A DNA stretch of 64,000 bases, from assembly GCA_945952585.1 (NCBI GenBank), contig CAMFII010000011.1:87992-151991 (forward strand), read 5' to 3'. Of this stretch, positions 1 through 64,000 are shown piece after piece. A program made the translations under genes and the position numbers. The number at the start of each line of letters is the position of its first letter. The first letter of the stretch is position 1. Origin of the DNA: an uncultured Rhodobacter sp. GTDB taxonomy: Bacteria > Pseudomonadota > Alphaproteobacteria > Rhodobacterales > Rhodobacteraceae. Below the pieces are notes generated by a model. The model did no database searches and was not told the origin of the DNA. It saw nothing but the letters and a program-made list of their open reading frames with translations.

Positions 1-794
1 TCGCGCTCCTGTTCCAGCCGGCGGAAGAGGATGGCGGCGGCGGCGAGGTGATGGTGAAGGAAGGGGTCATGGACCGCTTCGGCATCGGCCAGGTCTATGG
101 CATCCACAACGCGCCGAACCTGCCCTTCGGCAAGTTCCTGACCGCGCCGGGACCGCTGATGGCGGCGGTCGATACGGCGACGGTGCGGGTGATCGGGCGC
201 GGCGGCCACGGCGCCACCCCGCACGAGACGGTCGACCCGGTGGTGGCGATCGTCGGCATGGTCTCGGCGTTGCAGACGATCATCAGCCGCAACCTTTACA
301 CGCTGGACGACCTGGTGCTGTCGGTGACGCAGATCCATACCGGCTCGGCCTCGAACATCATACCCGAGGATGGCTGGTTCTGCGCCACGATCCGAACCTT
401 CACCCCGGAGGTGCGGGCGATGGTCGAGAAGCGCTTCCGCGAGATCATCGAGGGCCATGCGGCGGCCTACAACGTCAGTGTCGAGATCAAGTACGAGCTG
501 GGCTATCCGCCCACGATCAACCATCCGACTGAGACCGAATTCGCGGCCACGGTCGCGGCGGAGATTTCGGGTGAGGATCTGGTCGATGCCAATTCCCCGC
601 GCGAAATGGGGTCCGAGGATTTCGCCTACATGCTCGAGTCGCGGCCGGGGGCCTACTTGTTCCTTGGCACCGGGCCGGGGGCCAATGGTGGGGCAGGGCT
701 GCACCATCCTGCCTTCGACTTCAATGATGAGGCGGCGCCGGTGGGTGCGAGCTTCTTCGTGAAGCTGGTGGAGCGGGCGCAGCCGGTGGCGTAA
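1..794 (+). CDS. M20 family amidohydrolase (hippurate hydrolase-like), 5' end cut by window
   Basis: This is the C-terminal part of a cytoplasmic metal-dependent amidohydrolase of the peptidase M20 family, which cleaves N-acyl amino acids or related amides. The reading frame is open from base 3 and carries LLFQPAEDGGGGE before the first ATG of the ORF track, the usual M20 motif containing a metal-ligand glutamate, so the gene starts upstream of the window. Further along are the dimerisation-domain signature GRGGHGATPHETVDPV and the C-terminal metal-site motif EMGSEDFAYMLE. The ending, LHHPAFDFNDEA, is also family-typical. The substrate cannot be told from this fragment. Confidence 0.9.
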   Translation, partial: ALLFQPAEEDGGGGEVMVKEGVMDRFGIGQVYGIHNAPNLPFGKFLTAPGPLMAAVDTATVRVIGRGGHGATPHETVDPVVAIVGMVSALQTIISRNLYTLDDLVLSVTQIHTGSASNIIPEDGWFCATIRTFTPEVRAMVEKRFREIIEGHAAAYNVSVEIKYELGYPPTINHPTETEFAATVAAEISGEDLVDANSPREMGSEDFAYMLESRPGAYLFLGTGPGANGGAGLHHPAFDFNDEAAPVGASFFVKLVERAQPVA

Positions 795-866
795 CCGCCT
801 TTCGCACCGTGGTGCTGTCGGCCCCGCGGTGCAAACGCGCCGGTTTCGCGTGGAATTCTGCTGGAA

Positions 867-901
867 GGCCAATTGTTGCATGCCAGATTTCAGAATTGGC
901 C
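867..901. promoter_or_regulatory. Inverted repeat upstream of VPIPA-CTERM gene
   Basis: Perfect 8-bp arms GGCCAATT (867-874) and AATTGGCC (894-901) are separated by 19 bases and lie about 50 bases before the ATG of the surface-protein gene. The position suits an operator, but I know of no regulator with this site. Confidence 0.3.
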
Positions 902-951
902 GGTAACGTGCCCATGCCGTCCAATAGCGGCGGTCTTTAGAGGGGCACGAC

Positions 952-1602
952 ATGAGACTTTTACCATTTCTTCTGGCTGGGGCCGTCGCGCTGCTTGGGG
1001 CGGCTGCTTCGGCAGCCACGGTCAATTACAGCTTCGTGGCAACCGGGGTGACCGGCACCATCAAGCTGACCTATGGATCAAGCGCCGATTCCAAGTATCC
1101 AGACGCGCGCAAGCTGACCGGGGCATCCGGGTCGTTTTCCTACACCCTTGCCGGGGTTGACTACGATTCGACGATCCTCGGGCTTGTTCCCGTGACCCAT
1201 GACATTCCCGAGCCGGAAAACCTGCTGGCCCCGGGCGAGTTCAGCCGCTTTCCGGTGGCCTCGGGTCTCGAACATGGCAGCCTGAGCTTCGACAACCTGA
1301 TCTGGCCTGCGGGTTCGCCGCAGACGGCATCGGACTATCCCTTCCATGGCGGTCCGGTCGACATCTATGGATGGATGTTCGACATTGGCGGCGGGCTGGT
1401 CGTCAACCTATGGAGCGATGGCGTCTACCCCGGCGCCCCGGGCCCGACCTTCGGCGTGGCAATCGCCTCTGCCGACGCGCCGCTGCTCTATCAATTCGAC
1501 GGCGCACACCTCGCTGAGGTTCCGATTCCGGCTGGCGGCCTGATGCTGATCGGCGGAATCGGGGCCCTTGCCGCCGCGCGGCGGCGCAAGGCGGCCGCCT
1601 GA
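952..1602 (+). CDS. Secreted VPxPA-CTERM sorting-domain protein
   Basis: Predicted exported surface protein of 216 residues. The N-terminus is a clear Sec signal peptide (MRLLPFLLAGAVALLGAAASA). The C-terminus has the tripartite sorting signal of the VPLPA/PEP-CTERM class: a VPIPA motif, a hydrophobic stretch (GGLMLIGGIGALAAA) and a basic tail (RRRKAAA). In this class an exosortase removes the tail and the protein is released to or anchored at the surface. The region between has no fold I recognise. The ATG is preceded by GAGGGG. A second protein of the class is at 23.8 kb; no exosortase gene is in this window. Confidence 0.85.
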   Translation: MRLLPFLLAGAVALLGAAASAATVNYSFVATGVTGTIKLTYGSSADSKYPDARKLTGASGSFSYTLAGVDYDSTILGLVPVTHDIPEPENLLAPGEFSRFPVASGLEHGSLSFDNLIWPAGSPQTASDYPFHGGPVDIYGWMFDIGGGLVVNLWSDGVYPGAPGPTFGVAIASADAPLLYQFDGAHLAEVPIPAGGLMLIGGIGALAAARRRKAAA

Positions 1603-1634
1603 CGTCTCCGGAGTGGCAATCTGCCGGTTCGCGC

Positions 1635-1663
1635 AGGCCCGATCCCCGTGGGTCGGGCCTTTA
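1635..1663 (+). terminator. Rho-independent terminator after VPIPA-CTERM gene
   Basis: AGGCCCGA pairs with TCGGGCCT around a short inner stem and loop and is followed by TTTA. It sits 32 bases after the stop of the surface-protein gene, between convergent genes. Confidence 0.65.
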
Positions 1664-2071
1664 TCAATGGGGACCGGGTTCCCCGCCCTTGTCCTTGCGC
1701 AGCGCCGGGATCAGGCCGAAGCCAATCTGGCCTGCAAGGCCCAACAGGCCTTCAGGTCGCGTGAGCCCGTAGGCCGCCTGCACCAGGGACTGGCCGAAGA
1801 GAAGTTGGCCCAGGGCAAGTTCTGCGACCATCAGCAGCAGAAAGGCGATCAATCCCATGCCCAGCCGGCTGGCACGGTCCGGCAGGGGCCAGCGTTGCAA
1901 CACAACTCCCGCCGCGAGCCAGCTGACTGTCAGCATCAGGGGCAGTTCCAGCGCGACGGCCGCCACCGGACCTAGGGCCGGCATAAGGATGAGGACGCGA
2001 CCTGTGCCGAGCAGGAAGCCTATGGCGAAAGCAATCGTGGCGTAGACGAATGCGGGGCGAAGGAGGCGCAT
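1664..2071 (-). CDS. Small integral membrane protein, unknown function
   Basis: A 135-residue hydrophobic protein with about four predicted membrane helices (near residues 8-30, 34-58, 70-95 and 105-125) and a basic C-terminal tail RKDKGGEPGPH. I do not recognise a named family. The ATG has GGAG about seven bases upstream. It is transcribed divergently from the aminotransferase, and the gap between them holds a 14-bp perfect palindrome and a TTTGATCAAA palindrome, so its expression may be controlled from there. Confidence 0.6.
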   Translation of the reverse strand: MRLLRPAFVYATIAFAIGFLLGTGRVLILMPALGPVAAVALELPLMLTVSWLAAGVVLQRWPLPDRASRLGMGLIAFLLLMVAELALGQLLFGQSLVQAAYGLTRPEGLLGLAGQIGFGLIPALRKDKGGEPGPH

Positions 2072-2096
2072 GTGATCTCCGAAAGGGCTGGCGCTT

Positions 2097-2106
2097 TTTG
2101 ATCAAA
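2097..2106. promoter_or_regulatory. TTTGATCAAA palindrome upstream of aminotransferase
   Basis: A 10-bp perfect palindrome TTTGATCAAA lies 54 bases before the TTG start. The same core recurs at 3554-3565 before the agmatinase gene, which suggests one regulator acting on both genes. This is inference from repetition and position. Confidence 0.4.
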
Positions 2107-2115
2107 TCAGTATTC

Positions 2116-2129
2116 TGACTGCGCAGTCA
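2116..2129. promoter_or_regulatory. 14-bp palindromic operator candidate (TetR-like)
   Basis: TGACTGCGCAGTCA is a perfect 14-bp palindrome in the divergent region between the small membrane protein gene and the aminotransferase. Its form (TGACTG-NN-CAGTCA) resembles sites bound by TetR-family repressors. No TetR gene is adjacent. Confidence 0.45.
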
Positions 2130-2159
2130 ATACGACTCGCGCAACCGATGGAGTGATCC

Positions 2160-3554
2160 TTGACAGCCCAGAACTTCGCCGCCCAGACCCTTTGGGAGAT
2201 GGACCGCGCTCATGCCTTGCATCCGTGGACCAATTTCGGCCCGTTCGAGGATCAGGGCTCGCTGGTCATCAGTCGAGGCGAGGGCTGTTGGCTTTGGGAT
2301 GCCAACGGACAGAAGTATTTCGACGCGGTGGGCGGGTTGTGGTGCACCAATATCGGCCTTGGCCGGCGCGAGATGGCGCGGGCGATCGCCGATCAGGCGG
2401 AGCGGCTGGCCTTTTCCAACACCTTCGTCGACATGACCAACGATCCCTCGGCGCGACTGGCGGCCAAGTTGGCCGAACTGGCGCCGGGCGATCTGAACCG
2501 GGTGCATTTCACCACCGGCGGGTCGACCGCCGTCGATACCGCGGCGCGGATGGTTCAATACTATCAAAGCTGCATGGGCCGTCCGCAGAAGATGGACATC
2601 GTCGCCCGCGACTACAGCTATCACGGGTCGACCTATCTTTCGCAGTCGGTCGGCAAGCGGCCGGGCGACCGGGTCGACGAGTTCCGCTACAAGACCGACG
2701 GCATCCACCACCTGTCGGTCCCGAACCCCTATCGCCGTCCTGCCGGCATGACCGAGGCCGAGTTCTGCGATTTCCTCGTGAAGGAGTTCGAGGACCTGAT
2801 CGACCGCGTCGGTGCCGACCGCATCGGCGGTTTCTTCGCCGAGCCGATCCAGGCTTCGGGCGGGGTGATCGTGCCGCCCGACGGCTACCTGAAGCGCATG
2901 TGGGAGATCTGCCGCAAGCATGACATCCTGTTCGTCGCCGACGAGGTGGTGACGGCCTTCGGCCGCATCGGTCACTGGTTTGCCTCCTGGGATGAGTTCG
3001 GCGTGCAGCCCGACATCATCTGCACGGCCAAGGGCCTGTCCTCGGGCTATATCCCGATCGGCGCGGTGATCTTCTCGGACCGCGTCTGGAACACGATGGC
3101 GGCGCAGGGCGAACGCTGGTTCACCAGCGGGTTCACCTATTCCGGCCATCCGGTGGCCTGTGCCGCGGCGCTGAAGAATATCGAGATCCTCGAGCGCGAG
3201 GACCTGCTTGGCAACGCGACCCGCGTCGGCGCGGTCTTCGAGGAGCAGCTGGCGACGCTGGAACACCATGCCATCGTCGGGCAGGTGCGGGGCAAGAAGC
3301 TGATGATGTGCGTCGAAAACGTCGCCGACAAGGAGACGAAGGCGCTGCTGCCGGACGAGTTGAATATCGGCAAGCGTATCTCGGATATCTGCGAGGGGAT
3401 GGGGCTGATGGTGCGCCCGATCGGCCACCTGAACGTCATGTCGCCGCCTCTGGTACTGACCGAGGACGATGTCGGCTTCATCACCCGCACGCTCGACAAG
3501 GCCATTGGCAAGGTCACCGACCAGCTGGTGCGCGAGGGCGTGAAGCTCGGCTGA
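2160..3554 (+). CDS. Class III pyridoxal-phosphate aminotransferase (omega-amine:pyruvate type)
   Basis: 464-residue cytoplasmic fold-type I PLP enzyme that moves an amino group from an amine or omega-amino acid to pyruvate or another keto acid. Visible motifs are HFTTGGSTAVDTAARM (cofactor phosphate region), the conserved Asp in ILFVADEVVTAFGR, and the Schiff-base lysine in IICTAKGLSSGYIPIGA. The start is a TTG at 2160 with TGGAG six bases before it; no ATG fits near the conserved N-terminus. It is followed by an agmatinase-type gene, which points to putrescine or another polyamine-derived amine as substrate, as for SpuC-like enzymes, but class III specificity cannot be read from sequence alone. 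Confidence 0.85.
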   Translation: MTAQNFAAQTLWEMDRAHALHPWTNFGPFEDQGSLVISRGEGCWLWDANGQKYFDAVGGLWCTNIGLGRREMARAIADQAERLAFSNTFVDMTNDPSARLAAKLAELAPGDLNRVHFTTGGSTAVDTAARMVQYYQSCMGRPQKMDIVARDYSYHGSTYLSQSVGKRPGDRVDEFRYKTDGIHHLSVPNPYRRPAGMTEAEFCDFLVKEFEDLIDRVGADRIGGFFAEPIQASGGVIVPPDGYLKRMWEICRKHDILFVADEVVTAFGRIGHWFASWDEFGVQPDIICTAKGLSSGYIPIGAVIFSDRVWNTMAAQGERWFTSGFTYSGHPVACAAALKNIEILEREDLLGNATRVGAVFEEQLATLEHHAIVGQVRGKKLMMCVENVADKETKALLPDELNIGKRISDICEGMGLMVRPIGHLNVMSPPLVLTEDDVGFITRTLDKAIGKVTDQLVREGVKLG

Positions 3555-3565
3555 TTTGATCAAAT
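3554..3565. promoter_or_regulatory. ATTTGATCAAAT palindrome upstream of agmatinase
   Basis: A 12-bp perfect palindrome overlaps the last base of the aminotransferase stop codon. It shares its 10-bp core with the site at 2097-2106. A TTGACA hexamer follows at 3573-3578, without a convincing -10 box. Confidence 0.4.
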
Positions 3566-3576
3566 ACCGGACTTGA

Positions 3577-3602
3577 CAGGAAGCCCCCGACAGGGCTTCC
3601 TG
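3577..3602 (+). terminator. Strong hairpin after aminotransferase
   Basis: CAGGAAGCCC (3577-3586) pairs perfectly with GGGCTTCCTG (3593-3602) over a 6-base loop. There is no U tract, so it may slow or protect the transcript rather than end it; the agmatinase gene follows in the same direction. Confidence 0.4.
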
Positions 3603-3670
3603 CGCGGCGACCGGATCCGCGGTGTCTCCGGCCCCGAACGATTCCGCTTATCTCACCAGAGAGGATCGTC

Positions 3671-4639
3671 ATGGCACTGGAAGATGCCAAGAACGAGGTC
3701 GACACCGCTTTCACCCGCAAGGGCCTGCGGGGCTATGCCTTCGAGAATGCCTTCGGCGGCGCCACGAGTTTCCTGCGTCGCACCTATACCAAGGACCTGA
3801 CCGGGGTCGACCTGGCCGTGACCGGCGTGCCCTTCGACCAGGCGGTGACGCATCGGACCGGCACCCGTTTCGGGCCGCGCGCGATCCGCGAGGCGTCGTC
3901 GCTGCAGCCCTATGATCCGCCGTTCGGCTGGCCGACCAACCCGCTGGAAGAGCTGAACATCATCGACTACGGCGACGTCGCCTTCGACTATGCCAAGACC
4001 TCGGACTTCCCCGATACGCTGACCCGGCATATCCGCACCATCCTGGCTGCGGGCGCGGGCACGGTGACGCTTGGCGGCGACCACTTCATCACCTTCCCGA
4101 TCCTGCGCGCCTATGCCGAGAAGTTCGGCCCCGTCGCGGTGATCCATTTCGATGCCCATTCCGACCTCTGGCCGGATGACGACATGACCCGGATCGACCA
4201 TGGCACGATGATGTACAAGGCCGTGAAGACCGGCCTCGTCGATGCCGCGCATTCGGTGCAGATCGGCATCCGCACCACGACCAAGGACTATCTGGGCGTC
4301 AACGTCATCGACGCGCGGACCGTGCATGAGGAGGGCGTGGCCAGCGTGGTCGAGCGGGTCAAGGCCATCGTCGGCGACCGGCCGGTCTATCTGACCTTCG
4401 ACATCGACGCGCTCGACCCTGCCTTCGCGCCTGGCACCGGCACGCCGGTTTGGGGGGGCCTTGCCTCGTGGCAGGCGGCGGCGATGCTGCGCGACCTTGC
4501 GGGGATCAACATCGTCGGCGGCGACGTGGTCGAGGTCTCGCCGCCCTATGACACGACGGGGGCGACGGCGATTGCGGGGGCGCATGTCGCCTATGAGATC
4601 ATCGCGCTTTACGCCTGGAACAAGGAGCAGCGCGGATGA
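3671..4639 (+). CDS. speB: Agmatinase / ureohydrolase family enzyme
   Basis: 322-residue member of the arginase/agmatinase (ureohydrolase) family, which uses two Mn ions to release urea from guanidino compounds such as agmatine, giving putrescine. All metal-ligand motifs are present: GGDHF near residue 136, HFDAHSDLW near 158, and the FDIDALDPAFAPGTGTP motif near 242. The ATG has GAGAGGA five bases upstream. The preceding aminotransferase could use the amine product. Some relatives act on guanidinobutyrate or guanidinopropionate instead, so agmatine is the likely but not proven substrate. Its stop overlaps the next gene by 4 bases. Confidence 0.85.
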   Translation: MALEDAKNEVDTAFTRKGLRGYAFENAFGGATSFLRRTYTKDLTGVDLAVTGVPFDQAVTHRTGTRFGPRAIREASSLQPYDPPFGWPTNPLEELNIIDYGDVAFDYAKTSDFPDTLTRHIRTILAAGAGTVTLGGDHFITFPILRAYAEKFGPVAVIHFDAHSDLWPDDDMTRIDHGTMMYKAVKTGLVDAAHSVQIGIRTTTKDYLGVNVIDARTVHEEGVASVVERVKAIVGDRPVYLTFDIDALDPAFAPGTGTPVWGGLASWQAAAMLRDLAGINIVGGDVVEVSPPYDTTGATAIAGAHVAYEIIALYAWNKEQRG

Positions 4640-5088
4640 AATGGTTCGGTGTTGCGGTCGTGGCCCTGTTTGCGGTCGCGCTGGCGTTTGATGGATACGT
4701 AAGGTTTGCTTCGTCGGATCCGGCGGTGTGGCATGTCGATCCGCAGACCGCGGCCAAGCCCGCGACGCCGAACTTCTATCTTCTGCGCGACGGCGATGGC
4801 GACGCGGCTCCGGTGTTCCTGCCGCTGCCGCCGGATCAGGCGGCGGTAAAGGTTCAGGCGGTGGCGCTCGCCACGCCCCGGACCAGCGTGCTGGCCGGGC
4901 AGGGCGACTGGGTGACCTATGTCACCCGGTCGGCGCTCTGGGGTTTTCCCGACTACACCTCGGTCCGCGTTCTGCCCGCCGAGGGTGGATCGCAGGTGGT
5001 GATCTTCGCCCGGTCGCGCTTCGGCAAGGGTGACATGGGCGTCAACAAGGCCCGGGTCGAGGACTGGGCGGCAAGGCTCGCCCAGTAA
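4636..5088 (+). CDS. DUF1499 family protein
   Basis: 150-residue protein with an N-terminal hydrophobic segment (residues 4-21), either a membrane anchor or an uncleaved signal, followed by a DUF1499-like domain ending in IFARSRFGKGDMGVNKARVEDW, the hallmark of that family. The biochemical role of DUF1499 is unknown. It overlaps the agmatinase stop by ATGA, so it is translationally coupled to it. It converges on livM with only six bases between the stop codons. Confidence 0.75.
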   Translation: MKWFGVAVVALFAVALAFDGYVRFASSDPAVWHVDPQTAAKPATPNFYLLRDGDGDAAPVFLPLPPDQAAVKVQAVALATPRTSVLAGQGDWVTYVTRSALWGFPDYTSVRVLPAEGGSQVVIFARSRFGKGDMGVNKARVEDWAARLAQ

Positions 5089-5094
5089 CCGGCC

Positions 5095-6396
5095 TTACTT
5101 CTCGGGGATCAGGCCGCGTGGACTGAAGCGCAGCACGAGAAGCAGGATGACCCCCATCGACAGAAGCCGCATATGCGGCGCCGAGTCGACCAGGTGCTGC
5201 TTCAGAGGCCCTTCGGTCATTGCTGACGTCAGTGCGCCCATGATCGCCGGCCCGATGCTTTCCACGATCAGCCAGAGCCAGCCGATCAGCAACCCACCGA
5301 GCACGGTGCCCCAGTTGTTGCCAGACCCGCCGACGATGACCATCACCCAGATCAGGAAGGTGTAGCGCAGCGGGTTGTAGGTGCCCGGAGTCAGCTGCCC
5401 GTCCATCGAGGTCATCATCGCGCCCGCGATCCCGATCAGTGCCGAACCCAGGATGAAGACCTGCAGGTGGCGGCGGGTCACGTCCTTGCCCATCGCTTCG
5501 GCCGCAACCTCGTTGTCGCGGATGGCGCGCATCATCCGGCCCCAGGGCGATTTCAGCGCCCGCTCGGTCAGCCAGATCGCGATCAGCAGCACGCCCGCGA
5601 ACAGCGCGGTGTAGCAGAGCTTTACGAAGATGGTCGAGGTCGAGACTGGATCGAGGCCCCAGTTGGCCGTGAATTCGAGGAAGGCCGGGTTCTGCTGCAG
5701 GTTGACCTCGTAGGGCACCGGCCAGGGCCGCGGCAGCTTCAGGACGTTCTTGACCCCACGGTCGAGCCAGTCCTCGTTCTTCATCACTGCCGTGATGATT
5801 TCGGCAATGCCGAGCGTGGCGATGGCAAGATAATCCGAGCGCAGGCCGAGCGCGGTCTTCCCGATCGCCCAGGCGGCGGCGGCGGCAAAAAGGCCGCCGA
5901 CCGGCCAGGCAATGAGCGAGGGCAGGCCGAAGCCGCCAAGGTTGCCGTAGGTGGCGGGGTTGTTCGCCTCGACCGCGCTGACGGCGGGGTCGAAAACCGC
6001 CCGGAACAGGAAGAAGCCGACGATCAGGATGGCGAGCAGCACGAGGGTGCGCAGGCGGCCGGGAGCTATCCGCTTCCACGACTGAATCGCCGCGGCGATG
6101 GTCGCCGCGCCAATAAGGAGGCCAAGCACGATCCCCGTGCCGCCGGCCGCCCAGGCGTCCGGCGTCGGCTGGGCCGAGGTCAGCACCACGGCCAGACCGC
6201 CAAGCGCGACAAAGCCCATGACGCCGGTGTTGAACAGCCCGGCATAGCCCCATTGCATGTTGACGCCGAGCGCCATGATCGTGGCCAGGAGCGCGGTGTT
6301 CAGGATCGACAGCGACAGGTTCCAGCTGAGGAAGAAGCCTGTCAGCGCGTAAAGCGCCGCCATCCCGGCAAAGAGGTAGAGGTTGCGGGTGATCAT
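5095..6396 (-). CDS. livM: Branched-chain amino acid type ABC transporter permease LivM
   Basis: 433-residue inner-membrane permease of the LivM type with about ten hydrophobic segments. The family signature is visible around GRMMRAIRDNEVAAEAMGKDV, where the EAA-like loop contacts the ATPases. It works with LivH, the ATPases LivG and LivF and the periplasmic binding protein of the same operon. Its ATG overlaps the livH stop (4 bases). The C-terminal motif LRFSPRGLIPEK is typical of the family. Specificity could be branched-chain amino acids, short amides or urea; the ATPases and permeases do not decide this. Confidence 0.9.
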   Translation of the reverse strand: MITRNLYLFAGMAALYALTGFFLSWNLSLSILNTALLATIMALGVNMQWGYAGLFNTGVMGFVALGGLAVVLTSAQPTPDAWAAGGTGIVLGLLIGAATIAAAIQSWKRIAPGRLRTLVLLAILIVGFFLFRAVFDPAVSAVEANNPATYGNLGGFGLPSLIAWPVGGLFAAAAAWAIGKTALGLRSDYLAIATLGIAEIITAVMKNEDWLDRGVKNVLKLPRPWPVPYEVNLQQNPAFLEFTANWGLDPVSTSTIFVKLCYTALFAGVLLIAIWLTERALKSPWGRMMRAIRDNEVAAEAMGKDVTRRHLQVFILGSALIGIAGAMMTSMDGQLTPGTYNPLRYTFLIWVMVIVGGSGNNWGTVLGGLLIGWLWLIVESIGPAIMGALTSAMTEGPLKQHLVDSAPHMRLLSMGVILLLVLRFSPRGLIPEK

Positions 6397-7403
6397 ATCG
6401 ATTTCCCCTTGAAGATGCCGGTGGGCGCGAACAGGAGCACGATGATCAGGATCGCGAAGCTGACCGCCAGCTTGTAGTCGGTCGACAGAAGCTGCAGCAG
6501 GCTGTCCGGCGCGAGGCTCTCGGGCAGGACATAGGTCGCGACCTTCTTCCAGGCATAGGTGACCATGACCTCGGAAAAGGCGATGACGAAGCCGCCCGCG
6601 ATGGCGCCGATCGGGTTGCCGAGGCCGCCGACGATGGCCGCCGCGAAGATCGGCAGCAGCAGCTGGTAATAGGTGAAGGGGCGGAAGCTCTTGTCGAGGC
6701 CATAGAGGACCCCGGCGATGGTCGCGAGAGCCGCGGCGATGATCCAGGTCACCTGCACCACCCGGTCCGGGTTGATGCCGGAGAGCAGCGCGAGATCCTC
6801 GTTGTCGGAAAAGGCGCGCATCGACTTGCCGGTACGGGTCTTCTGGAGGAACCAGAACAGCAGCGCCACGACGACCACGGCCGTGACCACGGTGATCGCC
6901 TGCGTGGACTTGATCGCGAGCCCCTCGGCCAGCCCCGTCGCCGCCTTGAAATCACCGGCCGAGATCAGGAAGCGCCCGCCATCGGCAAAGTTCTGTTCCT
7001 CGACCCCGATCAGCAGGCGGACGACGCCGTTCATCACGAACATCACGCCGAGCGAAACGATGACGAGGATCGAGGGCGCCGCCTTCTGGCGGCGGTAGAA
7101 GCGGTAGACGACACGGTCGGTCAGCAGGACCACGGCTGCGGTCGCCGCGATGGCGACGGGCAGCGCCAGAAGTGCTGTCGGCAGCACGCCGAAGGTGATG
7201 CCATGTGACTGCAACCACCAGGTCAGCAGGATAGTGATCGCCGTGCCGAAGGCCATCGTGTCGCCATGGGCGAAGTTGGAAAAGCGCAGGATCCCGTAGA
7301 TCAGCGTTACGCCAAGCGCCCCGAGCGCCAGTTGCGAGCCATAGGCCAGCGCCGGGACGGCGACGAAGTTCAGGAAGGTGATGAGGGCGTTCAGAACGTC
7401 CAT
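6393..7403 (-). CDS. livH: Branched-chain amino acid type ABC transporter permease LivH
   Basis: 336-residue inner-membrane permease, partner of LivM. Family motifs include GVTLIYGILRFSNFAHGD near the N-terminus, MRAFSDNEDLALLSGINPDRV in the cytoplasmic ATPase-contact loop, and GGLGNPIGAIAGGF in the C-terminal half. The ATG has AGGAGA upstream, and that binding site overlaps the end of the preceding small ORF. Part of the minus-strand operon 10680 to 5095. Confidence 0.92.
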   Translation of the reverse strand: MDVLNALITFLNFVAVPALAYGSQLALGALGVTLIYGILRFSNFAHGDTMAFGTAITILLTWWLQSHGITFGVLPTALLALPVAIAATAAVVLLTDRVVYRFYRRQKAAPSILVIVSLGVMFVMNGVVRLLIGVEEQNFADGGRFLISAGDFKAATGLAEGLAIKSTQAITVVTAVVVVALLFWFLQKTRTGKSMRAFSDNEDLALLSGINPDRVVQVTWIIAAALATIAGVLYGLDKSFRPFTYYQLLLPIFAAAIVGGLGNPIGAIAGGFVIAFSEVMVTYAWKKVATYVLPESLAPDSLLQLLSTDYKLAVSFAILIIVLLFAPTGIFKGKSI

Positions 7404-7407
7404 TGTC

Positions 7408-7770
7408 TCAGGTCTCCTGCACGCATTGGCCGATCATCGTCTCGGCATGCGGGCCATCAAGCTCTTCCTGGATGGTCACGATCACTGCGCCATCGGGCAA
7501 CAGCGACAGCATGACCGCGATCGAGTCCGGCGAGGCAATTGCAAAGGTCTGCATCTCGGCCGATGGCGGTGCGATGCGCCGCAGCTTGACCTGATCGCCA
7601 TCGATGGACGCGCCATAGCCTTCCGGCGTCGGTGTCAGGATGAAGCTGTCCATGGCCGTCTGACAGGTCTCGCCCGCGATGCAGATCTGATCGATCCTGC
7701 AATCGTAGGTCGCCGGAGAACCGGCCTGCGCTGCGGTGGCGCCAAGACAAAGAAGCACGAGCCAGCGCAT
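7408..7770 (-). CDS. Small periplasmic protein embedded in the liv operon
   Basis: 120 residues with a Sec signal peptide (MRWLVLLCLGATAAQAG) and a mature part carrying four cysteines: three close together near the N-terminus (CRIDQICIAGETC) and one at GQCVQET near the C-terminus, consistent with disulfides in the periplasm. I cannot assign a family. It lies between livF and livH with gaps of 3 and 4 bases, so it is co-transcribed; insertion of an exported protein in this order is unusual for liv operons. A role linked to the transporter is only an inference. Confidence 0.65.
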   Translation of the reverse strand: MRWLVLLCLGATAAQAGSPATYDCRIDQICIAGETCQTAMDSFILTPTPEGYGASIDGDQVKLRRIAPPSAEMQTFAIASPDSIAVMLSLLPDGAVIVTIQEELDGPHAETMIGQCVQET

Positions 7771-7773
7771 GTC

Positions 7774-8484
7774 TCAGCCCCCCAGGAAGGTGCGGCGCAC
7801 ATCGGGATCGGCCAGCAGCGCCTTCCCTGTGTCGGTGTAGCGGTTGGCGCCCTGCACCAGCACATAGCCGCGATCGGCGATCTCGAGCGCCTGACGGGCG
7901 TTCTGTTCGACCATTAGGATCGAGATGCCGGTGCGGGCGACCTCGATGATCCGGTCGAACAACTCGTCCATGACGATGGGGCTGACGCCGGCCGTCGGTT
8001 CGTCGAGCATCAGCACCTGCGGCTGGGTCATCAGCGCCCGGCCCACGGCGACCTGCTGGCGCTGGCCGCCCGACAACTCACCCGCCGCCTGCCGGCGCTT
8101 GGTCGCAAGGATCGGGAACAGGTGATAGACCTGCTCCATCGTCTGGCGGATGTCGTCGCGGCGCAGAAAGGCGCCCATTTCGAGGTTCTCCTCGACCGTC
8201 ATCGAAGTGAAGATGTTGTGGGTCTGCGGGACAAAGGCCATGCCCTTGGCCACGCGGGCCTGCGGCGTCAGCGAGGTGATGTCCTCGCCGTTCAGCCGCA
8301 CCTTGCCGCCGCGCAGGTTCAGCATCCCGAAGACCGCCTTCATCGCGGTCGACTTGCCGGCGCCGTTCGGACCGACGATCACCGCGATCTGGCCCTTGTC
8401 GACCGAGATCGTGCAGTCGTTGAGGATGTTGACGGCGCCATAGCCGCCGGTCATCGCATCGCCGATGAGGAAGGGTTCAGCCAT
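7774..8484 (-). CDS. livF: ABC transporter ATP-binding protein LivF
   Basis: 236-residue ATPase of the LivF type. Walker A is GPNGAGKST, the signature is LSGGQRQQ and Walker B is LMLDEPTAG. The ORF track starts 30 residues earlier, but that stretch reads through a pair of intergenic hairpins (8496-8557) and has no family match. The internal ATG at 8484 gives MAEPFLIGDAM, normal LivF length, with a run of G as ribosome binding site. It energises the LivHM permeases together with LivG. Confidence 0.92.
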   Translation of the reverse strand: MAEPFLIGDAMTGGYGAVNILNDCTISVDKGQIAVIVGPNGAGKSTAMKAVFGMLNLRGGKVRLNGEDITSLTPQARVAKGMAFVPQTHNIFTSMTVEENLEMGAFLRRDDIRQTMEQVYHLFPILATKRRQAAGELSGGQRQQVAVGRALMTQPQVLMLDEPTAGVSPIVMDELFDRIIEVARTGISILMVEQNARQALEIADRGYVLVQGANRYTDTGKALLADPDVRRTFLGG

Positions 8485-8495
8485 GGACGGCCCCC

Positions 8496-8557
8496 GAATT
8501 TTCTGGCGAAAATTCTCCGCCCGATCCGCAATGTCCTGAATTTTCGCGAGAAAATTC
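8496..8557. repeat. Paired 8-bp hairpins between livG and livF (type GAATTTTC-N4-GAAAATTC)
   Basis: Two perfect palindromic hairpins, GAATTTTC-TGGC-GAAAATTC (8496-8515) and GAATTTTC-GCGA-GAAAATTC (8538-8557), fill the 86-base gap between two operon genes. The same two-hairpin design occurs at 20551-20596, 31035-31073 and 56787-56836. They are A/T-rich islands in G/C-rich DNA. Confidence 0.7.
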
Positions 8558-8570
8558 GTGCAGCTCGCGC

Positions 8571-9362
8571 TCACGCATGCGCGGCTTCCTCCTTGACCTT
8601 GTTCTTCAGGCCGCGACCCAGATAGGCCTCGATCACGCGCTCGTCGCTTTTCACGACATCGACCGGGCCCTGGGCCAGCACCTTGCCCTCGGCCATGACG
8701 ATCACGGGATCGCAGAGGCGGGCGATGAAATCCATGTCGTGCTCGATGACGCAGAAGGTATAGCCGCGCTCCTTGTTCAGCCGCACGATGGCGTCGCCGA
8801 TGGTGTTCAGGAGCGTCCGGTTCACGCCGGCGCCGACCTCGTCGAGGAACACGATCTTGGCATCGACCATCATCGTCCGGCCGAGTTCCAGGAGCTTCTT
8901 CTGCCCACCCGAAATGTTCGCCGCCTTCTGGTCGGCCAGGTGGCTGATGGTCAGGAAGTCGAGCACCTCGTCTGCCTTTTCGCGCAGGCGCTTCTCCTCG
9001 GCGGCGATGCGGCTGCGCGAGAAGACGGCATTCCAGATCGTCTCGCCATGCTGGGAAGCGGGAACCATCATCAGGTTCTCGCGCACGGTCATCGAGCCGA
9101 ATTCATGGGCGATCTGGAAGGTGCGCAGGAGGCCCTTGTGGAACAGCTCGTGCGGCGAAAGCCCGGTGATGTCCTCGCCATCCATCACCACACGGCCCGA
9201 GGTGGGCTTCAGCCGGCCGGCGATGACGTTGAACAGCGTGGTCTTGCCGGCGCCGTTCGGGCCGATCAACCCGGTGATCGAGCCGGTCTCGATCCGGATC
9301 GAAGCCCCGTCCACCGCGTGGAATCCGCCGAAATGCTTGTGCAGATCCTCGACGACGATCAT
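8571..9362 (-). CDS. livG: ABC transporter ATP-binding protein LivG
   Basis: 263-residue ATPase of the LivG type with Walker A GPNGAGKTT (near residue 34), signature ISGGQKKLLELGR and the long LivG-type helical insert. Walker B is IVFLDEVGAGVN, where most relatives have LDEP-AGLN; the catalytic Glu is kept but the following Pro is Val. The C-terminal part CVIEHDMDFIARLCDPVIVM is family-standard. It pairs with LivF on LivHM. Confidence 0.92.
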   Translation of the reverse strand: MIVVEDLHKHFGGFHAVDGASIRIETGSITGLIGPNGAGKTTLFNVIAGRLKPTSGRVVMDGEDITGLSPHELFHKGLLRTFQIAHEFGSMTVRENLMMVPASQHGETIWNAVFSRSRIAAEEKRLREKADEVLDFLTISHLADQKAANISGGQKKLLELGRTMMVDAKIVFLDEVGAGVNRTLLNTIGDAIVRLNKERGYTFCVIEHDMDFIARLCDPVIVMAEGKVLAQGPVDVVKSDERVIEAYLGRGLKNKVKEEAAHA

Positions 9363-9429
9363 GCGATTTCCCCCGGTATCCCTGCCTCGTTCCCGCGGGT
9401 CGCGCGGTCGGGCGGGTTTTTGTTATGGC

Positions 9430-9458
9430 AACGGCCCGGGCCTATGCGCCGGGCCGTT
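9430..9458 (-). terminator. Strong hairpin between livJ-like gene and livG
   Basis: AACGGCCCGG (9430-9439) pairs perfectly with CCGGGCCGTT (9449-9458). On the minus strand it is 34 bases after the binding-protein stop and no U tract follows, so it is more likely a partial terminator or a 3'-end stabiliser that keeps binding-protein mRNA more abundant than that of the downstream permease genes. Confidence 0.5.
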
Positions 9459-9492
9459 CCCTCTTGTCAACTGCTGATCGGCAAAGCCGGGA

Positions 9493-10680
9493 TCAACGGA
9501 AGCCGACGGTCACGTTCTTGCCGTCCTGGACGACGATCTCGCGGTAACGACCGGCGCTTTCGCCCGGGCCGACCAGGGTGACGGCCGTCGCGCCCTCGTA
9601 GTCGATCGGTTTGCCGGCGGCGAGCAGTTCCAGGCCCTTGGCCAGTTCGCCGGGATAGATCTTTTCGCCCGGACCGTTGGCGATTTCCATGACCTTTTCC
9701 TTGTAGACCTTGGGATCGGTCGAATTGGCGGCCTGCATGGCGAGCAGGATCAGCGCGGCGGCATCATAGCTCTCGGGCGAATAGGCCGAGGTGCCGTCCA
9801 TGTTGATCTTCTTCATCATCTCTTCGAAGGTCTTGGCGCCCGCAGAGTCCGAGCCGGCGATCTGGCCGAAGGAGCCGTTCAGGCCCGGGCCGATGGCGGT
9901 CGGAAGCGAGTCGCCGATCATGCCGCCCGGCAGACCGAAGGTCGAGAAGGCGCCCGAGTCGAGCGAGGCCTGGATGATGCCCTTGCCGCCCTGGTCAAGG
10001 TAGCCGGCCACGACGAGGATATCGCCGCCAGCGGCTGCCAGCGCCGCGACTTCGGCCGAGTAGTCGGCCTTGCCGTCGTCGTGAGGCACGTTGATCGTGA
10101 CCTTGCCGCCCTTGGCTTCGAAGCTCTTGGCGATCGATTCGGCCAGGCCCTTGCCGTAGTCGTTGTTGGTATAGGTCAGGGCGATCGACTTGATGCCTTT
10201 TTCGGTCAGGATGTCGGCCATCACTTCGCCTTCGCGCGCATCCGACGGCGCGGTGCGGAAGAAGAGGCCGTCATCCTCGGCGGTCGAGAGCGCCGGCGAG
10301 GTCGCCGAAGGCGAGATCATGACCATGCCGTTCGGCCGGGCGACGTTCTGCAGTATCGCGCCGGTCACGCCCGAGCAGTCGCCGCCGACGATGCCATTGA
10401 CCTTCTCGGTCGTGATGAGCTTTTCGGCCGCTGCGGTCGCGGCAGCGGTGTCGATGGCGCAGGTGGTGTCGCCCTTCAGCGTCACGACGGTGTCACCGCC
10501 CAGAAGCTTGCCGGAATCCGAGACTTCCTTCGCTGCCATCTCGCTTGCCGCGTACATGGCAGGGGTCAGCGATTCGATCGGGCCGGTAAAGCCGATCAGT
10601 ACGCCCAGTTTGACTTCCTCTGCCGAGGCAGCGCCCGCCAGCAGCGCCAGTGCGGCGGTGGCGGTGAGAAGTTTCTTCAT
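9493..10680 (-). CDS. livJ: Periplasmic branched-chain amino acid type binding protein
   Basis: 395-residue type I periplasmic binding protein (Peripla_BP_6), the substrate receptor of the Liv-type transporter below it. The signal peptide is MKKLLTATAALALLAGAASA, so the start at 10680 (AGGGAG six bases upstream) is preferred over the ORF-track start eight codons earlier. Family motifs include VKLGVLIGFTGPIESLTP at the mature N-terminus and GIVGGDCSGVTGA, the ligand-hinge region. The ligand itself is not determined by these motifs. Confidence 0.88.
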   Translation of the reverse strand: MKKLLTATAALALLAGAASAEEVKLGVLIGFTGPIESLTPAMYAASEMAAKEVSDSGKLLGGDTVVTLKGDTTCAIDTAAATAAAEKLITTEKVNGIVGGDCSGVTGAILQNVARPNGMVMISPSATSPALSTAEDDGLFFRTAPSDAREGEVMADILTEKGIKSIALTYTNNDYGKGLAESIAKSFEAKGGKVTINVPHDDGKADYSAEVAALAAAGGDILVVAGYLDQGGKGIIQASLDSGAFSTFGLPGGMIGDSLPTAIGPGLNGSFGQIAGSDSAGAKTFEEMMKKINMDGTSAYSPESYDAAALILLAMQAANSTDPKVYKEKVMEIANGPGEKIYPGELAKGLELLAAGKPIDYEGATAVTLVGPGESAGRYREIVVQDGKNVTVGFR

Positions 10681-10774
10681 GTTGTTGCTCCCTGTCTGGA
10701 TCATTGTCCGGACCGAAAGCTAGAGCGGCAAAATGAAAAAGAAAAGCGTCCTGTGATGCGATCTGACCAATTGG

Positions 10775-11800
10775 TCAGATCGACAGGCGCGTGAGACCCG
10801 GCGTGGGGGCGGCCCCCTGCGTGCCGCGTTCGCGGTAGGGCGTCGTATTGTAGTGGGCCCGGTAGCATTTCGAGAAATGCGACGGGCTGGCGAAACCGCA
10901 GGCGAGGGCGACGTTGATGACGCTCATGTCGGTTTGCATCAGCAGGTTGCGCGCCTTCTGCAGCCGCAACTCCATGTAGTAACGCTTTGGGCTGCGGTTC
11001 AAGTAGCGGCGGAACAAGCGTTCGAGCTGACGCGTGGACATGCCGACATCCTCGGCCAGGTCGGCGGGGCTGATCGGGTCCTCGATGTTGTTTTCCATCA
11101 TCTGGATGACCTGGCTCAGCTTCGGATGGCGCACGCCGATCCGGGTCGGGATCGACAGACGCTGCGTGTCCTGGTCGGTGCGGATCGAGGTGTAGATCAG
11201 CTGGTCGGCCACGGTGTTGGCCAGTTCGTCGCCATGATCGGCGGCGATCAGTTTCAGCATCAGGTCGATCGACGAGGTGCCGCCCGCCGTCGTCATCCGG
11301 CTGCCGTCGACGACGAAAATCGACTTCGTCAGCTTCACATCCTCGAATTCCTCAAGGAAGCCATCCTGGTTTTCCCAGTGGATGGTCGCTTTCTTGCCGT
11401 CGAGCAGCCCGGCCTTGGCCATGGCCCAGCCGCCGGTGCAGATCCCGCCAATCATCATCCCGCGCCGTGCCTCGCGCCGGAGCCAGGAAATCACGGCCTT
11501 GGACGTCACCTTCTGCACGTCGATGCCGCCGCAGACCAGAAGCGTGTCCTCGCGGTCGAGTTCGATCAGCCCTGCATCGAGCTTGAACGAGGCGCCGTTC
11601 GAGCAGGAGACGTTCTCGCCGCCTTCGCCGATCAGGATCCAATCGAACAGCTTCTTGCCCGCGACGCGATTGGCAATCCGCAAGGGCTCCACGGCGCCGG
11701 CAAAGGACATCATCGTGAACTTGTCGAGCAGCAGAAAGACGAAGCGGCGGGGCCGGCTGGCCTCGCGCGGGCGGACTTCTGCATGACGGACGGGCAACAT
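10775..11800 (-). CDS. GlxA-family transcriptional regulator (DJ-1/PfpI domain plus AraC HTH)
   Basis: 341-residue regulator. Residues about 18-195 form a DJ-1/PfpI amidotransferase-like sensor domain with the nucleophile-elbow cysteine in [14 protein letters not shown]. Residues about 235-325 form an AraC-type double helix-turn-helix ([40 protein letters not shown] and the [15 protein letters not shown] second helix). It lies directly upstream of, and in the same direction as, the Liv-type operon, so it probably controls it. Relatives respond to quaternary amines or amino-acid derivatives; the effector here is unknown. Confidence 0.85.
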
Positions 11801-12038
11801 CGTTTTGCGACCTGAATGTGTCGTTCGTGGCCAATCAATCAGGGAAACCGCCGCTCCGCAAGGGGCGGTGCGCTGCTGTTTCAGGGTTGAAACATTCGCT
11901 GGCTTCGGGCCGCCGGACAGGTATCGATCCCTTCATCCCTGCCCTGCGGCATTCTGCATTGCAGCGGGATCGGGGCCTTTCAATCCCGTCGGGCTTTCCT
12001 TATACGCACCTGCGACCGCTAACAGAGGGAGAAAAGCC

Positions 12039-13409
12039 ATGACCAAGGGCTGGAGCAAATCGGACTGGCGCGCGAAGCCGCGGATCCAGATGCCCGACTA
12101 TCCCGATCAGGACGCTCTGAAGGCGGTCGAGGCGCAGCTGGCGAAGTTTCCGCCGCTGGTTTTTGCCGGCGAGGCGCGCAAACTGAAGAAGCAGCTCGCG
12201 CTTGCGGCCGAGGGCAAGGCCTTCCTGCTGCAGGGCGGCGACTGCGCCGAGAGCTTTGCCGAATTCAGCGCCGACAACATCCGCGACACCTTCCGGGTGA
12301 TGCTGCAGATGGCAGTGGTGCTGACCTACGGCGCCAAGGTGCCGGTCATCAAGGTCGGCCGGATGGCGGGCCAGTTCGCCAAGCCGCGCTCGGCCGCGAC
12401 CGAGGTCGTGGGCGGGCAGGAGCTGCCGAGCTACCGTGGCGACATCATCAACGGCTTCGATTTCACCCCCGATGCCCGCGTGCCGGATCCCGCGCGGATG
12501 CTGCAGGCCTACACGCAGGCCGCGGCCAGCCTGAACCTGCTCCGCGCCTTCTCGACCGGCGGTTTCGCCGACATCCACCGCGTGCACAGCTGGACCCTCG
12601 GCTTTGCCGAGCACGACAAGGCCGAGCGGTACCGCGAGTTGTCCAACCACATCTCGGACGCGCTCGACTTCATGAACGCGGCCGGGATCACCTCGGACAC
12701 CGCGCCGTCGCTGTCGACCGTGGATTTCTACACCAGCCACGAGGCGCTGCTGCTGGAATACGAAGAGGCGTTCTGCCGGATCGACTCGATCACCGGCCAG
12801 CCCGTCGCGGGCTCGGGCCACATGATCTGGATCGGCGACCGCACCCGGCAGCCCGATGGCGCGCATGTCGAGTTCTGCCGCGGCGTGCTGAACCCGATCG
12901 GCCTGAAATGCGGTCCGTCTACCACGGCTGACGACCTGAAAGTGCTGATGGCCAAGCTGAACCCGCAGAACGAGCCGGGTCGGCTGACGCTGATCGCGCG
13001 CTTCGGTGCCGGCAAGGTCGGGGAGAACCTGCCGCGTCTCATCAAGGCGGTGCGCGAAGAAGGCGCCAACGTCGTCTGGTCCTGCGACCCGATGCACGGC
13101 AACACGATCAAGGCGGCTTCGGGCTACAAGACCCGGCCGTTCGACTCGGTCCTGCGCGAGGTGCGGGAATTCTTTGGGGTCCACAAGGCCGAGGGCACAA
13201 TCCCCGGTGGCGTGCACTTCGAGATGACCGGCAAGGACGTGACCGAATGCACTGGCGGTCTGCGCGCGGTGAAGGACGAGGATCTGTCCGACCGTTACCA
13301 CACCGCCTGCGACCCGCGGCTGAACGCCTCGCAATCGCTGGAGTTGGCCTTCCTCGTCGCCGAGGAACTGTCGAGCTTCCGCGAGGGCGCGCGCCGGGTC
13401 GCGCTCTGA
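12039..13409 (+). CDS. aroG: Class II 3-deoxy-D-arabino-heptulosonate 7-phosphate synthase
   Basis: 456-residue plant-type (class II) DAHP synthase, the first enzyme of the shikimate pathway, condensing phosphoenolpyruvate and erythrose 4-phosphate. Diagnostic stretches are [15 protein letters not shown] near residue 65, the metal and substrate motifs [16 protein letters not shown] and [20 protein letters not shown], and [15 protein letters not shown]. The start at 12039 (AGAGGGA upstream, [14 protein letters not shown]) replaces the ORF-track start 78 codons earlier, which lies in the intergenic region. It stands alone between a divergent regulator and a terminator. Confidence 0.95.
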
Positions 13410-13433
13410 GACAGGACGAAAAAAAGGAAGAAG

Positions 13434-13457
13434 CGGGCGCCTCACGGCGCCCGTTTT
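13434..13457 (+). terminator. Rho-independent terminator after DAHP synthase
   Basis: CGGGCGCC-TCAC-GGCGCCCG is an 8-bp perfect stem with a 4-base loop followed by TTTT, located 24 bases after the aroG stop. Confidence 0.85.
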
Positions 13458-13475
13458 CATTTGACGGGCCGAGGA

Positions 13476-14165
13476 TCAGCGCATCCCGTCGTCAGACTTG
13501 ACCAGCCGAAGATGTGACCGCTGTCGCGCGGGCTTGCTGGCGCTCCGGAAGGGGGCGGGCGCCTCTGCCAGTTCGCGGACGGGGTCGGTCCGCCGGTCCG
13601 CAGGCGGGGCGCGGTCGATCGGGACGGCAGGCCAGGCGACGGGGGTCAACGGCTCGGCCACCTCGCGGGTTACGCTGAAGCGGCGGGGGCTGCGGCCGAT
13701 CAGGCCAAGTGTCACCAGGCAACCAAGCGCACGGTCGCAGCTACCGGTGTCGCCCATGACCGGCAAGAGCAGCATCCGCGCCTCGATCGCCGGGCGGCCG
13801 AGGCCGCGATCCCCCGCCAGCGCCAGGGTCAGGATCGACGGGGAGGCAAAGACCGCCTCGGTCGCCTGCATGACCCCGTCCCGGGCGGCGGGCTCGAACA
13901 ACGCGGTCAGCGGCATCCCGCGCACTTCCATCCCCAGAAGCTGCACGAGATGCATGCCCGCAAGGCGGAAGCGGGCGACGCCATGGGCGACGCGTTCGAT
14001 CAGGAAGACATGCTCCAGCGACCGCTCCATCCCGCGCGGATCAAGCGATGCGCGCGCCGGCGGCTCGCTGCCCGAGCGCAGGCCTTCCCAGTAGGCGCGC
14101 ACCTCCTGCAGGGGCTGGAACGCCGTCCCCATGCCGAAATCGCCCATCCGCCGATCCTTCTTCAT
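13476..14165 (-). CDS. PAS-domain protein (PAS_5 type)
   Basis: 229-residue cytoplasmic protein whose central part (about residues 15-130 from this start) matches the alphaproteobacterial PAS_5 domain: VRAYWEGLRSGSEPPARASLDP, FRLAGMHLVQLLGMEVRGMPLTALF. These stand-alone PAS proteins are thought to be sensors or adaptors; no output domain is visible, and the C-terminal 60 residues are proline- and arginine-rich. The ATG at 14165 with GGGGAG upstream is preferred; the longer ORF adds 68 residues of low-complexity sequence. Confidence 0.7.
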   Translation of the reverse strand: MKKDRRMGDFGMGTAFQPLQEVRAYWEGLRSGSEPPARASLDPRGMERSLEHVFLIERVAHGVARFRLAGMHLVQLLGMEVRGMPLTALFEPAARDGVMQATEAVFASPSILTLALAGDRGLGRPAIEARMLLLPVMGDTGSCDRALGCLVTLGLIGRSPRRFSVTREVAEPLTPVAWPAVPIDRAPPADRRTDPVRELAEAPAPFRSASKPARQRSHLRLVKSDDGMR

Positions 14166-14398
14166 CGCATCCGCTCCCCGGCTGGTCCGAAGTCGCCGCC
14201 TGCCCGGTCGGTCGCTCCGGTTGTTCCCATCGGCCTGCTCTGCTACTTCCCGAAGGACGGCGAGGCGGTCGGGGGCGGCATCCCTTTTGGTTACCCGATT
14301 GTAAACTACACCGGAATTGCGCCGGAGCGGAGTGAAATCCTCGCATTTGGTTAAACCGCCGGCGCCCATGCCGTCGGAGGGGGCAGGGAGCGCAGACG

Positions 14399-15292
14399 AT
14401 GGTCACTTCGATGACGGGTTTTGCCAGCCGGAAGGGGCAGGGTGCCGGGGCGAGCTGGGCCTGGGACATCCGATCGGTCAATGGCAAGGGCCTGGACCTG
14501 CGCCTGCGCCTGCCCGACTGGATCGAGGGGCTGGAGGTGCCTGTCCGGGCCGAACTTGGCAAGCGTCTTCATCGCGGCAATGTCAGCCTGACGCTCAAGG
14601 CGGCGCGCGAGGCAGGGGCCGAAGGCGTGCGCCTGAACCCGCCGGTGCTGGATGCGGTGCTCTCCGCTTTGGCCGAGGTCGAGGAGCGAGCGGCGTTGAA
14701 GGGCGTCACCGTTTCGCCCCCGACCGCCGCCGAGGTGCTTTCGCTGCGCGGGGTGATGGATCCCGGCGGCGGGGACGAGGACGAGGCGGGTGTCCTGCGC
14801 GAGGCGCTGCTGGCCGATCTTGGACCGCTGCTTGATGCCTTCGCCGCCGCGCGGGCGGCCGAGGGCGCGGCGCTGGCCCGCGTGATTGCCGGACAGATCG
14901 ACCGGATCGAGGCGCTGACCACCGATGCGGCACGCGAGGCCGAAGCCCGGCGCGACGGCATGGCCGCGACCCTGCGCGAAAACCTCGCCCGGGTCCTGGC
15001 GAACAGCGAGGGCGCCGATGAAACCCGCGTGGCGCAGGAACTGGCGATGCTGGCTGTCAAGGCTGACGTGACCGAAGAGATCGACCGCCTGCGCGCCCAT
15101 ATCGCCGCCGCCCGGGCGCTGCTGGCCGAAAAGGGCGCGGTCGGGCGCAAGTTCGACTTCCTGATGCAGGAGTTCAACCGCGAGGCCAACACTCTGTGTT
15201 CAAAGGCGCAGGCGATCGAGCTGACCCGCATCGGGCTTGACCTCAAGACGGTCATAGATCAGATGCGCGAACAGGTTCAGAACGTGGAATAA
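14399..15292 (+). CDS. yicC: YicC/YloC family endoribonuclease
   Basis: 297-residue member of the YicC family, recently recognised as endoribonucleases acting in RNA turnover. The N-terminal SMTGFASRKGQ and the C-terminal EKGAVGRKFDFLMQEFNREANTLCSKA are the family signatures, the latter containing acidic metal-site residues. It is immediately upstream of gmk (3 bases), a common gene order. The start has GGGAG upstream. Confidence 0.9.
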   Translation: MVTSMTGFASRKGQGAGASWAWDIRSVNGKGLDLRLRLPDWIEGLEVPVRAELGKRLHRGNVSLTLKAAREAGAEGVRLNPPVLDAVLSALAEVEERAALKGVTVSPPTAAEVLSLRGVMDPGGGDEDEAGVLREALLADLGPLLDAFAAARAAEGAALARVIAGQIDRIEALTTDAAREAEARRDGMAATLRENLARVLANSEGADETRVAQELAMLAVKADVTEEIDRLRAHIAAARALLAEKGAVGRKFDFLMQEFNREANTLCSKAQAIELTRIGLDLKTVIDQMREQVQNVE

Positions 15293-15295
15293 GTC

Positions 15296-15928
15296 ATGGC
15301 ACGGCGCGGATTTCTTCTGATTCTCTCCTCGCCCTCGGGGGCCGGAAAGTCGAGCCTGACCAAACGGCTGATGGCCTGGGACCCGTCCTTGAGCTTTTCC
15401 GTCTCGGCCACAACCCGCGCGCCCCGTCCGGGCGAAGTCGACGGCCGCGACTACTACTTCCGCTCGCGGCCCGAGTTCGAGGCGCTGATCGCCTCGGGGC
15501 AGATGCTGGAACATGCCGAGGTGTTCGGCAACCTCTATGGCAGCCCCCGCGGCCCGGTCGAAGAGGCGATGCTGGCCGGGCGGGACACGGTCTTTGACAT
15601 CGACTGGCAAGGCGGCCAGCAGATCCGCCAGGCGATGCGCGACGACGTGGTGTCGATCTTCATCCTGCCGCCCTCGATCGCCGAGCTTGAGAACCGCCTG
15701 CGCGGACGGGCTCAGGACAGTGACGAGGTCATCGCGGGGCGCATGGCGAAAAGCCGTGACGAGATCAGCCATTGGGCGGAATATGACTATGTGCTGGTCA
15801 ACCACGACCTCGACGCGGCCGAGGACGAGTTGAAGGCGATCGTGCGGGCCGAGCGGCTCAAGCGGTTCCGCCAGCCGGGCCTGAGCGATTTCGTCCGCGG
15901 ATTGAACAGGGAGTTTGAGCAGCGATGA
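15296..15928 (+). CDS. gmk: Guanylate kinase
   Basis: 210-residue enzyme that phosphorylates GMP to GDP with ATP. The P-loop [11 protein letters not shown] is at residues 10-20, followed by the GMP-binding segment [21 protein letters not shown]. The length is normal. It overlaps the gamma carbonic anhydrase gene by 4 bases and follows yicC by 3, so the three form one unit. Confidence 0.96.
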
Positions 15929-16443
15929 TTTTCGAACTTGACGGCATTGCCCCGCTGATCGCCGCCGATGCCTGGGTGGCGCCGACCGCCTGCCTGATCG
16001 GCAAGGTGGTGGTCGAGGCCGAAGCCTCGGTCTGGTTCGGGGTGACCGCGCGCGGCGACAACGAGGAAATCCGCATCGGCCTCGGCTCGAACGTGCAGGA
16101 GAACTGCGTGCTTCACACCGACATGGGCTTTCCCCTGACCGTCGGCGCGGATTGCACCATCGGCCACAAGGCGATGCTGCATGGCTGCACGATCGGCGAC
16201 GGCAGCCTGATCGGCATGGGGGCCATCGTGCTGAACGGCGCGAAGATCGGGCGCGGCTGCCTGATCGGGGCCGGGGCGCTTGTCACCGAGGGCAAGGAAA
16301 TTCCTGACGGCAGCCTGGTCATGGGCGCGCCGGGCAAGGTGGTACGTTCGCTCGACGAGGCGGCGCAGGCAAAGCTGCTCCTGTCGGCCGAGGGGTACCG
16401 CAAGAATGCCCGCCGTTTCGCGACAGGCATGAAGCGCGTCTGA
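15925..16443 (+). CDS. Gamma-class carbonic anhydrase family protein
   Basis: 172-residue left-handed beta-helix protein of hexapeptide repeats. Metal-ligand histidines are visible in NCVLHTDMG and in [16 protein letters not shown], the spacing of gamma-type carbonic anhydrases (YrdA/PaaY-like). It may hydrate CO2 or serve another hexapeptide function; many such proteins are uncharacterised. It overlaps gmk by 4 bases. Confidence 0.85.
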
Positions 16444-16614
16444 CCGACCGGGCCCGCTCGGTCGGCAAATCCACTGATCTAACGGAGAAATCACGCGGTT
16501 TGCGCTCCGCGTGACGTGGCGCTTGCGCGCGACTAACACGCGGCTGTTTCGCCATCCTGTATCGAATTCCTGTGACTGGTCGGCCCCGTCGGGGCGCTTG
16601 CAGGGAATTCGTCC

Positions 16615-17727
16615 ATGACCTTTGCTTCTCCTGTTGTGCTCAACACAGTTTCGATGACGAGACACCGGGTTCGGGGGCATGAAGAGGTCATCGAGTTTCG
16701 GCACGACCGGGCGGGGCTGCACGGGTTCATCGCGATCCACGACACGACGCTCGGCCCGGCTTTTGGGGGTTGCCGGATGATGGCCTATCCGACGCCCGAC
16801 GCGGCGCGAACGGATGCCCTGAAGCTTTCCGCTGCGATGACGCGCAAATCGGCGCTGGCCGACCTGCCGTTCGGTGGCGGGAAATGCGTGGTCATCGGCG
16901 ATCCGGCCCGGCAGAAATCCGAGACGCTGCTCCTGCGTCTGGCGGACGTGATCGACCAGATGGGCGGGCGCTACCTGACTGCGGATGATGTCGGGACAAC
17001 GGTCCGCGACATGGAGGTGATGCGCCGCGTCACGCCCTATGCGCGCGGGCTTCCGGATATGGCGGGAGAGCCCTGTCCAGCCGCTGCATATGGCACTTTC
17101 CTGTCGCTTCTGGCCGCGGCACGGGCCCGTTTCGGCGTCACCGATCTTTCCGGCATGACCGTTGCTGTGCAAGGGCTTGGGAGCTTGGGGTTCCGGCTGT
17201 GCCGCTACCTGAAGGAGGCAGGCGCCCAGCTGCTTGTCAGCGACATCCGCCGCCATGTCGTTGACCGGGCCGAGGCGCTGTTCGACGCCTTGCCCGTCCC
17301 CGCCGACCGCATCCTGCAGGCGCCGGTCGACATCCTTTCGCCCAATGCACTTGGCGGCGTCCTGACCGAAGCCAGTATCGGCGAGGTCCGGGCGCCTATG
17401 ATCGTCGGTGGCGCGAACAACCAGCTGCGCCACGATGGACTGGCGCAGCCGCTGCACGACAGGGGCACCCTGTTCATCCCCGATTACGTCGCCAATGCCG
17501 GTGGGGTGATCGACGTCGCCCTTGAAGGGCCTGGCTACAGCCCCGAGCGGGTGCTGAAGGCCTGCGGTCGCATCGCGGACATGACGTCGCTCCTCCTCGC
17601 GCGTGCCGAGGCCAGTGGGGAGGCGCCGCTGACGGTCGCCGAGCTGCTCGTGCGCGAGCGGCTCGGGCGCGGACCGGCGCATGGGAAGGTTAGTGGGATC
17701 GGGCGGGAGGGCGCAGCATGGCACTGA
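16615..17727 (+). CDS. Leucine dehydrogenase-like (Glu/Leu/Phe/Val dehydrogenase family)
   Basis: 370-residue NAD-dependent amino acid dehydrogenase of the leucine/valine/phenylalanine type, which reversibly deaminates a branched-chain or aromatic amino acid to its 2-oxo acid. Evidence: GPAFGGCRMM, the catalytic lysine in LPFGGGKCVVIGDP, TADDVGTTVRDM and the dinucleotide fold VAVQGLGSLGFRLC. The start follows AGGGA by eight bases. It overlaps the EamA transporter gene by 10 bases, which suggests that the exporter handles its substrate or product. The 171-base gap before it holds two hairpins (CCGACCG/CGGTCGG and TCACGCG/CGCGTGA). Confidence 0.85.
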   Translation: MTFASPVVLNTVSMTRHRVRGHEEVIEFRHDRAGLHGFIAIHDTTLGPAFGGCRMMAYPTPDAARTDALKLSAAMTRKSALADLPFGGGKCVVIGDPARQKSETLLLRLADVIDQMGGRYLTADDVGTTVRDMEVMRRVTPYARGLPDMAGEPCPAAAYGTFLSLLAAARARFGVTDLSGMTVAVQGLGSLGFRLCRYLKEAGAQLLVSDIRRHVVDRAEALFDALPVPADRILQAPVDILSPNALGGVLTEASIGEVRAPMIVGGANNQLRHDGLAQPLHDRGTLFIPDYVANAGGVIDVALEGPGYSPERVLKACGRIADMTSLLLARAEASGEAPLTVAELLVRERLGRGPAHGKVSGIGREGAAWH

Positions 17728-18620
17728 TTGAAACCCGGTATGGCGCTGCCTCGGCTTCCGTGCCGGCCCCGCTGCTGGCGGTCGGCTCGATGGTGTCGAT
17801 CCAGATGGCTGCGGCCCTGGCCCAGCCCGTGATTCAGGCGATGGGCCCCTTCGCGCTGACCAGCCTGCGCCTTGCCGCAGCGGCGACGATCCTGCTGCTG
17901 CTGACGCGGCCCTGGACGACATGGCAGGGCATGCGGTCGGCCGGGAGTGCCTTCGCGCTCGGGGCGGCTCTTGCGGGGTATTCGGTCTGCTTCTTTGCCG
18001 CGACGGCCTGGCTGCCGCTCGGGATGGTCACGACGATCTCTTTCCTCGGACCGCTCGGACTCTCGCTGATTGCGACCCGGCGGGTCCTTGACGGCATGAT
18101 TGCGCTTCTGGCGGCAGCGAGCGTCGCCATACTGGTTTGGCCTCAGGACCAGGGCTGGGTCACGGCACCTGTGGGATTGGCGCTCGCCCTCGCTTCGGCC
18201 CTGTGCTGGGCGGCCTACATCGTTCTGACCCAGAAGGTAGGGGCCGCGTTCTCGGGCATGCAGGGCCTTGCGATCGCCGTGACCGCCGCAGCCCTCATCG
18301 CAGCGCCGGTGGGTCTGGGCACGCTGACGGAATGGCCGGATCTGCGATGGATCGCGGTGGCTTGTGCCCTTGGTCTGCTTTCCCCGTTGATGACGACGGG
18401 TCTCGAGATGCTGGCCCTGCGTCGCATGGGCAAGCGCCCCTTCGGTATCCTGATGAGCCTGGAGCCGGCGATTGGCGTCGGGGTCGGGCTGGTGGTTCTG
18501 GAGCAGGTTCCGGGCATGGCGCAGGGGCTGGGTGTGCTGGGGGTCATTGTGGCAAGTGCCCTGACCGTCCTCCTTCCGGCGCCAGCGCCGAGGGAGATCC
18601 CGCGCGCCGATCCGGCCTAA
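17718..18620 (+). CDS. EamA/RhtA-type drug-metabolite transporter
   Basis: 300-residue inner-membrane protein with about ten hydrophobic helices in two EamA repeats. It resembles RhtA-type exporters of homoserine, threonine and similar amino acids; the C-terminal RRMGKRPFGILMSLEPAIGVGVG stretch is characteristic. It overlaps the amino acid dehydrogenase gene, so a role in exporting a related amino or keto acid is plausible. The stop codon overlaps that of the convergent sulfotransferase gene. Confidence 0.82.
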   Translation: MALIETRYGAASASVPAPLLAVGSMVSIQMAAALAQPVIQAMGPFALTSLRLAAAATILLLLTRPWTTWQGMRSAGSAFALGAALAGYSVCFFAATAWLPLGMVTTISFLGPLGLSLIATRRVLDGMIALLAAASVAILVWPQDQGWVTAPVGLALALASALCWAAYIVLTQKVGAAFSGMQGLAIAVTAAALIAAPVGLGTLTEWPDLRWIAVACALGLLSPLMTTGLEMLALRRMGKRPFGILMSLEPAIGVGVGLVVLEQVPGMAQGLGVLGVIVASALTVLLPAPAPREIPRADPA

Positions 18621-19210
18621 TCTGCGATTGAGTTATAGAGCCGGTAGTCTTCGGCCTGCACGTCTGCCAGCTTGGCCTCTGTCTCGGGTGACAGGTGCAA
18701 GTCGGCCTGGGGCGAGACATTGACCCGGGGCAGGGTGATCGCGCAGTTCAGCCGGTCCTCGAGGAAATGCACGAAGCTGTCGATTTCCTCGTAGCGGAAC
18801 AGCCGGTCGACGCCCTCGCCCTGGCGTGGGCGCAGGAAGCGTTCCTGCGAGCCGACATCGGCGAAGCCGGGGCGCGGATCGCTGCAATAGGCGCGGGCGA
18901 AGTCCTCGAAGGTCATGGCGCGGGTGCTCTTGTCCTGGTCCGGCACATCCTCGCGCTGGCGGAACCGGAACCAGCTGCCCAGCCAATCGCGCGGTTCGCG
19001 CATCAGGGCCACGACGGTGAAGCGATGGCCCGAGGCGGCTTCCAGATAGGGACCGATGAAGCGGTGATAGCGATGGACCGTCGTATGTTTCAGCAGCGGC
19101 GGGCGTTCGATGGCCAGTGCGGCGAGGGGCTGCAGGGCTGATTCGATTGCGGTGGACCCTGTCTTGGGCGTGGCGAGGAAGGCGAGGCGCTGTTCCCAGA
19201 AGACAAGCAT
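18617..19210 (-). CDS. Sulfotransferase-family protein
   Basis: 197-residue protein with the 5'-phosphosulfate-binding-like motif LATPKTGSTAIE at residues 12-23 and the 3'-phosphate-like motif VVALMREPRDWLGSW near residues 66-80, as in PAPS-dependent sulfotransferases. Rhodobacterales homologues are often labelled gamma-glutamyl kinase in databases, which the sequence does not support. The acceptor substrate is unknown. It runs towards the EamA gene with overlapping stop codons, and recA is divergent. Confidence 0.7.
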   Translation of the reverse strand: MLVFWEQRLAFLATPKTGSTAIESALQPLAALAIERPPLLKHTTVHRYHRFIGPYLEAASGHRFTVVALMREPRDWLGSWFRFRQREDVPDQDKSTRAMTFEDFARAYCSDPRPGFADVGSQERFLRPRQGEGVDRLFRYEEIDSFVHFLEDRLNCAITLPRVNVSPQADLHLSPETEAKLADVQAEDYRLYNSIAD

Positions 19211-19338
19211 TTCAGTCCTTTCGAAGTCACCGCAGCCTGTCGCGGCGGCCGTAAACTAACGCTTAACCATCTTGGGAAAAAGTCGGCAATGAGGAAAATG
19301 CGGATTGATTTGTTCCCGGTTTGATCTCATAGATACGA

Positions 19339-19353
19339 GAACAAGGCAGGAAC
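19339..19353. promoter_or_regulatory. LexA (SOS) box upstream of recA
   Basis: GAAC-AAGGCAG-GAAC matches the alphaproteobacterial LexA site GAAC-N7-GAAC exactly, 50 bases before the recA ATG. A second, imperfect copy in the opposite sense, GTTC-N7-GATC, lies at 19312-19326. Confidence 0.85.
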
Positions 19354-19403
19354 AAACCGGGCAATTGCCGCTGAATGCGGCCTGTGGAATAAGGGTCTTC
19401 GAA

Positions 19404-20474
<1,071 letters not shown>

Positions 20475-20497
20475 TCTTTGGCACAGGATGAAGATGG

Positions 20498-20522
20498 GGC
20501 CGGGCTTTCTGCCCGGCCTTTT
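20498..20522 (+). terminator. Rho-independent terminator of recA
   Basis: GGCCGGGC-TTTCT-GCCCGGCC is an 8-bp perfect stem followed by TTTT, 24 bases after the recA stop. Confidence 0.9.
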
Positions 20523-20550
20523 CATTTGCGCCTGGCTCGTCGGGAGCGCG

Positions 20551-20596
20551 CAAAATCCCTCGAAGGATTTTGCCAAATCCCTTCTAAGGGATTTGG
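20551..20596. repeat. Paired hairpins between recA and alaS
   Basis: CAAAATCC-N6-GGATTTTG (20551-20572) is directly followed by CCAAATCCCTT-CT-AAGGGATTTGG (20573-20596). The design is the same as the paired A/T-rich hairpins at 8.5, 31.0 and 56.8 kb, with a different arm sequence. They lie downstream of the recA terminator. Confidence 0.65.
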
Positions 20597-20724
20597 TCCA
20601 GCGTCCTGCACTCAGCCAATTTTCGTTGATGACCCGAGGGAAGGTGGACAGGGGGGCCATGGGGGGCTAAACGGAACGCCGATCATTCACCGGCCTCAGC
20701 CGACCGAGGGGACACGACCGCGCC

Positions 20725-23382
20725 ATGACCTCCCTGAACGAGATCCGTTCCACCTTCCTCGACTACTTCGCCAAGAACGGCCACCGCGTTGTCGACTCGA
20801 GCCCGCTCGTGCCGCGGAACGACCCGACGCTGATGTTCACGAACTCGGGCATGGTGCAGTTCAAGAACCTGTTCACCGGCACCGAGACGCGCGACTACAA
20901 GCGCGCCACGACCGCGCAGAAATGCGTCCGCGCCGGGGGCAAGCACAACGACCTCGACAACGTCGGCTACACCGCCCGGCACCTGACCTTCTTCGAGATG
21001 CTCGGCAACTTCTCGTTCGGGGATTACTTCAAGGACAAGGCGATCCCCTTCGCCTGGGAACTGCTGACCAAGGACTTCGGCATCCCGAAGGACAAGCTGA
21101 CCGTCACCGTCTATCACGACGACGATCAGGCGTTTGACCTGTGGAAGAAGGTCGCGGGCCTGCCGGACGAGCGGATCATCCGCATCCCGACCAATGACAA
21201 CTTCTGGATGATGGGTCCGACCGGACCCTGCGGTCCCTGCACCGAGATCTTCTACGACCACGGCCCCGAGGTCTGGGGCGGCCCGCCCGGCAGCCCCGAG
21301 CAGGACGGCGATCGCTTCGTCGAGATCTGGAACAACGTCTTCATGCAGTTCGAGCAGTTCGAGGACGGCAGCCGCAAGCCACTGCCGAACCCCTCGATCG
21401 ACACCGGCATGGGGCTGGAACGCTTCGGCGCCGTGCTGATGGGCGCTCATGACGTGTTCTCTACCGACACGCTGCGCAAGCTCGTGGAAGCCAGTGCCCA
21501 TGCGACCGGCACCGACCCCGATGGCGAGCAGAAGTTCCACCACCGCGTGATCGCCGACCACCTGCGCTCGACCTCGTTCCTGATCGCCGACGGGGTGATG
21601 CCCTCGAACGAAGGTCGCGGCTACGTGCTCCGCCGCATCATGCGCCGCGCCATGCGCCACGCGCATCAGGCCGGGGCCAAGGACCCGGTGATGTACAAGC
21701 TCGTCGGCACGCTCGTGGCCGAGATGGGCGCGCAGTACAAGGAACTGGGCCAGGCCCGCGCGCTGATCGAGGAGACGCTGAAACTCGAGGAAACCCGCTT
21801 CAAGCAGACGCTGGAACGCGGCCTGCGGCTCCTCGACGACGAGCTGGCGAAGCTGCCCGAAGGCGCTGCGTTGCCGGGCGAGGCGGCGTTCCGCCTCTAT
21901 GACACCTACGGCTTCCCGCTCGACCTGACGCAGGACGCGCTGCGCGAAAAGAACCGCGAAGTCGATGCCGCTGGCTTCGAGGCCGCGATGGCGGAACAGA
22001 AGGCCAAGGCCCGCGCCAGCTGGGCCGGCACCGGCGAGACCAAGGACGCGGCGATCTGGTTCGATCTCGCGCATGCCCATGGCTCGACCGAGTTCCTGGG
22101 CTATGACACCGAGGTGGCCGAGGGGCAGGTCCTGGCGCTCGTAATGGGCGGCAAGGCGATCGACAAGGCCGGGATCGGCACCGAGGTCCAGGTCGTCGTC
22201 AACCAGACGCCGTTCTACGCGGAAAGCGGCGGCCAAGTCGGCGATGCCGGCGTCATCGTGACCGAGACCGGCAAGGCCCGCGTGACGGACACCAAGAAAT
22301 CGGCCGGCATCTGGATCCATCAGGCGGTGGTCGAGGAGGGCTCGCTTTCCAAGGGGCAGGCGGCCCGGCTTGAGGTCGATCACGCCCGCCGCAGCCAGAT
22401 CCGCGCCAACCACTCGGCCACGCACCTTCTGCACGAGGCCCTGCGCGAGGCGCTCGGGACCCATGTGGCGCAGCGTGGCTCGCTCAACGCGCCTGACCGG
22501 CTGCGTTTCGACTTCAGCCATGCCAAGGCGCTGACCGAGGCGGAACTGGCGAAGGTCGAGGGCGAGGTCAACGACTTCATCCGCCAGAACACGGCGGTCG
22601 AAACCCGGATCATGTCGCCCGACGAGGCCCGCGCCCTCGGCGCGCAGGCGCTCTTCGGTGAGAAATACGGCGACGAGGTCCGCGTGGTCTCGATGGGCCG
22701 GACCGAGAACTCGGGCAAGGGCTTCAGGGGCGACGCCTATTCGCTGGAACTTTGTGGCGGCACCCATGTCGCGCGCACCGGGGATATCGGCGCCTTCCTG
22801 CTTCTGGGTGACAGCGCCTCGTCCGCCGGGGTCCGCCGGATCGAGGCGCTGACGGGGCAGGCTGCGCTCGACCACCTGCGCGCGCAAGAGGCACGACTTC
22901 TCGACATCGCCGGCGCGCTCAAGGCCCCGGCGGCGGACGTGGTCGACCGGGTCAAGGCGCTGGTCGACGAGCGCCGCGCCCTGCAGAACGAGGTCGTGCA
23001 GCTTCGGCGCGAGCTTGCCATGGGCGGCGGTGGTTCGGCCGGCCCCGAGGCGAAAGAGATCGGCGGCGTGAAGTTCGTGGCGCAGGTGTTGTCCGGCGTT
23101 TCGGGCAAGGACCTGCCGGGGCTGATTGACGCGCTGAAGGACAAGATTGGCTCGGGTGCGGTCCTGCTGATTGCCGATGCCGGCGGCAAGGCAGCCGTGG
23201 CCGCCGGCGTGACCGGCGACCTGACGGGCAAGCTGTCCGCCGTCGACCTCGCCCGTGCGGCGGCCGAGAAGCTCGGCGGCAAGGGCGGCGGTGGCCGCCC
23301 CGACATGGCTCAGGCGGGCGGCGCCTCGGCCGAGAACGCCCCGGCGGCCATCGCCGCCGTCGAAGCCCTGATTGGAGCCTGA
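20725..23382 (+). CDS. alaS: Alanine-tRNA ligase
   Basis: 885-residue class II aminoacyl-tRNA synthetase charging tRNA-Ala. The N-terminal catalytic core starts [20 protein letters not shown] and includes the [13 protein letters not shown] motif. The editing domain carries [16 protein letters not shown] and the zinc-site [16 protein letters not shown]-terminal oligomerisation (C-Ala) region follows. The length is normal. It is followed after 3 bases by a DUF1330 gene. Confidence 0.97.
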
Positions 23383-23385
23383 AAG

Positions 23386-23673
23386 ATGCCCGGAGCTTTC
23401 TGGATCGCCCATGTCGAAGTGACCGACCCCGAGGCCTATGGCCGCTATGCCAAGGGCGCGACCGAGGCGATCGCGGCCCATGGCGGGGTCTTCCTCGCCC
23501 GGGGCAGCCGCTATGTGCAGCTCGAGGGGCGGGATCGCGCCCGCAACGTCGTGGCGAAGTTCCCGAGCGTCGAGGCTGCGGTGGCCTGCTACAACTCGCC
23601 CGAATACCAGGCGGCGCTCGTGCATGCGAAGGGCGCGGCCGAGCGCGATCTCGTCGTGGTGGAAGAAATCTGA
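23386..23673 (+). CDS. DUF1330 family protein
   Basis: 95-residue ferredoxin-like (dimeric alpha-beta barrel) protein. The DUF1330 pattern is clear: FWIAHVEVTDPEAYGRY at the start, FLARGSRYVQLEGRD in the middle and CYNSPEYQAAL near the end. The function is unknown; a catalytic role on small molecules has been suggested for the fold. The start follows alaS by 3 bases and GGAG precedes it, so it is co-transcribed with alaS. Confidence 0.88.
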   Translation: MPGAFWIAHVEVTDPEAYGRYAKGATEAIAAHGGVFLARGSRYVQLEGRDRARNVVAKFPSVEAAVACYNSPEYQAALVHAKGAAERDLVVVEEI

Positions 23674-23687
23674 CCGTTTCTGCGGCA

Positions 23688-23727
23688 TTCGTGGCAGGCG
23701 GTAAACAATCCCCCAAATTGCCACGAA
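23688..23727. promoter_or_regulatory. Inverted repeat upstream of VPLPA-CTERM gene
   Basis: Perfect 9-bp arms TTCGTGGCA (23688-23696) and TGCCACGAA (23719-23727) flank a 22-base spacer, about 90 bases before the start of the surface-protein gene. It could be an operator or the 3' hairpin of the alaS-DUF1330 transcript. Confidence 0.35.
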
Positions 23728-23814
23728 AGCATCAGACAGAGGTCGGCATCCGGCCCAAGGCTCGTCGTGAACGGTTGGTTAATCGGCTCCAGATCTGATT
23801 TCTGGAGAATGACC

Positions 23815-24513
23815 ATGCTGAAAATCCTCTGTGCAACGACTGCCCTCGCGCTGATGGCTATCCCGGCTTCCGCTGCCACGATGAAGGCGGTGTATTCGGG
23901 AAAAGTGAATTATGGCTATGATCAGACGGGTGTTTTCGGCTCTGCCGGGGCCGACCTGTCCGGCCTCGACTATGTGCTGACCTATGTCTATGACACCTCC
24001 AAGGGCTGGCGCTGGACCGGCACGGGCTATGACCAGATCTATGGCGGTGCGGGCTACGGAAACGAGTCGCCGATCGTGGCGGCCACACTCAAGATCAACG
24101 GCCATAGCACGAGTTTTTCCGGAGATTACTTCGGCATGGCCTATGCCTATTCCGATCAGTCGAGCTATTCCTACCGTTATGACTATGCCTACAATTACAG
24201 CTACGACGGCTCGCACTTTGCCTATGACTACATCTATAGCTATGGCGAATATGGCCAGGGCTCGTCGGGCAATCTGGAAGACATCGCCGACCTGACCGGC
24301 ACCTGGTGGGGCTACAGCTACTTCCAGAAATACGACTACGACTACAGCAACTGGTCGGCCTCGACCTACACCTATGGCAGCCTCGGCCCGAGCCAGGTGA
24401 CCGTGTCGCCCTACGAACCGGCCGCCGTTCCGCTTCCGGCCTCGGCGCTGCTCCTCGTCTCGGGCTTCGGCGGTCTTGCCGCGATGCGCACACTCCGCCG
24501 TCGCGCCGCCTGA
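23815..24513 (+). CDS. Tyrosine-rich secreted VPLPA-CTERM protein
   Basis: 232-residue predicted surface protein. The signal peptide MLKILCATTALALMAIPASA fixes the start at 23815, with TGGAG seven bases upstream; the ORF track starts 16 codons earlier. The central region is strikingly tyrosine-rich: about 14 Tyr in 40 residues in a Y-x-Y pattern (YSYRYDYAYNYSYDG). The C-terminus is a full sorting signal: VPLPA, a hydrophobic stretch and a basic tail LRRRAA. The class is processed by an exosortase not present here. The aromatic repeat suggests a beta-rich or adhesive surface layer protein, which is inference. Confidence 0.85.
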   Translation: MLKILCATTALALMAIPASAATMKAVYSGKVNYGYDQTGVFGSAGADLSGLDYVLTYVYDTSKGWRWTGTGYDQIYGGAGYGNESPIVAATLKINGHSTSFSGDYFGMAYAYSDQSSYSYRYDYAYNYSYDGSHFAYDYIYSYGEYGQGSSGNLEDIADLTGTWWGYSYFQKYDYDYSNWSASTYTYGSLGPSQVTVSPYEPAAVPLPASALLLVSGFGGLAAMRTLRRRAA

Positions 24514-24533
24514 TCGCACTCAGCGCGCCATGC

Positions 24534-24570
24534 AACGCCCGCCGACCTGTAGCGGTCCGGCGGGCGTTCT
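24534..24570 (+). terminator. Terminator hairpin after VPLPA-CTERM gene
   Basis: AACGCCCGCCG (24534-24544) pairs perfectly with CGGCGGGCGTT (24558-24568), followed by a pyrimidine-rich stretch TTCTCGCTTCTT. It lies 21 bases after the stop codon. Confidence 0.75.
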
Positions 24571-24770
24571 CGCTTCTTGGCCGGGACACGCCTGCGTTTC
24601 CCGCACGGGCGCTTGCCCGAGCCCAGAGTTTCAGCATTTGCGTCGCGCCCCGGCCACAAGCGCGTGAGTCTGCCGATCCTGTCGCGCAATCCCCTGAATT
24701 CATGCTACTGTCCGAAAAAAAGAAGACCGAGGCAGAGCATGATTCCCAAACTGAAGCCGAGGGCACGCTG

Positions 24771-25565
24771 ATGTGCCGTTGGGCCGCCTATACCGGTGCG
24801 CCGATCTTCCTGGAGGAGATCGTCAGCCGCCCACGCCATTCGCTAATCCACCAGAGCCATTGCGCGACCGAGTGCAAGACGGCGATCAATGCCGACGGCT
24901 TCGGCATCGCCTGGTATGGTGAACGCCCCGAGCCGGGGCTTTACCGCGACGTGATGCCGGCCTGGTCGGACCCGAACCTGCGCTCGATCACCTCGCAGGT
25001 GCGCTCGGGCCTGTTCCTGGCCCATGTCCGCGCCTCGACGGGCACGGCAACGAGCCGCAACAACTGCCACCCCTTCACCCACGGCCGCTGGAGCTTCATG
25101 CATAATGGCCAGGTCGGGGGCTGGGAGGTGATCCGCCGCGATGCCGACATGCTGATCCCCGACGAGCTCTATCCGCACCGCAAGGGCGCGACCGACAGTG
25201 AGGCGCTGTTCCTAATTGCCGTGGCCGAGGGGCTGGACGACGATCCTCAGGGCGCGATGGAGCGGGCGGTCGCAAGGCTCGAGGCCCTGAGCCGCCAGAA
25301 GGGCGAAGGCACGCCGATGCGCCTGACCGCGGCTCTATCCGACGGCCAGCGCCTCTACGCGATCCGCTATGCCACCGACGAGCAGGCGCCCACGCTCTAC
25401 CACCGCTGGTCCGACACGCGCCGAGGCAGGGCGGTGGTGTCTGAGCCTTTGGAAGACGGCGAGACGGGCTGGGAAACCGTCCCGCAGGGATCGTTCTGCG
25501 TCTTCGAGGGTCCCAAGGCGCAGGTCCGCGCCTTCCTGCCGTCGCCACTCAGCAGCGCGGCCTGA
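24771..25565 (+). CDS. Class II glutamine amidotransferase (YafJ/EgtC-like)
   Basis: 264-residue stand-alone Ntn-type glutaminase domain. The start at 24771 places the catalytic cysteine at position 2 (MCRWAAYTGAPI), as the family needs after removal of Met; the ORF track starts 155 codons too early. Other motifs are ADGFGIAWYG, AHVRASTG, NCHPFTHGRWSFMHNGQV and GATDSEALFL. Such proteins release ammonia or hydrolyse gamma-glutamyl bonds (EgtC acts in ergothioneine synthesis). No ergothioneine genes are nearby, so the substrate is unassigned. Confidence 0.87.
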   Translation: MCRWAAYTGAPIFLEEIVSRPRHSLIHQSHCATECKTAINADGFGIAWYGERPEPGLYRDVMPAWSDPNLRSITSQVRSGLFLAHVRASTGTATSRNNCHPFTHGRWSFMHNGQVGGWEVIRRDADMLIPDELYPHRKGATDSEALFLIAVAEGLDDDPQGAMERAVARLEALSRQKGEGTPMRLTAALSDGQRLYAIRYATDEQAPTLYHRWSDTRRGRAVVSEPLEDGETGWETVPQGSFCVFEGPKAQVRAFLPSPLSSAA

Positions 25566-25591
25566 CGCTGACCGGCATCCGTCGGGTCGGC

Positions 25592-25834
25592 TCAACGGCC
25601 GTGATAGGCATGTGCCTGGCGGATCATCTCGTCCAGCGGTGCGCGCGGGTCGCAGATGATTCCCATGTCGCGCAGGAGATGCGGCGACAGCTGCGAGAAA
25701 CGGTCCACTGCCTGGGCAAGCTCCCGCTCCTTGCGGTCGCGATGGATGGCACCGGCAATCCGGGCAAGCGCGGTGGCCAGGCTTCCGCCGGCGCGCGGGG
25801 CGATCGACAGCGGGGGGGTGGTGGTCGAGAACAT
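25592..25834 (-). CDS. DUF1127 small protein
   Basis: 80-residue protein whose C-terminal half fits DUF1127: FSQLSPHLLRDMGIICDP, the LS-x5-LxDIG pattern. Short DUF1127 proteins in alphaproteobacteria are stress-induced and some bind RNA. GGAGACGG sits just upstream of the ATG. It is divergent from the winged-helix/TPR gene. Confidence 0.8.
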   Translation of the reverse strand: MFSTTTPPLSIAPRAGGSLATALARIAGAIHRDRKERELAQAVDRFSQLSPHLLRDMGIICDPRAPLDEMIRQAHAYHGR

Positions 25835-26008
25835 GGTCCGTCTCCTTTCGGGGTGATCCGCATCTTGCGGTATGGACCAAGCCTCTCACGACCGCGGTTC
25901 CCGATCCTGAAGGTTGGCTGAAACTTCGGTGAATTTCCGGCGGCGATTGCTGAATGCTTGACAGGGTTCCGGCCTCTGCCACCCTTTTGCGAAACATCGG
26001 GGGACGCC

Positions 26009-27559
26009 GTGGAAAGCGGGTCGGCGAACACGATCCAGCTGGATGATGCCATGCTCGACATGGCCGCCGGGACCTTGTCCCGGAACGGAGCCATTGTTGC
26101 GCTTCGGCCGAAATCCTTCCAGTTGCTCTGCCATCTTGCCGCGCGCGGGGGGCAGGTCGTGACGAAATCCGACCTCATGGATGCCATCTGGCCGGATGTC
26201 TTCGTGACCGAGGATTCCCTGACCCAGGCCGTCCGCGACGTGCGGACCGCACTCAAGGACGACGCCGGACGGCGCCTGCAGACCATCCGCGGGCGGGGCT
26301 ATCTGCTCGATACCGCCTCACCGTCCCCGGCGGCAAAGCCGGCCGCCGGAACCCCGTTGCCGCGTATCGCGGTGTTGCCCTTCACCCTTCGCCCCCTGCG
26401 CGAGGATCTTCTGCCGCGGATCGAGATGCTGGCCGAGGAAATCGCGGCGGGTCTCGCCCGCTATCGCACGCTGCGCGTGATCTCATCGGCCTCGGCGCGG
26501 CGGGCCGCCATGGAATTCGACCATCCCGAGGAAATCGCCTCGCGGCTCGGGGCCGACTATCTGATCGATGGCACGGCATTGGCCGGACCGGACGGGTTCC
26601 AGCTGCGCCTCACGCTGATCAGGTCCGAGTCCGACGCTATGGTCTGGAGCGAGACCTTCGACTGTCAGGGCGATGCGATCCTGGATGCCCAGTCCGGGAT
26701 CGTGCCGCGTGTGCTCGCTCACTTGGTCTCGGGAATCGAGACCGAGGGACATGCCCGCGCGCTGACACGCGCGACGGAGAGCCTGACCGCTTACGATCAC
26801 TTTGCCCGCGGTCAGGCGTTGTGGAGCAGCGATGATCCGGAACTCACCCGGCATTCGCTGATGCATTACGAGGCCGCCGTGGCCGCCGACCCGGAGTTCG
26901 GCTTGGCCTGGACACATCTGGGTTGGGCAGAACTGGCCCTGAACGACTATTCGCTCGCACCGCCAGAGGTCATGCGGCGCGCGGTCGAGCGGGCACGGCG
27001 CGGCGTTGCGCTTGCGCCTTATGACGGCCGGACGCATACCGGACTGGGCTACATACAGGCGTTGAGCGGCGATTTCTCCAGCGCAACGGCCAATGTCGCG
27101 GTCGGGTTGCGGCTCAATCCCTCCAGCGTGGATTGTCTGATGGATCACGCCACGGTCTCGCTTGCGCGGGGCAGGCCGATCGAGGCGCTCGTCCTTCTGG
27201 ACGAGGTGAAGGACCTTTGCCCCATGCGGGTCAGCTACGATGCGCACATGCGGGGCGAGGCGCTGTTCATGCTCGGCCGCTATTCCGAAGCAGCCGATGC
27301 CTTCCTCGGCACAACCAACCTGTCGAACCGCCGGCGGACCTTCCTCGCGGCGATGCTGGCCAAGGCGGGCAGATCGACGGAGGCTGTTGCCCAACTGGAC
27401 GCAATCGCGCGCTCTGACCCGGATTGGGACCATCTGGGAAACGCCCGGCTTGGCTATCGCTACGAGACCCCGTCGGACAGCGCGCATCTGGAAGAGGCGA
27501 TCCGGCTGGCGCTGGAGATCTGGAAGGGGAAACCCGAGAACCCTGAAGACAAGGGATAG
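26009..27559 (+). CDS. OmpR-type winged-helix regulator with TPR-like C-terminus
   Basis: About 516 residues. An OmpR/PhoB-type DNA-binding domain fills the first 100 (LRPKSFQLLCHLAARGGQVV, SLTQAVRDVRTALKDD, IRGRGYLLDT). A middle domain beginning RIAVLPFTLRP resembles the TolB-like domain found in CadC/adenylate-cyclase-type regulators. The rest is helical tetratricopeptide-like repeats. No receiver domain and no membrane segment are visible, so it is soluble and not phosphorelay-controlled in the usual way. The GTG at 26009, five bases after GGGGG, is preferred to the upstream TTG at 25958. The target is unknown. Confidence 0.72.
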   Translation: MESGSANTIQLDDAMLDMAAGTLSRNGAIVALRPKSFQLLCHLAARGGQVVTKSDLMDAIWPDVFVTEDSLTQAVRDVRTALKDDAGRRLQTIRGRGYLLDTASPSPAAKPAAGTPLPRIAVLPFTLRPLREDLLPRIEMLAEEIAAGLARYRTLRVISSASARRAAMEFDHPEEIASRLGADYLIDGTALAGPDGFQLRLTLIRSESDAMVWSETFDCQGDAILDAQSGIVPRVLAHLVSGIETEGHARALTRATESLTAYDHFARGQALWSSDDPELTRHSLMHYEAAVAADPEFGLAWTHLGWAELALNDYSLAPPEVMRRAVERARRGVALAPYDGRTHTGLGYIQALSGDFSSATANVAVGLRLNPSSVDCLMDHATVSLARGRPIEALVLLDEVKDLCPMRVSYDAHMRGEALFMLGRYSEAADAFLGTTNLSNRRRTFLAAMLAKAGRSTEAVAQLDAIARSDPDWDHLGNARLGYRYETPSDSAHLEEAIRLALEIWKGKPENPEDKG

Positions 27560-27760
27560 ACCCGTAAGCAGGGCCAGGTGAGTAGCAGGTTGCAGGGTCG
27601 CGAGCTGCGTTCGTGGAAGCAGGCGCGTATTCGCGTCAACCCGTTAGATCGGCTTGACCGTGACGCGTCAGAACCAAAGTCATTCCTGGCTTCGCCGATA
27701 TGCGAGGGTGGCAGGGGACCGTCCAGATTTGACTTGAGATCCTGACCGGCGAAACGGCAC

Positions 27761-27785
27761 GCGAACTCGGCAAGGCCGAGTTCGC
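27761..27785 (-). terminator. Hairpin at the 3' end of typA
   Basis: GCGAACTCGGC-AAG-GCCGAGTTCGC is an 11-bp perfect stem beginning 8 bases after the typA stop on the minus strand. No long U tract follows. The remaining bases of the 27560-27793 gap show nothing else I can name. Confidence 0.5.
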
Positions 27786-27793
27786 AGTCCGCA

Positions 27794-29614
27794 TCACCCC
27801 GCCGCCCGGCTCTGCCGTTTCCGCTCGTTGGAATCGAGGAACCGCTTGCGCAGGCGCACGATCTTCGGCGTGACCTCGACCAGTTCGTCATCGTCGATAT
27901 AGGCGATCGACTCCTCGAGGCTCATGCGGACCGGCGTGGTCAAGCGCACGGCTTCGTCGGTGCCCGAGGCGCGGATGTTGGTCAGCTTCTTGCCCTTCAG
28001 CGGGTTTACTTCCAGGTCGTTGTCGCGGGAATGCTCGCCGATGATCATCCCCTCGTAGACCGCTTCCTGCGCGCCGATGAAGAGCTTGCCGCGCTCTTCG
28101 AGGTTCCACAGCGCATAGGCGACCGAGATGCCGTTCTCCATCGAGATCAGCACGCCCTGACGGCGGCCCTGGATCGGGCCCTTGTGCGGCGCCCAGTCGT
28201 GGAAGATGCGGTTCAGCACGCCCGTGCCGCGCGTGTCGGTCAGAAACTGGCCCTGATAGCCGATCAGCCCGCGCGACGGGACATGGGCGACGATCCGGGT
28301 CTTGCCGACGCCGGCCGGTTTCATCTCCACGAGGTCGCCCTTACGCTCGCCGGTCAGCTTGTCGATCACGGCGCCCGAATATTCGTCATCGACGTCGATG
28401 ATGACTTCCTCGATCGGCTCCAGCCGCTGGCCGTCCTCTTCCTTGAAGATCACGCGGGGACGCGAGATCGACAGCTCGAACCCTTCGCGGCGCATGTTCT
28501 CGATCAGGACGCCCATCTGCAACTCGCCGCGGCCCGAGACCTCGAAAGCCTCGCCGCCGGGCGTGTCGGCGACCTTGATCGCGACGTTGGTCTCGGCCTC
28601 CTTCATCAACCGCTCGCGGATGACGCGCGACTGCACCTTGTTGCCGTCGCGGCCCGCCAGCGGGCTGTCATTGATGCCGAAGGTCACGGTGATGGTCGGC
28701 GGGTCGATCGGCTGGGCGGGGAGCGCGGTGTCGACCTCGAGCGCGCAGAGCGTATCGGCCACGGTCGCCTTGGTCATGCCGGCGAGCGTGACGATGTCGC
28801 CGGCAACCGCCTCGTCGATGGCGGTCTGGTTCAGGCCGCGGAAGGCGAGGATCTTGGTGACGCGGAACTGCTCGATCCGCTCGCCGGTGCGCGACAGTGC
28901 CTTGAGCGTTGTGCCAACGGTCAGCGTGCCGCTTTCGACGCGTCCCGTCAGGATGCGGCCGATGAACGGGTCGGCCGACAGGGTCGTCGCCAGCATCCGG
29001 AAAGGCTCCGACTGATGGGCCAACTGCTTCGGCGCAGGAACGTGGCGAACGATCAGGTCGAACAGCGCATCGAGGTTCTTGCGGGGACCGTCGAGGCTCT
29101 CATCCGCCCAACCCGAACGGCCGCTCGCATAAAGATGCGGGAAGTCGAGTTGCTCGTCGGTCGCGCCGAGGTTGGCGAAGAGGTCGAAGACCTCGTTCAG
29201 CGCGCGGTCGGGCTCGGCGTCGGGCTTGTCGACCTTGTTCAGCACCACGATCGGCCGCAGGCCAAGCGCCAGCGCCTTGGAGGTCACGAATTTCGTCTGC
29301 GGCATCGGGCCTTCGGCGGCATCGACCAGCAGGACCACGCCGTCGACCATGTTCAGGATGCGCTCGACCTCGCCGCCGAAATCGGCGTGGCCGGGGGTGT
29401 CGACGATGTTGATCCGGGTGTCGCCATGCTCGACGCTGGTACATTTGGCGAGGATGGTGATCCCGCGCTCGCGTTCGATGTCGTTCGAATCCATCGCGCG
29501 TTCTGTCACCGACTGGTTCTCGCGGAAGGAACCGGACTGCTTCAGCAGCTCGTCGACGAGGGTGGTCTTGCCATGGTCGACATGCGCGATGATGGCGATG
29601 TTGCGAAGCTCCAT
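27794..29614 (-). CDS. typA: Translational GTPase TypA/BipA
   Basis: 606-residue ribosome-binding GTPase of the EF-G family involved in ribosome assembly and stress or cold adaptation. G1 is AHVDHGKTT, the switch region has RGITILAK, G3 is [12 protein letters not shown] and G4 is NKVDKPDA. The BipA-specific C-terminal domain includes [17 protein letters not shown] and [35 protein letters not shown]. The start [15 protein letters not shown] at 29614 gives the normal length; the ORF track adds 17 residues. Confidence 0.96.
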
Positions 29615-29713
29615 CGGGAGGGTCTCTTTCAGATCGGAAGGTTGCGCGGGCGATACCTCAGCCAAGCCGGAAAGGCCAGCGGAAGATTTCGCAATCGCAG
29701 AAGGGCCGCCGCG

Positions 29714-30328
29714 TCAGGTGGCGATATAGCGGTCGCGGCGGTGGTTGATGGCGATGATAAGGTTCAGAACGACCACACCCGGCAGCGACCAGAGCACCCG
29801 GTCGAGCGGCAGGATCATCAGAGCGACGAGGAACAGCGCCGCGTCGAAGCCCATCTGCAGCCAGCCGGCGCGGAAGCCGGTCCGGTCCTGCACCATCAGC
29901 GCCACGATGCCGATGCCGCCAAGGCTCGATCCGTGGCGGAACAGGATCAACAGGCCCACGCCGGACAGGACGCCGAACAGGATGCCGGCCAGCAGCGGGT
30001 CGACCGATCCAAGTGAGAGATAGTGCGGCAGGAGGGCAGAGAAGCCTGACAGGAGCGCGACCGAGAGGAAACTCTTGACCGTGAAGTCAAGGCCGATCCG
30101 GCGGTAGCCGAGCCAGTAGAAGGGCAGGTTGATGACGAAGAACACCGAAGCAAAGGCGATGCCGGTCGTGTAGGAGATCACCAGCGCCAGCCCAGCCGTC
30201 TGCCCGGTGATGAAGCCCGCATTGCGCAGAAATTGCAGGCCAAGTGCGCAAAGGATCGTGCCGGTCAGCAGGCCCTGCGCATCGTCCAGCGGACCGTGGC
30301 GGACGGGGTCGTGTTCAGGCAGCGACAT
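29714..30328 (-). CDS. YitT family membrane protein (copy 2)
   Basis: 204-residue inner-membrane protein with about five hydrophobic helices, of the YitT family of unknown function. It is a tandem paralogue of the next gene upstream: both share the architecture (TG[10 protein letters not shown] / GVAALISYATG, GG-x-GI-x-LM-x-QD-x-TGFRAG) and the ending [10 protein letters not shown] / [10 protein letters not shown]. The ATG at 30328 overlaps the end of copy 1 by 14 bases, so translation is coupled. Confidence 0.78.
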
Positions 30329-30917
30329 AGCGGTCGCGGCGGTGGTTGATCGCAAGGAACAGGTTGAAGACCGCAGCGCCGATGAAGCTGTAGACTAGGA
30401 GCGTCGGCTCGATCATCACGGCCGCCACGGCAAAGATCGCCATGTCGACGACAAGCTGGAAGTAGCCCGCCGGGAAGCCGGTCTTGTCCTGCAGCATCAG
30501 GCCCAGGATCGACAATCCGCCGAAGCTGCCGCCGTGGCGCACGACCGAAAGGGCCGAGAAGCCGAAAAGTGTGCCGAACAGCATCGCGGCGAAGGCGGGC
30601 TCGATATGGCCGAACTCGATCCAGCGCGGCAGGATCGCCGTGGCGAGCGTCAACAGCCCGACCGAAATCGCCGTCTTGAGCGCAAAGCGCGCGCCCATCC
30701 GCACATAGCCGAGCCAGAGGAAGGGCAGGCTGATGGTGAAATAGACCAGCGGGAAAGACAGGCCGGTCGCATAGGAAATCAGCGCCGCGACTCCGGTCGT
30801 CTGGCCCGCGACGAAGCCCATATGGGTCATGATCTGCAAGCCCACGGCGCCGACGCAGACGCCGAAAGCGATGCCTTGAATGTCTTCCATCAGCGTGTGG
30901 TGGCGCGGGTCGGTCAT
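30315..30917 (-). CDS. YitT family membrane protein (copy 1)
   Basis: 200-residue inner-membrane protein with about five hydrophobic helices, YitT family. The ATG at 30917 has GGAGA seven bases upstream; the ORF track adds 11 codons. It is the first gene of a two-gene unit with its paralogue. The function of the family is not established. Confidence 0.78.
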   Translation of the reverse strand: MTDPRHHTLMEDIQGIAFGVCVGAVGLQIMTHMGFVAGQTTGVAALISYATGLSFPLVYFTISLPFLWLGYVRMGARFALKTAISVGLLTLATAILPRWIEFGHIEPAFAAMLFGTLFGFSALSVVRHGGSFGGLSILGLMLQDKTGFPAGYFQLVVDMAIFAVAAVMIEPTLLVYSFIGAAVFNLFLAINHRRDRYVAA

Positions 30918-31034
30918 GGCGGGTCTCCGGGGAATGCCGGCAGATACCACGCCCCATTATTTAAGTCAATAATGCTGACCTAGATTTACCTGTGGCAATG
31001 CAAAGGGGCGTCCGAAGACGCCCCTCGCCATCGC

Positions 31035-31073
31035 GATTTTTCTACGAAAAATCAGAAATTTCGTAGAAATTTC
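31035..31073. repeat. Paired hairpins after icd
   Basis: GATTTTTC-TAC-GAAAAATC (31035-31053) and GAAATTTC-GTA-GAAATTTC (31055-31073), both perfect 8-bp stems with 3-base loops, lie 9 bases after the icd stop on the minus strand. The first is identical to 56787-56805. They could act as the icd transcript end. Confidence 0.7.
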
Positions 31074-31081
31074 GTCGGGCG

Positions 31082-32296
31082 TCAGCCCTTGAGCGCCTTG
31101 TTCAGGTACTCGTCGACCTTCTCGAGATAGCCCATGGTCGAGAGCCACTTCTGGTCCGGTCCGACCAGCAGGGCAAGGTCCTTGGTCATCCAGCCATCCT
31201 CGACCGCATCGACCGTCACCTTCTCCAGCGTCTCGGCGAAGCGGAGGAGCTGCGCGTTGTCGTCAAGCTTGGCGCGGTGCTTCAGGCCGCCGGTCCAAGC
31301 GTAGATCGAGGCAACGGAGTTGGTCGAGGTTTCCTTGCCCTTCTGGTGCTCGCGGTAGTGGCGGGTCACGGTGCCGTGGGCGGCTTCCGCCTCGACCGTC
31401 TTGCCATCCGGCGTCATCAGGACCGAGGTCATCAGGCCGAGCGAGCCGAAGCCCTGCGCGACGGTGTCGGACTGCACGTCGCCGTCGTAGTTCTTGCAGG
31501 CCCAGACATAGCCACCCGACCATTTCAGCGCCGAGGCCACCATGTCGTCGATCAGGCGGTGCTCGTAGGTGATCCCGGCCTTCTTGAAGGCATCGGCGAA
31601 CTCTTCCTCGTAGACCTTCTGGAAGATGTCCTTGAAGCGGCCGTCATAGGCCTTGAGGATGGTGTTCTTGGTCGACAGGTACACCGGCCAGCCGAGGTTC
31701 AACCCGTAGTTCAGCGAGGCGCGGGCGAAGTCGGTGATCGAATCGTCAAGGTTGTACATGCCCATGTAGACGCCGGAGGAGGGCGCGTCATAGACGTCCT
31801 TCTCGATCACGGTGCCGTCCTCGCCCACGAACTTCATCGTGAGCTTGCCCTTGCCGGGGAAGCGGAAGTCGGTGGCGCGGTACTGGTCGCCGAAGGCGTG
31901 GCGGCCGACGACGATCGGCTTGGTCCAGCCGGGGACAAGGCGCGGCACGTTGCGGCAGATGATCGGCTGGCGGAAGATCACGCCACCGAGGATGTTGCGG
32001 ATCGTGCCGTTCGGCGATTTCCACATCTGCTTCAGGCCGAATTCCTCGACCCGGGCCTCGTCCGGGGTGATCGTCGCGCATTTGACGCCGACGCCGTATT
32101 TCTTGATCGCGTTGGCCGCATCGACGGTGATCTGGTCGTTGGTGGCGTCGCGCGCCTCGATGCCGAGGTCGTAGTACTTCAGGTCCACGTCGAGATAGGG
32201 CAGGATCAGTTTCTTCTTGATGAAGTCCCAGATGATCCGGGTCATCTCGTCGCCGTCGAGTTCGACGACGGGGTTCGCTACCTTGATCTTCGACAT
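31082..32296 (-). CDS. icd: NADP-dependent isocitrate dehydrogenase
   Basis: 404-residue TCA-cycle enzyme of the dimeric, eukaryote-like (type II) NADP-IDH family, oxidising isocitrate to 2-oxoglutarate and CO2. Motifs are [13 protein letters not shown] at the start, [12 protein letters not shown] (substrate Ser/Asn/Arg), [28 protein letters not shown] (metal and substrate site), and [15 protein letters not shown] (NADP site). The ATG has AGGGG six bases upstream. A 7-bp inverted repeat lies about 70 bases upstream of the start. Confidence 0.97.
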
Positions 32297-32364
32297 GGGT
32301 GCCCCTTGCGGTTTGAGATTCGACTGGGGGTCACATAGCGGAATTCAGCCGGCTTGGGAAGTAT

Positions 32365-32382
32365 GGTATGCAATGGCATACC
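32365..32382. promoter_or_regulatory. Inverted repeat upstream of icd
   Basis: GGTATGC-AATG-GCATACC is a perfect 7-bp inverted repeat with a 4-bp spacer in the gap between the HD hydrolase stop and the icd start, at the expected operator distance from icd. The regulator is unknown. Confidence 0.4.
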
Positions 32383-32403
32383 GAAATGTCGCGGAGTGCG
32401 GGC

Positions 32404-33000
32404 TTAGTCGCCGAAGAAGCTGCGGGTCCGGGCGCGGACCCAGTCCCACAGCCTTGGCGCGCCGCGGGCCACCTTGGCGCCGACGCGGGTTTCAAGCTGT
32501 TCGGCGGTGACATTGTAGGTGATCCAGGTGCCGCCACCGGACACGAGGTTCTGCATCACCGGCTGGACCCGGTCGAGCGACTTGGCGAAGACGGCATCGG
32601 GCGTCTCGGCTGCCTCGAACTCGGCCCAGAGCGCGCGGAACTCGGCGGCCTGATCGGCCGGGAGGAGGCCGAAGATCCGCTCGGCCGCCGCCGCCTCGGC
32701 CGCGACGACTGCGACCGATCCATGCGCCTCGCCATTGGCGGAGTGGATCGGCACGTCGCCCACGTCGATCTCGACCAGATCATGGAGGAGGAGCATGCGG
32801 ATCACCCGGTCGATCTGCACACCCGGCCCGGCCTGATCGGCCAGCACCATGGCGTAGAGCGCCAGATGCCACGAATGCTCGCCCGAGTTCTCTGGCCGCG
32901 AGCCGTCGCCAAGCGTGGTCGCGCGCAGGACCGTCTTCAGTCGGTCGGCTTCATTCAGAAAGGCGAACTGCGCCGCGAGACGGTCGTGGTCCGCGGTCAA
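32404..33000 (-). CDS. HD-domain phosphohydrolase (5'-nucleotidase-like)
   Basis: 198-residue HD-superfamily metal hydrolase close to the YfbR/HDDC2 5'-deoxynucleotidases. The first metal histidine is in ENSGEHSWHLALYAMVLAD and the HD pair is in MLLLHDLVEIDVGD. It probably dephosphorylates nucleoside monophosphates. The ATG overlaps the stop of the small upstream gene by 4 bases. Last gene of a three-gene minus-strand unit. Confidence 0.83.
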   Translation of the reverse strand: MTADHDRLAAQFAFLNEADRLKTVLRATTLGDGSRPENSGEHSWHLALYAMVLADQAGPGVQIDRVIRMLLLHDLVEIDVGDVPIHSANGEAHGSVAVVAAEAAAAERIFGLLPADQAAEFRALWAEFEAAETPDAVFAKSLDRVQPVMQNLVSGGGTWITYNVTAEQLETRVGAKVARGAPRLWDWVRARTRSFFGD

Positions 33001-33260
33001 TGCCCGACGCTCAGGTCTCTGGGCGCCTCGGGCGCCGCCCCGCCGGTTTCGGCCGCGGTGATCGCGGCTTCGAGGAATTTCCGACCGCGCCCTTCGGCCA
33101 GGCGCAGGCGAATCGAGGTGAGATAGGCTTCCTGCAGCGTCGTCGACGACGCGCCGAGGACGCGGCTCACGTCGACATAGAGCCGGTCGTTGCCGAACTT
33201 CTCCATCGCCTCGATCGTGTCGCGGGCCAGGTTGTCTGCCAGATCGTCGATCAGTGCCAT
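32997..33260 (-). CDS. Small hypothetical protein between hydrolase genes
   Basis: 87 residues, mostly helical and charged, without signal or membrane segment (MALIDDLADNLARDTIEAMEKFGNDRLYVD). I do not recognise the family. It is coupled to the HD hydrolase gene by a 4-base overlap and follows the alpha/beta hydrolase gene by 10 bases. The coding pattern and tight packing support it as a real gene. Confidence 0.65.
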   Translation of the reverse strand: MALIDDLADNLARDTIEAMEKFGNDRLYVDVSRVLGASSTTLQEAYLTSIRLRLAEGRGRKFLEAAITAAETGGAAPEAPRDLSVGH

Positions 33261-33270
33261 GGGCCGGTCC

Positions 33271-33930
33271 TCAGCGGGTGCCTTCGGTCAGGCGGCGCTT
33301 CACATAGTCGCTGACCGTCTGGATCATCGGCTTCATATGCGCTTCCTCGTCCTTGAAGAAGTGGTCCGCCCCCTCGATCTGCGAATGGGTGATCTTGATG
33401 CCCTTCTGCTCGTGCAGCTTGTTGACGAGCGAGGTCGTGTCCTTGGGCGGCGCCACCCGGTCGGCGGTGCCATTGATGATGAGGCCCGAGGACGGGCAGG
33501 GCGCGAGGAACGAGAAGTCGTACATGTTGGCGGGCGGGCTGACCGAGACGAAGCCGGTGATCTCCGGACGGCGCATGAGAAGCTGCATGCCGATCCAGGC
33601 CCCGAAGGAGAAACCTGCGACCCAGCAATGCTTGGCGTTCTGGTTCAGCGCCTGCAGGTAGTCGAGCGCCGAGGCTGCATCGCTCAGTTCGCCGATCCCC
33701 TGATCATATTCGCCCTGGCTGCGGCCCACGCCGCGGAAGTTGAAGCGCAGGACGGTGAAGCCGAGATTGTAGAAGGCGTAGTGCAGGTTGTAGACGACCT
33801 TGTTGTTCATCGTGCCGCCGAACTGCGGATGGGGGTGCAGCACGATGGCGATCGGTGCATCGCGGTCCTTCTGCGGGTGGTAACGGCCTTCGAGGCGCCC
33901 CTCGGGGCCTGCAAAGATCACTTCGGGCAT
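33271..33930 (-). CDS. Alpha/beta hydrolase (dienelactone hydrolase-like)
   Basis: 219-residue alpha/beta hydrolase. The early segment IVLHPHPQFGGTMNNKVVYNLHYAF is typical of this group; the nucleophile elbow reads AGFSFGAW (Ser), an Asp lies in NGTADRVAPP and the His in EGADHFFKD. The start MPEVIFAGPEGRLEG at 33930 replaces the ORF-track start 217 codons earlier, which runs back through the divergent iscR gene. The substrate is unknown. It is divergent from iscR and shares the intergenic region. Confidence 0.82.
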   Translation of the reverse strand: MPEVIFAGPEGRLEGRYHPQKDRDAPIAIVLHPHPQFGGTMNNKVVYNLHYAFYNLGFTVLRFNFRGVGRSQGEYDQGIGELSDAASALDYLQALNQNAKHCWVAGFSFGAWIGMQLLMRRPEITGFVSVSPPANMYDFSFLAPCPSSGLIINGTADRVAPPKDTTSLVNKLHEQKGIKITHSQIEGADHFFKDEEAHMKPMIQTVSDYVKRRLTEGTR

Positions 33931-33964
33931 CGTGTCGCCTGTCTCTTTCTCATCCGATGAATTG

Positions 33965-33993
33965 TTGACAAATTCGCTCGGATTATTTAGAAC
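33965..33993 (+). promoter_or_regulatory. Predicted promoter of the isc-suf operon
   Basis: TTGACA (33965-33970), a 17-base spacer, then TAGAAC (33988-33993). The -10 element lies inside the iron-box-like site, so binding there would block polymerase. Confidence 0.6.
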
Positions 33994-34002
33994 CATTCCA
34001 GA
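33986..34002. promoter_or_regulatory. Iron-box-like operator (Irr ICE / Iron-Rhodo type) before iscR
   Basis: TTTAGAA-CCA-TTCCAGA matches the ICE-type motif TTTAGAA-N3-TTCTAAA at 12 of 14 positions and overlaps the -10 of the predicted promoter. Two related sites occur inside the next gene. Either Irr or IscR could be the binder. Confidence 0.6.
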
Positions 34003-34083
34003 TTCCGGCGGGGCCGGAGCGGGTCGAGGTGAGTTAAGCAGCCTTGGCCCATCCGTCAATTGATCACGTTGCGGGGCGCGACA

Positions 34084-34542
34084 ATGAAACTCTCGACCAA
34101 GGGACGTTACGCGATGATGGCGCTGGCCGATCTGGCGCTGGCCCGGCCTGACGACCTCGTGTCGCTGGCGGCGATTTCCAAGCGTCAGGACATCTCGCTT
34201 CCGTATCTCGAGCAGCTCTTCGTGAAGCTGCGCAGGGCGGGTCTGGTCGAGGCAGCGCGGGGGCCGGGCGGTGGCTACAAGCTGGCGCGCACGCCCGAGG
34301 ACATCCGGGTGTCCGAGGTGCTGGAGGCGGTCGACGAGACGGTCAGCGCGCTCCATACCGGGGCGGGGGCCACGGGCGGCGTCTCGGGCACGCGGGCGCA
34401 GTCGATGACAAACCGGCTGTGGGAAGGGCTGTCGGCGCATGTCTATGTCTTCCTGCACCAGACGACGCTGGCGGACGTGATCGGTAACGGCATGAAACCC
34501 TGCCCGGCGGTGCCGGCGCTGTTCGCGGTGGTGGACGAGTAA
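34084..34542 (+). CDS. iscR: IscR/Rrf2-family transcriptional regulator with a single cysteine
   Basis: 152-residue Rrf2-family winged-helix regulator heading the Fe-S assembly operon. The DNA-binding part MKLSTKGRYAMMALADLAL ... YLEQLFVKLRRAGLVEAARGPGGGYKLAR is standard. The three-cysteine cluster loop of classical IscR is missing: at that place the sequence is HTGAGATGGVSGTRAQ, and the only Cys is in MKPCPAVP near the C-terminus. This matches the atypical Rhodobacterales IscR. The start at 34084 is preferred over the ORF-track start 8 codons earlier. It probably represses its own operon under iron sufficiency. Confidence 0.9.
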   Translation: MKLSTKGRYAMMALADLALARPDDLVSLAAISKRQDISLPYLEQLFVKLRRAGLVEAARGPGGGYKLARTPEDIRVSEVLEAVDETVSALHTGAGATGGVSGTRAQSMTNRLWEGLSAHVYVFLHQTTLADVIGNGMKPCPAVPALFAVVDE

Positions 34543-34545
34543 GGA

Positions 34546-34610
34546 AGGGGGCTGTCTGCCCCCTCTTGGCCTGACGGCCAATTCACCCCCGAGGATATTT
34601 GAGAGCAGAA
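34546..34610 (+). repeat. Intergenic hairpin plus Rhodobacterales-type leader element between iscR and iscS
   Basis: AGGGGGC-TGTCT-GCCCCCT is a hairpin starting just after iscR, followed by GGCCTGACGGCC and ACCCCCGAGGATATTTGAGA before the next start codon. From memory, elements of this form recur widely between Rhodobacterales genes. It may weaken read-through from iscR. Confidence 0.4.
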
Positions 34611-34611
34611 A

Positions 34612-35679
34612 ATGAGCATGGGGTCGGGCATGTCATCCCGCGTCTATCTCGACTGGAACGCGACGACGCCGCTGCGCCCCGAGGCGCGGGCGGCGATGGT
34701 CGCGGCGATGGATGTAGTGGGCAATCCCTCGTCCGTGCATGCCGAGGGCCGGGCGGCCAAGGGGCTGATGGAGCGGGCCCGGGCGCAGGTGGCGGCGGCG
34801 CTTGGCGCCGAGGGGGCGGACATCGTCTTCGTCTCGGGCGCGACCGAGGCGGCGGCTTTGGCCTGCGCCGGGCGGGGCCTCGTCTGTGCCGATGTCGAGC
34901 ATGAGGCGGTCAGCGCTTGGTGCGATCCGCGTCTGGCCGTGGATCGGGAGGGCCGGGTAGAGGTGATCGCTGCCGCTGGAACCGCGCTGCAACTGGCGAA
35001 CTCCGAAACCGGGGTGATCCAGGACCTGCCCGAGGGGATTGCGGTCAGCGACCTGACGCAGGCCTTCGGCAAGATTCCCTTCGCCTTCAACTGGCTGGGC
35101 TGCGCCATGGGATTCGTCTCGGCGCACAAACTGGGCGGCCCGAAGGGCATTGGCGCCCTGGTGATCCGGCGTGGCCTTGACGTGGCTTCGCAACTGAAGG
35201 GCGGCGGGCAGGAGATGGGGCGACGCGCGGGCACAGAGAACCTGATCGGCATCGCCGGATTCGGCGCGGCGGCCGAAGCGGCGGCGCGCGATCTGGCCGA
35301 CGGCGTCTGGGAGCCGGTCGAGCAATTTAGAAATATTCTAGATGACGCATTGTCGGCTCCGGAATTTAGGACTATTTCAGTCGGAAAAGGCGCGCGGCGC
35401 CTGCCCAATACGCTTTGCCTCGTCACGCCCGGCTGGAAGGGCGAGACGCAGGTGATGCAGATGGACCTGGCCGGCTTCGCGGTTTCTGCCGGATCGGCCT
35501 GTTCCTCGGGCAAGGTGCGCGCCAGCCGGGTGCTGCGGGCGATGGGATATGACGAGACCGAGGCTTCCTCGGCGTTGCGCATCTCTCTGGGTCCGGAGGT
35601 GACGGAGGCCGAGGTGATGCGCTTTGCCGAAACCTGGCGCGCAGCCTGGCGGCGGTTCGAGGCGCGGCGAGCGTCGTGA
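34612..35679 (+). CDS. iscS: Cysteine desulfurase (IscS/NifS type)
   Basis: 355-residue PLP enzyme that removes sulfur from cysteine for Fe-S cluster assembly. The N-terminus reads [18 protein letters not shown], the PLP lysine is in [16 protein letters not shown], and the persulfide cysteine is in [17 protein letters not shown], the group I/NifS type. The start may be 34612 or the ATG at 34630 ([10 protein letters not shown]). Two A/T-rich iron-box-like sequences lie within the coding region (35326-35381), written in codons unusual for this gene. It is the second gene of the isc-suf operon, and a separate SufS is encoded downstream. Confidence 0.9.
35326..35342. promoter_or_regulatory. Intragenic iron-box-like site 1 in iscS
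   Basis: TTTAGAA-ATA-TTCTAGA matches the ICE-type motif at 13 of 14 positions. It is in frame as ttt aga aat att cta, using AGA, ATT and CTA codons that stand out in this G/C-rich gene, and lies about 390 bases before sufB. Confidence 0.55.
35365..35381. promoter_or_regulatory. Intragenic iron-box-like site 2 in iscS
   Basis: TTTAGGA-CTA-TTTCAGT starts 39 bases after site 1, a multiple of 3, so both boxes encode F-R-x-I in the same frame. The match to ICE is weaker (9 of 14), but together with site 1 and the iscR site it fits TTTAGRA-NNA-TTNYAGW. Confidence 0.45.
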
Positions 35680-35729
35680 ATGTGGGTTCAGGCCTCTCCA
35701 GGGGCCGGAAAGACGGAAAGGAACGCGGC

Positions 35730-37247
35730 ATGGGCGCGCTCGAAACCGAAGTGCAGGCCGACCTGAGGGAAGGCGTCGATCGCGAGACGATCGAGACGGT
35801 CAAGGCGATGTCCGGGACCTACAAATACGGCTGGGACACCGAGATCGAGACCGAATATGCGCCGAAGGGCGTGAACGAGGACATCGTCCGTCTCATCAGC
35901 CAGAAGAACGGCGAACCGGACTGGATGCTCGACTGGCGTCTGGCCGCCTATCGCCGGTGGGTGCAGATGGAAGAGCCGCGTTGGGCGATGCTCAACTATC
36001 CCGAGATCGACTACCAGGACCAGTATTACTACGCCAAGCCCAAGAGCATGGCCACGAAGCCGAAGAGCCTGGACGAGGTCGATCCGAAGCTGCTCGCCAC
36101 CTACGAAAAGCTCGGTATCCCGCTGAAGGAACAGATGATTTTGGCGGGCGTCGAGGGCAGTGAGACGCGCAAGGTCGCGGTCGATGCGGTGTTCGATAGT
36201 GTTTCGGTCGGGACGACCTTCAAGGAAGAGCTGAAGAAGGCCGGCGTGATCTTCTGCGCCATTTCCGAGGCGATCCGGGAATATCCCGACCTCGTGAAGA
36301 AGTATCTCGGCTCGGTCGTGCCGCAGTCGGACAACTTCTTTGCGACGCTGAACTCGGCGGTCTTTTCGGACGGCTCCTTCGTCTACATCCCCGAGGGCGT
36401 GCGCTGCCCGATGGAGCTGTCGACCTATTTCCGCATCAATGCCGAGAATACCGGTCAGTTCGAGCGGACGCTCATCATCGCCGACAAGGGGTCCTATGTC
36501 AGCTACCTCGAAGGCTGCACGGCGCCGAAGCGCGACACCCACCAACTGCATGCGGCGGTGGTCGAGATCGTCATTCTGGACGATGCCGAGGTGAAGTATT
36601 CGACCGTCCAGAACTGGTATCCGGGCGATGCCGAGGGCAGGGGCGGGATTTACAACTTCGTCACCAAGCGCGCCGATTGCCGGGGGGCGCGGTCGAAGGT
36701 GATGTGGACGCAGGTCGAGACGGGGTCGGCGATCACCTGGAAATATCCCTCCTGCATCCTGCGGGGCGAGGAAGCCCAAGGCGAATTCTATTCGATCGCG
36801 ATCGCCAACAATGCCCAGCAGGCCGATACCGGCACCAAGATGGTGCACCTCGGCAAGAACACCAAGTCGCGCATCGTCTCCAAGGGGATCAGCGCAGGCC
36901 GGGCGCAGAACACCTATCGCGGGCTCGTCTCGATGCACCCGCGCGCCAGCGGCAGCCGCAACTACACCCAGTGCGACAGCCTGCTGATCGGCGACAAATG
37001 CGGGGCGCATACCGTTCCCTATATCGAGGTCAAGAACAACTCCTCGCGCTGCGAGCATGAGGCGACGACCTCGAAGGTGGACGAGGACCAGCTGTTCTAC
37101 TGCCGCTCGCGCGGCATGGACGAGGAACAGGCGGTGGCGCTGGTGGTGAACGGCTTCGTCAAGGATGTGCTCCAGACGCTGCCGATGGAGTTTGCCATGG
37201 AAGCGCAGGCGCTGGTGGCAATCAGCCTGGAAGGCTCGGTCGGCTGA
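35730..37247 (+). CDS. sufB: Fe-S cluster scaffold protein SufB
   Basis: 505-residue scaffold subunit of the SufBC2D complex, where nascent Fe-S clusters form. Signatures are [81 protein letters not shown], and the C-terminal [38 protein letters not shown]. The start at 35730 with GGAAAGGA upstream is preferred; the ORF track adds 18 residues. Works with SufC and SufD encoded next. Confidence 0.96.
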
Positions 37248-37302
37248 GGATTTGCGAGCGCAGGCGGCCATAGCCCCGCGCCGGTATCGGATGGGAAGAA
37301 AG

Positions 37303-38057
<755 letters not shown>

Positions 38058-38058
<1 letters not shown>

Positions 38059-39338
38059 TGGCGGTGCCGCAGGCGAAAGCCGACGCGCTGGCGGCGCGGA
38101 TCGCCGGGCTGTCCTTTCCTCGCGAGGGCTGGCTGGGCGCAGCCCGGGCCGAGGCGCTGACGCGGCTGTCGGCGATGGGGCTGCCGGGCAAGCGCGATGA
38201 GTACTGGCGCTACACCGATCCCACCGACCTGATCCGGCCGGACGCGCCGCAGGCCGCGCTGTTCGATGCGGGCGACGAGCCCCCGGCCTTCGACGCGATC
38301 GAGCGGGTGAACCTTGTCTTCGTGGACGGCGTCTTCGATGCCGCCGCTTCCGACGATCCGGCGCTTGCGGGGGTGGAGATCACCCGGTTGGCGCAGGCGC
38401 CCGACCTGCATTGGGCGCGCGATCTCTACGGCGTGCTCGAAGCGCGCGGCCAGACGCCGGTGCAGCGCCCGCTCGCCGCGCTGGCCACTGCCTTTGCCAC
38501 CGACGGCCTGCTGATCCGGGTCACGGGCGAGGCGGCGCGGCCGGTTGCCCTGATCTATCGCCATGCCGATGAAAGCTCGGACGCGATCCTGCACCATTGC
38601 ATCCGCCTCGATCCCGGTGCGGAACTGACGCTTCTGGAAAGCGGTCCCGGCGCGGCCCGCTTCACCACGGCGATGGAGGTCGAGGTTGCCGATGGCGCCC
38701 GTTTCCACCATGTGCGCGTTCAGGGGCGCGACCATGAGCGCCGCGCGGCGACGCATGTCTTTGCCCGCGTCGGTGCCGAGAGCCTGTTCAAGTCCTTCAC
38801 CTTGACCGCCAACGGGGTGCTGACCCGCAACGAGGTGGTGGTGGAACTGACCGGCGACGACAGCGTGGCACATGTCGCGGGCGCCGCGATGGGCGACGGC
38901 GCCTTCCACCATGACGACACCGTGTTCATCACTCATGCCGCCGAGCGCTGCGAAAGCCGGCAGGTGTTCAAGAAGGTGCTGAAACACGGCGCGGTCGGCG
39001 TCTTCCAGGGCAAGATCCTAGTGAAACCGGGTGCGCAGAAGACCGACGGTTACCAGATCAGCCAATCGCTGCTTCTGGACGAGACCAGCCAGTTCCTCGC
39101 CAAGCCGGAGCTGGAGATCTACGCCGATGACGTGAAATGCTCGCATGGCTCGACCAGCGGGGCCATCGACGAGACGGCTTTGTTCTACCTGCGCTCGCGC
39201 GGGGTGCCTCTGCGGACGGCACAGTCGCTGCTTGTGCTGGCTTTCCTTGCCGAAGCGATCGCCGAGATCGAGGACACGGCAATTGGCGAGGACATTCGCC
39301 AGCGCCTGGAAAACTGGCTGGCGCGGCACGAGGACTGA
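38058..39338 (+). CDS. sufD: Fe-S cluster assembly protein SufD
   Basis: 426-residue SufD, paralogue of SufB and partner in the scaffold complex. N-terminal part includes GLPGKRDEYWRYTDPTDL; the C-terminal beta-helix core has the conserved QKTDGYQISQSLLLDE and EIYADDVKCSHGSTSGAIDETALFYLRSRGV. The start overlaps the sufC stop by one base, so translation is coupled. Confidence 0.95.
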
Positions 39339-39346
39339 CCCCCCGA

Positions 39347-39826
39347 ATGGCGATCGCCACCGATATCGTGCAAAGCTGGCGCAGTCCGCGCGCCGTTCTT
39401 AGGCGTCGCCTCGACACCGCGCGCGAGGCGGATGCGCTGGCGGTCCTGATGATGGCCTGCGGGCTGATCTTCGTGTCGCAATGGCCGGGCCTTGCCCGGG
39501 CGGCGCATCTTGACCCCTCTATCCCGCTCGATGCCCGGCTGGGCGGGGCGATGATGGGGGCGGTGTTCCTGCTGCCGCCGCTGGCCTACGGTCTTGCCGC
39601 ATTGAGCCACCTCGTCGCCCGCGCACTTGGCGGCAAGGGCGACTGGCTTGGGGCGCGGATGGCGCTGTTCTGGGCGCTTCTGGCGGTCAGTCCGCTCATG
39701 CTCCTGCAGGGGCTGGTGGCAGGTTTCATCGGTCACGGCCCGGCCCTGACCCTTGTCGGAGCGATTGTCGGGGTGGTTTTCCTGATGCAATGGGGCCTGG
39801 GCCTGATCGAGGCGGAGCGCGGCTGA
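39347..39826 (+). CDS. Yip1-like membrane protein (first of pair)
   Basis: 159-residue inner-membrane protein with about four hydrophobic helices resembling the YIP1 domain (MAIATDIVQSWRSPRAVLRRRLDTAREADALAVLMMA). The start at 39347 is 8 bases after sufD; the ORF track starts inside sufD. It overlaps the next Yip1-like gene by one base. The pair sits between sufD and sufS, an arrangement I associate with Rhodobacterales; its role in Fe-S assembly, if any, is unknown. Confidence 0.72.
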   Translation: MAIATDIVQSWRSPRAVLRRRLDTAREADALAVLMMACGLIFVSQWPGLARAAHLDPSIPLDARLGGAMMGAVFLLPPLAYGLAALSHLVARALGGKGDWLGARMALFWALLAVSPLMLLQGLVAGFIGHGPALTLVGAIVGVVFLMQWGLGLIEAERG

Positions 39827-40407
39827 TGTTGTGGTCCCTGGGCGATCTCTGGAGCGAGGCTCAACTCACGCTGTCCAATCCGCGCCTGGGCGCGCGGCGG
39901 ATCCTGGCGCTGAACCTGCCCGCGGGCGCACGCTGGACGGCGGTGGCGATCGTGGCAATCGTCTCAACGATACTCCTCTATCTGATGCTGCGCCTCACGC
40001 CGGATGACGGGGATGTACCCTTAGCCCCGATCTTGGATATGCCACTTCTGGCCGCGCTGATTCAGGTTTGCGCCCTTGTTCTAGGGGCAGGCGTCCTGGC
40101 CTTCGTTGGCCGGATGCGCGGCGGACGGGGCAGTTTCGCGGACGCGCTGCTTCTCTTTTGCTGGTTGCAGGTGCTGATCCTCGGCCTTGAAGTCATCCAG
40201 ATCTTGGCCTTTGTCCTGCTGCCGCCTCTCGGCAATCTGATCAGCCTGGGTATTGTCGGTGCCTATTTCTGGCTACTGACCAACTTCACGATGGAACTGC
40301 ACGGCTTCAGGTCGTGGGTTGCGGTTCTGGGCGGAATAATTCTGACGATCATCGCGGCGTTCCTTTTTCTGTCGTTGGCCGGGATGACGCTGGTCGTCTT
40401 GTCCTAG
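39826..40407 (+). CDS. Yip1-like membrane protein (second of pair)
   Basis: 193-residue inner-membrane protein with about five hydrophobic helices and a YIP1-type N-terminus (LSNPRLGARRILALNLPAGARW). The ATG at 39826 overlaps the stop of the first Yip1-like gene by one base. It ends 10 bases before sufS. No catalytic motif is visible. Confidence 0.72.
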   Translation: MLWSLGDLWSEAQLTLSNPRLGARRILALNLPAGARWTAVAIVAIVSTILLYLMLRLTPDDGDVPLAPILDMPLLAALIQVCALVLGAGVLAFVGRMRGGRGSFADALLLFCWLQVLILGLEVIQILAFVLLPPLGNLISLGIVGAYFWLLTNFTMELHGFRSWVAVLGGIILTIIAAFLFLSLAGMTLVVLS

Positions 40408-40417
40408 GGGGCTGACC

Positions 40418-41638
<1,221 letters not shown>

Positions 41639-41734
41639 GGAGCCGGCAAAGCGGAAAGCGCCTTCGGTTTGGCGGAAATGCGATTGCCCGAATCGCATGT
41701 CAGGCGTCCCATCTCCGAAACCAGGGAGGTCAGA

Positions 41735-42613
41735 ATGCGCTTTACCCATACGATCGTGATTGCCACTGCTCTCGCCGGCCCGGCTTTTGCCGAAGATGTG
41801 ACAGTGATCGATGCCAAGGCCCTGTTTCCCGAGGGCCCGGTCCTGCAAGACGGCAAGCTTTACTACGCGCAATATTCCGGAAATGTCGCCTCGGTCTGGG
41901 ATGGCAAGACCAAGACCGATTTCTGGAAGGAGGATGGCTGCGGACCCTCCGCGGTGGTCCCTATGGGAGAGAATTTTGGCATCACCTGCTATGACAGCGG
42001 CAAGCTCGAGGTGATCAGCCATGACGGCAAACCCGTTGCGAGCTACGACAAGACACCAGACGGACAGCCCCTGCTAGGCCCCAACGACGGAGCACCTGAC
42101 GGCAAGGGCGGGGCCTATTTCACACTGTCCGGCCCCTGGACACCCGGACCGGTGGTCGGACGGATCGTGCACATCGCCGCGGACGGCACGATTTCCGAGG
42201 TTGCCAATGACCTCAACTACGCCAATGGCATCGTGATCGGCGCGGATGGGCGGCTTTACGTGAACGAAAGCTATGCCGGCACGGTGACGAGCTTTGCGGT
42301 GGCGGCAGACGGTACGCTGTCCGACCGCAAGAGCTTCGTGCACCTCTACCAGTTGGGCGAGGATCCTGGTGTGTTCCCGGACGGGATCAAGGTCGGGCCG
42401 AACGGGAATTTCTTCATCGGTCTCAATTCTGTGGCAGCCGTTCTTGAAGTCGCGCCCGACGGCAGCAAGGTTCTGGCACGCCATGTCTTCGAGAGCCAGG
42501 GCACGCCGAACATGACCTTTTCGGCTGATGGCAAGACCATGTATGTGATGGCCGTCGACAACGAGGCGGGGGTGCCCTACGAGGGCCGGGTCCTGGCGAC
42601 AACCCTGCCGTAA
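41735..42613 (+). CDS. Secreted SMP-30/gluconolactonase-like beta-propeller protein
   Basis: 292-residue predicted periplasmic protein. The signal peptide is MRFTHTIVIATALAGPAFA with GGGAGG five bases upstream, fixing the start at 41735 (22 codons after the ORF-track start). The mature part has the SMP-30/gluconolactonase/LRE pattern: ALFPEGPVLQDGKLYYAQYSG, GPNDGAPDGKGGAYFT, YANGIVIGADGRLYVNESYAGTV and DPGVFPDGIKVGPNGNF, where Glu, Asn and Asp residues bind a divalent metal. It may hydrolyse a sugar lactone in the periplasm. The lactone is not identified; it lies 5 kb from the fucose-type pathway cluster but in the opposite orientation. Confidence 0.8.
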   Translation: MRFTHTIVIATALAGPAFAEDVTVIDAKALFPEGPVLQDGKLYYAQYSGNVASVWDGKTKTDFWKEDGCGPSAVVPMGENFGITCYDSGKLEVISHDGKPVASYDKTPDGQPLLGPNDGAPDGKGGAYFTLSGPWTPGPVVGRIVHIAADGTISEVANDLNYANGIVIGADGRLYVNESYAGTVTSFAVAADGTLSDRKSFVHLYQLGEDPGVFPDGIKVGPNGNFFIGLNSVAAVLEVAPDGSKVLARHVFESQGTPNMTFSADGKTMYVMAVDNEAGVPYEGRVLATTLP

Positions 42614-42658
42614 TCCGGGTTGCGGTGCGCGGCGTTCTGGCCTATAGCCACGTCGCAC

Positions 42659-42735
42659 GCACCCGTAGCTCAGCTGGATAGAGCGTTGCCCTCCGAAGGC
42701 AAAGGCCACACGTTCGAATCGTGTCGGGTGCGCCA
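42659..42735 (+). tRNA. tRNA-Arg (anticodon CCG), CCA encoded
   Basis: The 77-base cloverleaf folds well. The acceptor stem GCACCCG pairs with CGGGTGC, the D arm is GCTC-AGCTGGATA-GAGC, the anticodon stem TTGCC pairs with GGCAA around loop CTCCGAA (anticodon CCG, reading CGG), and the T arm is ACACG-TTCGAAT-CGTGT. GCCA closes the 3' end. The 170 bases after it show no clear terminator or gene. Confidence 0.97.
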
Positions 42736-42906
42736 ATCTTCATAGTATTGGCTGTGGGTTGACTCGGATCGGTTCGGGCGGTGTCCGACGGTGCGCGCCT
42801 GTCCCGAACTAAGCGCAGCTGCTGGGGTGGGTGCGTGGGTTGTTCGAGAGCCCGATTGCCCCATGCTTTCGTCTCAGATCGTGCAGGCAACGGTGCTTCA
42901 GTTCGT

Positions 42907-44877
42907 TCACTGGGCGATCCTCGTCACCCGCAGATAGTCGAACTCGGCCGTGAAGCCGGAGCCGCCCGTGGCCACCAGGCCGATCCTGGCGTCGTCGCCC
43001 AGCCGATGCTTCCATGTCGCGCCACGGTCCCAGGTCAGCCCGTCGCGGCTGGTGAACGCCGTGAAGAGCGTCTCGGGACCGCGCCGCTGCACGGCGATGC
43101 GAAGCCAGGTCCAATCCCGACCCGGCGGTCCGGCGATGCTGTTGCCATAGGTCGGGTATTTCTCGGGAACCGGCGAGACCCCGCGCCCGAACTCGGTCTG
43201 CCAGCTGGTCTTCACCCGCTTGACCACGAGCTTGATGAAATTGCCGCCGTCGCCAAGGACGGCGATCCCGGCCTCGAGCCCGTGCGGGCAACAGGCCGGA
43301 CCGCGCGACGCGAAACGAAGACGTGTCTCGATGAGGACATCGCCCGGTAGCAGCGTCCCGGCCAGAACTGGCACCGCATCGGGCGCCGTTCCGACCTTTC
43401 CCTCCCGCGTGCCGAGCCTGAGCACACCGTCCTTCAGCGACATTGCGCCTTCGCCCGAAGCCACCCAATCCGGCGGCAGCGCGGCGGAGTCGAACTCGTC
43501 CGACAGGGGCGAGAGGACCGGACCGGGTTGCGGCTCTTCGACCGGCACGGTCATGCGGGCCCGTGGGGCAAGTTGATCCGGACGGGCGGCCGGCACGGAT
43601 TCCGGGCCGTCCGAGGGGCCTGCGCCCCCGTTGACCACTGGCCAGCCCTTCACCCAGTCGAGCGCGTCCAGCATCGGCGTGCGCTTCGTGAACCCAACCA
43701 TTCCGGCAAAGTAGGGATCGGCTTCGTCAACCGCGTGGTACATCGTCCACCAGTCGCCGGCCCGGTCCTGAAAGACCGCGTTATGGCCCGGGCCGATCCA
43801 GCGGTTGCCGTTCTGCACCAGCACGGGCGTTCCTCCGACGGTTTCGTCCAGCAGCGATGCCCCCTGCCGGTCGATGAAGGGTCCCGTCGGGTTCGTCGAG
43901 CGGCCGACGACCACGCTGTATCCGGTCTGCGGCCCGTTGCAGCAGTTGGTCGCCGAGGCGAACAGGTAGTAGACGCCATCGACCTGTACGACCTCGGCCC
44001 CCTCGAAGCTCCAGCGGTTGCCGATGGTGATCGGGATGGCGCTGTCCGCCGGAGCGGTCAGGGCGCCGTCCTCTCCCACGAGAAGTTTCCGCCCCTCTAT
44101 CCCGCCCGAGGCGCCGCCATAGAAGATGTGATACTGGCCAGCCGCGTCGGAAAAGACTTCGGGGTCAATCGTCCAGAAACTGGTCTTGCAACTGCCTCCG
44201 GGACGGCGAGGCGGGACGAGGGGGGCATCCGCAGCCTTCCAGGGTCCCAGGGGCGTGTCACCGACGGCATAGCCGATGGACGAGCCCGGCTTGCAGTCCT
44301 TGCCGCTGCCCTGGTCCTCGACTGTCGCCGTCATCGTGTAGAACAGGTAGAAACGGCCGCCGATGCGCTCGACCTCGGGCGCCCAGAGGTCCGCCCCCGG
44401 CGCGAGCGCGGGCGGCAGCGGGGCGGTCGCCGTGGCGGGATCATCGTCGAAGGCGTCACCCGCATAGTCCCAGTGAACCAGATCGAGAGAGCGGAACATC
44501 GGGATCTGGTGCCACCCCAGGGTGCCATGCCAGCGTCGCCCGCCGCCCTGCGCGATTTCATCTGCGCGCAGCGGACCGCCGGTGCAGTAAAGGTACCAAT
44601 AAGGGTCGCCCTCCGGCCCCTCCAGCACATCCGGGTCCGAACAGTTCTCGACCTCCCCAAGGCTGGCGCTGACGAGCGGAAGCGGGTTCCTGTAGGTGTT
44701 CAGCGCCGGGGGGGCGTCGGCTTGGGCCGGCCAAGGGTTGGACAGGGCACAGAGGACAAGGATGGCCGCAGCCCGCCATGCTGCCCTTAGGCCAGGGCGC
44801 ATCGTCATTCCCGTTCGGGGTATTCTTGCGGCCGTGGCAATGGCCGGCGCGCTTTCGATAGGACGTGAACCTCTCAT
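42907..44877 (-). CDS. Secreted GH43-like glycoside hydrolase with C-terminal laminin-G/DUF1349-like module
   Basis: About 656 residues. The N-terminal catalytic domain is a five-bladed propeller of the GH43/GH117 arabinanase-xylosidase type: NCSDPDVLEGPEGDPYWYLYC, APGADLWAPEVERIGGRFYLFYT, the acidic FWTIDPEVF, and RWIGPGHNAVFQDRAGDWWTMYHAVDE. The C-terminal 190 residues (DEFDSAALPPDWVASGEG ... VATGGSGFTAEFDYLRV) look like a concanavalin-type module. A signal peptide (RAAAILVLCALSNPWPAQA) is present. The start is uncertain: 44877 has a good binding site (GAGGGA) but a long n-region, while 44808 gives a textbook signal peptide. It probably acts on plant or algal polysaccharide side chains. Confidence 0.78.
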   Translation of the reverse strand: MRGSRPIESAPAIATAARIPRTGMTMRPGLRAAWRAAAILVLCALSNPWPAQADAPPALNTYRNPLPLVSASLGEVENCSDPDVLEGPEGDPYWYLYCTGGPLRADEIAQGGGRRWHGTLGWHQIPMFRSLDLVHWDYAGDAFDDDPATATAPLPPALAPGADLWAPEVERIGGRFYLFYTMTATVEDQGSGKDCKPGSSIGYAVGDTPLGPWKAADAPLVPPRRPGGSCKTSFWTIDPEVFSDAAGQYHIFYGGASGGIEGRKLLVGEDGALTAPADSAIPITIGNRWSFEGAEVVQVDGVYYLFASATNCCNGPQTGYSVVVGRSTNPTGPFIDRQGASLLDETVGGTPVLVQNGNRWIGPGHNAVFQDRAGDWWTMYHAVDEADPYFAGMVGFTKRTPMLDALDWVKGWPVVNGGAGPSDGPESVPAARPDQLAPRARMTVPVEEPQPGPVLSPLSDEFDSAALPPDWVASGEGAMSLKDGVLRLGTREGKVGTAPDAVPVLAGTLLPGDVLIETRLRFASRGPACCPHGLEAGIAVLGDGGNFIKLVVKRVKTSWQTEFGRGVSPVPEKYPTYGNSIAGPPGRDWTWLRIAVQRRGPETLFTAFTSRDGLTWDRGATWKHRLGDDARIGLVATGGSGFTAEFDYLRVTRIAQ

Positions 44878-45227
44878 GCAGGTTCCCTCATGGTCTGGAC
44901 GGCAACGGGCCAGCACGGATGAGCTGCGAAGCAGGAAGGCTGCCACAGGTTTCGACCTTGCCCCGTTTGCCTGCCGGTATTGCCAACTTTCCGTCCGTAC
45001 CTCGTCGGAGCGTCCGCTGGTTTCAAAGCCCAGCCAATGAAGGCATATTTCGCCGCTGGCTTCCCTGCGGCAAGCGAAAAGCCGAACCGCGCGGACAGCC
45101 GATCTGCCATCGGCTGCGTGGACAGGCCCGCGCCGCAAAAATGGTCAATTCAAGATAAAAGATGCCGATAGGCAAGCTGCGGACCCGGCGCTAGGATCAT
45201 CCTGCTTCAGCTACAGGGGAGAAGATC
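44878..45227. other. 350-base divergent intergenic region
   Basis: It separates the GH43-like gene (minus) from the DUF1254 gene (plus). The right part is A/T-richer (AATTCAAGATAAAAGATG near 45137-45163) and GGGGAG at about 45217 is the ribosome binding site for the TTG start. I see no RNA gene, clear promoter hexamers or long repeat. Confidence 0.5.
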
Positions 45228-46871
45228 TTGGTAAATGTAACGTTTGACAAACCACGCCGGCCGGCAATCTGCGCTTGGGCGCTGGCGGGGGTTCTCGTGG
45301 CGTCGGCGACGTCCGCCTGGGCAGAGGTTCCGGCCGCCGTCGTCGACTCCCTGGGCGCACCCGACAAGATTGAGACTGGCCTTGGGCCGCTCGAGTTCAA
45401 GGACGGGGTGCCCACCGAAGAGACTGCAAAGAAAGCCTTCGACTATCTGGACTTCAGCCAGGCGCTGAGCGTCTACAACAACAGCTTCCGCGGCGCCTCG
45501 GCCCTTGCGATCGTCAAGGGCTTCGAAGGCATCGGCGCAATGCCGGGCGATGTCGTCATCTTTGAAAAGTTCATGGATGCGAATTCGCTCTTCCTGACGG
45601 CCAATGCCGACACGGTCTATTACCTGACCGGCCTCGACCTGAGCAAAGGCCCGGTCGTGGTCGAACAGCCGCCGGGCGCGGTCGGCACGATCAACGACAT
45701 GTGGTTCTCGTGGATCATCGACATCGGCGGCCCGGGACCGGATCGCGGCCTTGGCGGCAAGTACCTGATTGTCGGTCCCGACTATGACGGTCCTCTGCCC
45801 GAAGGCGGCTACTTCATCGCCCATTCCAAGACCAACCTCGCGCTCTACGCGGCCCGGGCCTACCTCGTGGACGGCAAGCCCGAGCCGGCGGTCGAGAACA
45901 TCAAGAAGACGATGAAGGTCTATCCGTACCAGCCGGGCTCTTACGGGACCAGCATCGCGCAGGCGCTGGACGGAACCGTGCGGATCGCCGGCGAGCCGAA
46001 GATTCCGGAGACGAAGTTCATCGACGGCAGCGGCCTGAAGTTCAACACGATCCCGCCGAGCGACTACAGCTTCTTCGAGATGATCAACGAGAACGTGCAG
46101 AGCGAGCCGGCGACCAGCTACGACACCGAGCTGGCTGGCCAGCTCGCCGCGATCGGCATCGTGCATGGCAAGCCCTTCAAACCCGACGAGCGCATGAAGA
46201 AGATCCTGACCGACGCCGCCGCCTTCGGGCAGGCCACCGGTCGGGCGCTGAACTGGAATTACGCGCTGAAGCACCCGGACTGGGCCTATTACGAGGGCTC
46301 GCAATGGGGGTCGATGCTGTGGGAAGGCGGCGCGAACTTTGAAACCCCGCCGCCGCTGTTCGAGGAGGGGATGTTCAAGCCGCTGCCGCCGACCGGTGCG
46401 CGGACGCTCGATTCCCGGACGGCCTTCTACTACGGCTACACGCTCGACTCGCCGGGCATGATCATGCGTATCCCGGGCGTCGGCTCGCAGTACCTGATGA
46501 GCTTCGCGGATGCGGACGGAAAGCAGTTCGACGGTTCGAAGACCTACAAGGTCGTGCTGCCGCCGAAGATCCCGGCCGAAGCCTTCTGGTCGCTGACGCT
46601 CTACGACAACCAGACCCGGTCGATGCTGCAGACGCCGCAGAACTATCCCCGCGCCGGCAGCCAGGCCTACCCGTCCCCGGCCGCCGAAGCCGCTGCCGAT
46701 GGCACGACCACGATCTGGTTCGGCCCGAAGCAGCCCAAAGGGGTTGAGCGCGGCAACTGGATCCAGACCGACCCGGACAAGGGCTGGTTCACGATCCTGC
46801 GCCTCTACAGCCCGCTTCCGTCGTTCTTCGACAAGAGCTGGCGCATCGGCGAGATCGAAGAGGTCAAGTAA
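45228..46871 (+). CDS. Exported DUF1254/DUF1214 protein
   Basis: 547 residues with a signal peptide (AICAWALAGVLVASATSAWA) after a short basic n-region, so it is periplasmic or secreted. The middle carries DUF1254 (SFRGASALAIVKGFEGIGAMPGDVVIFEKFMDANSLFLTANADTVYYL) and the end DUF1214 (AFWSLTLYDNQTRSMLQTPQNYPRAGS ... GNWIQTDPDKGWFTILRLYSPLPSFFDKSW). This pair of domains is widespread, and its biochemical role is not established. The start is TTG at 45228 with GGGGAG upstream. It ends at a strong terminator. Confidence 0.85.
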   Translation: MVNVTFDKPRRPAICAWALAGVLVASATSAWAEVPAAVVDSLGAPDKIETGLGPLEFKDGVPTEETAKKAFDYLDFSQALSVYNNSFRGASALAIVKGFEGIGAMPGDVVIFEKFMDANSLFLTANADTVYYLTGLDLSKGPVVVEQPPGAVGTINDMWFSWIIDIGGPGPDRGLGGKYLIVGPDYDGPLPEGGYFIAHSKTNLALYAARAYLVDGKPEPAVENIKKTMKVYPYQPGSYGTSIAQALDGTVRIAGEPKIPETKFIDGSGLKFNTIPPSDYSFFEMINENVQSEPATSYDTELAGQLAAIGIVHGKPFKPDERMKKILTDAAAFGQATGRALNWNYALKHPDWAYYEGSQWGSMLWEGGANFETPPPLFEEGMFKPLPPTGARTLDSRTAFYYGYTLDSPGMIMRIPGVGSQYLMSFADADGKQFDGSKTYKVVLPPKIPAEAFWSLTLYDNQTRSMLQTPQNYPRAGSQAYPSPAAEAAADGTTTIWFGPKQPKGVERGNWIQTDPDKGWFTILRLYSPLPSFFDKSWRIGEIEEVK

Positions 46872-46922
46872 GCCGATCGCGCTTGTGGGGCAGGCGCCGC
46901 GTCTGCCCCCGCCAAGAAAGCA

Positions 46923-46956
46923 AAGACCGCTCCGTTTGACGGGGCGGTCTTTTCCT
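46923..46956. terminator. Bidirectional terminator between DUF1254 gene and FAH hydrolase gene
   Basis: AAGACCGCTCCG (46923-46934) pairs with CGGGGCGGTCTT (46940-46951) with one T-G pair, followed by TTTT on the plus strand and TTTGCTTTC on the minus strand. It serves both convergent genes. Confidence 0.85.
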
Positions 46957-46975
46957 TTGATCGCCGCTGGCCGGA

Positions 46976-47827
46976 TCAGGCAGACCAGGCCTTGGTCACC
47001 TGACGCTGTTCCCCCAGACCCTCGATGCCAAGCGTCATCACCTGTCCCGGCTTCAGATAGACCGGCTCGGGCTTCCGGCCCATGCCGACGCCGGGCGGGG
47101 TGCCGGTCGAGATGATGTCGCCGGGCTGCAGCGACATGAACTGGCTGATGTAATGGACCAGATGGCGCACGCCATAGACCATCGTCCTGGTCGAGCCGTC
47201 CTGGCATTTCTGGCCATCGACCTCGAGCCACATCCGCAGGTTCTGGGGATCGGGCACCTCGTCTGCCGTCACCAGCCACGGACCGGTCGGGCCGAAGGTG
47301 TCCGCCGACTTGCCCTTGACCCATTGCCCGGCGCGCTCGATCTGGAAGGCGCGCTCGGAGATGTCGTTGATGACGCAGTAGCCCGCGACATGGTCAAGCG
47401 CATCAGCCTCGTCGATATAGACGCCGCCCTTGCCGATGACCACGCCCAGCTCGACCTCCCAGTCGGTCTTGACCGAGTTGCGGGGGATGATGACGTCGTC
47501 ATTCGGCCCACAGATGGCGGAGGTGGCCTTCATGAACAGAACCGGCTCCGGCGGTACCGGCAGGTTCGACTCGGCCGCGTGGTCGGCGTAGTTCAGGCCG
47601 ACGCAGATGAACTTGCCCACGCGGCCCACGCAGGGACCGAGCCGCGGTGAGCCGGTGACGACCGGCAGGCTTTCCGGATTGATGGCCCGGATCCGCGCCA
47701 ACCCCTCGGGCGTCAGCGCCTCGCCGGAAATGTCCGGGACATGGGCGGACAGATCGCGCAGATGGCCGCGCGCGTCCAGAATCCCGGGTTTCTCAGCCCC
47801 GACGGGGCCATAGCGAAAGAGTTTCAT
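46976..47827 (-). CDS. FAH-family hydrolase, probable 2,4-diketo-3-deoxy-L-fuconate hydrolase
   Basis: 283-residue member of the fumarylacetoacetate hydrolase family, metal-dependent C-C bond hydrolases of diketo acids. Metal ligands lie in DWEVELGVVIG (E124, E126) and NDISER (D155); the substrate loop GKFICVGLNYADHAAES and TGTPPGVGMG are conserved. Coupled with the SDR and UxaA-family genes upstream, the likely reaction is cleavage of 2,4-diketo-3-deoxy-L-fuconate to pyruvate and L-lactate. Related enzymes are often labelled ureidoglycolate lyase, which the context does not support. Third and last gene of its operon, 8 bases after the SDR gene. Confidence 0.82.
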   Translation of the reverse strand: MKLFRYGPVGAEKPGILDARGHLRDLSAHVPDISGEALTPEGLARIRAINPESLPVVTGSPRLGPCVGRVGKFICVGLNYADHAAESNLPVPPEPVLFMKATSAICGPNDDVIIPRNSVKTDWEVELGVVIGKGGVYIDEADALDHVAGYCVINDISERAFQIERAGQWVKGKSADTFGPTGPWLVTADEVPDPQNLRMWLEVDGQKCQDGSTRTMVYGVRHLVHYISQFMSLQPGDIISTGTPPGVGMGRKPEPVYLKPGQVMTLGIEGLGEQRQVTKAWSA

Positions 47828-47835
47828 GCTTTACC

Positions 47836-48570
47836 TCAGGTATTGGTCCAGCCGCCGTCGATGGCGATGGCCTGGCCGGTGACAAAGGCACTTTCATCGC
47901 TTGCCAGGTAGACCGCAAGGGCGGCGATTTCTTCTGCCCGACCCAGCCGGCCCATGGGCTGGCGGGCGACGAAGGCCTTGTGCGCCGCCTCGTAATCGCC
48001 GGTCGCGGCAAGGCGGCCGCGCAGCGACGGGCTGTCCACGGTGCCGGGGCAGATCGCATTGCAGCGGATACCGCGGGTAACGAAATCCGCGGCAACCGAC
48101 TTCGTCAGCCCGATGGTCGCGGCCTTCGTCATCCCGTAGACGAAACGGTTCGGCGCCGCGATCAGTGAAGACACAGCCGAAGCGATGTTGATGATCGACC
48201 CGCCACCGTTGTCCAGCATCGCCGGCAGGAACGCCTTGGTCACGCGATAGAGCGCCCGGGTGTTGAGGTTGATCGAGAAATCGAAGGCGGCATCGTCGCA
48301 ATCGAGGATCGTGCCGCTGTGAACGAAGCCTGCGCAGTTGAACAGGATGTCGACCGCGCCGATCCGCGCCGCCATCGCGGCAACCGCCGTGGCATCGGTC
48401 ACGTCGAAGGCATGCGTCTCGATCCCATCCTCCTTCAACGGGCGAAGCGCCTCCGCCGAGAGGTCGGTCGCGATCACCCGCGCGCCTTCCGCCGCGAAGG
48501 CCTGGACGGTCGCAAGCCCGATCCCGGCGCCCGACGCGGTGCAAAAAGCGGTTTTTCCCTTCAGTCTCAC
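47836..48570 (-). CDS. SDR oxidoreductase, probable 2-keto-3-deoxy-L-fuconate dehydrogenase
   Basis: 244-residue short-chain dehydrogenase. The cofactor motif TASGAGIG is at residues 11-18, the acidic Asp of ATDLSAE (D36) favours NAD, and the catalytic Tyr145-Lys149 are in YGMTKA. Segments such as DILFNCAGFVHSGTILDCDD, IGLTKSVAADF-x5-IRCN-x-ICPGTVD and the ending IDGGWTNT match the 2-keto-3-deoxy-L-fuconate dehydrogenase / BDH2 branch. It would oxidise the C4 hydroxyl of 2-keto-3-deoxy-L-fuconate to give the diketo acid used by the next enzyme. The gene follows the UxaA-family gene by 10 bases. Confidence 0.83.
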   Translation of the reverse strand: MRLKGKTAFCTASGAGIGLATVQAFAAEGARVIATDLSAEALRPLKEDGIETHAFDVTDATAVAAMAARIGAVDILFNCAGFVHSGTILDCDDAAFDFSINLNTRALYRVTKAFLPAMLDNGGGSIINIASAVSSLIAAPNRFVYGMTKAATIGLTKSVAADFVTRGIRCNAICPGTVDSPSLRGRLAATGDYEAAHKAFVARQPMGRLGRAEEIAALAVYLASDESAFVTGQAIAIDGGWTNT

Positions 48571-48580
48571 GGCGTTCTCC

Positions 48581-50119
48581 CTACATCACCGCACCCATGG
48601 CCCAGGGCACGAATTCCGCGCCGCCGAAGCCGAGCTCTTCCGATTTTGTCTTTTCCCCCGAGGCGACCCGAAGGAAAAGTTCAAATATTTCCTGCCCCTT
48701 CGCCTCGATGCTCACGCCATCTGTGATGATGTCGCCGCAATTGATGTCCATGTCTTCGGACATGCGGGCATACATTTCGGAATTGGTGGCAAGCTTGATG
48801 CAGGGCGTGGGCTTGTAGCCCGATACGGATCCGCGCCCGGTGGTAAAGGCGATCAGGTTTGCGCCGGAGGCAATCTGGCCAGTCACCGAGGTCGGATCGT
48901 AACCGGGGCTGTCCATGAAGACGAAGCCGCGCTCGGTGATCGGCTCGGCGAATTTGTAGACCTGCGTCAGCGGCGCGGCGCCCCCCTTGGCGACGGCGCC
49001 AAGGGACTTTTCGAGAATGGTCGTCAACCCGCCTTTCTTGTTGCCAGGCGAGGGGTTGTTGTCCATTTCTCCACCGTTGCGCGAAGTATATTCTTCCCAC
49101 CAGCGGATGCGGTCGACGATCTTCTGGCCGACTTCGGGCGTCACGGCGCGCCGGGTCAGGAGATGTTCGGCGCCATAGATCTCGGAGGTTTCCGACAGGA
49201 TCGTCGTGCCGCCATGGGCAACTAGAAGGTCCGAGGCATAGCCCAAAGCCGGGTTGGCGGTAATCCCGGAATATCCATCAGAACCACCGCATTGCAGGCC
49301 GATCATCAAGTGCTCCAGCCCTGCGGGGCTGCGGACGGCCTTGTTGGCGTCTTCCGCCATCTCGCGCAGGATCGAGAGCCCGCGTTCAATGGTCTTCCGC
49401 GTGCCGCCGGTCTGCTGGATGGTCATGTAACGGAAGGTGCCCGTCTCTTTCATCCGGGCGCGGCCGACGAGATCGGGGATCTGCATGACCTCGCAGCCCA
49501 GACCGACCAGCAGGATCGCCGCGAAGTTCGGATTGCGGGCATAACCGGCGAGGGTGCGGAACAACGTGTCATAGCCCTCGTCCTTGCCCGACATGCCGCA
49601 GCCGGTACCGTGGACGATCGGCACGACGCCATCGACATTCGGATAGTCAGCCAGCCAGCCTTCGCGCTCCACGGCCTCGGCGATGAAGCGGGCGACCGAG
49701 CCCGAGCAGTTCACCGAGGTCAGGATGCCGATGTAGTTGCGGGTGCCCACCGAGCCGTCGGGGCGATGGTAGCCCAGGAAGGTCCGCGTCTCGGTCGGCT
49801 TGGGCAGGGGGCGAACCTCGGTCGAAAAGGCGAAGTCCTGCTCGTGCATCCCCATGCCAAGGTTGTGGCTATGGACATGCTCGCCCGCCGCGATCGGCCG
49901 GGTGGCGACTCCGATGATCTGACCATAGCGCAGGACATTCTCGCCTTCGGCGATCGGCCGAGTGGCGATCTTGTGCCCGCGCGAGATCGGTCCGGCCAGC
50001 GGCGCGCCGACCTCGTCAACCGTCACGCCCGAGCCCAGATCTCGCAGCGCGATCACCACGTTGTCCTCGGGAGAAAGCCGGATTATGTCAGATGAAACAG
50101 GGGACGCGGTGAGGGTCAT
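48581..50119 (-). CDS. UxaA-family sugar-acid dehydratase (probable L-fuconate dehydratase)
   Basis: 512-residue altronate/galactarate dehydratase family enzyme with the N-terminal SAF-like domain (DNVVIALRDLGSGV ... GHKIATRPIAEGENVLRYGQIIG) fused to the large C-terminal domain (GYHRPDGSVGTRNYIGILTSVNCSGSVARF, GTGCGMSGKDEGYDTLFRTLAGYARNPNFAAILLVGLGCE, GQIASGANLIAFTTGRGSVSGYKPTPCIKLATNSEMYARMSEDMDINCGDI). The family uses iron to dehydrate aldonates or aldarates. Here it occupies the dehydratase step of a fucose-type pathway; the Campylobacter jejuni fucose locus also uses UxaA-type proteins. First gene of the operon, divergent from gntR. Confidence 0.85.
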   Translation of the reverse strand: MTLTASPVSSDIIRLSPEDNVVIALRDLGSGVTVDEVGAPLAGPISRGHKIATRPIAEGENVLRYGQIIGVATRPIAAGEHVHSHNLGMGMHEQDFAFSTEVRPLPKPTETRTFLGYHRPDGSVGTRNYIGILTSVNCSGSVARFIAEAVEREGWLADYPNVDGVVPIVHGTGCGMSGKDEGYDTLFRTLAGYARNPNFAAILLVGLGCEVMQIPDLVGRARMKETGTFRYMTIQQTGGTRKTIERGLSILREMAEDANKAVRSPAGLEHLMIGLQCGGSDGYSGITANPALGYASDLLVAHGGTTILSETSEIYGAEHLLTRRAVTPEVGQKIVDRIRWWEEYTSRNGGEMDNNPSPGNKKGGLTTILEKSLGAVAKGGAAPLTQVYKFAEPITERGFVFMDSPGYDPTSVTGQIASGANLIAFTTGRGSVSGYKPTPCIKLATNSEMYARMSEDMDINCGDIITDGVSIEAKGQEIFELFLRVASGEKTKSEELGFGGAEFVPWAMGAVM

Positions 50120-50168
50120 CTTCGGTTTGTCCCGGGAGTTTGGGCCAGTCCTGACGCGGCGGCGGGGC

Positions 50169-50196
50169 TTGACAGAAGGGGCCGAGGGGCTAACAT
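50169..50196 (+). promoter_or_regulatory. Predicted promoter of gntR
   Basis: TTGACA (50169-50174), a 16-base spacer, then TAACAT (50191-50196). Transcription would begin about 50202-50203, at the ATG itself, which predicts a leaderless mRNA. Confidence 0.5.
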
Positions 50197-50208
50197 GTTA
50201 GCATGCTA
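50190..50208. promoter_or_regulatory. GntR operator candidate A (gntR/uxaA divergon)
   Basis: CTAACATGTTAGCATGCTA contains the palindromes CTAACATGTTAG and TAGCATGCTA. It overlaps the -10 and start codon of gntR and lies 71-89 bases upstream of the divergent dehydratase gene. Sites B (52831) and C (60741) share TAGCATG and flanks. Confidence 0.65.
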
Positions 50209-50949
50209 CCCGTGAATGATCCTGAGACGCAAGAGGCAATCCCGCCGGAAGCGTTGCTGACGCCCCTGTCGGCCTTCGAGGGCTCACTGGGCCAGAAAGT
50301 CTATCTGTCGCTCAAGCAGGCCATCATAGCGCTGGTGTTCAGGCCCGGCGAGGCGCTGCGCAAGCCCGAAATCTGTGACCGTCTGGGGGTGTCGCGCTCC
50401 CCGGTCTCCGAGGCGGTGGCGCGGCTGGCGGGCGAGGGATTGGTCGAGGTCGTCCCGCAAGCCGGGACCTTCGTTGCCCGTTTTTCCATGCAGGAAATCC
50501 GCGAGGGCGCCTTCCTGCGCGAGGCGCTGGAGCTTGCCGCGGTCGAGATGGTCGCCAAGACCATCACCGACGAACAGATTGCGCTGTTGAAGCGGAACCT
50601 GCGGGTGCAGGAGGTGCTGGTCGCCGACGGGGATCAGGCCGGTTTCTACGAGATGGACAGCCAGATGCATGAGCTGATCCTGTCCTTCACCGGCTATCGC
50701 CGTCTGGCGCCCATCGCCGAAACCCTGTGGGTTCAGGTCAACCGGGCCCGCCAGCTGGTCCTGCCGCGTCCGGGCCGGTTGCAGGCGACGATCAAGGAAC
50801 ACAAGGCGATCATCGCGGCACTCGAGGCGCGCGAGCCCTATGGCGCCCGCGCGGCGACGCGGACGCACCTGCGCCAGCTCATCAGCCTGCTGGAAGAGAC
50901 GGCGAAGCAGAAGCCCGAGTTGTTCGCCGATCCGGTTCAGAAGCCGTAG
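50203..50949 (+). CDS. GntR-family regulator (FadR/FCD subfamily) of the sugar cluster
   Basis: 248-residue regulator with an N-terminal winged helix (GQKVYLSLKQAIIALVFRPGEALRKPEICDRLGVSRSPVSEAVARLAGEGLVEVVPQAGTFVARFS) and a C-terminal all-helical FCD ligand domain with metal-site Asp/His residues (EMDSQMHELILSFTGYRR, EHKAIIAALEAREPYGARAATRTHL). Regulators of this branch repress sugar-acid catabolism and are released by a pathway intermediate. It is divergent from the dehydratase operon and its 3' end overlaps the convergent lactonase gene by 13 bases. The ATG shows no ribosome binding site at the usual distance; a GTG at 50212 is the alternative. Confidence 0.85.
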   Translation: MLPVNDPETQEAIPPEALLTPLSAFEGSLGQKVYLSLKQAIIALVFRPGEALRKPEICDRLGVSRSPVSEAVARLAGEGLVEVVPQAGTFVARFSMQEIREGAFLREALELAAVEMVAKTITDEQIALLKRNLRVQEVLVADGDQAGFYEMDSQMHELILSFTGYRRLAPIAETLWVQVNRARQLVLPRPGRLQATIKEHKAIIAALEAREPYGARAATRTHLRQLISLLEETAKQKPELFADPVQKP

Positions 50950-51776
50950 AACTCGGCTGCGGTTCCGCCAAAGATCCGGTCCCGCGCCGACTGGGGCAGA
51001 TGCGCCGTCAGCTCCAGCGCCGCCTGGCGCCACCCGGCATAGCTGGAGGCCAGCAGGCAGACCGGCCAGTCTGATCCCCACATCACCCGCTCCGGTCCGA
51101 AAACCGAAATGATGTGATCCACATAGGGCTTGAGGTCCTGCACCGTCCAGTCGGGCCGCGCCTCGGTGACCAGTGCCGAGAACTTGCAGAAGGCCGCGGT
51201 TTCCCCGGCAAGGCGGGCCATCCCATCGGCCCAGTCGGCAAAGGCCGCGGGGGAGGTGTCGCGGATCTGCGGTTTCATGCAGTGGTCGATCACCACGCGC
51301 ATCTCCGGGTAACGCCGGAGTAGGGCCAGGAAATGCCCGAGATGGCGCGGAAAGCCGAGCGCGTCGAAGGTCAGGCCGTTCTCGATCACGGCACGATAGC
51401 CCCACTGAACTTCGTCCCGGTGCATCCAGGCGTCGTCGGGCAAGTCCTGGATCATCGGGCGCACGCCCCTGAACTTCGGATGCCCGGCCAGTCGCCGCAG
51501 CACGGCCGCGTCGCCGGGGCGGTCGAAATCCACCCAGCCGACCACGCCCGCGACCGTGTCGCCTGCATCGGCGAGACCCAGCATGTACTCGGTCTCGTCC
51601 ACCGTCGGGGCCGCCTGCACCAGGACCGTCCGCTCCACCCCGGCCTGGGCCAGCAGCGGCGCAAGGTCGGCGGGGCCCCAGACCCGGTTGAGCGTGGCGT
51701 TGTCCTTGGGCATCCAGCCGTAATCGCCGCGGCCGGGGTTCCAGAAATGCTGATGGGCGTCGATCTGCATGGTCAT
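50937..51776 (-). CDS. L-fuconolactonase-like amidohydrolase
   Basis: 279-residue TIM-barrel amidohydrolase of the L-fuconolactonase/COG3618 group. The N-terminal metal motif is IDAHQHFWNPGRGDYGWM (H8, H10), further ligands lie in VVIDHCMKP, and the C-terminal WGSDWPVCLL carries the catalytic Asp. It opens the sugar lactone made by the aldose dehydrogenase encoded 6 bases upstream, giving the aldonate for the dehydratase. The fucose assignment rests on family plus context. Confidence 0.85.
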   Translation of the reverse strand: MTMQIDAHQHFWNPGRGDYGWMPKDNATLNRVWGPADLAPLLAQAGVERTVLVQAAPTVDETEYMLGLADAGDTVAGVVGWVDFDRPGDAAVLRRLAGHPKFRGVRPMIQDLPDDAWMHRDEVQWGYRAVIENGLTFDALGFPRHLGHFLALLRRYPEMRVVIDHCMKPQIRDTSPAAFADWADGMARLAGETAAFCKFSALVTEARPDWTVQDLKPYVDHIISVFGPERVMWGSDWPVCLLASSYAGWRQAALELTAHLPQSARDRIFGGTAAEFYGF

Positions 51777-51782
51777 GCCCGC

Positions 51783-52811
51783 TCAGACCGGCGCATCGGG
51801 ATGGAGCAGCCCCGCCGCGCGGAAGTCGGCCCACAGCGCCTCGGGAAGGGTGGCCCGGGCAGCGGCGGCATTGCTTTCGACCTCGGCCACCGCCTGCCCG
51901 CCAGGAATGACCGAGACGACAGCGGGATGACGCAGAGGGAACTGGAAGGCCGCGTCGATCATCCGCACGTTGTGGCGGGTGCAGATCTCCTGGATCCGGG
52001 TGACCCGCTCCAGCACCCAGTCGGGGGCGGGGGCGTATTTGTAGAAGGCGCCGGGACGTGGTCCGGTGGCAAGGACGCCGGAATTGTAGGGCGCGCCGAT
52101 GACCACGCCGATGCCGCGCGACTGGGCCAGCGGCAGGAAGCTGTCGAGCGAGGTCTGGTCGAGAAGCGTGTAGGGGCCGGCGAGCAGGAAGATATCGAAA
52201 TCGCCGCGCTCGGCCAGCGTCTGGCACGGTTCCCATTCGTTCACGCCCGCGCCGAAGGCCTTGATCACGCCTTCGTCCCGCAGACGTATCAGCGCGCGAT
52301 AGCCGCCAGACAGGAATTCCTCGATGCGGGCATCCATCTTGTCCTTGCCGCCCTGCGAGTAGATGTCGAGGTCGTGGGCATAAAGGATGTCGACCCGGTC
52401 GAGGCCGAGCCGCTCCAGGCTGATCTCAAAGCTCTTCAGCACGCCGTCATAGCTGTAGTCGAAGACCTCCTTGCGGGCGGGCACGTCAAAGAACTTGCCG
52501 ATGGCGTCGGGTTTTTCGCCGGGGGCGCAGGTGCGCAGCAGGCGTCCGACCTTGGTCGACAGCACATATTCGTCGCGCGGCTTGGTCCGCAGAAAGCGGT
52601 TGAGGCGCGTCTCGGACAGGCCCATGCCGTAAAGCGGCGCCGTGTCGAAATAGCGGATGCCTGCATCCCAGGCGCGGGCGAGGATCTCGTCCGCGGCCTC
52701 GTCGGAGATGGCGCGGTACAGGTTTCCGATGGGGGCGGTACCGAATCCGAGCGTGGTGAAGCTCAGCCCGCCATTCCCGATCCGGTCCCAGTGTCGTGTC
52801 GTCAAAGCCAT
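51783..52811 (-). CDS. Aldo/keto reductase, probable L-fucose (D-threo-aldose) 1-dehydrogenase
   Basis: 342-residue aldo/keto reductase of the L-fucose/L-galactose dehydrogenase branch (GFGTAPIGNLYRAISDEAA, TAPLYGMGLSETRLNRFL). The catalytic tetrad is in place: D56, Y61, K87 (STKVGR) and H146 (YAHDLD). It would oxidise the anomeric carbon of L-fucose or a similar aldose to the lactone with NAD(P). It is the first gene of a two-gene operon with the lactonase; GGGAGG precedes the ATG and operator candidate B lies 20 bases further upstream. Confidence 0.86.
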   Translation of the reverse strand: MALTTRHWDRIGNGGLSFTTLGFGTAPIGNLYRAISDEAADEILARAWDAGIRYFDTAPLYGMGLSETRLNRFLRTKPRDEYVLSTKVGRLLRTCAPGEKPDAIGKFFDVPARKEVFDYSYDGVLKSFEISLERLGLDRVDILYAHDLDIYSQGGKDKMDARIEEFLSGGYRALIRLRDEGVIKAFGAGVNEWEPCQTLAERGDFDIFLLAGPYTLLDQTSLDSFLPLAQSRGIGVVIGAPYNSGVLATGPRPGAFYKYAPAPDWVLERVTRIQEICTRHNVRMIDAAFQFPLRHPAVVSVIPGGQAVAEVESNAAAARATLPEALWADFRAAGLLHPDAPV

Positions 52812-52830
52812 GAAGTCCTCCCTGATCGAC

Positions 52831-52846
52831 TGACATGCTAGTATGA
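52831..52846. promoter_or_regulatory. GntR operator candidate B (AKR/sgcQ divergon)
   Basis: TGACATGCTAGTATGA reads TCATACTAGCATGTCA on the other strand and aligns with sites A and C through TAGCATG. It lies between the divergent aldo/keto reductase and SgcQ-type genes. Confidence 0.6.
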
Positions 52847-52917
52847 TTTCGCTTGGTGTGCACCCGCTTCGCGTCTAGTCTCGACAGGAAGAGGGCTGCG
52901 GCTCCGGGGGAGGAAAA

Positions 52918-53721
52918 GTGAACAATTTCAGACGTGTCTTCGGATCCGGGAAGCCGGTCATCGCAATGGTGCATCTTGGCGCGTTGCCGGGTGCGCCGCT
53001 GTTCGATTCGGAAGCGGGGCTTGAGGGGCTGGTGGCCGGGGCGCGGGCCGACCTGCTTGCGCTGCAGGCGGCGGGCTTCGATGCGGTGATGTTCGGCAAC
53101 GAGAACGACCGCCCCTACGAGTTCAAGGTCGACACGGCTTCGACCGCGACCATGGCCTATGTGATCGGGCGGCTGCGGGGCGAGATCACTGTGCCTTTCG
53201 GGGTGAATGTGCTCTGGGACCCGATGAGCTCGGTGGCGCTCGCCGCCGCCACCGGGGCGAGTTTCGTGCGCGAGATCTTCACCGGCACCTATGCCAGCGA
53301 CATGGGGCCGTGGACGCCCGATGCCGGCGCGGCACTCCGCTATCGCACAAGGGTCAGGCGGGGGGACCTTGCCATGCTCTATAACGTCTCCGCAGAGTTT
53401 GCGCACAGCCTTGACCGCCGCCCGTTGCCCGACCGGGCACGAAGCGCGGTCTTTTCCTCGATCCCAGACGCAGTGCTGGTTTCCGGCCAAATCACGGGAG
53501 AGGCTGCGGAATTGTCGGATCTAGAAGGGGTGAAGCGCGTCCTGCCGGACACGCCGGTGCTCGCCAATACCGGGGTGAAGCACGCCACGGTCGCGGACGT
53601 GCTGCGGGTGGCCGATGGCTGCATCGTCGGTTCGGCGCTCAAGGTCGACGGCCATACCTGGAATGCGGTCGATCCGGAACGGGCCAAGGACTTCATGGCG
53701 CGGGTGAGGGCGGTCAGGTGA
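52918..53721 (+). CDS. BtpA/SgcQ family TIM-barrel protein
   Basis: 267-residue protein of the BtpA/SgcQ family, a ribulose-phosphate-binding-like barrel (KPVIAMVHLGALPGAPLF at the start, GFDAVMFGNENDRPY, VPFGVNVLWDPMSSVALAAATGASFVREIFTGTYASDMG, TPVLANTGVKHATVADVLRVADGCIVGSALKVDG at the end). SgcQ lies in the cryptic sgc sugar operon of E. coli; the enzyme activity of the family is not established. The start is GTG at 52918 with GGGGGAGG upstream. It overlaps the M42 gene by 4 bases. Confidence 0.83.
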   Translation: MNNFRRVFGSGKPVIAMVHLGALPGAPLFDSEAGLEGLVAGARADLLALQAAGFDAVMFGNENDRPYEFKVDTASTATMAYVIGRLRGEITVPFGVNVLWDPMSSVALAAATGASFVREIFTGTYASDMGPWTPDAGAALRYRTRVRRGDLAMLYNVSAEFAHSLDRRPLPDRARSAVFSSIPDAVLVSGQITGEAAELSDLEGVKRVLPDTPVLANTGVKHATVADVLRVADGCIVGSALKVDGHTWNAVDPERAKDFMARVRAVR

Positions 53722-54812
53722 AAGAGCGGCTGCGGCGAGACCTGACGGAGTTGATGCTGATCCCCGGCCTTTCGGGGCATGAGGAGCGGGTGGCGGCGCG
53801 CATCCGTGAGGGGCTGGCAGAGGCGGGGATCACCTCGCGCGTCGACCGGCTTGGCAACGTGATCGCGACGCTGCCGGGTGACCCTGCCGCACCCTCGGTG
53901 ATGATCTTTACCCATATGGATCAACTGGGTTTTTTCGTCCGCAAGGTCGAGCCGGACGGCCTGATCCGGGTCGAGCGGATGGGCGGCGTGGCGGAACGCG
54001 CGATGGCGGCGCAGCCGGTGCTGCTCTGCGTCGGGCCGGGACGTGACGTTCCGGGCATCATCATGAACAAGGCCCATCACGCCACGACGCCCGAGGAGAA
54101 ATACAGGGTCCTGACCGCGCCCGAGATCCGCATCGACACCGGCCACGGCAGCAAGGCGGCGGTCGAAGCGGCAGGCATCAGCATCGGAACGCCCGTCGTC
54201 TATCGTCCGCAGGTCCTGCCGCTGGCGGGCGAGCGCATCGCCGGCACCTCGGTCGATGACCGGGCAGGCTGCGCGGTGCTGCTCGAGGTGGCGCGCGGCC
54301 TGGCAGGGCGGGCAGGCGGGCCAACGGTGCATCTCGTCTTTTCGGTGCAGGAGGAATTCAACCTGCGCGGCGCCGTGGTCGCGGCCCAGGTGCTGAAGCC
54401 GGATATCGCGCTGCAGATCGACCTGATGCTGGCCACCGACACGCCCGACATGGCCGACCGGGGGGAGATGGTATTGGGCGGCGGACCCGGGATCAGCCTT
54501 TATTCCTTCCATGGGCGTGGCACCTTGAACGGGGTGATCCCGCACCCGGCGCTGGTGAAGCTGTTCGAAGCGGCGGCGGTCAGGGAAAGGCTGCCGCTCC
54601 AGCGCTCGGCGCAGGTCGGGGTCCTGACAGACCTGTCCTATGTCCAGCTGGTTGGTGAAGGCGTCGCGAGCCTCGATCTGGGTTTCCCGATGCGGCATTC
54701 GCATTCGGCAGTGGAATGCTGCGATCTTGAAGATCTTGCCGGCCTGACACGGTTGATCCTGGCTGGCGTGGCAAGGATCAGGCCGGATTTTCGTCTTGAG
54801 ATAGATGGTTAG
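53718..54812 (+). CDS. M42-family metallohydrolase (SgcX-like)
   Basis: 364-residue M42/FrvX-type metal-dependent hydrolase. The dinuclear metal ligands are visible: H66 in THMDQLGF, D180 or D181 in SVDDRAGC, the Glu pair E212-E213 in VQEEFNLRG, D235 in QIDLMLAT and H329 in MRHSHSAVE. M42 enzymes are usually aminopeptidases, but SgcX and FrvX are found in sugar operons, where a peptide substrate makes little sense. Coupled to the SgcQ-type gene (GTGA overlap) and 3 bases before the kinase, so the three form one unit. Confidence 0.83.
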   Translation: MKERLRRDLTELMLIPGLSGHEERVAARIREGLAEAGITSRVDRLGNVIATLPGDPAAPSVMIFTHMDQLGFFVRKVEPDGLIRVERMGGVAERAMAAQPVLLCVGPGRDVPGIIMNKAHHATTPEEKYRVLTAPEIRIDTGHGSKAAVEAAGISIGTPVVYRPQVLPLAGERIAGTSVDDRAGCAVLLEVARGLAGRAGGPTVHLVFSVQEEFNLRGAVVAAQVLKPDIALQIDLMLATDTPDMADRGEMVLGGGPGISLYSFHGRGTLNGVIPHPALVKLFEAAAVRERLPLQRSAQVGVLTDLSYVQLVGEGVASLDLGFPMRHSHSAVECCDLEDLAGLTRLILAGVARIRPDFRLEIDG

Positions 54813-54815
54813 GAG

Positions 54816-56300
54816 ATGACCTTCACCCTTGGCGTCGATATCGGAACCTTCGAGTCGAAGGGAGTGATCGTCGATGAGGCCGGCCGCATCATCGCCTCAG
54901 CGAGCTGCCCGCATGAAATGATCGTTCCGCGTCCAGGCTGGGCCGAGCACCGCGCCGAAGAGGATTGGTGGGGAGATTTCATCAGGATTGTCAGGCAGTT
55001 GCTTCTGGAGTCGAATGTAAAGTCTGAGGAGATCAAGGCCGTCGCAACCTCGGCCATAGGTCCCTGCATGTTGCCGGTCGATCGGGCAGGCAAGCCGCTG
55101 ACGAATGGCGTGCTGTACGGCGTGGACACGCGGGCGAGTGTCGAGATCGCGGAGATCACCGAACGTCTGGGCGCGGACGAGATCCTCCGGCGCGGCGGCA
55201 ATGCCCTGACATCGCAATCGGTCGGACCGAAGATCCTGTGGCTGAGAAGGAACTTTCCAGAAGTTTTGGAAAATACTTTCTGGATAATGACTTCCACGAC
55301 GTATCTGACCTATCGCCTGACCGGCGAGATCGTCATGGATCACTACACGGCCGCGAATTATTCGCCCCTCTACGACATCGCGACGCAGGACTGGCGGGAC
55401 GATCTCGACTGGATCTGCCCGCGTTCAAAGCTGCCGCGACTGCTTTGGTCGGCCGAGATCGCGGGCCGGATAAGCGAGGTTGCCGCCAAGGAGACCGGCC
55501 TTGCAGTCGGAACGCCGGTGACGTGTGGGACGATCGACGCGGCGGCAGAAGCGGTGAGCGTCGGTGTGCGCCAACCGGGCGATCTGATGCTGATGTATGG
55601 CTCGACGGTTTTTGTCATCCTGATTGCCGAGCGGCGTCTGACCGACGCCCGCCTCTGGCACGCGCCCTGGCTTTTTCCGGGGCAGTTTTCGGCCATGGCC
55701 GGGCTTGCAACCAGCGGGACGCTGACACACTGGTTCCGGGATGAGCTGGCGCGCGATCTTGTTCAACAGACTGCCTTCGCGGTACTCGCGAGTGAAGCCG
55801 CCGCATCGCCTCCGGGTGCCAAGGGATTGATCGTTCTTCCATATTTCTCGGGAGAGCGGACGCCGATCCACGATCCCGTGGCCAAGGGCGTCATCTTCGG
55901 ACTGAACCTGACGCATAACCGCGGCGACCTCTATCGGGCAACGCTCGAAGGCATCGCCTGTGCCACCCGCGCCATCACCGACACCTATGCCGAGGCGGGG
56001 CAACCGGTCGCCCGTGTGCGGGCGGTAGGCGGAGGCACGAAGAACGCGATCTGGCTGCAGGCGACCTCGGACCTGACCGGGCTGGATCAGACCCTGTGCG
56101 AGGTGACGAGCGGCGCGGCCTATGGCGACGCCTTCCTTGCGCGATTGGCCATCGGTGAAGCGAGGGCTGCGGATATCGACCGCTGGAACGCGGCAGAGCG
56201 CCAGATCACGGCTTCAAAGCACCCGGCCTACGAGAAACTCTATCCGCTGTTCCGGCGCCTTTATGCGCAGACCCGCGACCTGGCGGCGGAGCTTGGTTGA
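54816..56300 (+). CDS. FGGY-family carbohydrate kinase
   Basis: 494-residue sugar kinase of the FGGY (xylulose/fuculose/glycerol kinase) family. The N-terminal phosphate-binding motif is LGVDIGTFESKGVIVD, the conserved middle stretch reads YGVDTRA and GTPVTCGTIDAAAEAVSVG, and the C-terminal FGGY motif region is RVRAVGGGTKNAIWLQATSDLTG with GAAYGDAFLA. It phosphorylates a ketose or polyol that is not identified. As the pathway in the neighbouring operons needs no kinase, this enzyme points to a second, phosphorylative branch. Convergent with FucU copy 1. Confidence 0.87.
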   Translation: MTFTLGVDIGTFESKGVIVDEAGRIIASASCPHEMIVPRPGWAEHRAEEDWWGDFIRIVRQLLLESNVKSEEIKAVATSAIGPCMLPVDRAGKPLTNGVLYGVDTRASVEIAEITERLGADEILRRGGNALTSQSVGPKILWLRRNFPEVLENTFWIMTSTTYLTYRLTGEIVMDHYTAANYSPLYDIATQDWRDDLDWICPRSKLPRLLWSAEIAGRISEVAAKETGLAVGTPVTCGTIDAAAEAVSVGVRQPGDLMLMYGSTVFVILIAERRLTDARLWHAPWLFPGQFSAMAGLATSGTLTHWFRDELARDLVQQTAFAVLASEAAASPPGAKGLIVLPYFSGERTPIHDPVAKGVIFGLNLTHNRGDLYRATLEGIACATRAITDTYAEAGQPVARVRAVGGGTKNAIWLQATSDLTGLDQTLCEVTSGAAYGDAFLARLAIGEARAADIDRWNAAERQITASKHPAYEKLYPLFRRLYAQTRDLAAELG

Positions 56301-56333
56301 GGCGGCACGTGAGGGATGGCGGACAACCTTCGG

Positions 56334-56774
56334 TCAGATCACGCCTTTGCGCAGGATGAAACAGCCATAAGGGCCGGGATCCGAAGTGCGGATGATGCAG
56401 AAGGCGCGCTTCGCCGCGTCGTAGAAGGAAAAGCGTTCGAGCGCGGCCATCGTGACCGGTCGGCCTTGCGCCTTGTCGATTACGCCCTGCATCCGCGCGA
56501 AAACCGGCATTTGTGCTGCCGGGTCGTCAACCACCTCCATTCGCCAGACCGGTGCCGGCACGAAGGTATCAAGCGGGAACAGCGTCAGAATCGCCTCGGT
56601 CGCCTGGGGAATGTCGCAGCCCGCCATGTCGATGAGGCGCCCGTAGGTGGTTTCCTTGGCGATGGTCACCGCCGGATGGTTTATGTCGCAGATCACCAGA
56701 TCATCGCCATGCCCCATCTGCATCAATGCATGCAGCAGATCGGCGGTCAGGCGGCGGTCGATGGTCTTCAGCAC
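56334..56774 (-). CDS. RbsD/FucU family mutarotase (copy 1)
   Basis: 146-residue sugar mutarotase/pyranase of the FucU type: VLKTIDRRL start, MGHGDDLVICDINHP with the catalytic His and Asp region, ALERFSFYDAAKRAFCIIRT, and the ending YGCFILRKGVI. E. coli FucU has YGN where this has YGC. It speeds interconversion of anomers of L-fucose or ribose before the dehydrogenase or kinase. The start is a GTG at 56774 directly after a run of ten G. Last gene of the importer operon. Confidence 0.88.
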   Translation of the reverse strand: MLKTIDRRLTADLLHALMQMGHGDDLVICDINHPAVTIAKETTYGRLIDMAGCDIPQATEAILTLFPLDTFVPAPVWRMEVVDDPAAQMPVFARMQGVIDKAQGRPVTMAALERFSFYDAAKRAFCIIRTSDPGPYGCFILRKGVI

Positions 56775-56776
56775 GG

Positions 56777-56786
56777 CCCCCCCCCC
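56777..56786 (-). repeat. G10 homopolymer at the FucU copy 1 ribosome binding site
   Basis: Ten consecutive C on the plus strand read as G10 on the coding strand, ending two bases before the GTG start, where the Shine-Dalgarno should be. Length change by slippage would change SD-to-start spacing. Confidence 0.7.
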
Positions 56787-56836
56787 GATTTTTCTACGAA
56801 AAATCATGCAGGATACTGAATTTTCGTAGAAAATTC
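56787..56836. repeat. Paired hairpins between permease and FucU copy 1
   Basis: GATTTTTC-TAC-GAAAAATC (56787-56805) and GAATTTTC-GTA-GAAAATTC (56818-56836) are perfect 8-bp stems with 3-base loops in the 68-base gap. The first is identical to the copy at 31035, the second uses the arms of the copies at 8.5 kb. Confidence 0.7.
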
Positions 56837-56842
56837 GACCGG

Positions 56843-57760
56843 TCATTTCACCGCGCCCGCCGCCATGCCCTTGATGATGTAGCGTTCCAGCAGCACGCCG
56901 ATGATGATGAGCGGGATGATCGCGGCAAAGCTGAGCGCGGCCATAGACCACCAGCTGATGCCCTGGCTGCCGGTCTGGCTCGCTACCATCACTGGCAGGG
57001 TGTTGGCATGAGTCGAGGTCAGGAGCGCGGCGAAGAAATACTCGTTCCAGGTCAGGACCAGCGACAGGATGAAGGCCGCGACCATGCCGGGCAGGGCGAT
57101 CGGCAGGACGATGGTCAGGAAGGCGCCCCAGATCGACAGGCCATCGACCAGCGCCGCCTCTTCCAGTTCGTGCGGGATGCCGGCGAACTGGTCGCGCATG
57201 ATCCAGATGACGATGGGAAGGACCGAGAGGGTGTAAAGCAGTATCAGCCCGATCCGCGTGTCGAGCAGCGCCAGTTCCTTGTAGAGGACAAGGAAGGGCA
57301 GGGCGAGCACGACCGGCGGCAGGATCAGCTGGCTGAGGAAGAAGAAGCTGATGTCGGGGTTCCGCATCCACAGGAACTTGTAGGAAAACCGCGACAAGCC
57401 ATAGGCGGCAAGGCTGCCAAGCGCCACCGCGGCCGCCGAAGAGGTCAGCGAAATCACCGTCGAGTTCATGAATCGCACCATGAACTCCTGCCGGACCGTT
57501 GACTCGCTGCCGATCGTGTCGGGTGAAAGGCCGAGCGATTTCCAGCCCAGCCATTTCGGGGTGAAGTCGACCCAGGGGATCAGCGAGCCCTTCATCACAT
57601 CCGGCGCCATCTTGAAGCTCGTCGTGATGGTCCAGAAGATCGGGAACAGGCAGATCGCCGCCCAGATGAGCAGCATCCCGTAGATCGCCAGGCGCGAGGC
57701 ATACCAGCCAAGCCGGGCAGGGCGGTCATGCGGATGGTCGTGGAAGATCTGATCGGTCAT
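56843..57760 (-). CDS. Carbohydrate ABC transporter permease (MalG type)
   Basis: 305-residue inner-membrane permease with six main hydrophobic segments and the EAA loop IPHELEEAALVDGLSIWGAFLTIVLPIALPG, which contacts the ATPase. It forms the CUT1-type importer with the next upstream permease, the Tat-exported binding protein and the UgpC-type ATPase. The ATG is one base after the stop of the MalF-type gene. Confidence 0.92.
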   Translation of the reverse strand: MTDQIFHDHPHDRPARLGWYASRLAIYGMLLIWAAICLFPIFWTITTSFKMAPDVMKGSLIPWVDFTPKWLGWKSLGLSPDTIGSESTVRQEFMVRFMNSTVISLTSSAAAVALGSLAAYGLSRFSYKFLWMRNPDISFFFLSQLILPPVVLALPFLVLYKELALLDTRIGLILLYTLSVLPIVIWIMRDQFAGIPHELEEAALVDGLSIWGAFLTIVLPIALPGMVAAFILSLVLTWNEYFFAALLTSTHANTLPVMVASQTGSQGISWWSMAALSFAAIIPLIIIGVLLERYIIKGMAAGAVK

Positions 57761-57761
57761 G

Positions 57762-58868
57762 TCAGTATTTCGGCCTCATCCAGCGGTCGGCGACCTTCAT
57801 CAGCACGGTCATGAAGATGATGATGAGCACGAGATAGACCATGGCCAGCAGCGTTCCGTAGCCCACGTTCGAGCGGTCGCGGTATTCGCGGTAGATGAAG
57901 CTCGTCACGCTGTCCGTCGCGCCGCCGGGCCCGCCCGAGGTCAGGTTGATTATGATGTCGGCGAGCTTCAGCTTGAAGATGATGCGGATCAGGATCGCGG
58001 TGATCGACACCGGCAGCATCAGCGGGAAGGTCACCTCCCAGAAGCCGCGCCAGGGGCTTGCGCCGTCCACGCGAGCGGCTTCCTGCACGTCCTTGGGGAT
58101 CGCCTGCAGGCCGGCGAGGATCATGATCATCATGAAGGGGATGTAGGTCCAGGCATCGAGGACCATGATGGTGAACCGCGCCATTTCCGGCGAAGAGAAG
58201 AAGGTGGGATTGTCCCAGCCGAGGAACCGCGCCAGGCGGGCGATCGGACCGAAGCGCAGCTCGAGCATGGATTTGCCGACCATCCAGCTGACCGCGACCG
58301 GCGACAGCATCAGCGGCAGCAGGAAGGCGACGCGGAAGAACTTCCGGCCGCGGATCTGCGCGTTCAGAAGCAGCGCGAGACCGAAGGCGATGGCATATTC
58401 GACGATGATCGCCAGCAGGTAGCGGATCATGTTGCCGAGCGCGTTCCAGTAGAACGGGTCGGCCCACATCTGGCGGACATTGTCGAGCCCGTTGAACTGG
58501 CGCCCGTCGGGCGAGGAGAGGTTCCAGTTCGAGAAGGCGATGATGAGGCCGAAGATCAGCGGGAAGACCACCAGCGAGATCACGAAAAGCGCTGCCGGCA
58601 GGACGAACAACACCCGCTTGCCCTGCTCTCCCCGGACCAGAACCTGCGACCAGCAGAGGCAGACCGAGAACAGGATGTAGGCGTAAAGCGTCGGCCGCCA
58701 GTTCGGCAAACCGAGGGAAATCGTTCCGCTCTGGTCAAGCGTCTGGACGAGCGCAGTGCCCGCCAGGAGGGCGAGGGAGGCCCAGACGATCGCCTTGCCG
58801 AAGGCGCGGCGGCCGGGAGAAATGTCGTCGTTCGTGACGACATGAAGCAGGTCACCGGTTTCGGCCAA
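57762..58868 (-). CDS. Sugar ABC transporter permease (MalF type)
   Basis: 368-residue inner-membrane permease with an extended N-terminus and about seven hydrophobic segments. The EAA loop reads IPKDVQEAARVDGASPWRGFWEVTFPLMLP. The N-terminal TGDLLHVVTNDDIS tail is cytoplasmic. It partners with the MalG-type permease in a CUT1 importer. It follows the binding-protein gene by 62 bases. Confidence 0.92.
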   Translation of the reverse strand: MAETGDLLHVVTNDDISPGRRAFGKAIVWASLALLAGTALVQTLDQSGTISLGLPNWRPTLYAYILFSVCLCWSQVLVRGEQGKRVLFVLPAALFVISLVVFPLIFGLIIAFSNWNLSSPDGRQFNGLDNVRQMWADPFYWNALGNMIRYLLAIIVEYAIAFGLALLLNAQIRGRKFFRVAFLLPLMLSPVAVSWMVGKSMLELRFGPIARLARFLGWDNPTFFSSPEMARFTIMVLDAWTYIPFMMIMILAGLQAIPKDVQEAARVDGASPWRGFWEVTFPLMLPVSITAILIRIIFKLKLADIIINLTSGGPGGATDSVTSFIYREYRDRSNVGYGTLLAMVYLVLIIIFMTVLMKVADRWMRPKY

Positions 58869-58930
58869 GGCGGGATCTCCGGAAGGCAGGACGGGCCGGC
58901 GAGGGGATCGCCGGCCCGCGATTGGTCAGC

Positions 58931-60577
58931 TCACATGCCGAGCGAGGCCTTGTAGAGCTTGATCTGGTTCTCGCGGCCGATCTGGTCGGTGATCTTCTCC
59001 CAGGCGGCGGCGATGGCATCGGCGGTTTCCTGCGCCGACTTGTACTGGCCGGCATATCCCTTGGCCAGTTCGTCCTCGGCGACCGAGTAGTACTGGAAGA
59101 TACCGGGGATGCGCGGCTCGATCGCGGCGTTCGGATGGTTGTAGCTGTCGCGGTTCGAGCCGAGATAGTCCTCTATATAGGCCCGGTCGTAGCCTGCCGC
59201 TTCCCATTCGTCGAAGTTGAAGTGCGAGTTGCGGTAGGGCTGGAAGCCCGAGGGATAGGCCGCCATCCAGAGCGAGATGTCCTTGCCGCCCAGATGCGCC
59301 GCTGCCGACCAGGCCGCCTTGCGCTTCTTCTCGTCACCCGAAACGTTCTTGGTCACGTAGATGCCCCAGCCGAGATAGGCGAGGTTCGGGGCGAAGTTCT
59401 CCTTCTCTTCCCAGGCGCCGGCCTTGTGGTTGTAGACCTTCTTGGCACCGGGGTTGATGTCGAAGCTGACGACATCGCCTACGACCGACGTGTCGGAGGT
59501 GCGGGCCATCGAGCCCACGTCGCCCCACCATGTCAGCGCGCCGCCGGTTCCGGCGAGGAACTGCTGGAAGGCGGTCGTGCCAGGGTCGGCGTTGATCTGG
59601 TCCGGCGGGTAGGCTCCGGCAGCGATCAGGTCCATCACGTCCTGGATCGCCTGCACCCAGCCGGGGTTGTTCACGCGCGGCTTCATCGTGTCCGGGTCGA
59701 ACAGGAAGGCCCGGTCGTCGGGATGCTTCACATAGGCGGTGGCGCGGTCTTCCAGGAAGTAGAAGCCGAAGCCGCCCCAGCCCTTCAGCGGGTCAAGGAA
59801 GCCGTAGGCGGGCTGTCCCGTCAGCGGGTCAGTCTTGCCCTTGAGCGCGATGGACATCGCGTTGACCTCGTCCCAGTGCCGCGGCATCTCGGCCAGGCCC
59901 GAGATCGAGCCCTCGCCGACGTAGTCCTTGCGGTAGGACAGCGTGTGGCAGTCGCCGTCGATGTTGATCCGGTAGGTCTTGCCGTCCCAGGTGCCGACCG
60001 GCGGCTTGAGATAGGCCACGAGGTCGTCCGCCTCGATCTGGGTCGCGACCCAGTCCGGCATCGGGTCGAGCAGGCCCTGGCCGGCGGTGTCGCCTTCGAA
60101 GGGGGCGCCCATCTCGATGATGTCGAAGTCCACGGTGCCGGTGGCGATCGACTGCTGGAGCCGCGGATTGTAGTCGGCCTGGGCCAGGTCGATCCAGTTG
60201 ATCTTGGCGCCGGTATAGGTCTCCCAGGGCTTCAGGAAGCCGCGGAACAGGAAGTTGTGCAGGTTCTGGTTGTTGAGCCCCATGAAGGTCAGTTCGACGC
60301 CGACGAACTCGCCCTCGGCCACGTTGGCCTTGGTCGGGCCAAGGCACATCTCGCCGACCTTTTGCCAGTCGGCATCGGTAGGCGATCCGGCGCCGACGCC
60401 CGGAATCTTCAGGATTTCCGCCCGCAGGTTGTCCTGGGCGAGGGCAGGGCGCGCGCCTGCGCCAAGGCCAAGCCCGCCAAGTGCCGCAAGGCCACCGAGC
60501 CCGGCAGCCCCCTTCAGGACGCCCCGGCGGGTCATCGCGGACCGCGCCATGAGGGCGTTGTAGATCTCTACTTTCAT
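58931..60577 (-). CDS. Tat-exported sugar-binding protein of the ABC importer
   Basis: 548-residue extracellular solute-binding protein, long for family 1. The start MKVEIYNALMARSAMTRRG at 60577 (GGGAGG upstream) exposes a twin-arginine signal, TRRGVLKGAAGLGGLAALGGLGLGAGARPALA, so the protein is probably exported folded by Tat. The mature part binds the sugar delivered to the permeases (GAKINWIDLAQADYNPRLQQ, NIDGDCHTLSYRKDYVG). First gene of the minus-strand importer operon, divergent from the ATPase gene. Confidence 0.88.
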   Translation of the reverse strand: MKVEIYNALMARSAMTRRGVLKGAAGLGGLAALGGLGLGAGARPALAQDNLRAEILKIPGVGAGSPTDADWQKVGEMCLGPTKANVAEGEFVGVELTFMGLNNQNLHNFLFRGFLKPWETYTGAKINWIDLAQADYNPRLQQSIATGTVDFDIIEMGAPFEGDTAGQGLLDPMPDWVATQIEADDLVAYLKPPVGTWDGKTYRINIDGDCHTLSYRKDYVGEGSISGLAEMPRHWDEVNAMSIALKGKTDPLTGQPAYGFLDPLKGWGGFGFYFLEDRATAYVKHPDDRAFLFDPDTMKPRVNNPGWVQAIQDVMDLIAAGAYPPDQINADPGTTAFQQFLAGTGGALTWWGDVGSMARTSDTSVVGDVVSFDINPGAKKVYNHKAGAWEEKENFAPNLAYLGWGIYVTKNVSGDEKKRKAAWSAAAHLGGKDISLWMAAYPSGFQPYRNSHFNFDEWEAAGYDRAYIEDYLGSNRDSYNHPNAAIEPRIPGIFQYYSVAEDELAKGYAGQYKSAQETADAIAAAWEKITDQIGRENQIKLYKASLGM

Positions 60578-60740
60578 CGGTTGTGACCTCCCTATTGTCA
60601 CGCGCAGGCGTTTTGCCAGACAGGCACGCAGGCCCCCCTCGACCGGGGTGGTTTTCCTCTGCGTTGTTGACCTGTTGCCGAGTCCGGCCTCCTCCGGACA
60701 CCGCAAAACCTTCTCAGGCGGGCAGGCGCAAGTCAAGCAT

Positions 60741-60759
60741 CTAACATTTTAGCATGTCA
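60741..60759. promoter_or_regulatory. GntR operator candidate C (importer divergon)
   Basis: CTAACATTTTAGCATGTCA differs from site A at three of 19 positions and shares TAGCATGTCA with site B. It lies between the divergent binding-protein and ATPase genes, 62 bases before the ATPase start. Confidence 0.65.
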
Positions 60760-60820
60760 ATTCGGTGGACAGGTCAGATGCCCTGCGCTAGGCAGGAGGC
60801 GGAGGATCCAAGGGGGGACC

Positions 60821-61879
60821 ATGGCCGAAGTCACGATCCGCGACCTGCGCAAGTCCTATGGCGGGCTGGAGGTGCTGCATGGCGTCAATATCGCCATTGC
60901 CGACGGGCAGTTCGTAGTCCTCGTCGGCCCGTCGGGCTGCGGCAAGTCCACGCTGCTGCGGATGCTGGCCGGGCTGGAAAGCATCACCTCGGGCACGATC
61001 CAGATCGGCGAACGTGTGGTGAACAACCTGGCGCCCTCGGATCGCGACATCGCGATGGTGTTCCAGAACTACGCGCTCTACCCCCACAAGACCGTGGCGG
61101 CGAACATGGGGTTCCCGCTGAAGATGCGCGGCATGGCGAAGGCTGAAATCGCTGAGCGGGTCAGCAGGGCGGCCGATATCCTGGGCCTGAAGCCCTATCT
61201 CGACCGCTATCCCCGCGCCCTGTCGGGCGGCCAGCGGCAACGGGTGGCGATGGGGCGGGCGATCGTGCGCGATCCGCAGGTCTTCCTCTTCGACGAGCCG
61301 CTTTCGAACCTCGACGCCAAGTTGCGGGTCCAGATGCGGACGGAAATCCGCGAGCTACACCAAAGGCTTAAGACGACCACGGTCTATGTTACCCACGACC
61401 AGATCGAAGCGATGACCATGGCCGACCGCATCGTGGTGATGCGCGACGGCCATATCGCCCAGCAGGGCGCGCCTTTGGAGCTGTACGACCGGCCAGCCAA
61501 CACCTTTGTCGCCGGGTTCATCGGCTCGCCGTCCATGAACCTCTTGCCCGGGGTGGTGGCGTCCGGGGGAGGGGCGGTCGATATCGAAGGTGCGACGATC
61601 GCCGTTCCGGCGCGGTCGGGCATAGAGCCTGGGCGCAAGGTGATCGTTGGAATTCGCCCAGAGCATCTTGAGATTGCGCCGTCCGGCCTCACGGCGGATG
61701 TCGTCGTGATCGAGCCGACCGGCTCGGAAACCCATGTGGTCCTTCGCCTGGGCTCGCGCGAGCTGACGGCGGTCTTCCGCGAGCGCCATGCTTTCCGGCC
61801 GGGCGACAAGGTTACGCTTGCGCCCGATCCCGCTCTCATCCACCTCTTTGACGAGGCGACCGGTGAGAGGATCGGATGA
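60821..61879 (+). CDS. Sugar ABC transporter ATP-binding protein (UgpC/MsmK type)
   Basis: 352-residue CUT1 ATPase with Walker A GPSGCGKST (near residue 38), signature ALSGGQRQRVAMGRA, Walker B VFLFDEPLSNLDA, and the C-terminal OB-like regulatory domain (VGIRPEHLEIAP). It energises the importer encoded on the other strand. First gene of a plus-strand operon that goes on with SGNH hydrolase, FucU copy 2 and a PfkB kinase; the stop overlaps the next gene by 4 bases. Confidence 0.93.
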   Translation: MAEVTIRDLRKSYGGLEVLHGVNIAIADGQFVVLVGPSGCGKSTLLRMLAGLESITSGTIQIGERVVNNLAPSDRDIAMVFQNYALYPHKTVAANMGFPLKMRGMAKAEIAERVSRAADILGLKPYLDRYPRALSGGQRQRVAMGRAIVRDPQVFLFDEPLSNLDAKLRVQMRTEIRELHQRLKTTTVYVTHDQIEAMTMADRIVVMRDGHIAQQGAPLELYDRPANTFVAGFIGSPSMNLLPGVVASGGGAVDIEGATIAVPARSGIEPGRKVIVGIRPEHLEIAPSGLTADVVVIEPTGSETHVVLRLGSRELTAVFRERHAFRPGDKVTLAPDPALIHLFDEATGERIG

Positions 61880-62517
61880 CACGCACGCTGCTTTGCTATG
61901 GCGACAGCAATACCCACGGCACCATGCCGATGGCCGGGATCGAAGAGATGGGCCGCTTCGGCGCCGGCATCCGCTGGCCGCACCTTCTTGCCGCCAAGCT
62001 CCCGGGCTGGGTCGTGATCGAGGAAGGCCTGCCAGGGCGAACGACCGTTCACAATGATCCGATCGAAGGCCCGCATCGCAATGGCCTGTCGGTGCTGCCC
62101 GCAATCCTGGAAAGCCATCGGCCGATTGACGTGGTGCTGCTGATGCTGGGCACCAACGACCTGAAATGCCGCTTTTCGGTGAATGCCTCGGACATCGGGC
62201 ATTCGCTGGAACGTCTCGTGCGGGCCGTGCAGATTTCGCAATGCGGACCGGGGGCAGGGGCACCGCAGGTGCTGCTGGTGGCCCCGCCGCCGATTCTCGA
62301 GACCGGCTGCCTAGCGGGGATGTTCGAAGGCGGGGCGGCAAAGTCGCTCGGCCTGTCTGACCGCATTGCCGAGGCCGCCGCGCGGATGGGCGTGGCCTTC
62401 CTCGATGCCGCCGATGTCGTCGCTGTGTCCGAAATCGACGGCATCCATTACGACGAACCGGCGCAGGAAGCACTGGCCACCGCCTTTGCCGAGGCGATCA
62501 CCCGGCATTTCGGCTGA
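61876..62517 (+). CDS. SGNH/GDSL-type hydrolase
   Basis: 213-residue SGNH hydrolase. Block I is LLCYGDSNTHGT (Ser nucleophile), block III is LMLGTNDLK (Asn), and block V is SEIDGIHYDEPA (Asp-x2-His). No signal peptide is present, so it acts in the cytoplasm. Position inside a sugar uptake operon suggests removal of an acyl group from an imported sugar or glycoside. It overlaps the ATPase gene by 4 bases. Confidence 0.85.
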   Translation: MTRTLLCYGDSNTHGTMPMAGIEEMGRFGAGIRWPHLLAAKLPGWVVIEEGLPGRTTVHNDPIEGPHRNGLSVLPAILESHRPIDVVLLMLGTNDLKCRFSVNASDIGHSLERLVRAVQISQCGPGAGAPQVLLVAPPPILETGCLAGMFEGGAAKSLGLSDRIAEAAARMGVAFLDAADVVAVSEIDGIHYDEPAQEALATAFAEAITRHFG

Positions 62518-62533
62518 CGACAGGGAGAGGACA

Positions 62534-62986
62534 ATGCTGAAAGGGATCGACAACCGACTGAATGCGGAAGTGCTTCATTGCCTCAGGGCGATGGGCCACG
62601 GCGACATGCTGGTGCTGACCGACACGAACTTCCCGTCGGATTCGGTCGCGGCACAGACGGTGGTCGGATCGCTTCTGCGGATGGAGAACCTGACCTCGGC
62701 GCAGGCGACCCAGGCGATCCTGTCGGTCCTTCCGCTTGATACCTTTGTCGACGACTTCGCCCTGCGGATGGAGATCGTCGGAAAACCGAATGAAATTCCG
62801 CCGGTACAGTCCGAAGTTCAGGCAGAGATCGACCGTGCCGAAGGCCGGCCGCGTCCGATGCAGAGCATCGAGCGGTTTGCGTTCTACGATCTGGCGAAGA
62901 CCGCCTATGCGGTGATCCAGACGGGCGAACGGCGGTTTTACGGATGCTTCATCTTCCGCAAGGGCGTGATCCCGCCAGAGGCGTAA
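62534..62986 (+). CDS. RbsD/FucU family mutarotase (copy 2)
   Basis: 150-residue FucU-type mutarotase: MLKGIDNRLNAEVLHCLRAMGHGDMLVLTD and the ending IERFAFYDLAKTAYAVIQTGERRFYGCFIFRKGV, very like E. coli FucU apart from Cys in place of Asn in YGN. The start at 62534 has GGGAGAGG upstream; the ORF-track start lies inside the SGNH gene. It is a clear paralogue of copy 1 at 56.3 kb. It probably converts anomers of the imported sugar for the dehydrogenase or the kinase. Confidence 0.9.
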   Translation: MLKGIDNRLNAEVLHCLRAMGHGDMLVLTDTNFPSDSVAAQTVVGSLLRMENLTSAQATQAILSVLPLDTFVDDFALRMEIVGKPNEIPPVQSEVQAEIDRAEGRPRPMQSIERFAFYDLAKTAYAVIQTGERRFYGCFIFRKGVIPPEA

Positions 62987-62989
62987 GTC

Positions 62990-63910
62990 ATGGGGCGCGT
63001 CGTCATCCTTGGGGTCTTCGTCGCCGACACCGCCTACCGCGCCGAGCGTCAGCCGAAGATGGGCGAGACGATCCTGGGCCAGGGTTTCAAGCTGGGTCCA
63101 GGCGGAAAGGGATCGAACCAGGCCGTGGCCGCCGCCAGGGCCGGGGCCGAGACCCACATGATCACCCGGCTGGGCCGCGACACCTTCGCGCAAATGGCGC
63201 TGGACACATGGAAATCCGCTGGCGTGACCCCGGCAGTGACCCAGCATGACGACGGCTATACCGGCGCCGCGTACATCTTTGTCGAGGCTGCCACCGGCAA
63301 CAATGCGATCATCGTCGCACCGGGCGTGGCGGGCGACATCTCGGCTGCTGATATCGAGGCGCGCGCCGAACTGATCGGCGGCGCTTCGGTTTTCGTCACC
63401 CAGCTGGAACAACCGGTTGCCGCAGCGCAGCGCGCACTGGAAATTGCAAGGGCAGGGGGCGCGACCACGATCTTGAACCCTGCCCCGGCCGCGCCCTTGC
63501 CGGACGGCCTGCTTTCGCTTTGCGACTACGTCACGCCGAACGAATCCGAGGCCGAGGCGCTGACCGGGCTGCCCGTCACCAATCCCGAAGAGGCGCTCGC
63601 CGCCGCCAAGGCCTTGCGCGCGCGCGGGGCTGGCGCGGCGATCATCACGCTCGGCAGCCAGGGCGCGCTGTTCCACGATGGGGTGCGGACCGCGCATGTG
63701 CCGGCCTTCACCGCCGGACCCGTCGTCGAGACGACCGGCGCCGGTGATGCGTTCAACGGCGGATTTGCCGCCGCGCTTGCGCGCGGTGCCGATCCGCTGG
63801 ACGCCGTGCGCTTCGGCTGCGCAACGGCCGGAATATCGGTGACGCGGCCGGGGACGGCACCGTCGATGCCGAGCCTTGACGAGGTCAATGCGCTGCTCGC
63901 AACGTCCTGA
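62990..63910 (+). CDS. rbsK: PfkB-family sugar kinase (ribokinase-like)
   Basis: 306-residue ribokinase-type kinase. The first PfkB signature GQGFKLGPGGKGSNQAVAAARAGAE is near residues 28-52, and the second, VVETTGAGDAFNGGFAAALA, holds the catalytic Asp and anion hole. It phosphorylates ribose or a related sugar; next to FucU copy 2 the true substrate could be another pentose or deoxyhexose. It starts 3 bases after FucU copy 2 and is the last recognisable gene of the window. The final 90 bases show no gene. Confidence 0.85.
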   Translation: MGRVVILGVFVADTAYRAERQPKMGETILGQGFKLGPGGKGSNQAVAAARAGAETHMITRLGRDTFAQMALDTWKSAGVTPAVTQHDDGYTGAAYIFVEAATGNNAIIVAPGVAGDISAADIEARAELIGGASVFVTQLEQPVAAAQRALEIARAGGATTILNPAPAAPLPDGLLSLCDYVTPNESEAEALTGLPVTNPEEALAAAKALRARGAGAAIITLGSQGALFHDGVRTAHVPAFTAGPVVETTGAGDAFNGGFAAALARGADPLDAVRFGCATAGISVTRPGTAPSMPSLDEVNALLATS

Positions 63911-64000
63911 AATGATTGCGAGGCATGGGCAGAGGGGACAGGATTTTGTGGATTCATGCCGAAGCGCGCATTTGAGCCCGTGAGAGGTTAGGGCAGGGAG

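Follow-up and report, generated by a model that had tools for sequence, protein, structure and literature searches.

Cluster layout and predicted regulon

The window, that is, the whole stretch of 64,000 nucleotides that was analysed, carries a cluster whose assigned genes and operators are collected in Table 1. Three of these genes encode a TIM barrel, a metallohydrolase and a carbohydrate kinase, as the earlier note had read from the sequence, and the Pfam profiles PF03437, PF05343 and FGGY_N/FGGY_C recover all three within 52918-56300. The translational coupling claimed for them also stands: the SgcQ stop and the M42 start overlap by 4 bp (GTGA at 53718-53721) and 3 bp separate the M42 stop from the FGGY ATG. 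Among the genes assigned at 46976-63910 no PTS IIA/IIB/IIC component and no SgcE epimerase were found. A search with the solute-binding protein for the ligand of the transporter gave only a weak maltose-binding-like match.

Table 1. Assigned genes and predicted operators of the cluster in window coordinates; locus counts refer to 80 homologous SgcQ loci.
Feature	Position	Strand	Remarks
FAH-family 2,4-diketo-3-deoxy sugar acid hydrolase	46976..47827	-	PF01557; NF053535 442.9 bits, cut-off 500
SDR, presumed 2-keto-3-deoxy sugar acid dehydrogenase	47836..48570	-	PF13561
UxaA/GarD-type sugar acid dehydratase	48581..50119	-	PF20629/PF04295/SAF
GntR-type operator, perfect CTAACATGTTAG	50190..50201	+	just before gntR
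GntR (FadR-like) regulator	50203..50949	+	translation; operator co-occurrence
Amidohydrolase 2, presumed sugar lactonase	50937..51776	-	PF04909; fucono-1,5-lactonase model 202.3 bits, below cut-off 400
Aldo/keto reductase (AKR), presumed aldose dehydrogenase	51783..52811	-	PF00248; 47/80 loci
GntR-type operator CTGACATGCTAG	52830..52841	+	between dehydrogenase and sgcQ
SgcQ/BtpA-family TIM barrel	52918..53721	+	267 aa, GTG start; PF03437, TIGR00259, AF2 barrel
SgcX-type M42 metallohydrolase	53718..54812	+	364 aa, GTG start overlapping SgcQ stop; PF05343
FGGY carbohydrate kinase	54816..56300	+	494 aa; PF00370/PF02782; not xylulokinase equivalog
RbsD/FucU mutarotase 1	56334..56795	-	PF05025
ABC transporter permease 2	56843..57760	-	60/80 loci
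ABC transporter permease 1	57762..58868	-	59/80 loci
ABC solute-binding protein (SBP), about 549 aa, twin-arginine-like leader	58931..60577	-	translation; 34/296 genomes of the order, 28 of those with SgcQ
GntR-type operator CTAACATTTTAG	60741..60752	+	between SBP and ATPase genes
ABC transporter ATPase	60821..61879	+	40/80 loci
SGNH-like hydrolase	61876..62517	+	weak NCBIfam match, 24.4 bits; only 6/80 loci
RbsD/FucU mutarotase 2	62567..62986	+	start approximate; PF05025; close to solved Atu2016, 2ob5, E=7.5e-55
Ribokinase-type PfkB kinase	62990..63910	+	TIGR02152 302.3 bits, cut-off 299.65

The predicted GntR operator occurs three times in the window, against 0.22 sites expected, and the three sites lie at three divergent promoters, so all parts of the cluster appear to form one regulon. 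An operator common to the module and the dehydrogenase had been claimed before, and it is borne out both by these counts and by the way in which the site follows the GntR gene across loci, since it precedes SgcQ in 21 of the 25 long loci with a GntR gene and in none of the 28 without one. Altogether, a single predicted GntR regulon comprising the dehydrogenase branch, the importer and the SgcQ-M42-FGGY genes is supported. A sigma-70 promoter scan returned nothing above chance level.

Families of the barrel, the hydrolase and the kinase

A whole-length profile match places the barrel protein in the BtpA/SgcQ family (PF03437, E=5.7e-72, 242.7 bits for a cut-off of 30; TIGR00259, 245.8 bits, above its cut-off of 153.4), and its AF2 model is a barrel with a pLDDT of 84. 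Phosphate-binding barrels are its nearest folds, and the family profile matches TrpA, PRAI and PcrB/GGGPS at the phosphate-binding strands. These enzymes and the ribulose-phosphate epimerase barrels have a phosphate-binding (beta/alpha)8 fold like that of SgcQ, with a local motif at strands 7-8, but identity to them is only 11-19%, and the likeness is one of fold and local motif. Structural neighbours are many and distant (TMq about 0.6), too unspecific to name a reaction; by single sequence no credible solved-structure match was found, and the profile gave only phosphate-barrel fragments. The invariant polar residues H19, R118 and D184 and the phosphate-type motif are kept from Haloferax to Rhizobium. 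The suggestion of an aldolase or isomerase is compatible with the evidence, a class I (Schiff-base lysine) aldolase being disfavoured because the suitable positions typical of such barrels hold no invariant lysine.

The second protein matches Peptidase_M42 (PF05343, E=2.7e-69, 233.9 bits), and alignment to solved M42 enzymes and their E. coli homologues confirmed the full set of five metal ligands announced earlier, together with the catalytic Glu (H66, D68, D180/D181, E212/E213, D235, H329), as in M42 metallopeptidases. It is 38% identical to E. coli SgcX versus 29-30% to FrvX and YpdE. Moreover, an HGRGTL insertion is common to SgcX and the window type only, among the M42 proteins compared, and is absent from FrvX and YpdE. 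Judged by these alignments, the protein falls in the SgcX subfamily and not with FrvX or YpdE. The earlier suggestion that it may cleave a sugar-amine or sugar-acyl bond is compatible with the evidence, and a sugar conjugate with an amide-type bond is weakly predicted as its target. Searches for literature tying SgcX to sugar chemistry and for M42 relatives in viral contigs found none.

Kinases of ketoses, polyols and aldonates make up the FGGY family, to which the third protein belongs (FGGY_N, E=3e-44; FGGY_C, E=1.9e-30). Its substrate-side motif differs from that of a neighbouring FGGY subtype. The xylulokinase XylB was considered and rejected, the TIGR01312 score of 295.8 bits lying below the equivalog cut-off of 380.25. 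No literature joining BtpA with FGGY was found.

Pairing, loss and wider contexts of SgcQ

Conservation was followed in 80 homologous SgcQ loci, 52 of them full-length, and in 296 genomes of the order; because these genomes are related to one another, Fisher p-values for co-occurrence are overstated accordingly. The co-occurrence check did find a conserved neighbourhood in other genomes, with the M42 gene kept next to SgcQ in 78/80 loci and the FGGY gene in 74/80. All 29 genomes of the order with a window-type SgcQ carry the M42 gene and 28 of them the SBP, whose gene is in some cases on a separate contig or tens to hundreds of kb away. What did not hold is the reading of SgcQ, SgcX and FGGY as one indivisible unit: four genomes (G060, G175, G181, G234) keep AKR, FGGY, ABC and FucU2 and lack both SgcQ and M42, by which FGGY is rejected as an inseparable partner, and FGGY is missing from a few loci that do have SgcQ-M42. 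It is SgcQ and SgcX that form the tight unit, and the kinase is shared. Two further genomes (G087, G152) keep M42 with no intact SgcQ beside it.

The second branch that the earlier note had thought likely beside the dehydrogenase is gained and lost independently, since 18 of the 52 full loci keep SgcQ, M42 and FGGY in the absence of AKR, lactonase and UxaA, so that the module can exist without the fucose-type dehydrogenase branch. C-N hydrolases of the creatininase family turn up in 26/80 loci, a point in favour of the role proposed below. No creatininase gene was found in the window, and what was first drawn as one in a Tabrizicola locus appears to be a shadow ORF opposite FucU.

The gene order sgcX-sgcB-sgcC-sgcQ-sgcA-sgcE-sgcR was confirmed in E. 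coli MG1655, in line with the claim that SgcQ and SgcX homologues occur together in the sgc operon, and the same pairing, with an M42 protein of the SgcX kind, is found in the window. As in the window, the E. coli and Salmonella operon (sgcXBCQAER) joins SgcQ (47% identical) and an SgcX-type M42 (38%) with sugar import; however, it relies on PTS import and phosphorylation, with SgcE as epimerase and a regulator of the DeoR type, where the window has an ABC importer, FGGY and PfkB kinases, mutarotases and GntR. Other SgcQ types occur without any M42. In rhizobial SgcQ-FGGY(-HAD)-SDR-DeoR-ABC clusters SgcQ adjoins an FGGY kinase and an ABC importer for carbohydrates, as here, but M42 is missing, the FGGY subtype is another, and a HAD phosphatase and an SDR are present. 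The BtpA2-PfkB-RbsABC-PTE-GATase clusters of Rhizobiaceae, Pantoea and Rhodobacterales likewise have metallohydrolases and a kinase alongside a barrel of the SgcQ/BtpA family, and differ in SgcQ (about 30-35% identity), in their ribose-type transporter and PfkB kinase, and in having M20 or TenA where the window has M42. The non-phosphorylative L-fucose/L-rhamnose-type pathway uses a dehydrogenase, lactonase, dehydratase, SDR and FAH-type hydrolase, a set also present in the window regulon, where the lactonase and the FAH hydrolase score below the L-fucose-pathway cut-offs (Table 1); that pathway lacks the kinase, SgcQ and M42, which the regulon has.

In most of the distant loci SgcQ has a kinase or a PTS nearby (FGGY+DeoR+SDR+ABC; PfkB+RbsABC+PTE+GATase; PTS in sgc), which together with the phosphate-barrel signature makes a phosphosugar role very probable. 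With fair support, we infer that SgcQ acts on a phosphorylated sugar.

A proposed role and its alternatives

The reading that we prefer, and to which we give an even chance, is that SgcQ and the SgcX-type M42 form a paired, optional sub-module of a GntR-controlled uptake-and-catabolism regulon, in which M42 opens a conjugate and SgcQ works on a phosphosugar. The regulon would bring together the ABC importer, a FucU mutarotase, the ribokinase-like kinase, the FGGY kinase, the aldose dehydrogenase and the lactonase. An aldose-type sugar and conjugates related to it would enter through the importer; aldose in free form would be oxidised via the dehydrogenase/lactonase branch or phosphorylated, whereas in a sugar conjugate M42 would cut the amide-type bond, the FGGY or PfkB kinase would provide the phosphate, and SgcQ would isomerise or cleave the phosphosugar towards central metabolism. 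This order of steps and the sugar-conjugate substrate are weakly suggested. Against the reading count the genomes and loci in which FGGY persists without SgcQ/M42 or SgcQ-M42 without FGGY, the two genomes that keep M42 with no intact SgcQ beside it, the SgcQ types that occur without M42, and the E. coli sgc mutants, which grow without a phenotype. A more ambitious and tentative version is that both proteins perform a two-step breakdown, not described so far, of a phosphorylated sugar conjugate (an amide or an N-glycoside), SgcQ possibly founding a new phosphosugar lyase or isomerase activity common to systems fed by a PTS (E. coli), by ABC/FGGY and by ABC/PfkB.

An unlikely alternative is a nucleoside-like route, in which an imported N-riboside or N-glycoside is phosphorylated by a kinase and then split by SgcQ to release the phosphosugar, the nitrogenous part being opened by M42 (in other clusters by M20 or another amidase), and FucU and ribokinase salvage free ribose. 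Distant SgcQ clusters do join PfkB kinases with RbsABC and PTE-like, glutaminase-like, M20 or TenA hydrolases, a Haloferax SgcQ is paired with a PfkB kinase, FucU and a ribokinase above its model cut-off are both in the window, and carbon sources that contain nitrogen induce sgc (PMC13343008). However, the window SgcQ shares only about 30-37% identity with those subfamilies, and its transporter is not ribose-type. The kinase is moreover of the FGGY family of ketose, polyol and aldonate kinases, and clusters of the SgcQ-FGGY-SDR-HAD-DeoR type resemble polyol or ketose catabolism. It is also rather improbable that dehydrogenase and lactonase yield an aldonate that a gluconokinase-like FGGY phosphorylates, with SgcQ and accessory isomerases downstream and UxaA, SDR and FAH as an alternative aldonate fate where present. 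FGGY accompanies the dehydrogenase in 34/34 full loci, UxaA being found in only 16/52, and it remains with AKR and lactonase where SgcQ/M42 are missing; against this stand the 18 full loci that do without AKR, lactonase and UxaA, and M42 is left without a role.

That M42 is an ordinary aminopeptidase carried as an operon passenger, unrelated to sugar growth, appears quite unlikely. Every characterised M42 enzyme discussed in PMC3511314 is an aminopeptidase, misnamed cellulases included, and a Deinococcus M42 (38% identical to that of the window) adjoins a peptide transporter, NlpC/P60 and a dipeptide epimerase; but a mere passenger fits poorly with its nearly constant place beside SgcQ, its joint absence with SgcQ in four genomes, the SgcX-specific insertion and the same pairing, with a PTS, in enteric bacteria. 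It is very improbable that SgcQ is a chaperone or assembly factor and not an enzyme, as proposed for photosystem I (BtpA, named for its biogenesis) and for the PTS, in view of the 'PTS chaperone-like features' described for E. coli SgcQ (PMC13343008): the window protein reaches 154.5 bits against the photosystem I biogenesis BtpA model NF045918, under the equivalog cut-off of 400, SgcQ is found with ABC transporters and no PTS, and its polar residues and phosphate-type motif are conserved over long distances.

The evidence argues for SgcQ as an enzyme that acts on a kinase product, not as a helper of the PTS or of a photosystem, and for SgcQ and SgcX acting as a pair. The E. coli sgc operon has long resisted assignment, being induced, yet without any growth phenotype of its mutants across 190 Biolog carbon sources (PMC13343008, 2026). 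The window regulon offers what E. coli lacks, namely a transporter, a conserved setting without a PTS and a predicted regulator whose operator is defined, and close relatives give natural presence/absence pairs for SgcQ/M42, so that the function of SgcQ and SgcX becomes directly testable. This bacterium is therefore a practical place to learn what the relatives of SgcQ and SgcX do.

The three genes and their putative operator

Open reading frames and domain searches confirmed the three genes that the earlier note had described, an SgcQ/BtpA barrel, an SgcX-type M42 protein and an FGGY kinase, with the first two overlapping in a GTGA at 53718-53721 and the kinase starting 3 bp past the M42 stop. 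The kinase scores below the xylulokinase cut-off, and SgcQ far below that of photosystem I BtpA.

Features in and around the module (window positions)
Feature	Position	Strand	Location
GH43-like glycosidase, large, secreted; DUF1254-like protein	42907-46871	-; +	left of cluster
Aldo/keto reductase		-	left of module
Lactonase-type amidohydrolase		-	left of module
UxaA/GarD dehydratase		-	left of module
SDR		-	left of module
FAH-type hydrolase		-	left of module
GntR regulator			left of module, among fucose-type genes
Site, exact	50190		divergent intergenic region
Site	52830		divergent intergenic region
SgcQ/BtpA barrel	52918-53721	+	module
SgcX-type M42 protein	53718-54812	+	module
FGGY kinase	54816-56300	+	module
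FucU/RbsD mutarotase	56334-56795		right of module
ABC importer			right of module
SGNH-like hydrolase			right of module
Ribokinase			right of module
Site	60741		divergent intergenic region
FucU/RbsD mutarotase	62567-62986		right of module

The mutarotases are a diverged pair on either side of the importer in one predicted regulon, and many loci have only one of them. The names of the two leftmost proteins come from reading their translations.

Allowing up to two mismatches, the window contains three copies of the palindrome CTAACATGTTAG, against 0.22 expected, and across the 80 loci the density of such sites outside matched genes is about 58 times that within them, absolute counts being favoured by the derivation of the motif from the same regions in which it was counted. 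The stronger test sets loci that carry the GntR gene against loci that lack it: a site lies directly upstream of sgcQ in 21 of the 25 long loci of the first kind and in none of the 28 of the second, related loci not being independent. All three promoters are probably regulated by the GntR protein, and the proposal of an operator shared with the sugar dehydrogenase is supported, with putative sites at three divergent promoters.

Conservation and natural absences

In a scan of 85,462 species genomes, 440 relatives came up; of the best 80 loci, nearly all alphaproteobacterial, 78 carry M42, 74 carry FGGY, 59-60 the permeases and 47 the aldo/keto reductase. In 18 of 52 full-length loci, SgcQ, M42 and FGGY are all found while aldo/keto reductase, lactonase and dehydratase are all absent (importer permeases persist in 15 of the 18), so the module is not an add-on to the fucose-type branch. 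Other genes recur in these loci though the window lacks them: an AP-endonuclease-2-like isomerase (41/80), a second PfkB kinase (25/80), a SIS protein (21/80) and, near FGGY and sometimes with the SIS protein, a creatininase-family hydrolase (26/80, e.g., L062:13405-14151).

Within the order, SgcQ of the window type occurs in 29 of 296 genomes, M42 of the window type in 31, every one of the 29 among them, and the solute-binding protein in 34, of which 28 are among the 29 (Fisher p = 4e-38 for SgcQ-M42 and 3e-32 for SgcQ-solute-binding protein, values inflated by shared ancestry). In several genomes the transporter lies on a separate contig or at a great distance along the same contig, so this co-occurrence is not linkage alone. 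On the other hand, four genomes (G060, G175, G181, G234) have the aldo/keto reductase, FGGY, importer and FucU2 and lack both SgcQ and M42; three of them belong to one genus, and their FGGY, some 80 bp away from the aldo/keto reductase, is just 53-57% identical to the window kinase. Moreover, G152 keeps M42 and FGGY intact behind a truncated SgcQ remnant (L152:9529-9753, first 75 residues, 60% identity), and G087 has M42-FGGY at the site, where SgcQ is absent. The tight pair is therefore SgcQ and SgcX, FGGY being common to the other branch too, so that of the unit proposed in the earlier note the SgcQ/SgcX pairing stands and FGGY as a strict partner does not.

Predicted roles of SgcQ and the M42 protein

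In most of the contexts in which they occur, distant SgcQ relatives adjoin a kinase or a PTS: the sgc operons have a PTS, one cluster type joins SgcQ-FGGY to DeoR, SDR and HAD, another combines PfkB-RbsABC-PTE-GATase with M20 or TenA, and Haloferax has a PfkB kinase. By tblastn, a kinase was detected in 24 of 29 further genome loci, two of the five exceptions being short contigs. Matches of the family profile to TrpA, PRAI, PcrB and their relatives fall around the phosphate-binding strands, and the nearest structures to the predicted model (pLDDT 84, pTM 0.87) are phosphate-binding barrels of this kind. Taken together, these contexts, profile matches and fold suggest that the substrate of SgcQ is a phosphorylated sugar supplied by the neighbouring kinase or PTS. 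PTS-chaperone-like features have been suggested for E. coli SgcQ (PMC13343008); SgcQ is found alongside ABC transporters where there is no PTS, which speaks against such a role. The E. coli sgc genes, annotated as putative throughout, are induced on nitrogen-containing, slow-growth substrates in a 2026 compendium, and their mutants show no growth defect on 190 Biolog carbon sources (PMC13343008). In Sinorhizobium fredii, SgcQ (L114:9001-9822, 68% identical to that of E. coli) neighbours genes for a PIG-L deacetylase, Gfo/Idh/MocA, a sugar isomerase and an ABC transporter rather than a PTS.

A second, very regular cluster (L116, L119, L120, L122, L125, L179-L182, L184, L186, L187) combines a BtpA-family barrel, PfkB kinase, ribose-type RbsABC, PTE-family protein, GATase1_like (PF07090) and TenA or M20 hydrolase, and looks like a route for breaking down a nitrogenous compound resembling ribose.

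M42 enzymes hydrolyse amide bonds, and alignment to solved members indicates that the window protein retains their metal ligands as well as the catalytic glutamate. Its identity to E. coli SgcX is 38%, against 29-30% to FrvX/YpdE, and an HGRGTL insertion sets SgcX and the window type apart from the other M42 proteins compared. Characterised members are aminopeptidases, including those named cellulases (PMC3511314). The constant place of M42 next to SgcQ, in two import systems that otherwise differ, suggests that it may cleave an amide-type bond of a sugar conjugate rather than serve general peptide turnover. A Deinococcus peraridilitoris M42 (L190:7965-9074, 38% identical to the window protein) lies among peptide-recycling genes, namely those for a peptide ABC transporter, NlpC/P60, a dipeptide epimerase and a MurR/RpiR regulator, a setting that suggests murein-peptide use.

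Altogether, the SgcQ-SgcX-FGGY module is real, conserved and within one predicted regulon, and the window regulon is the best available handle on the old cryptic SgcQ-SgcX enzyme pair.
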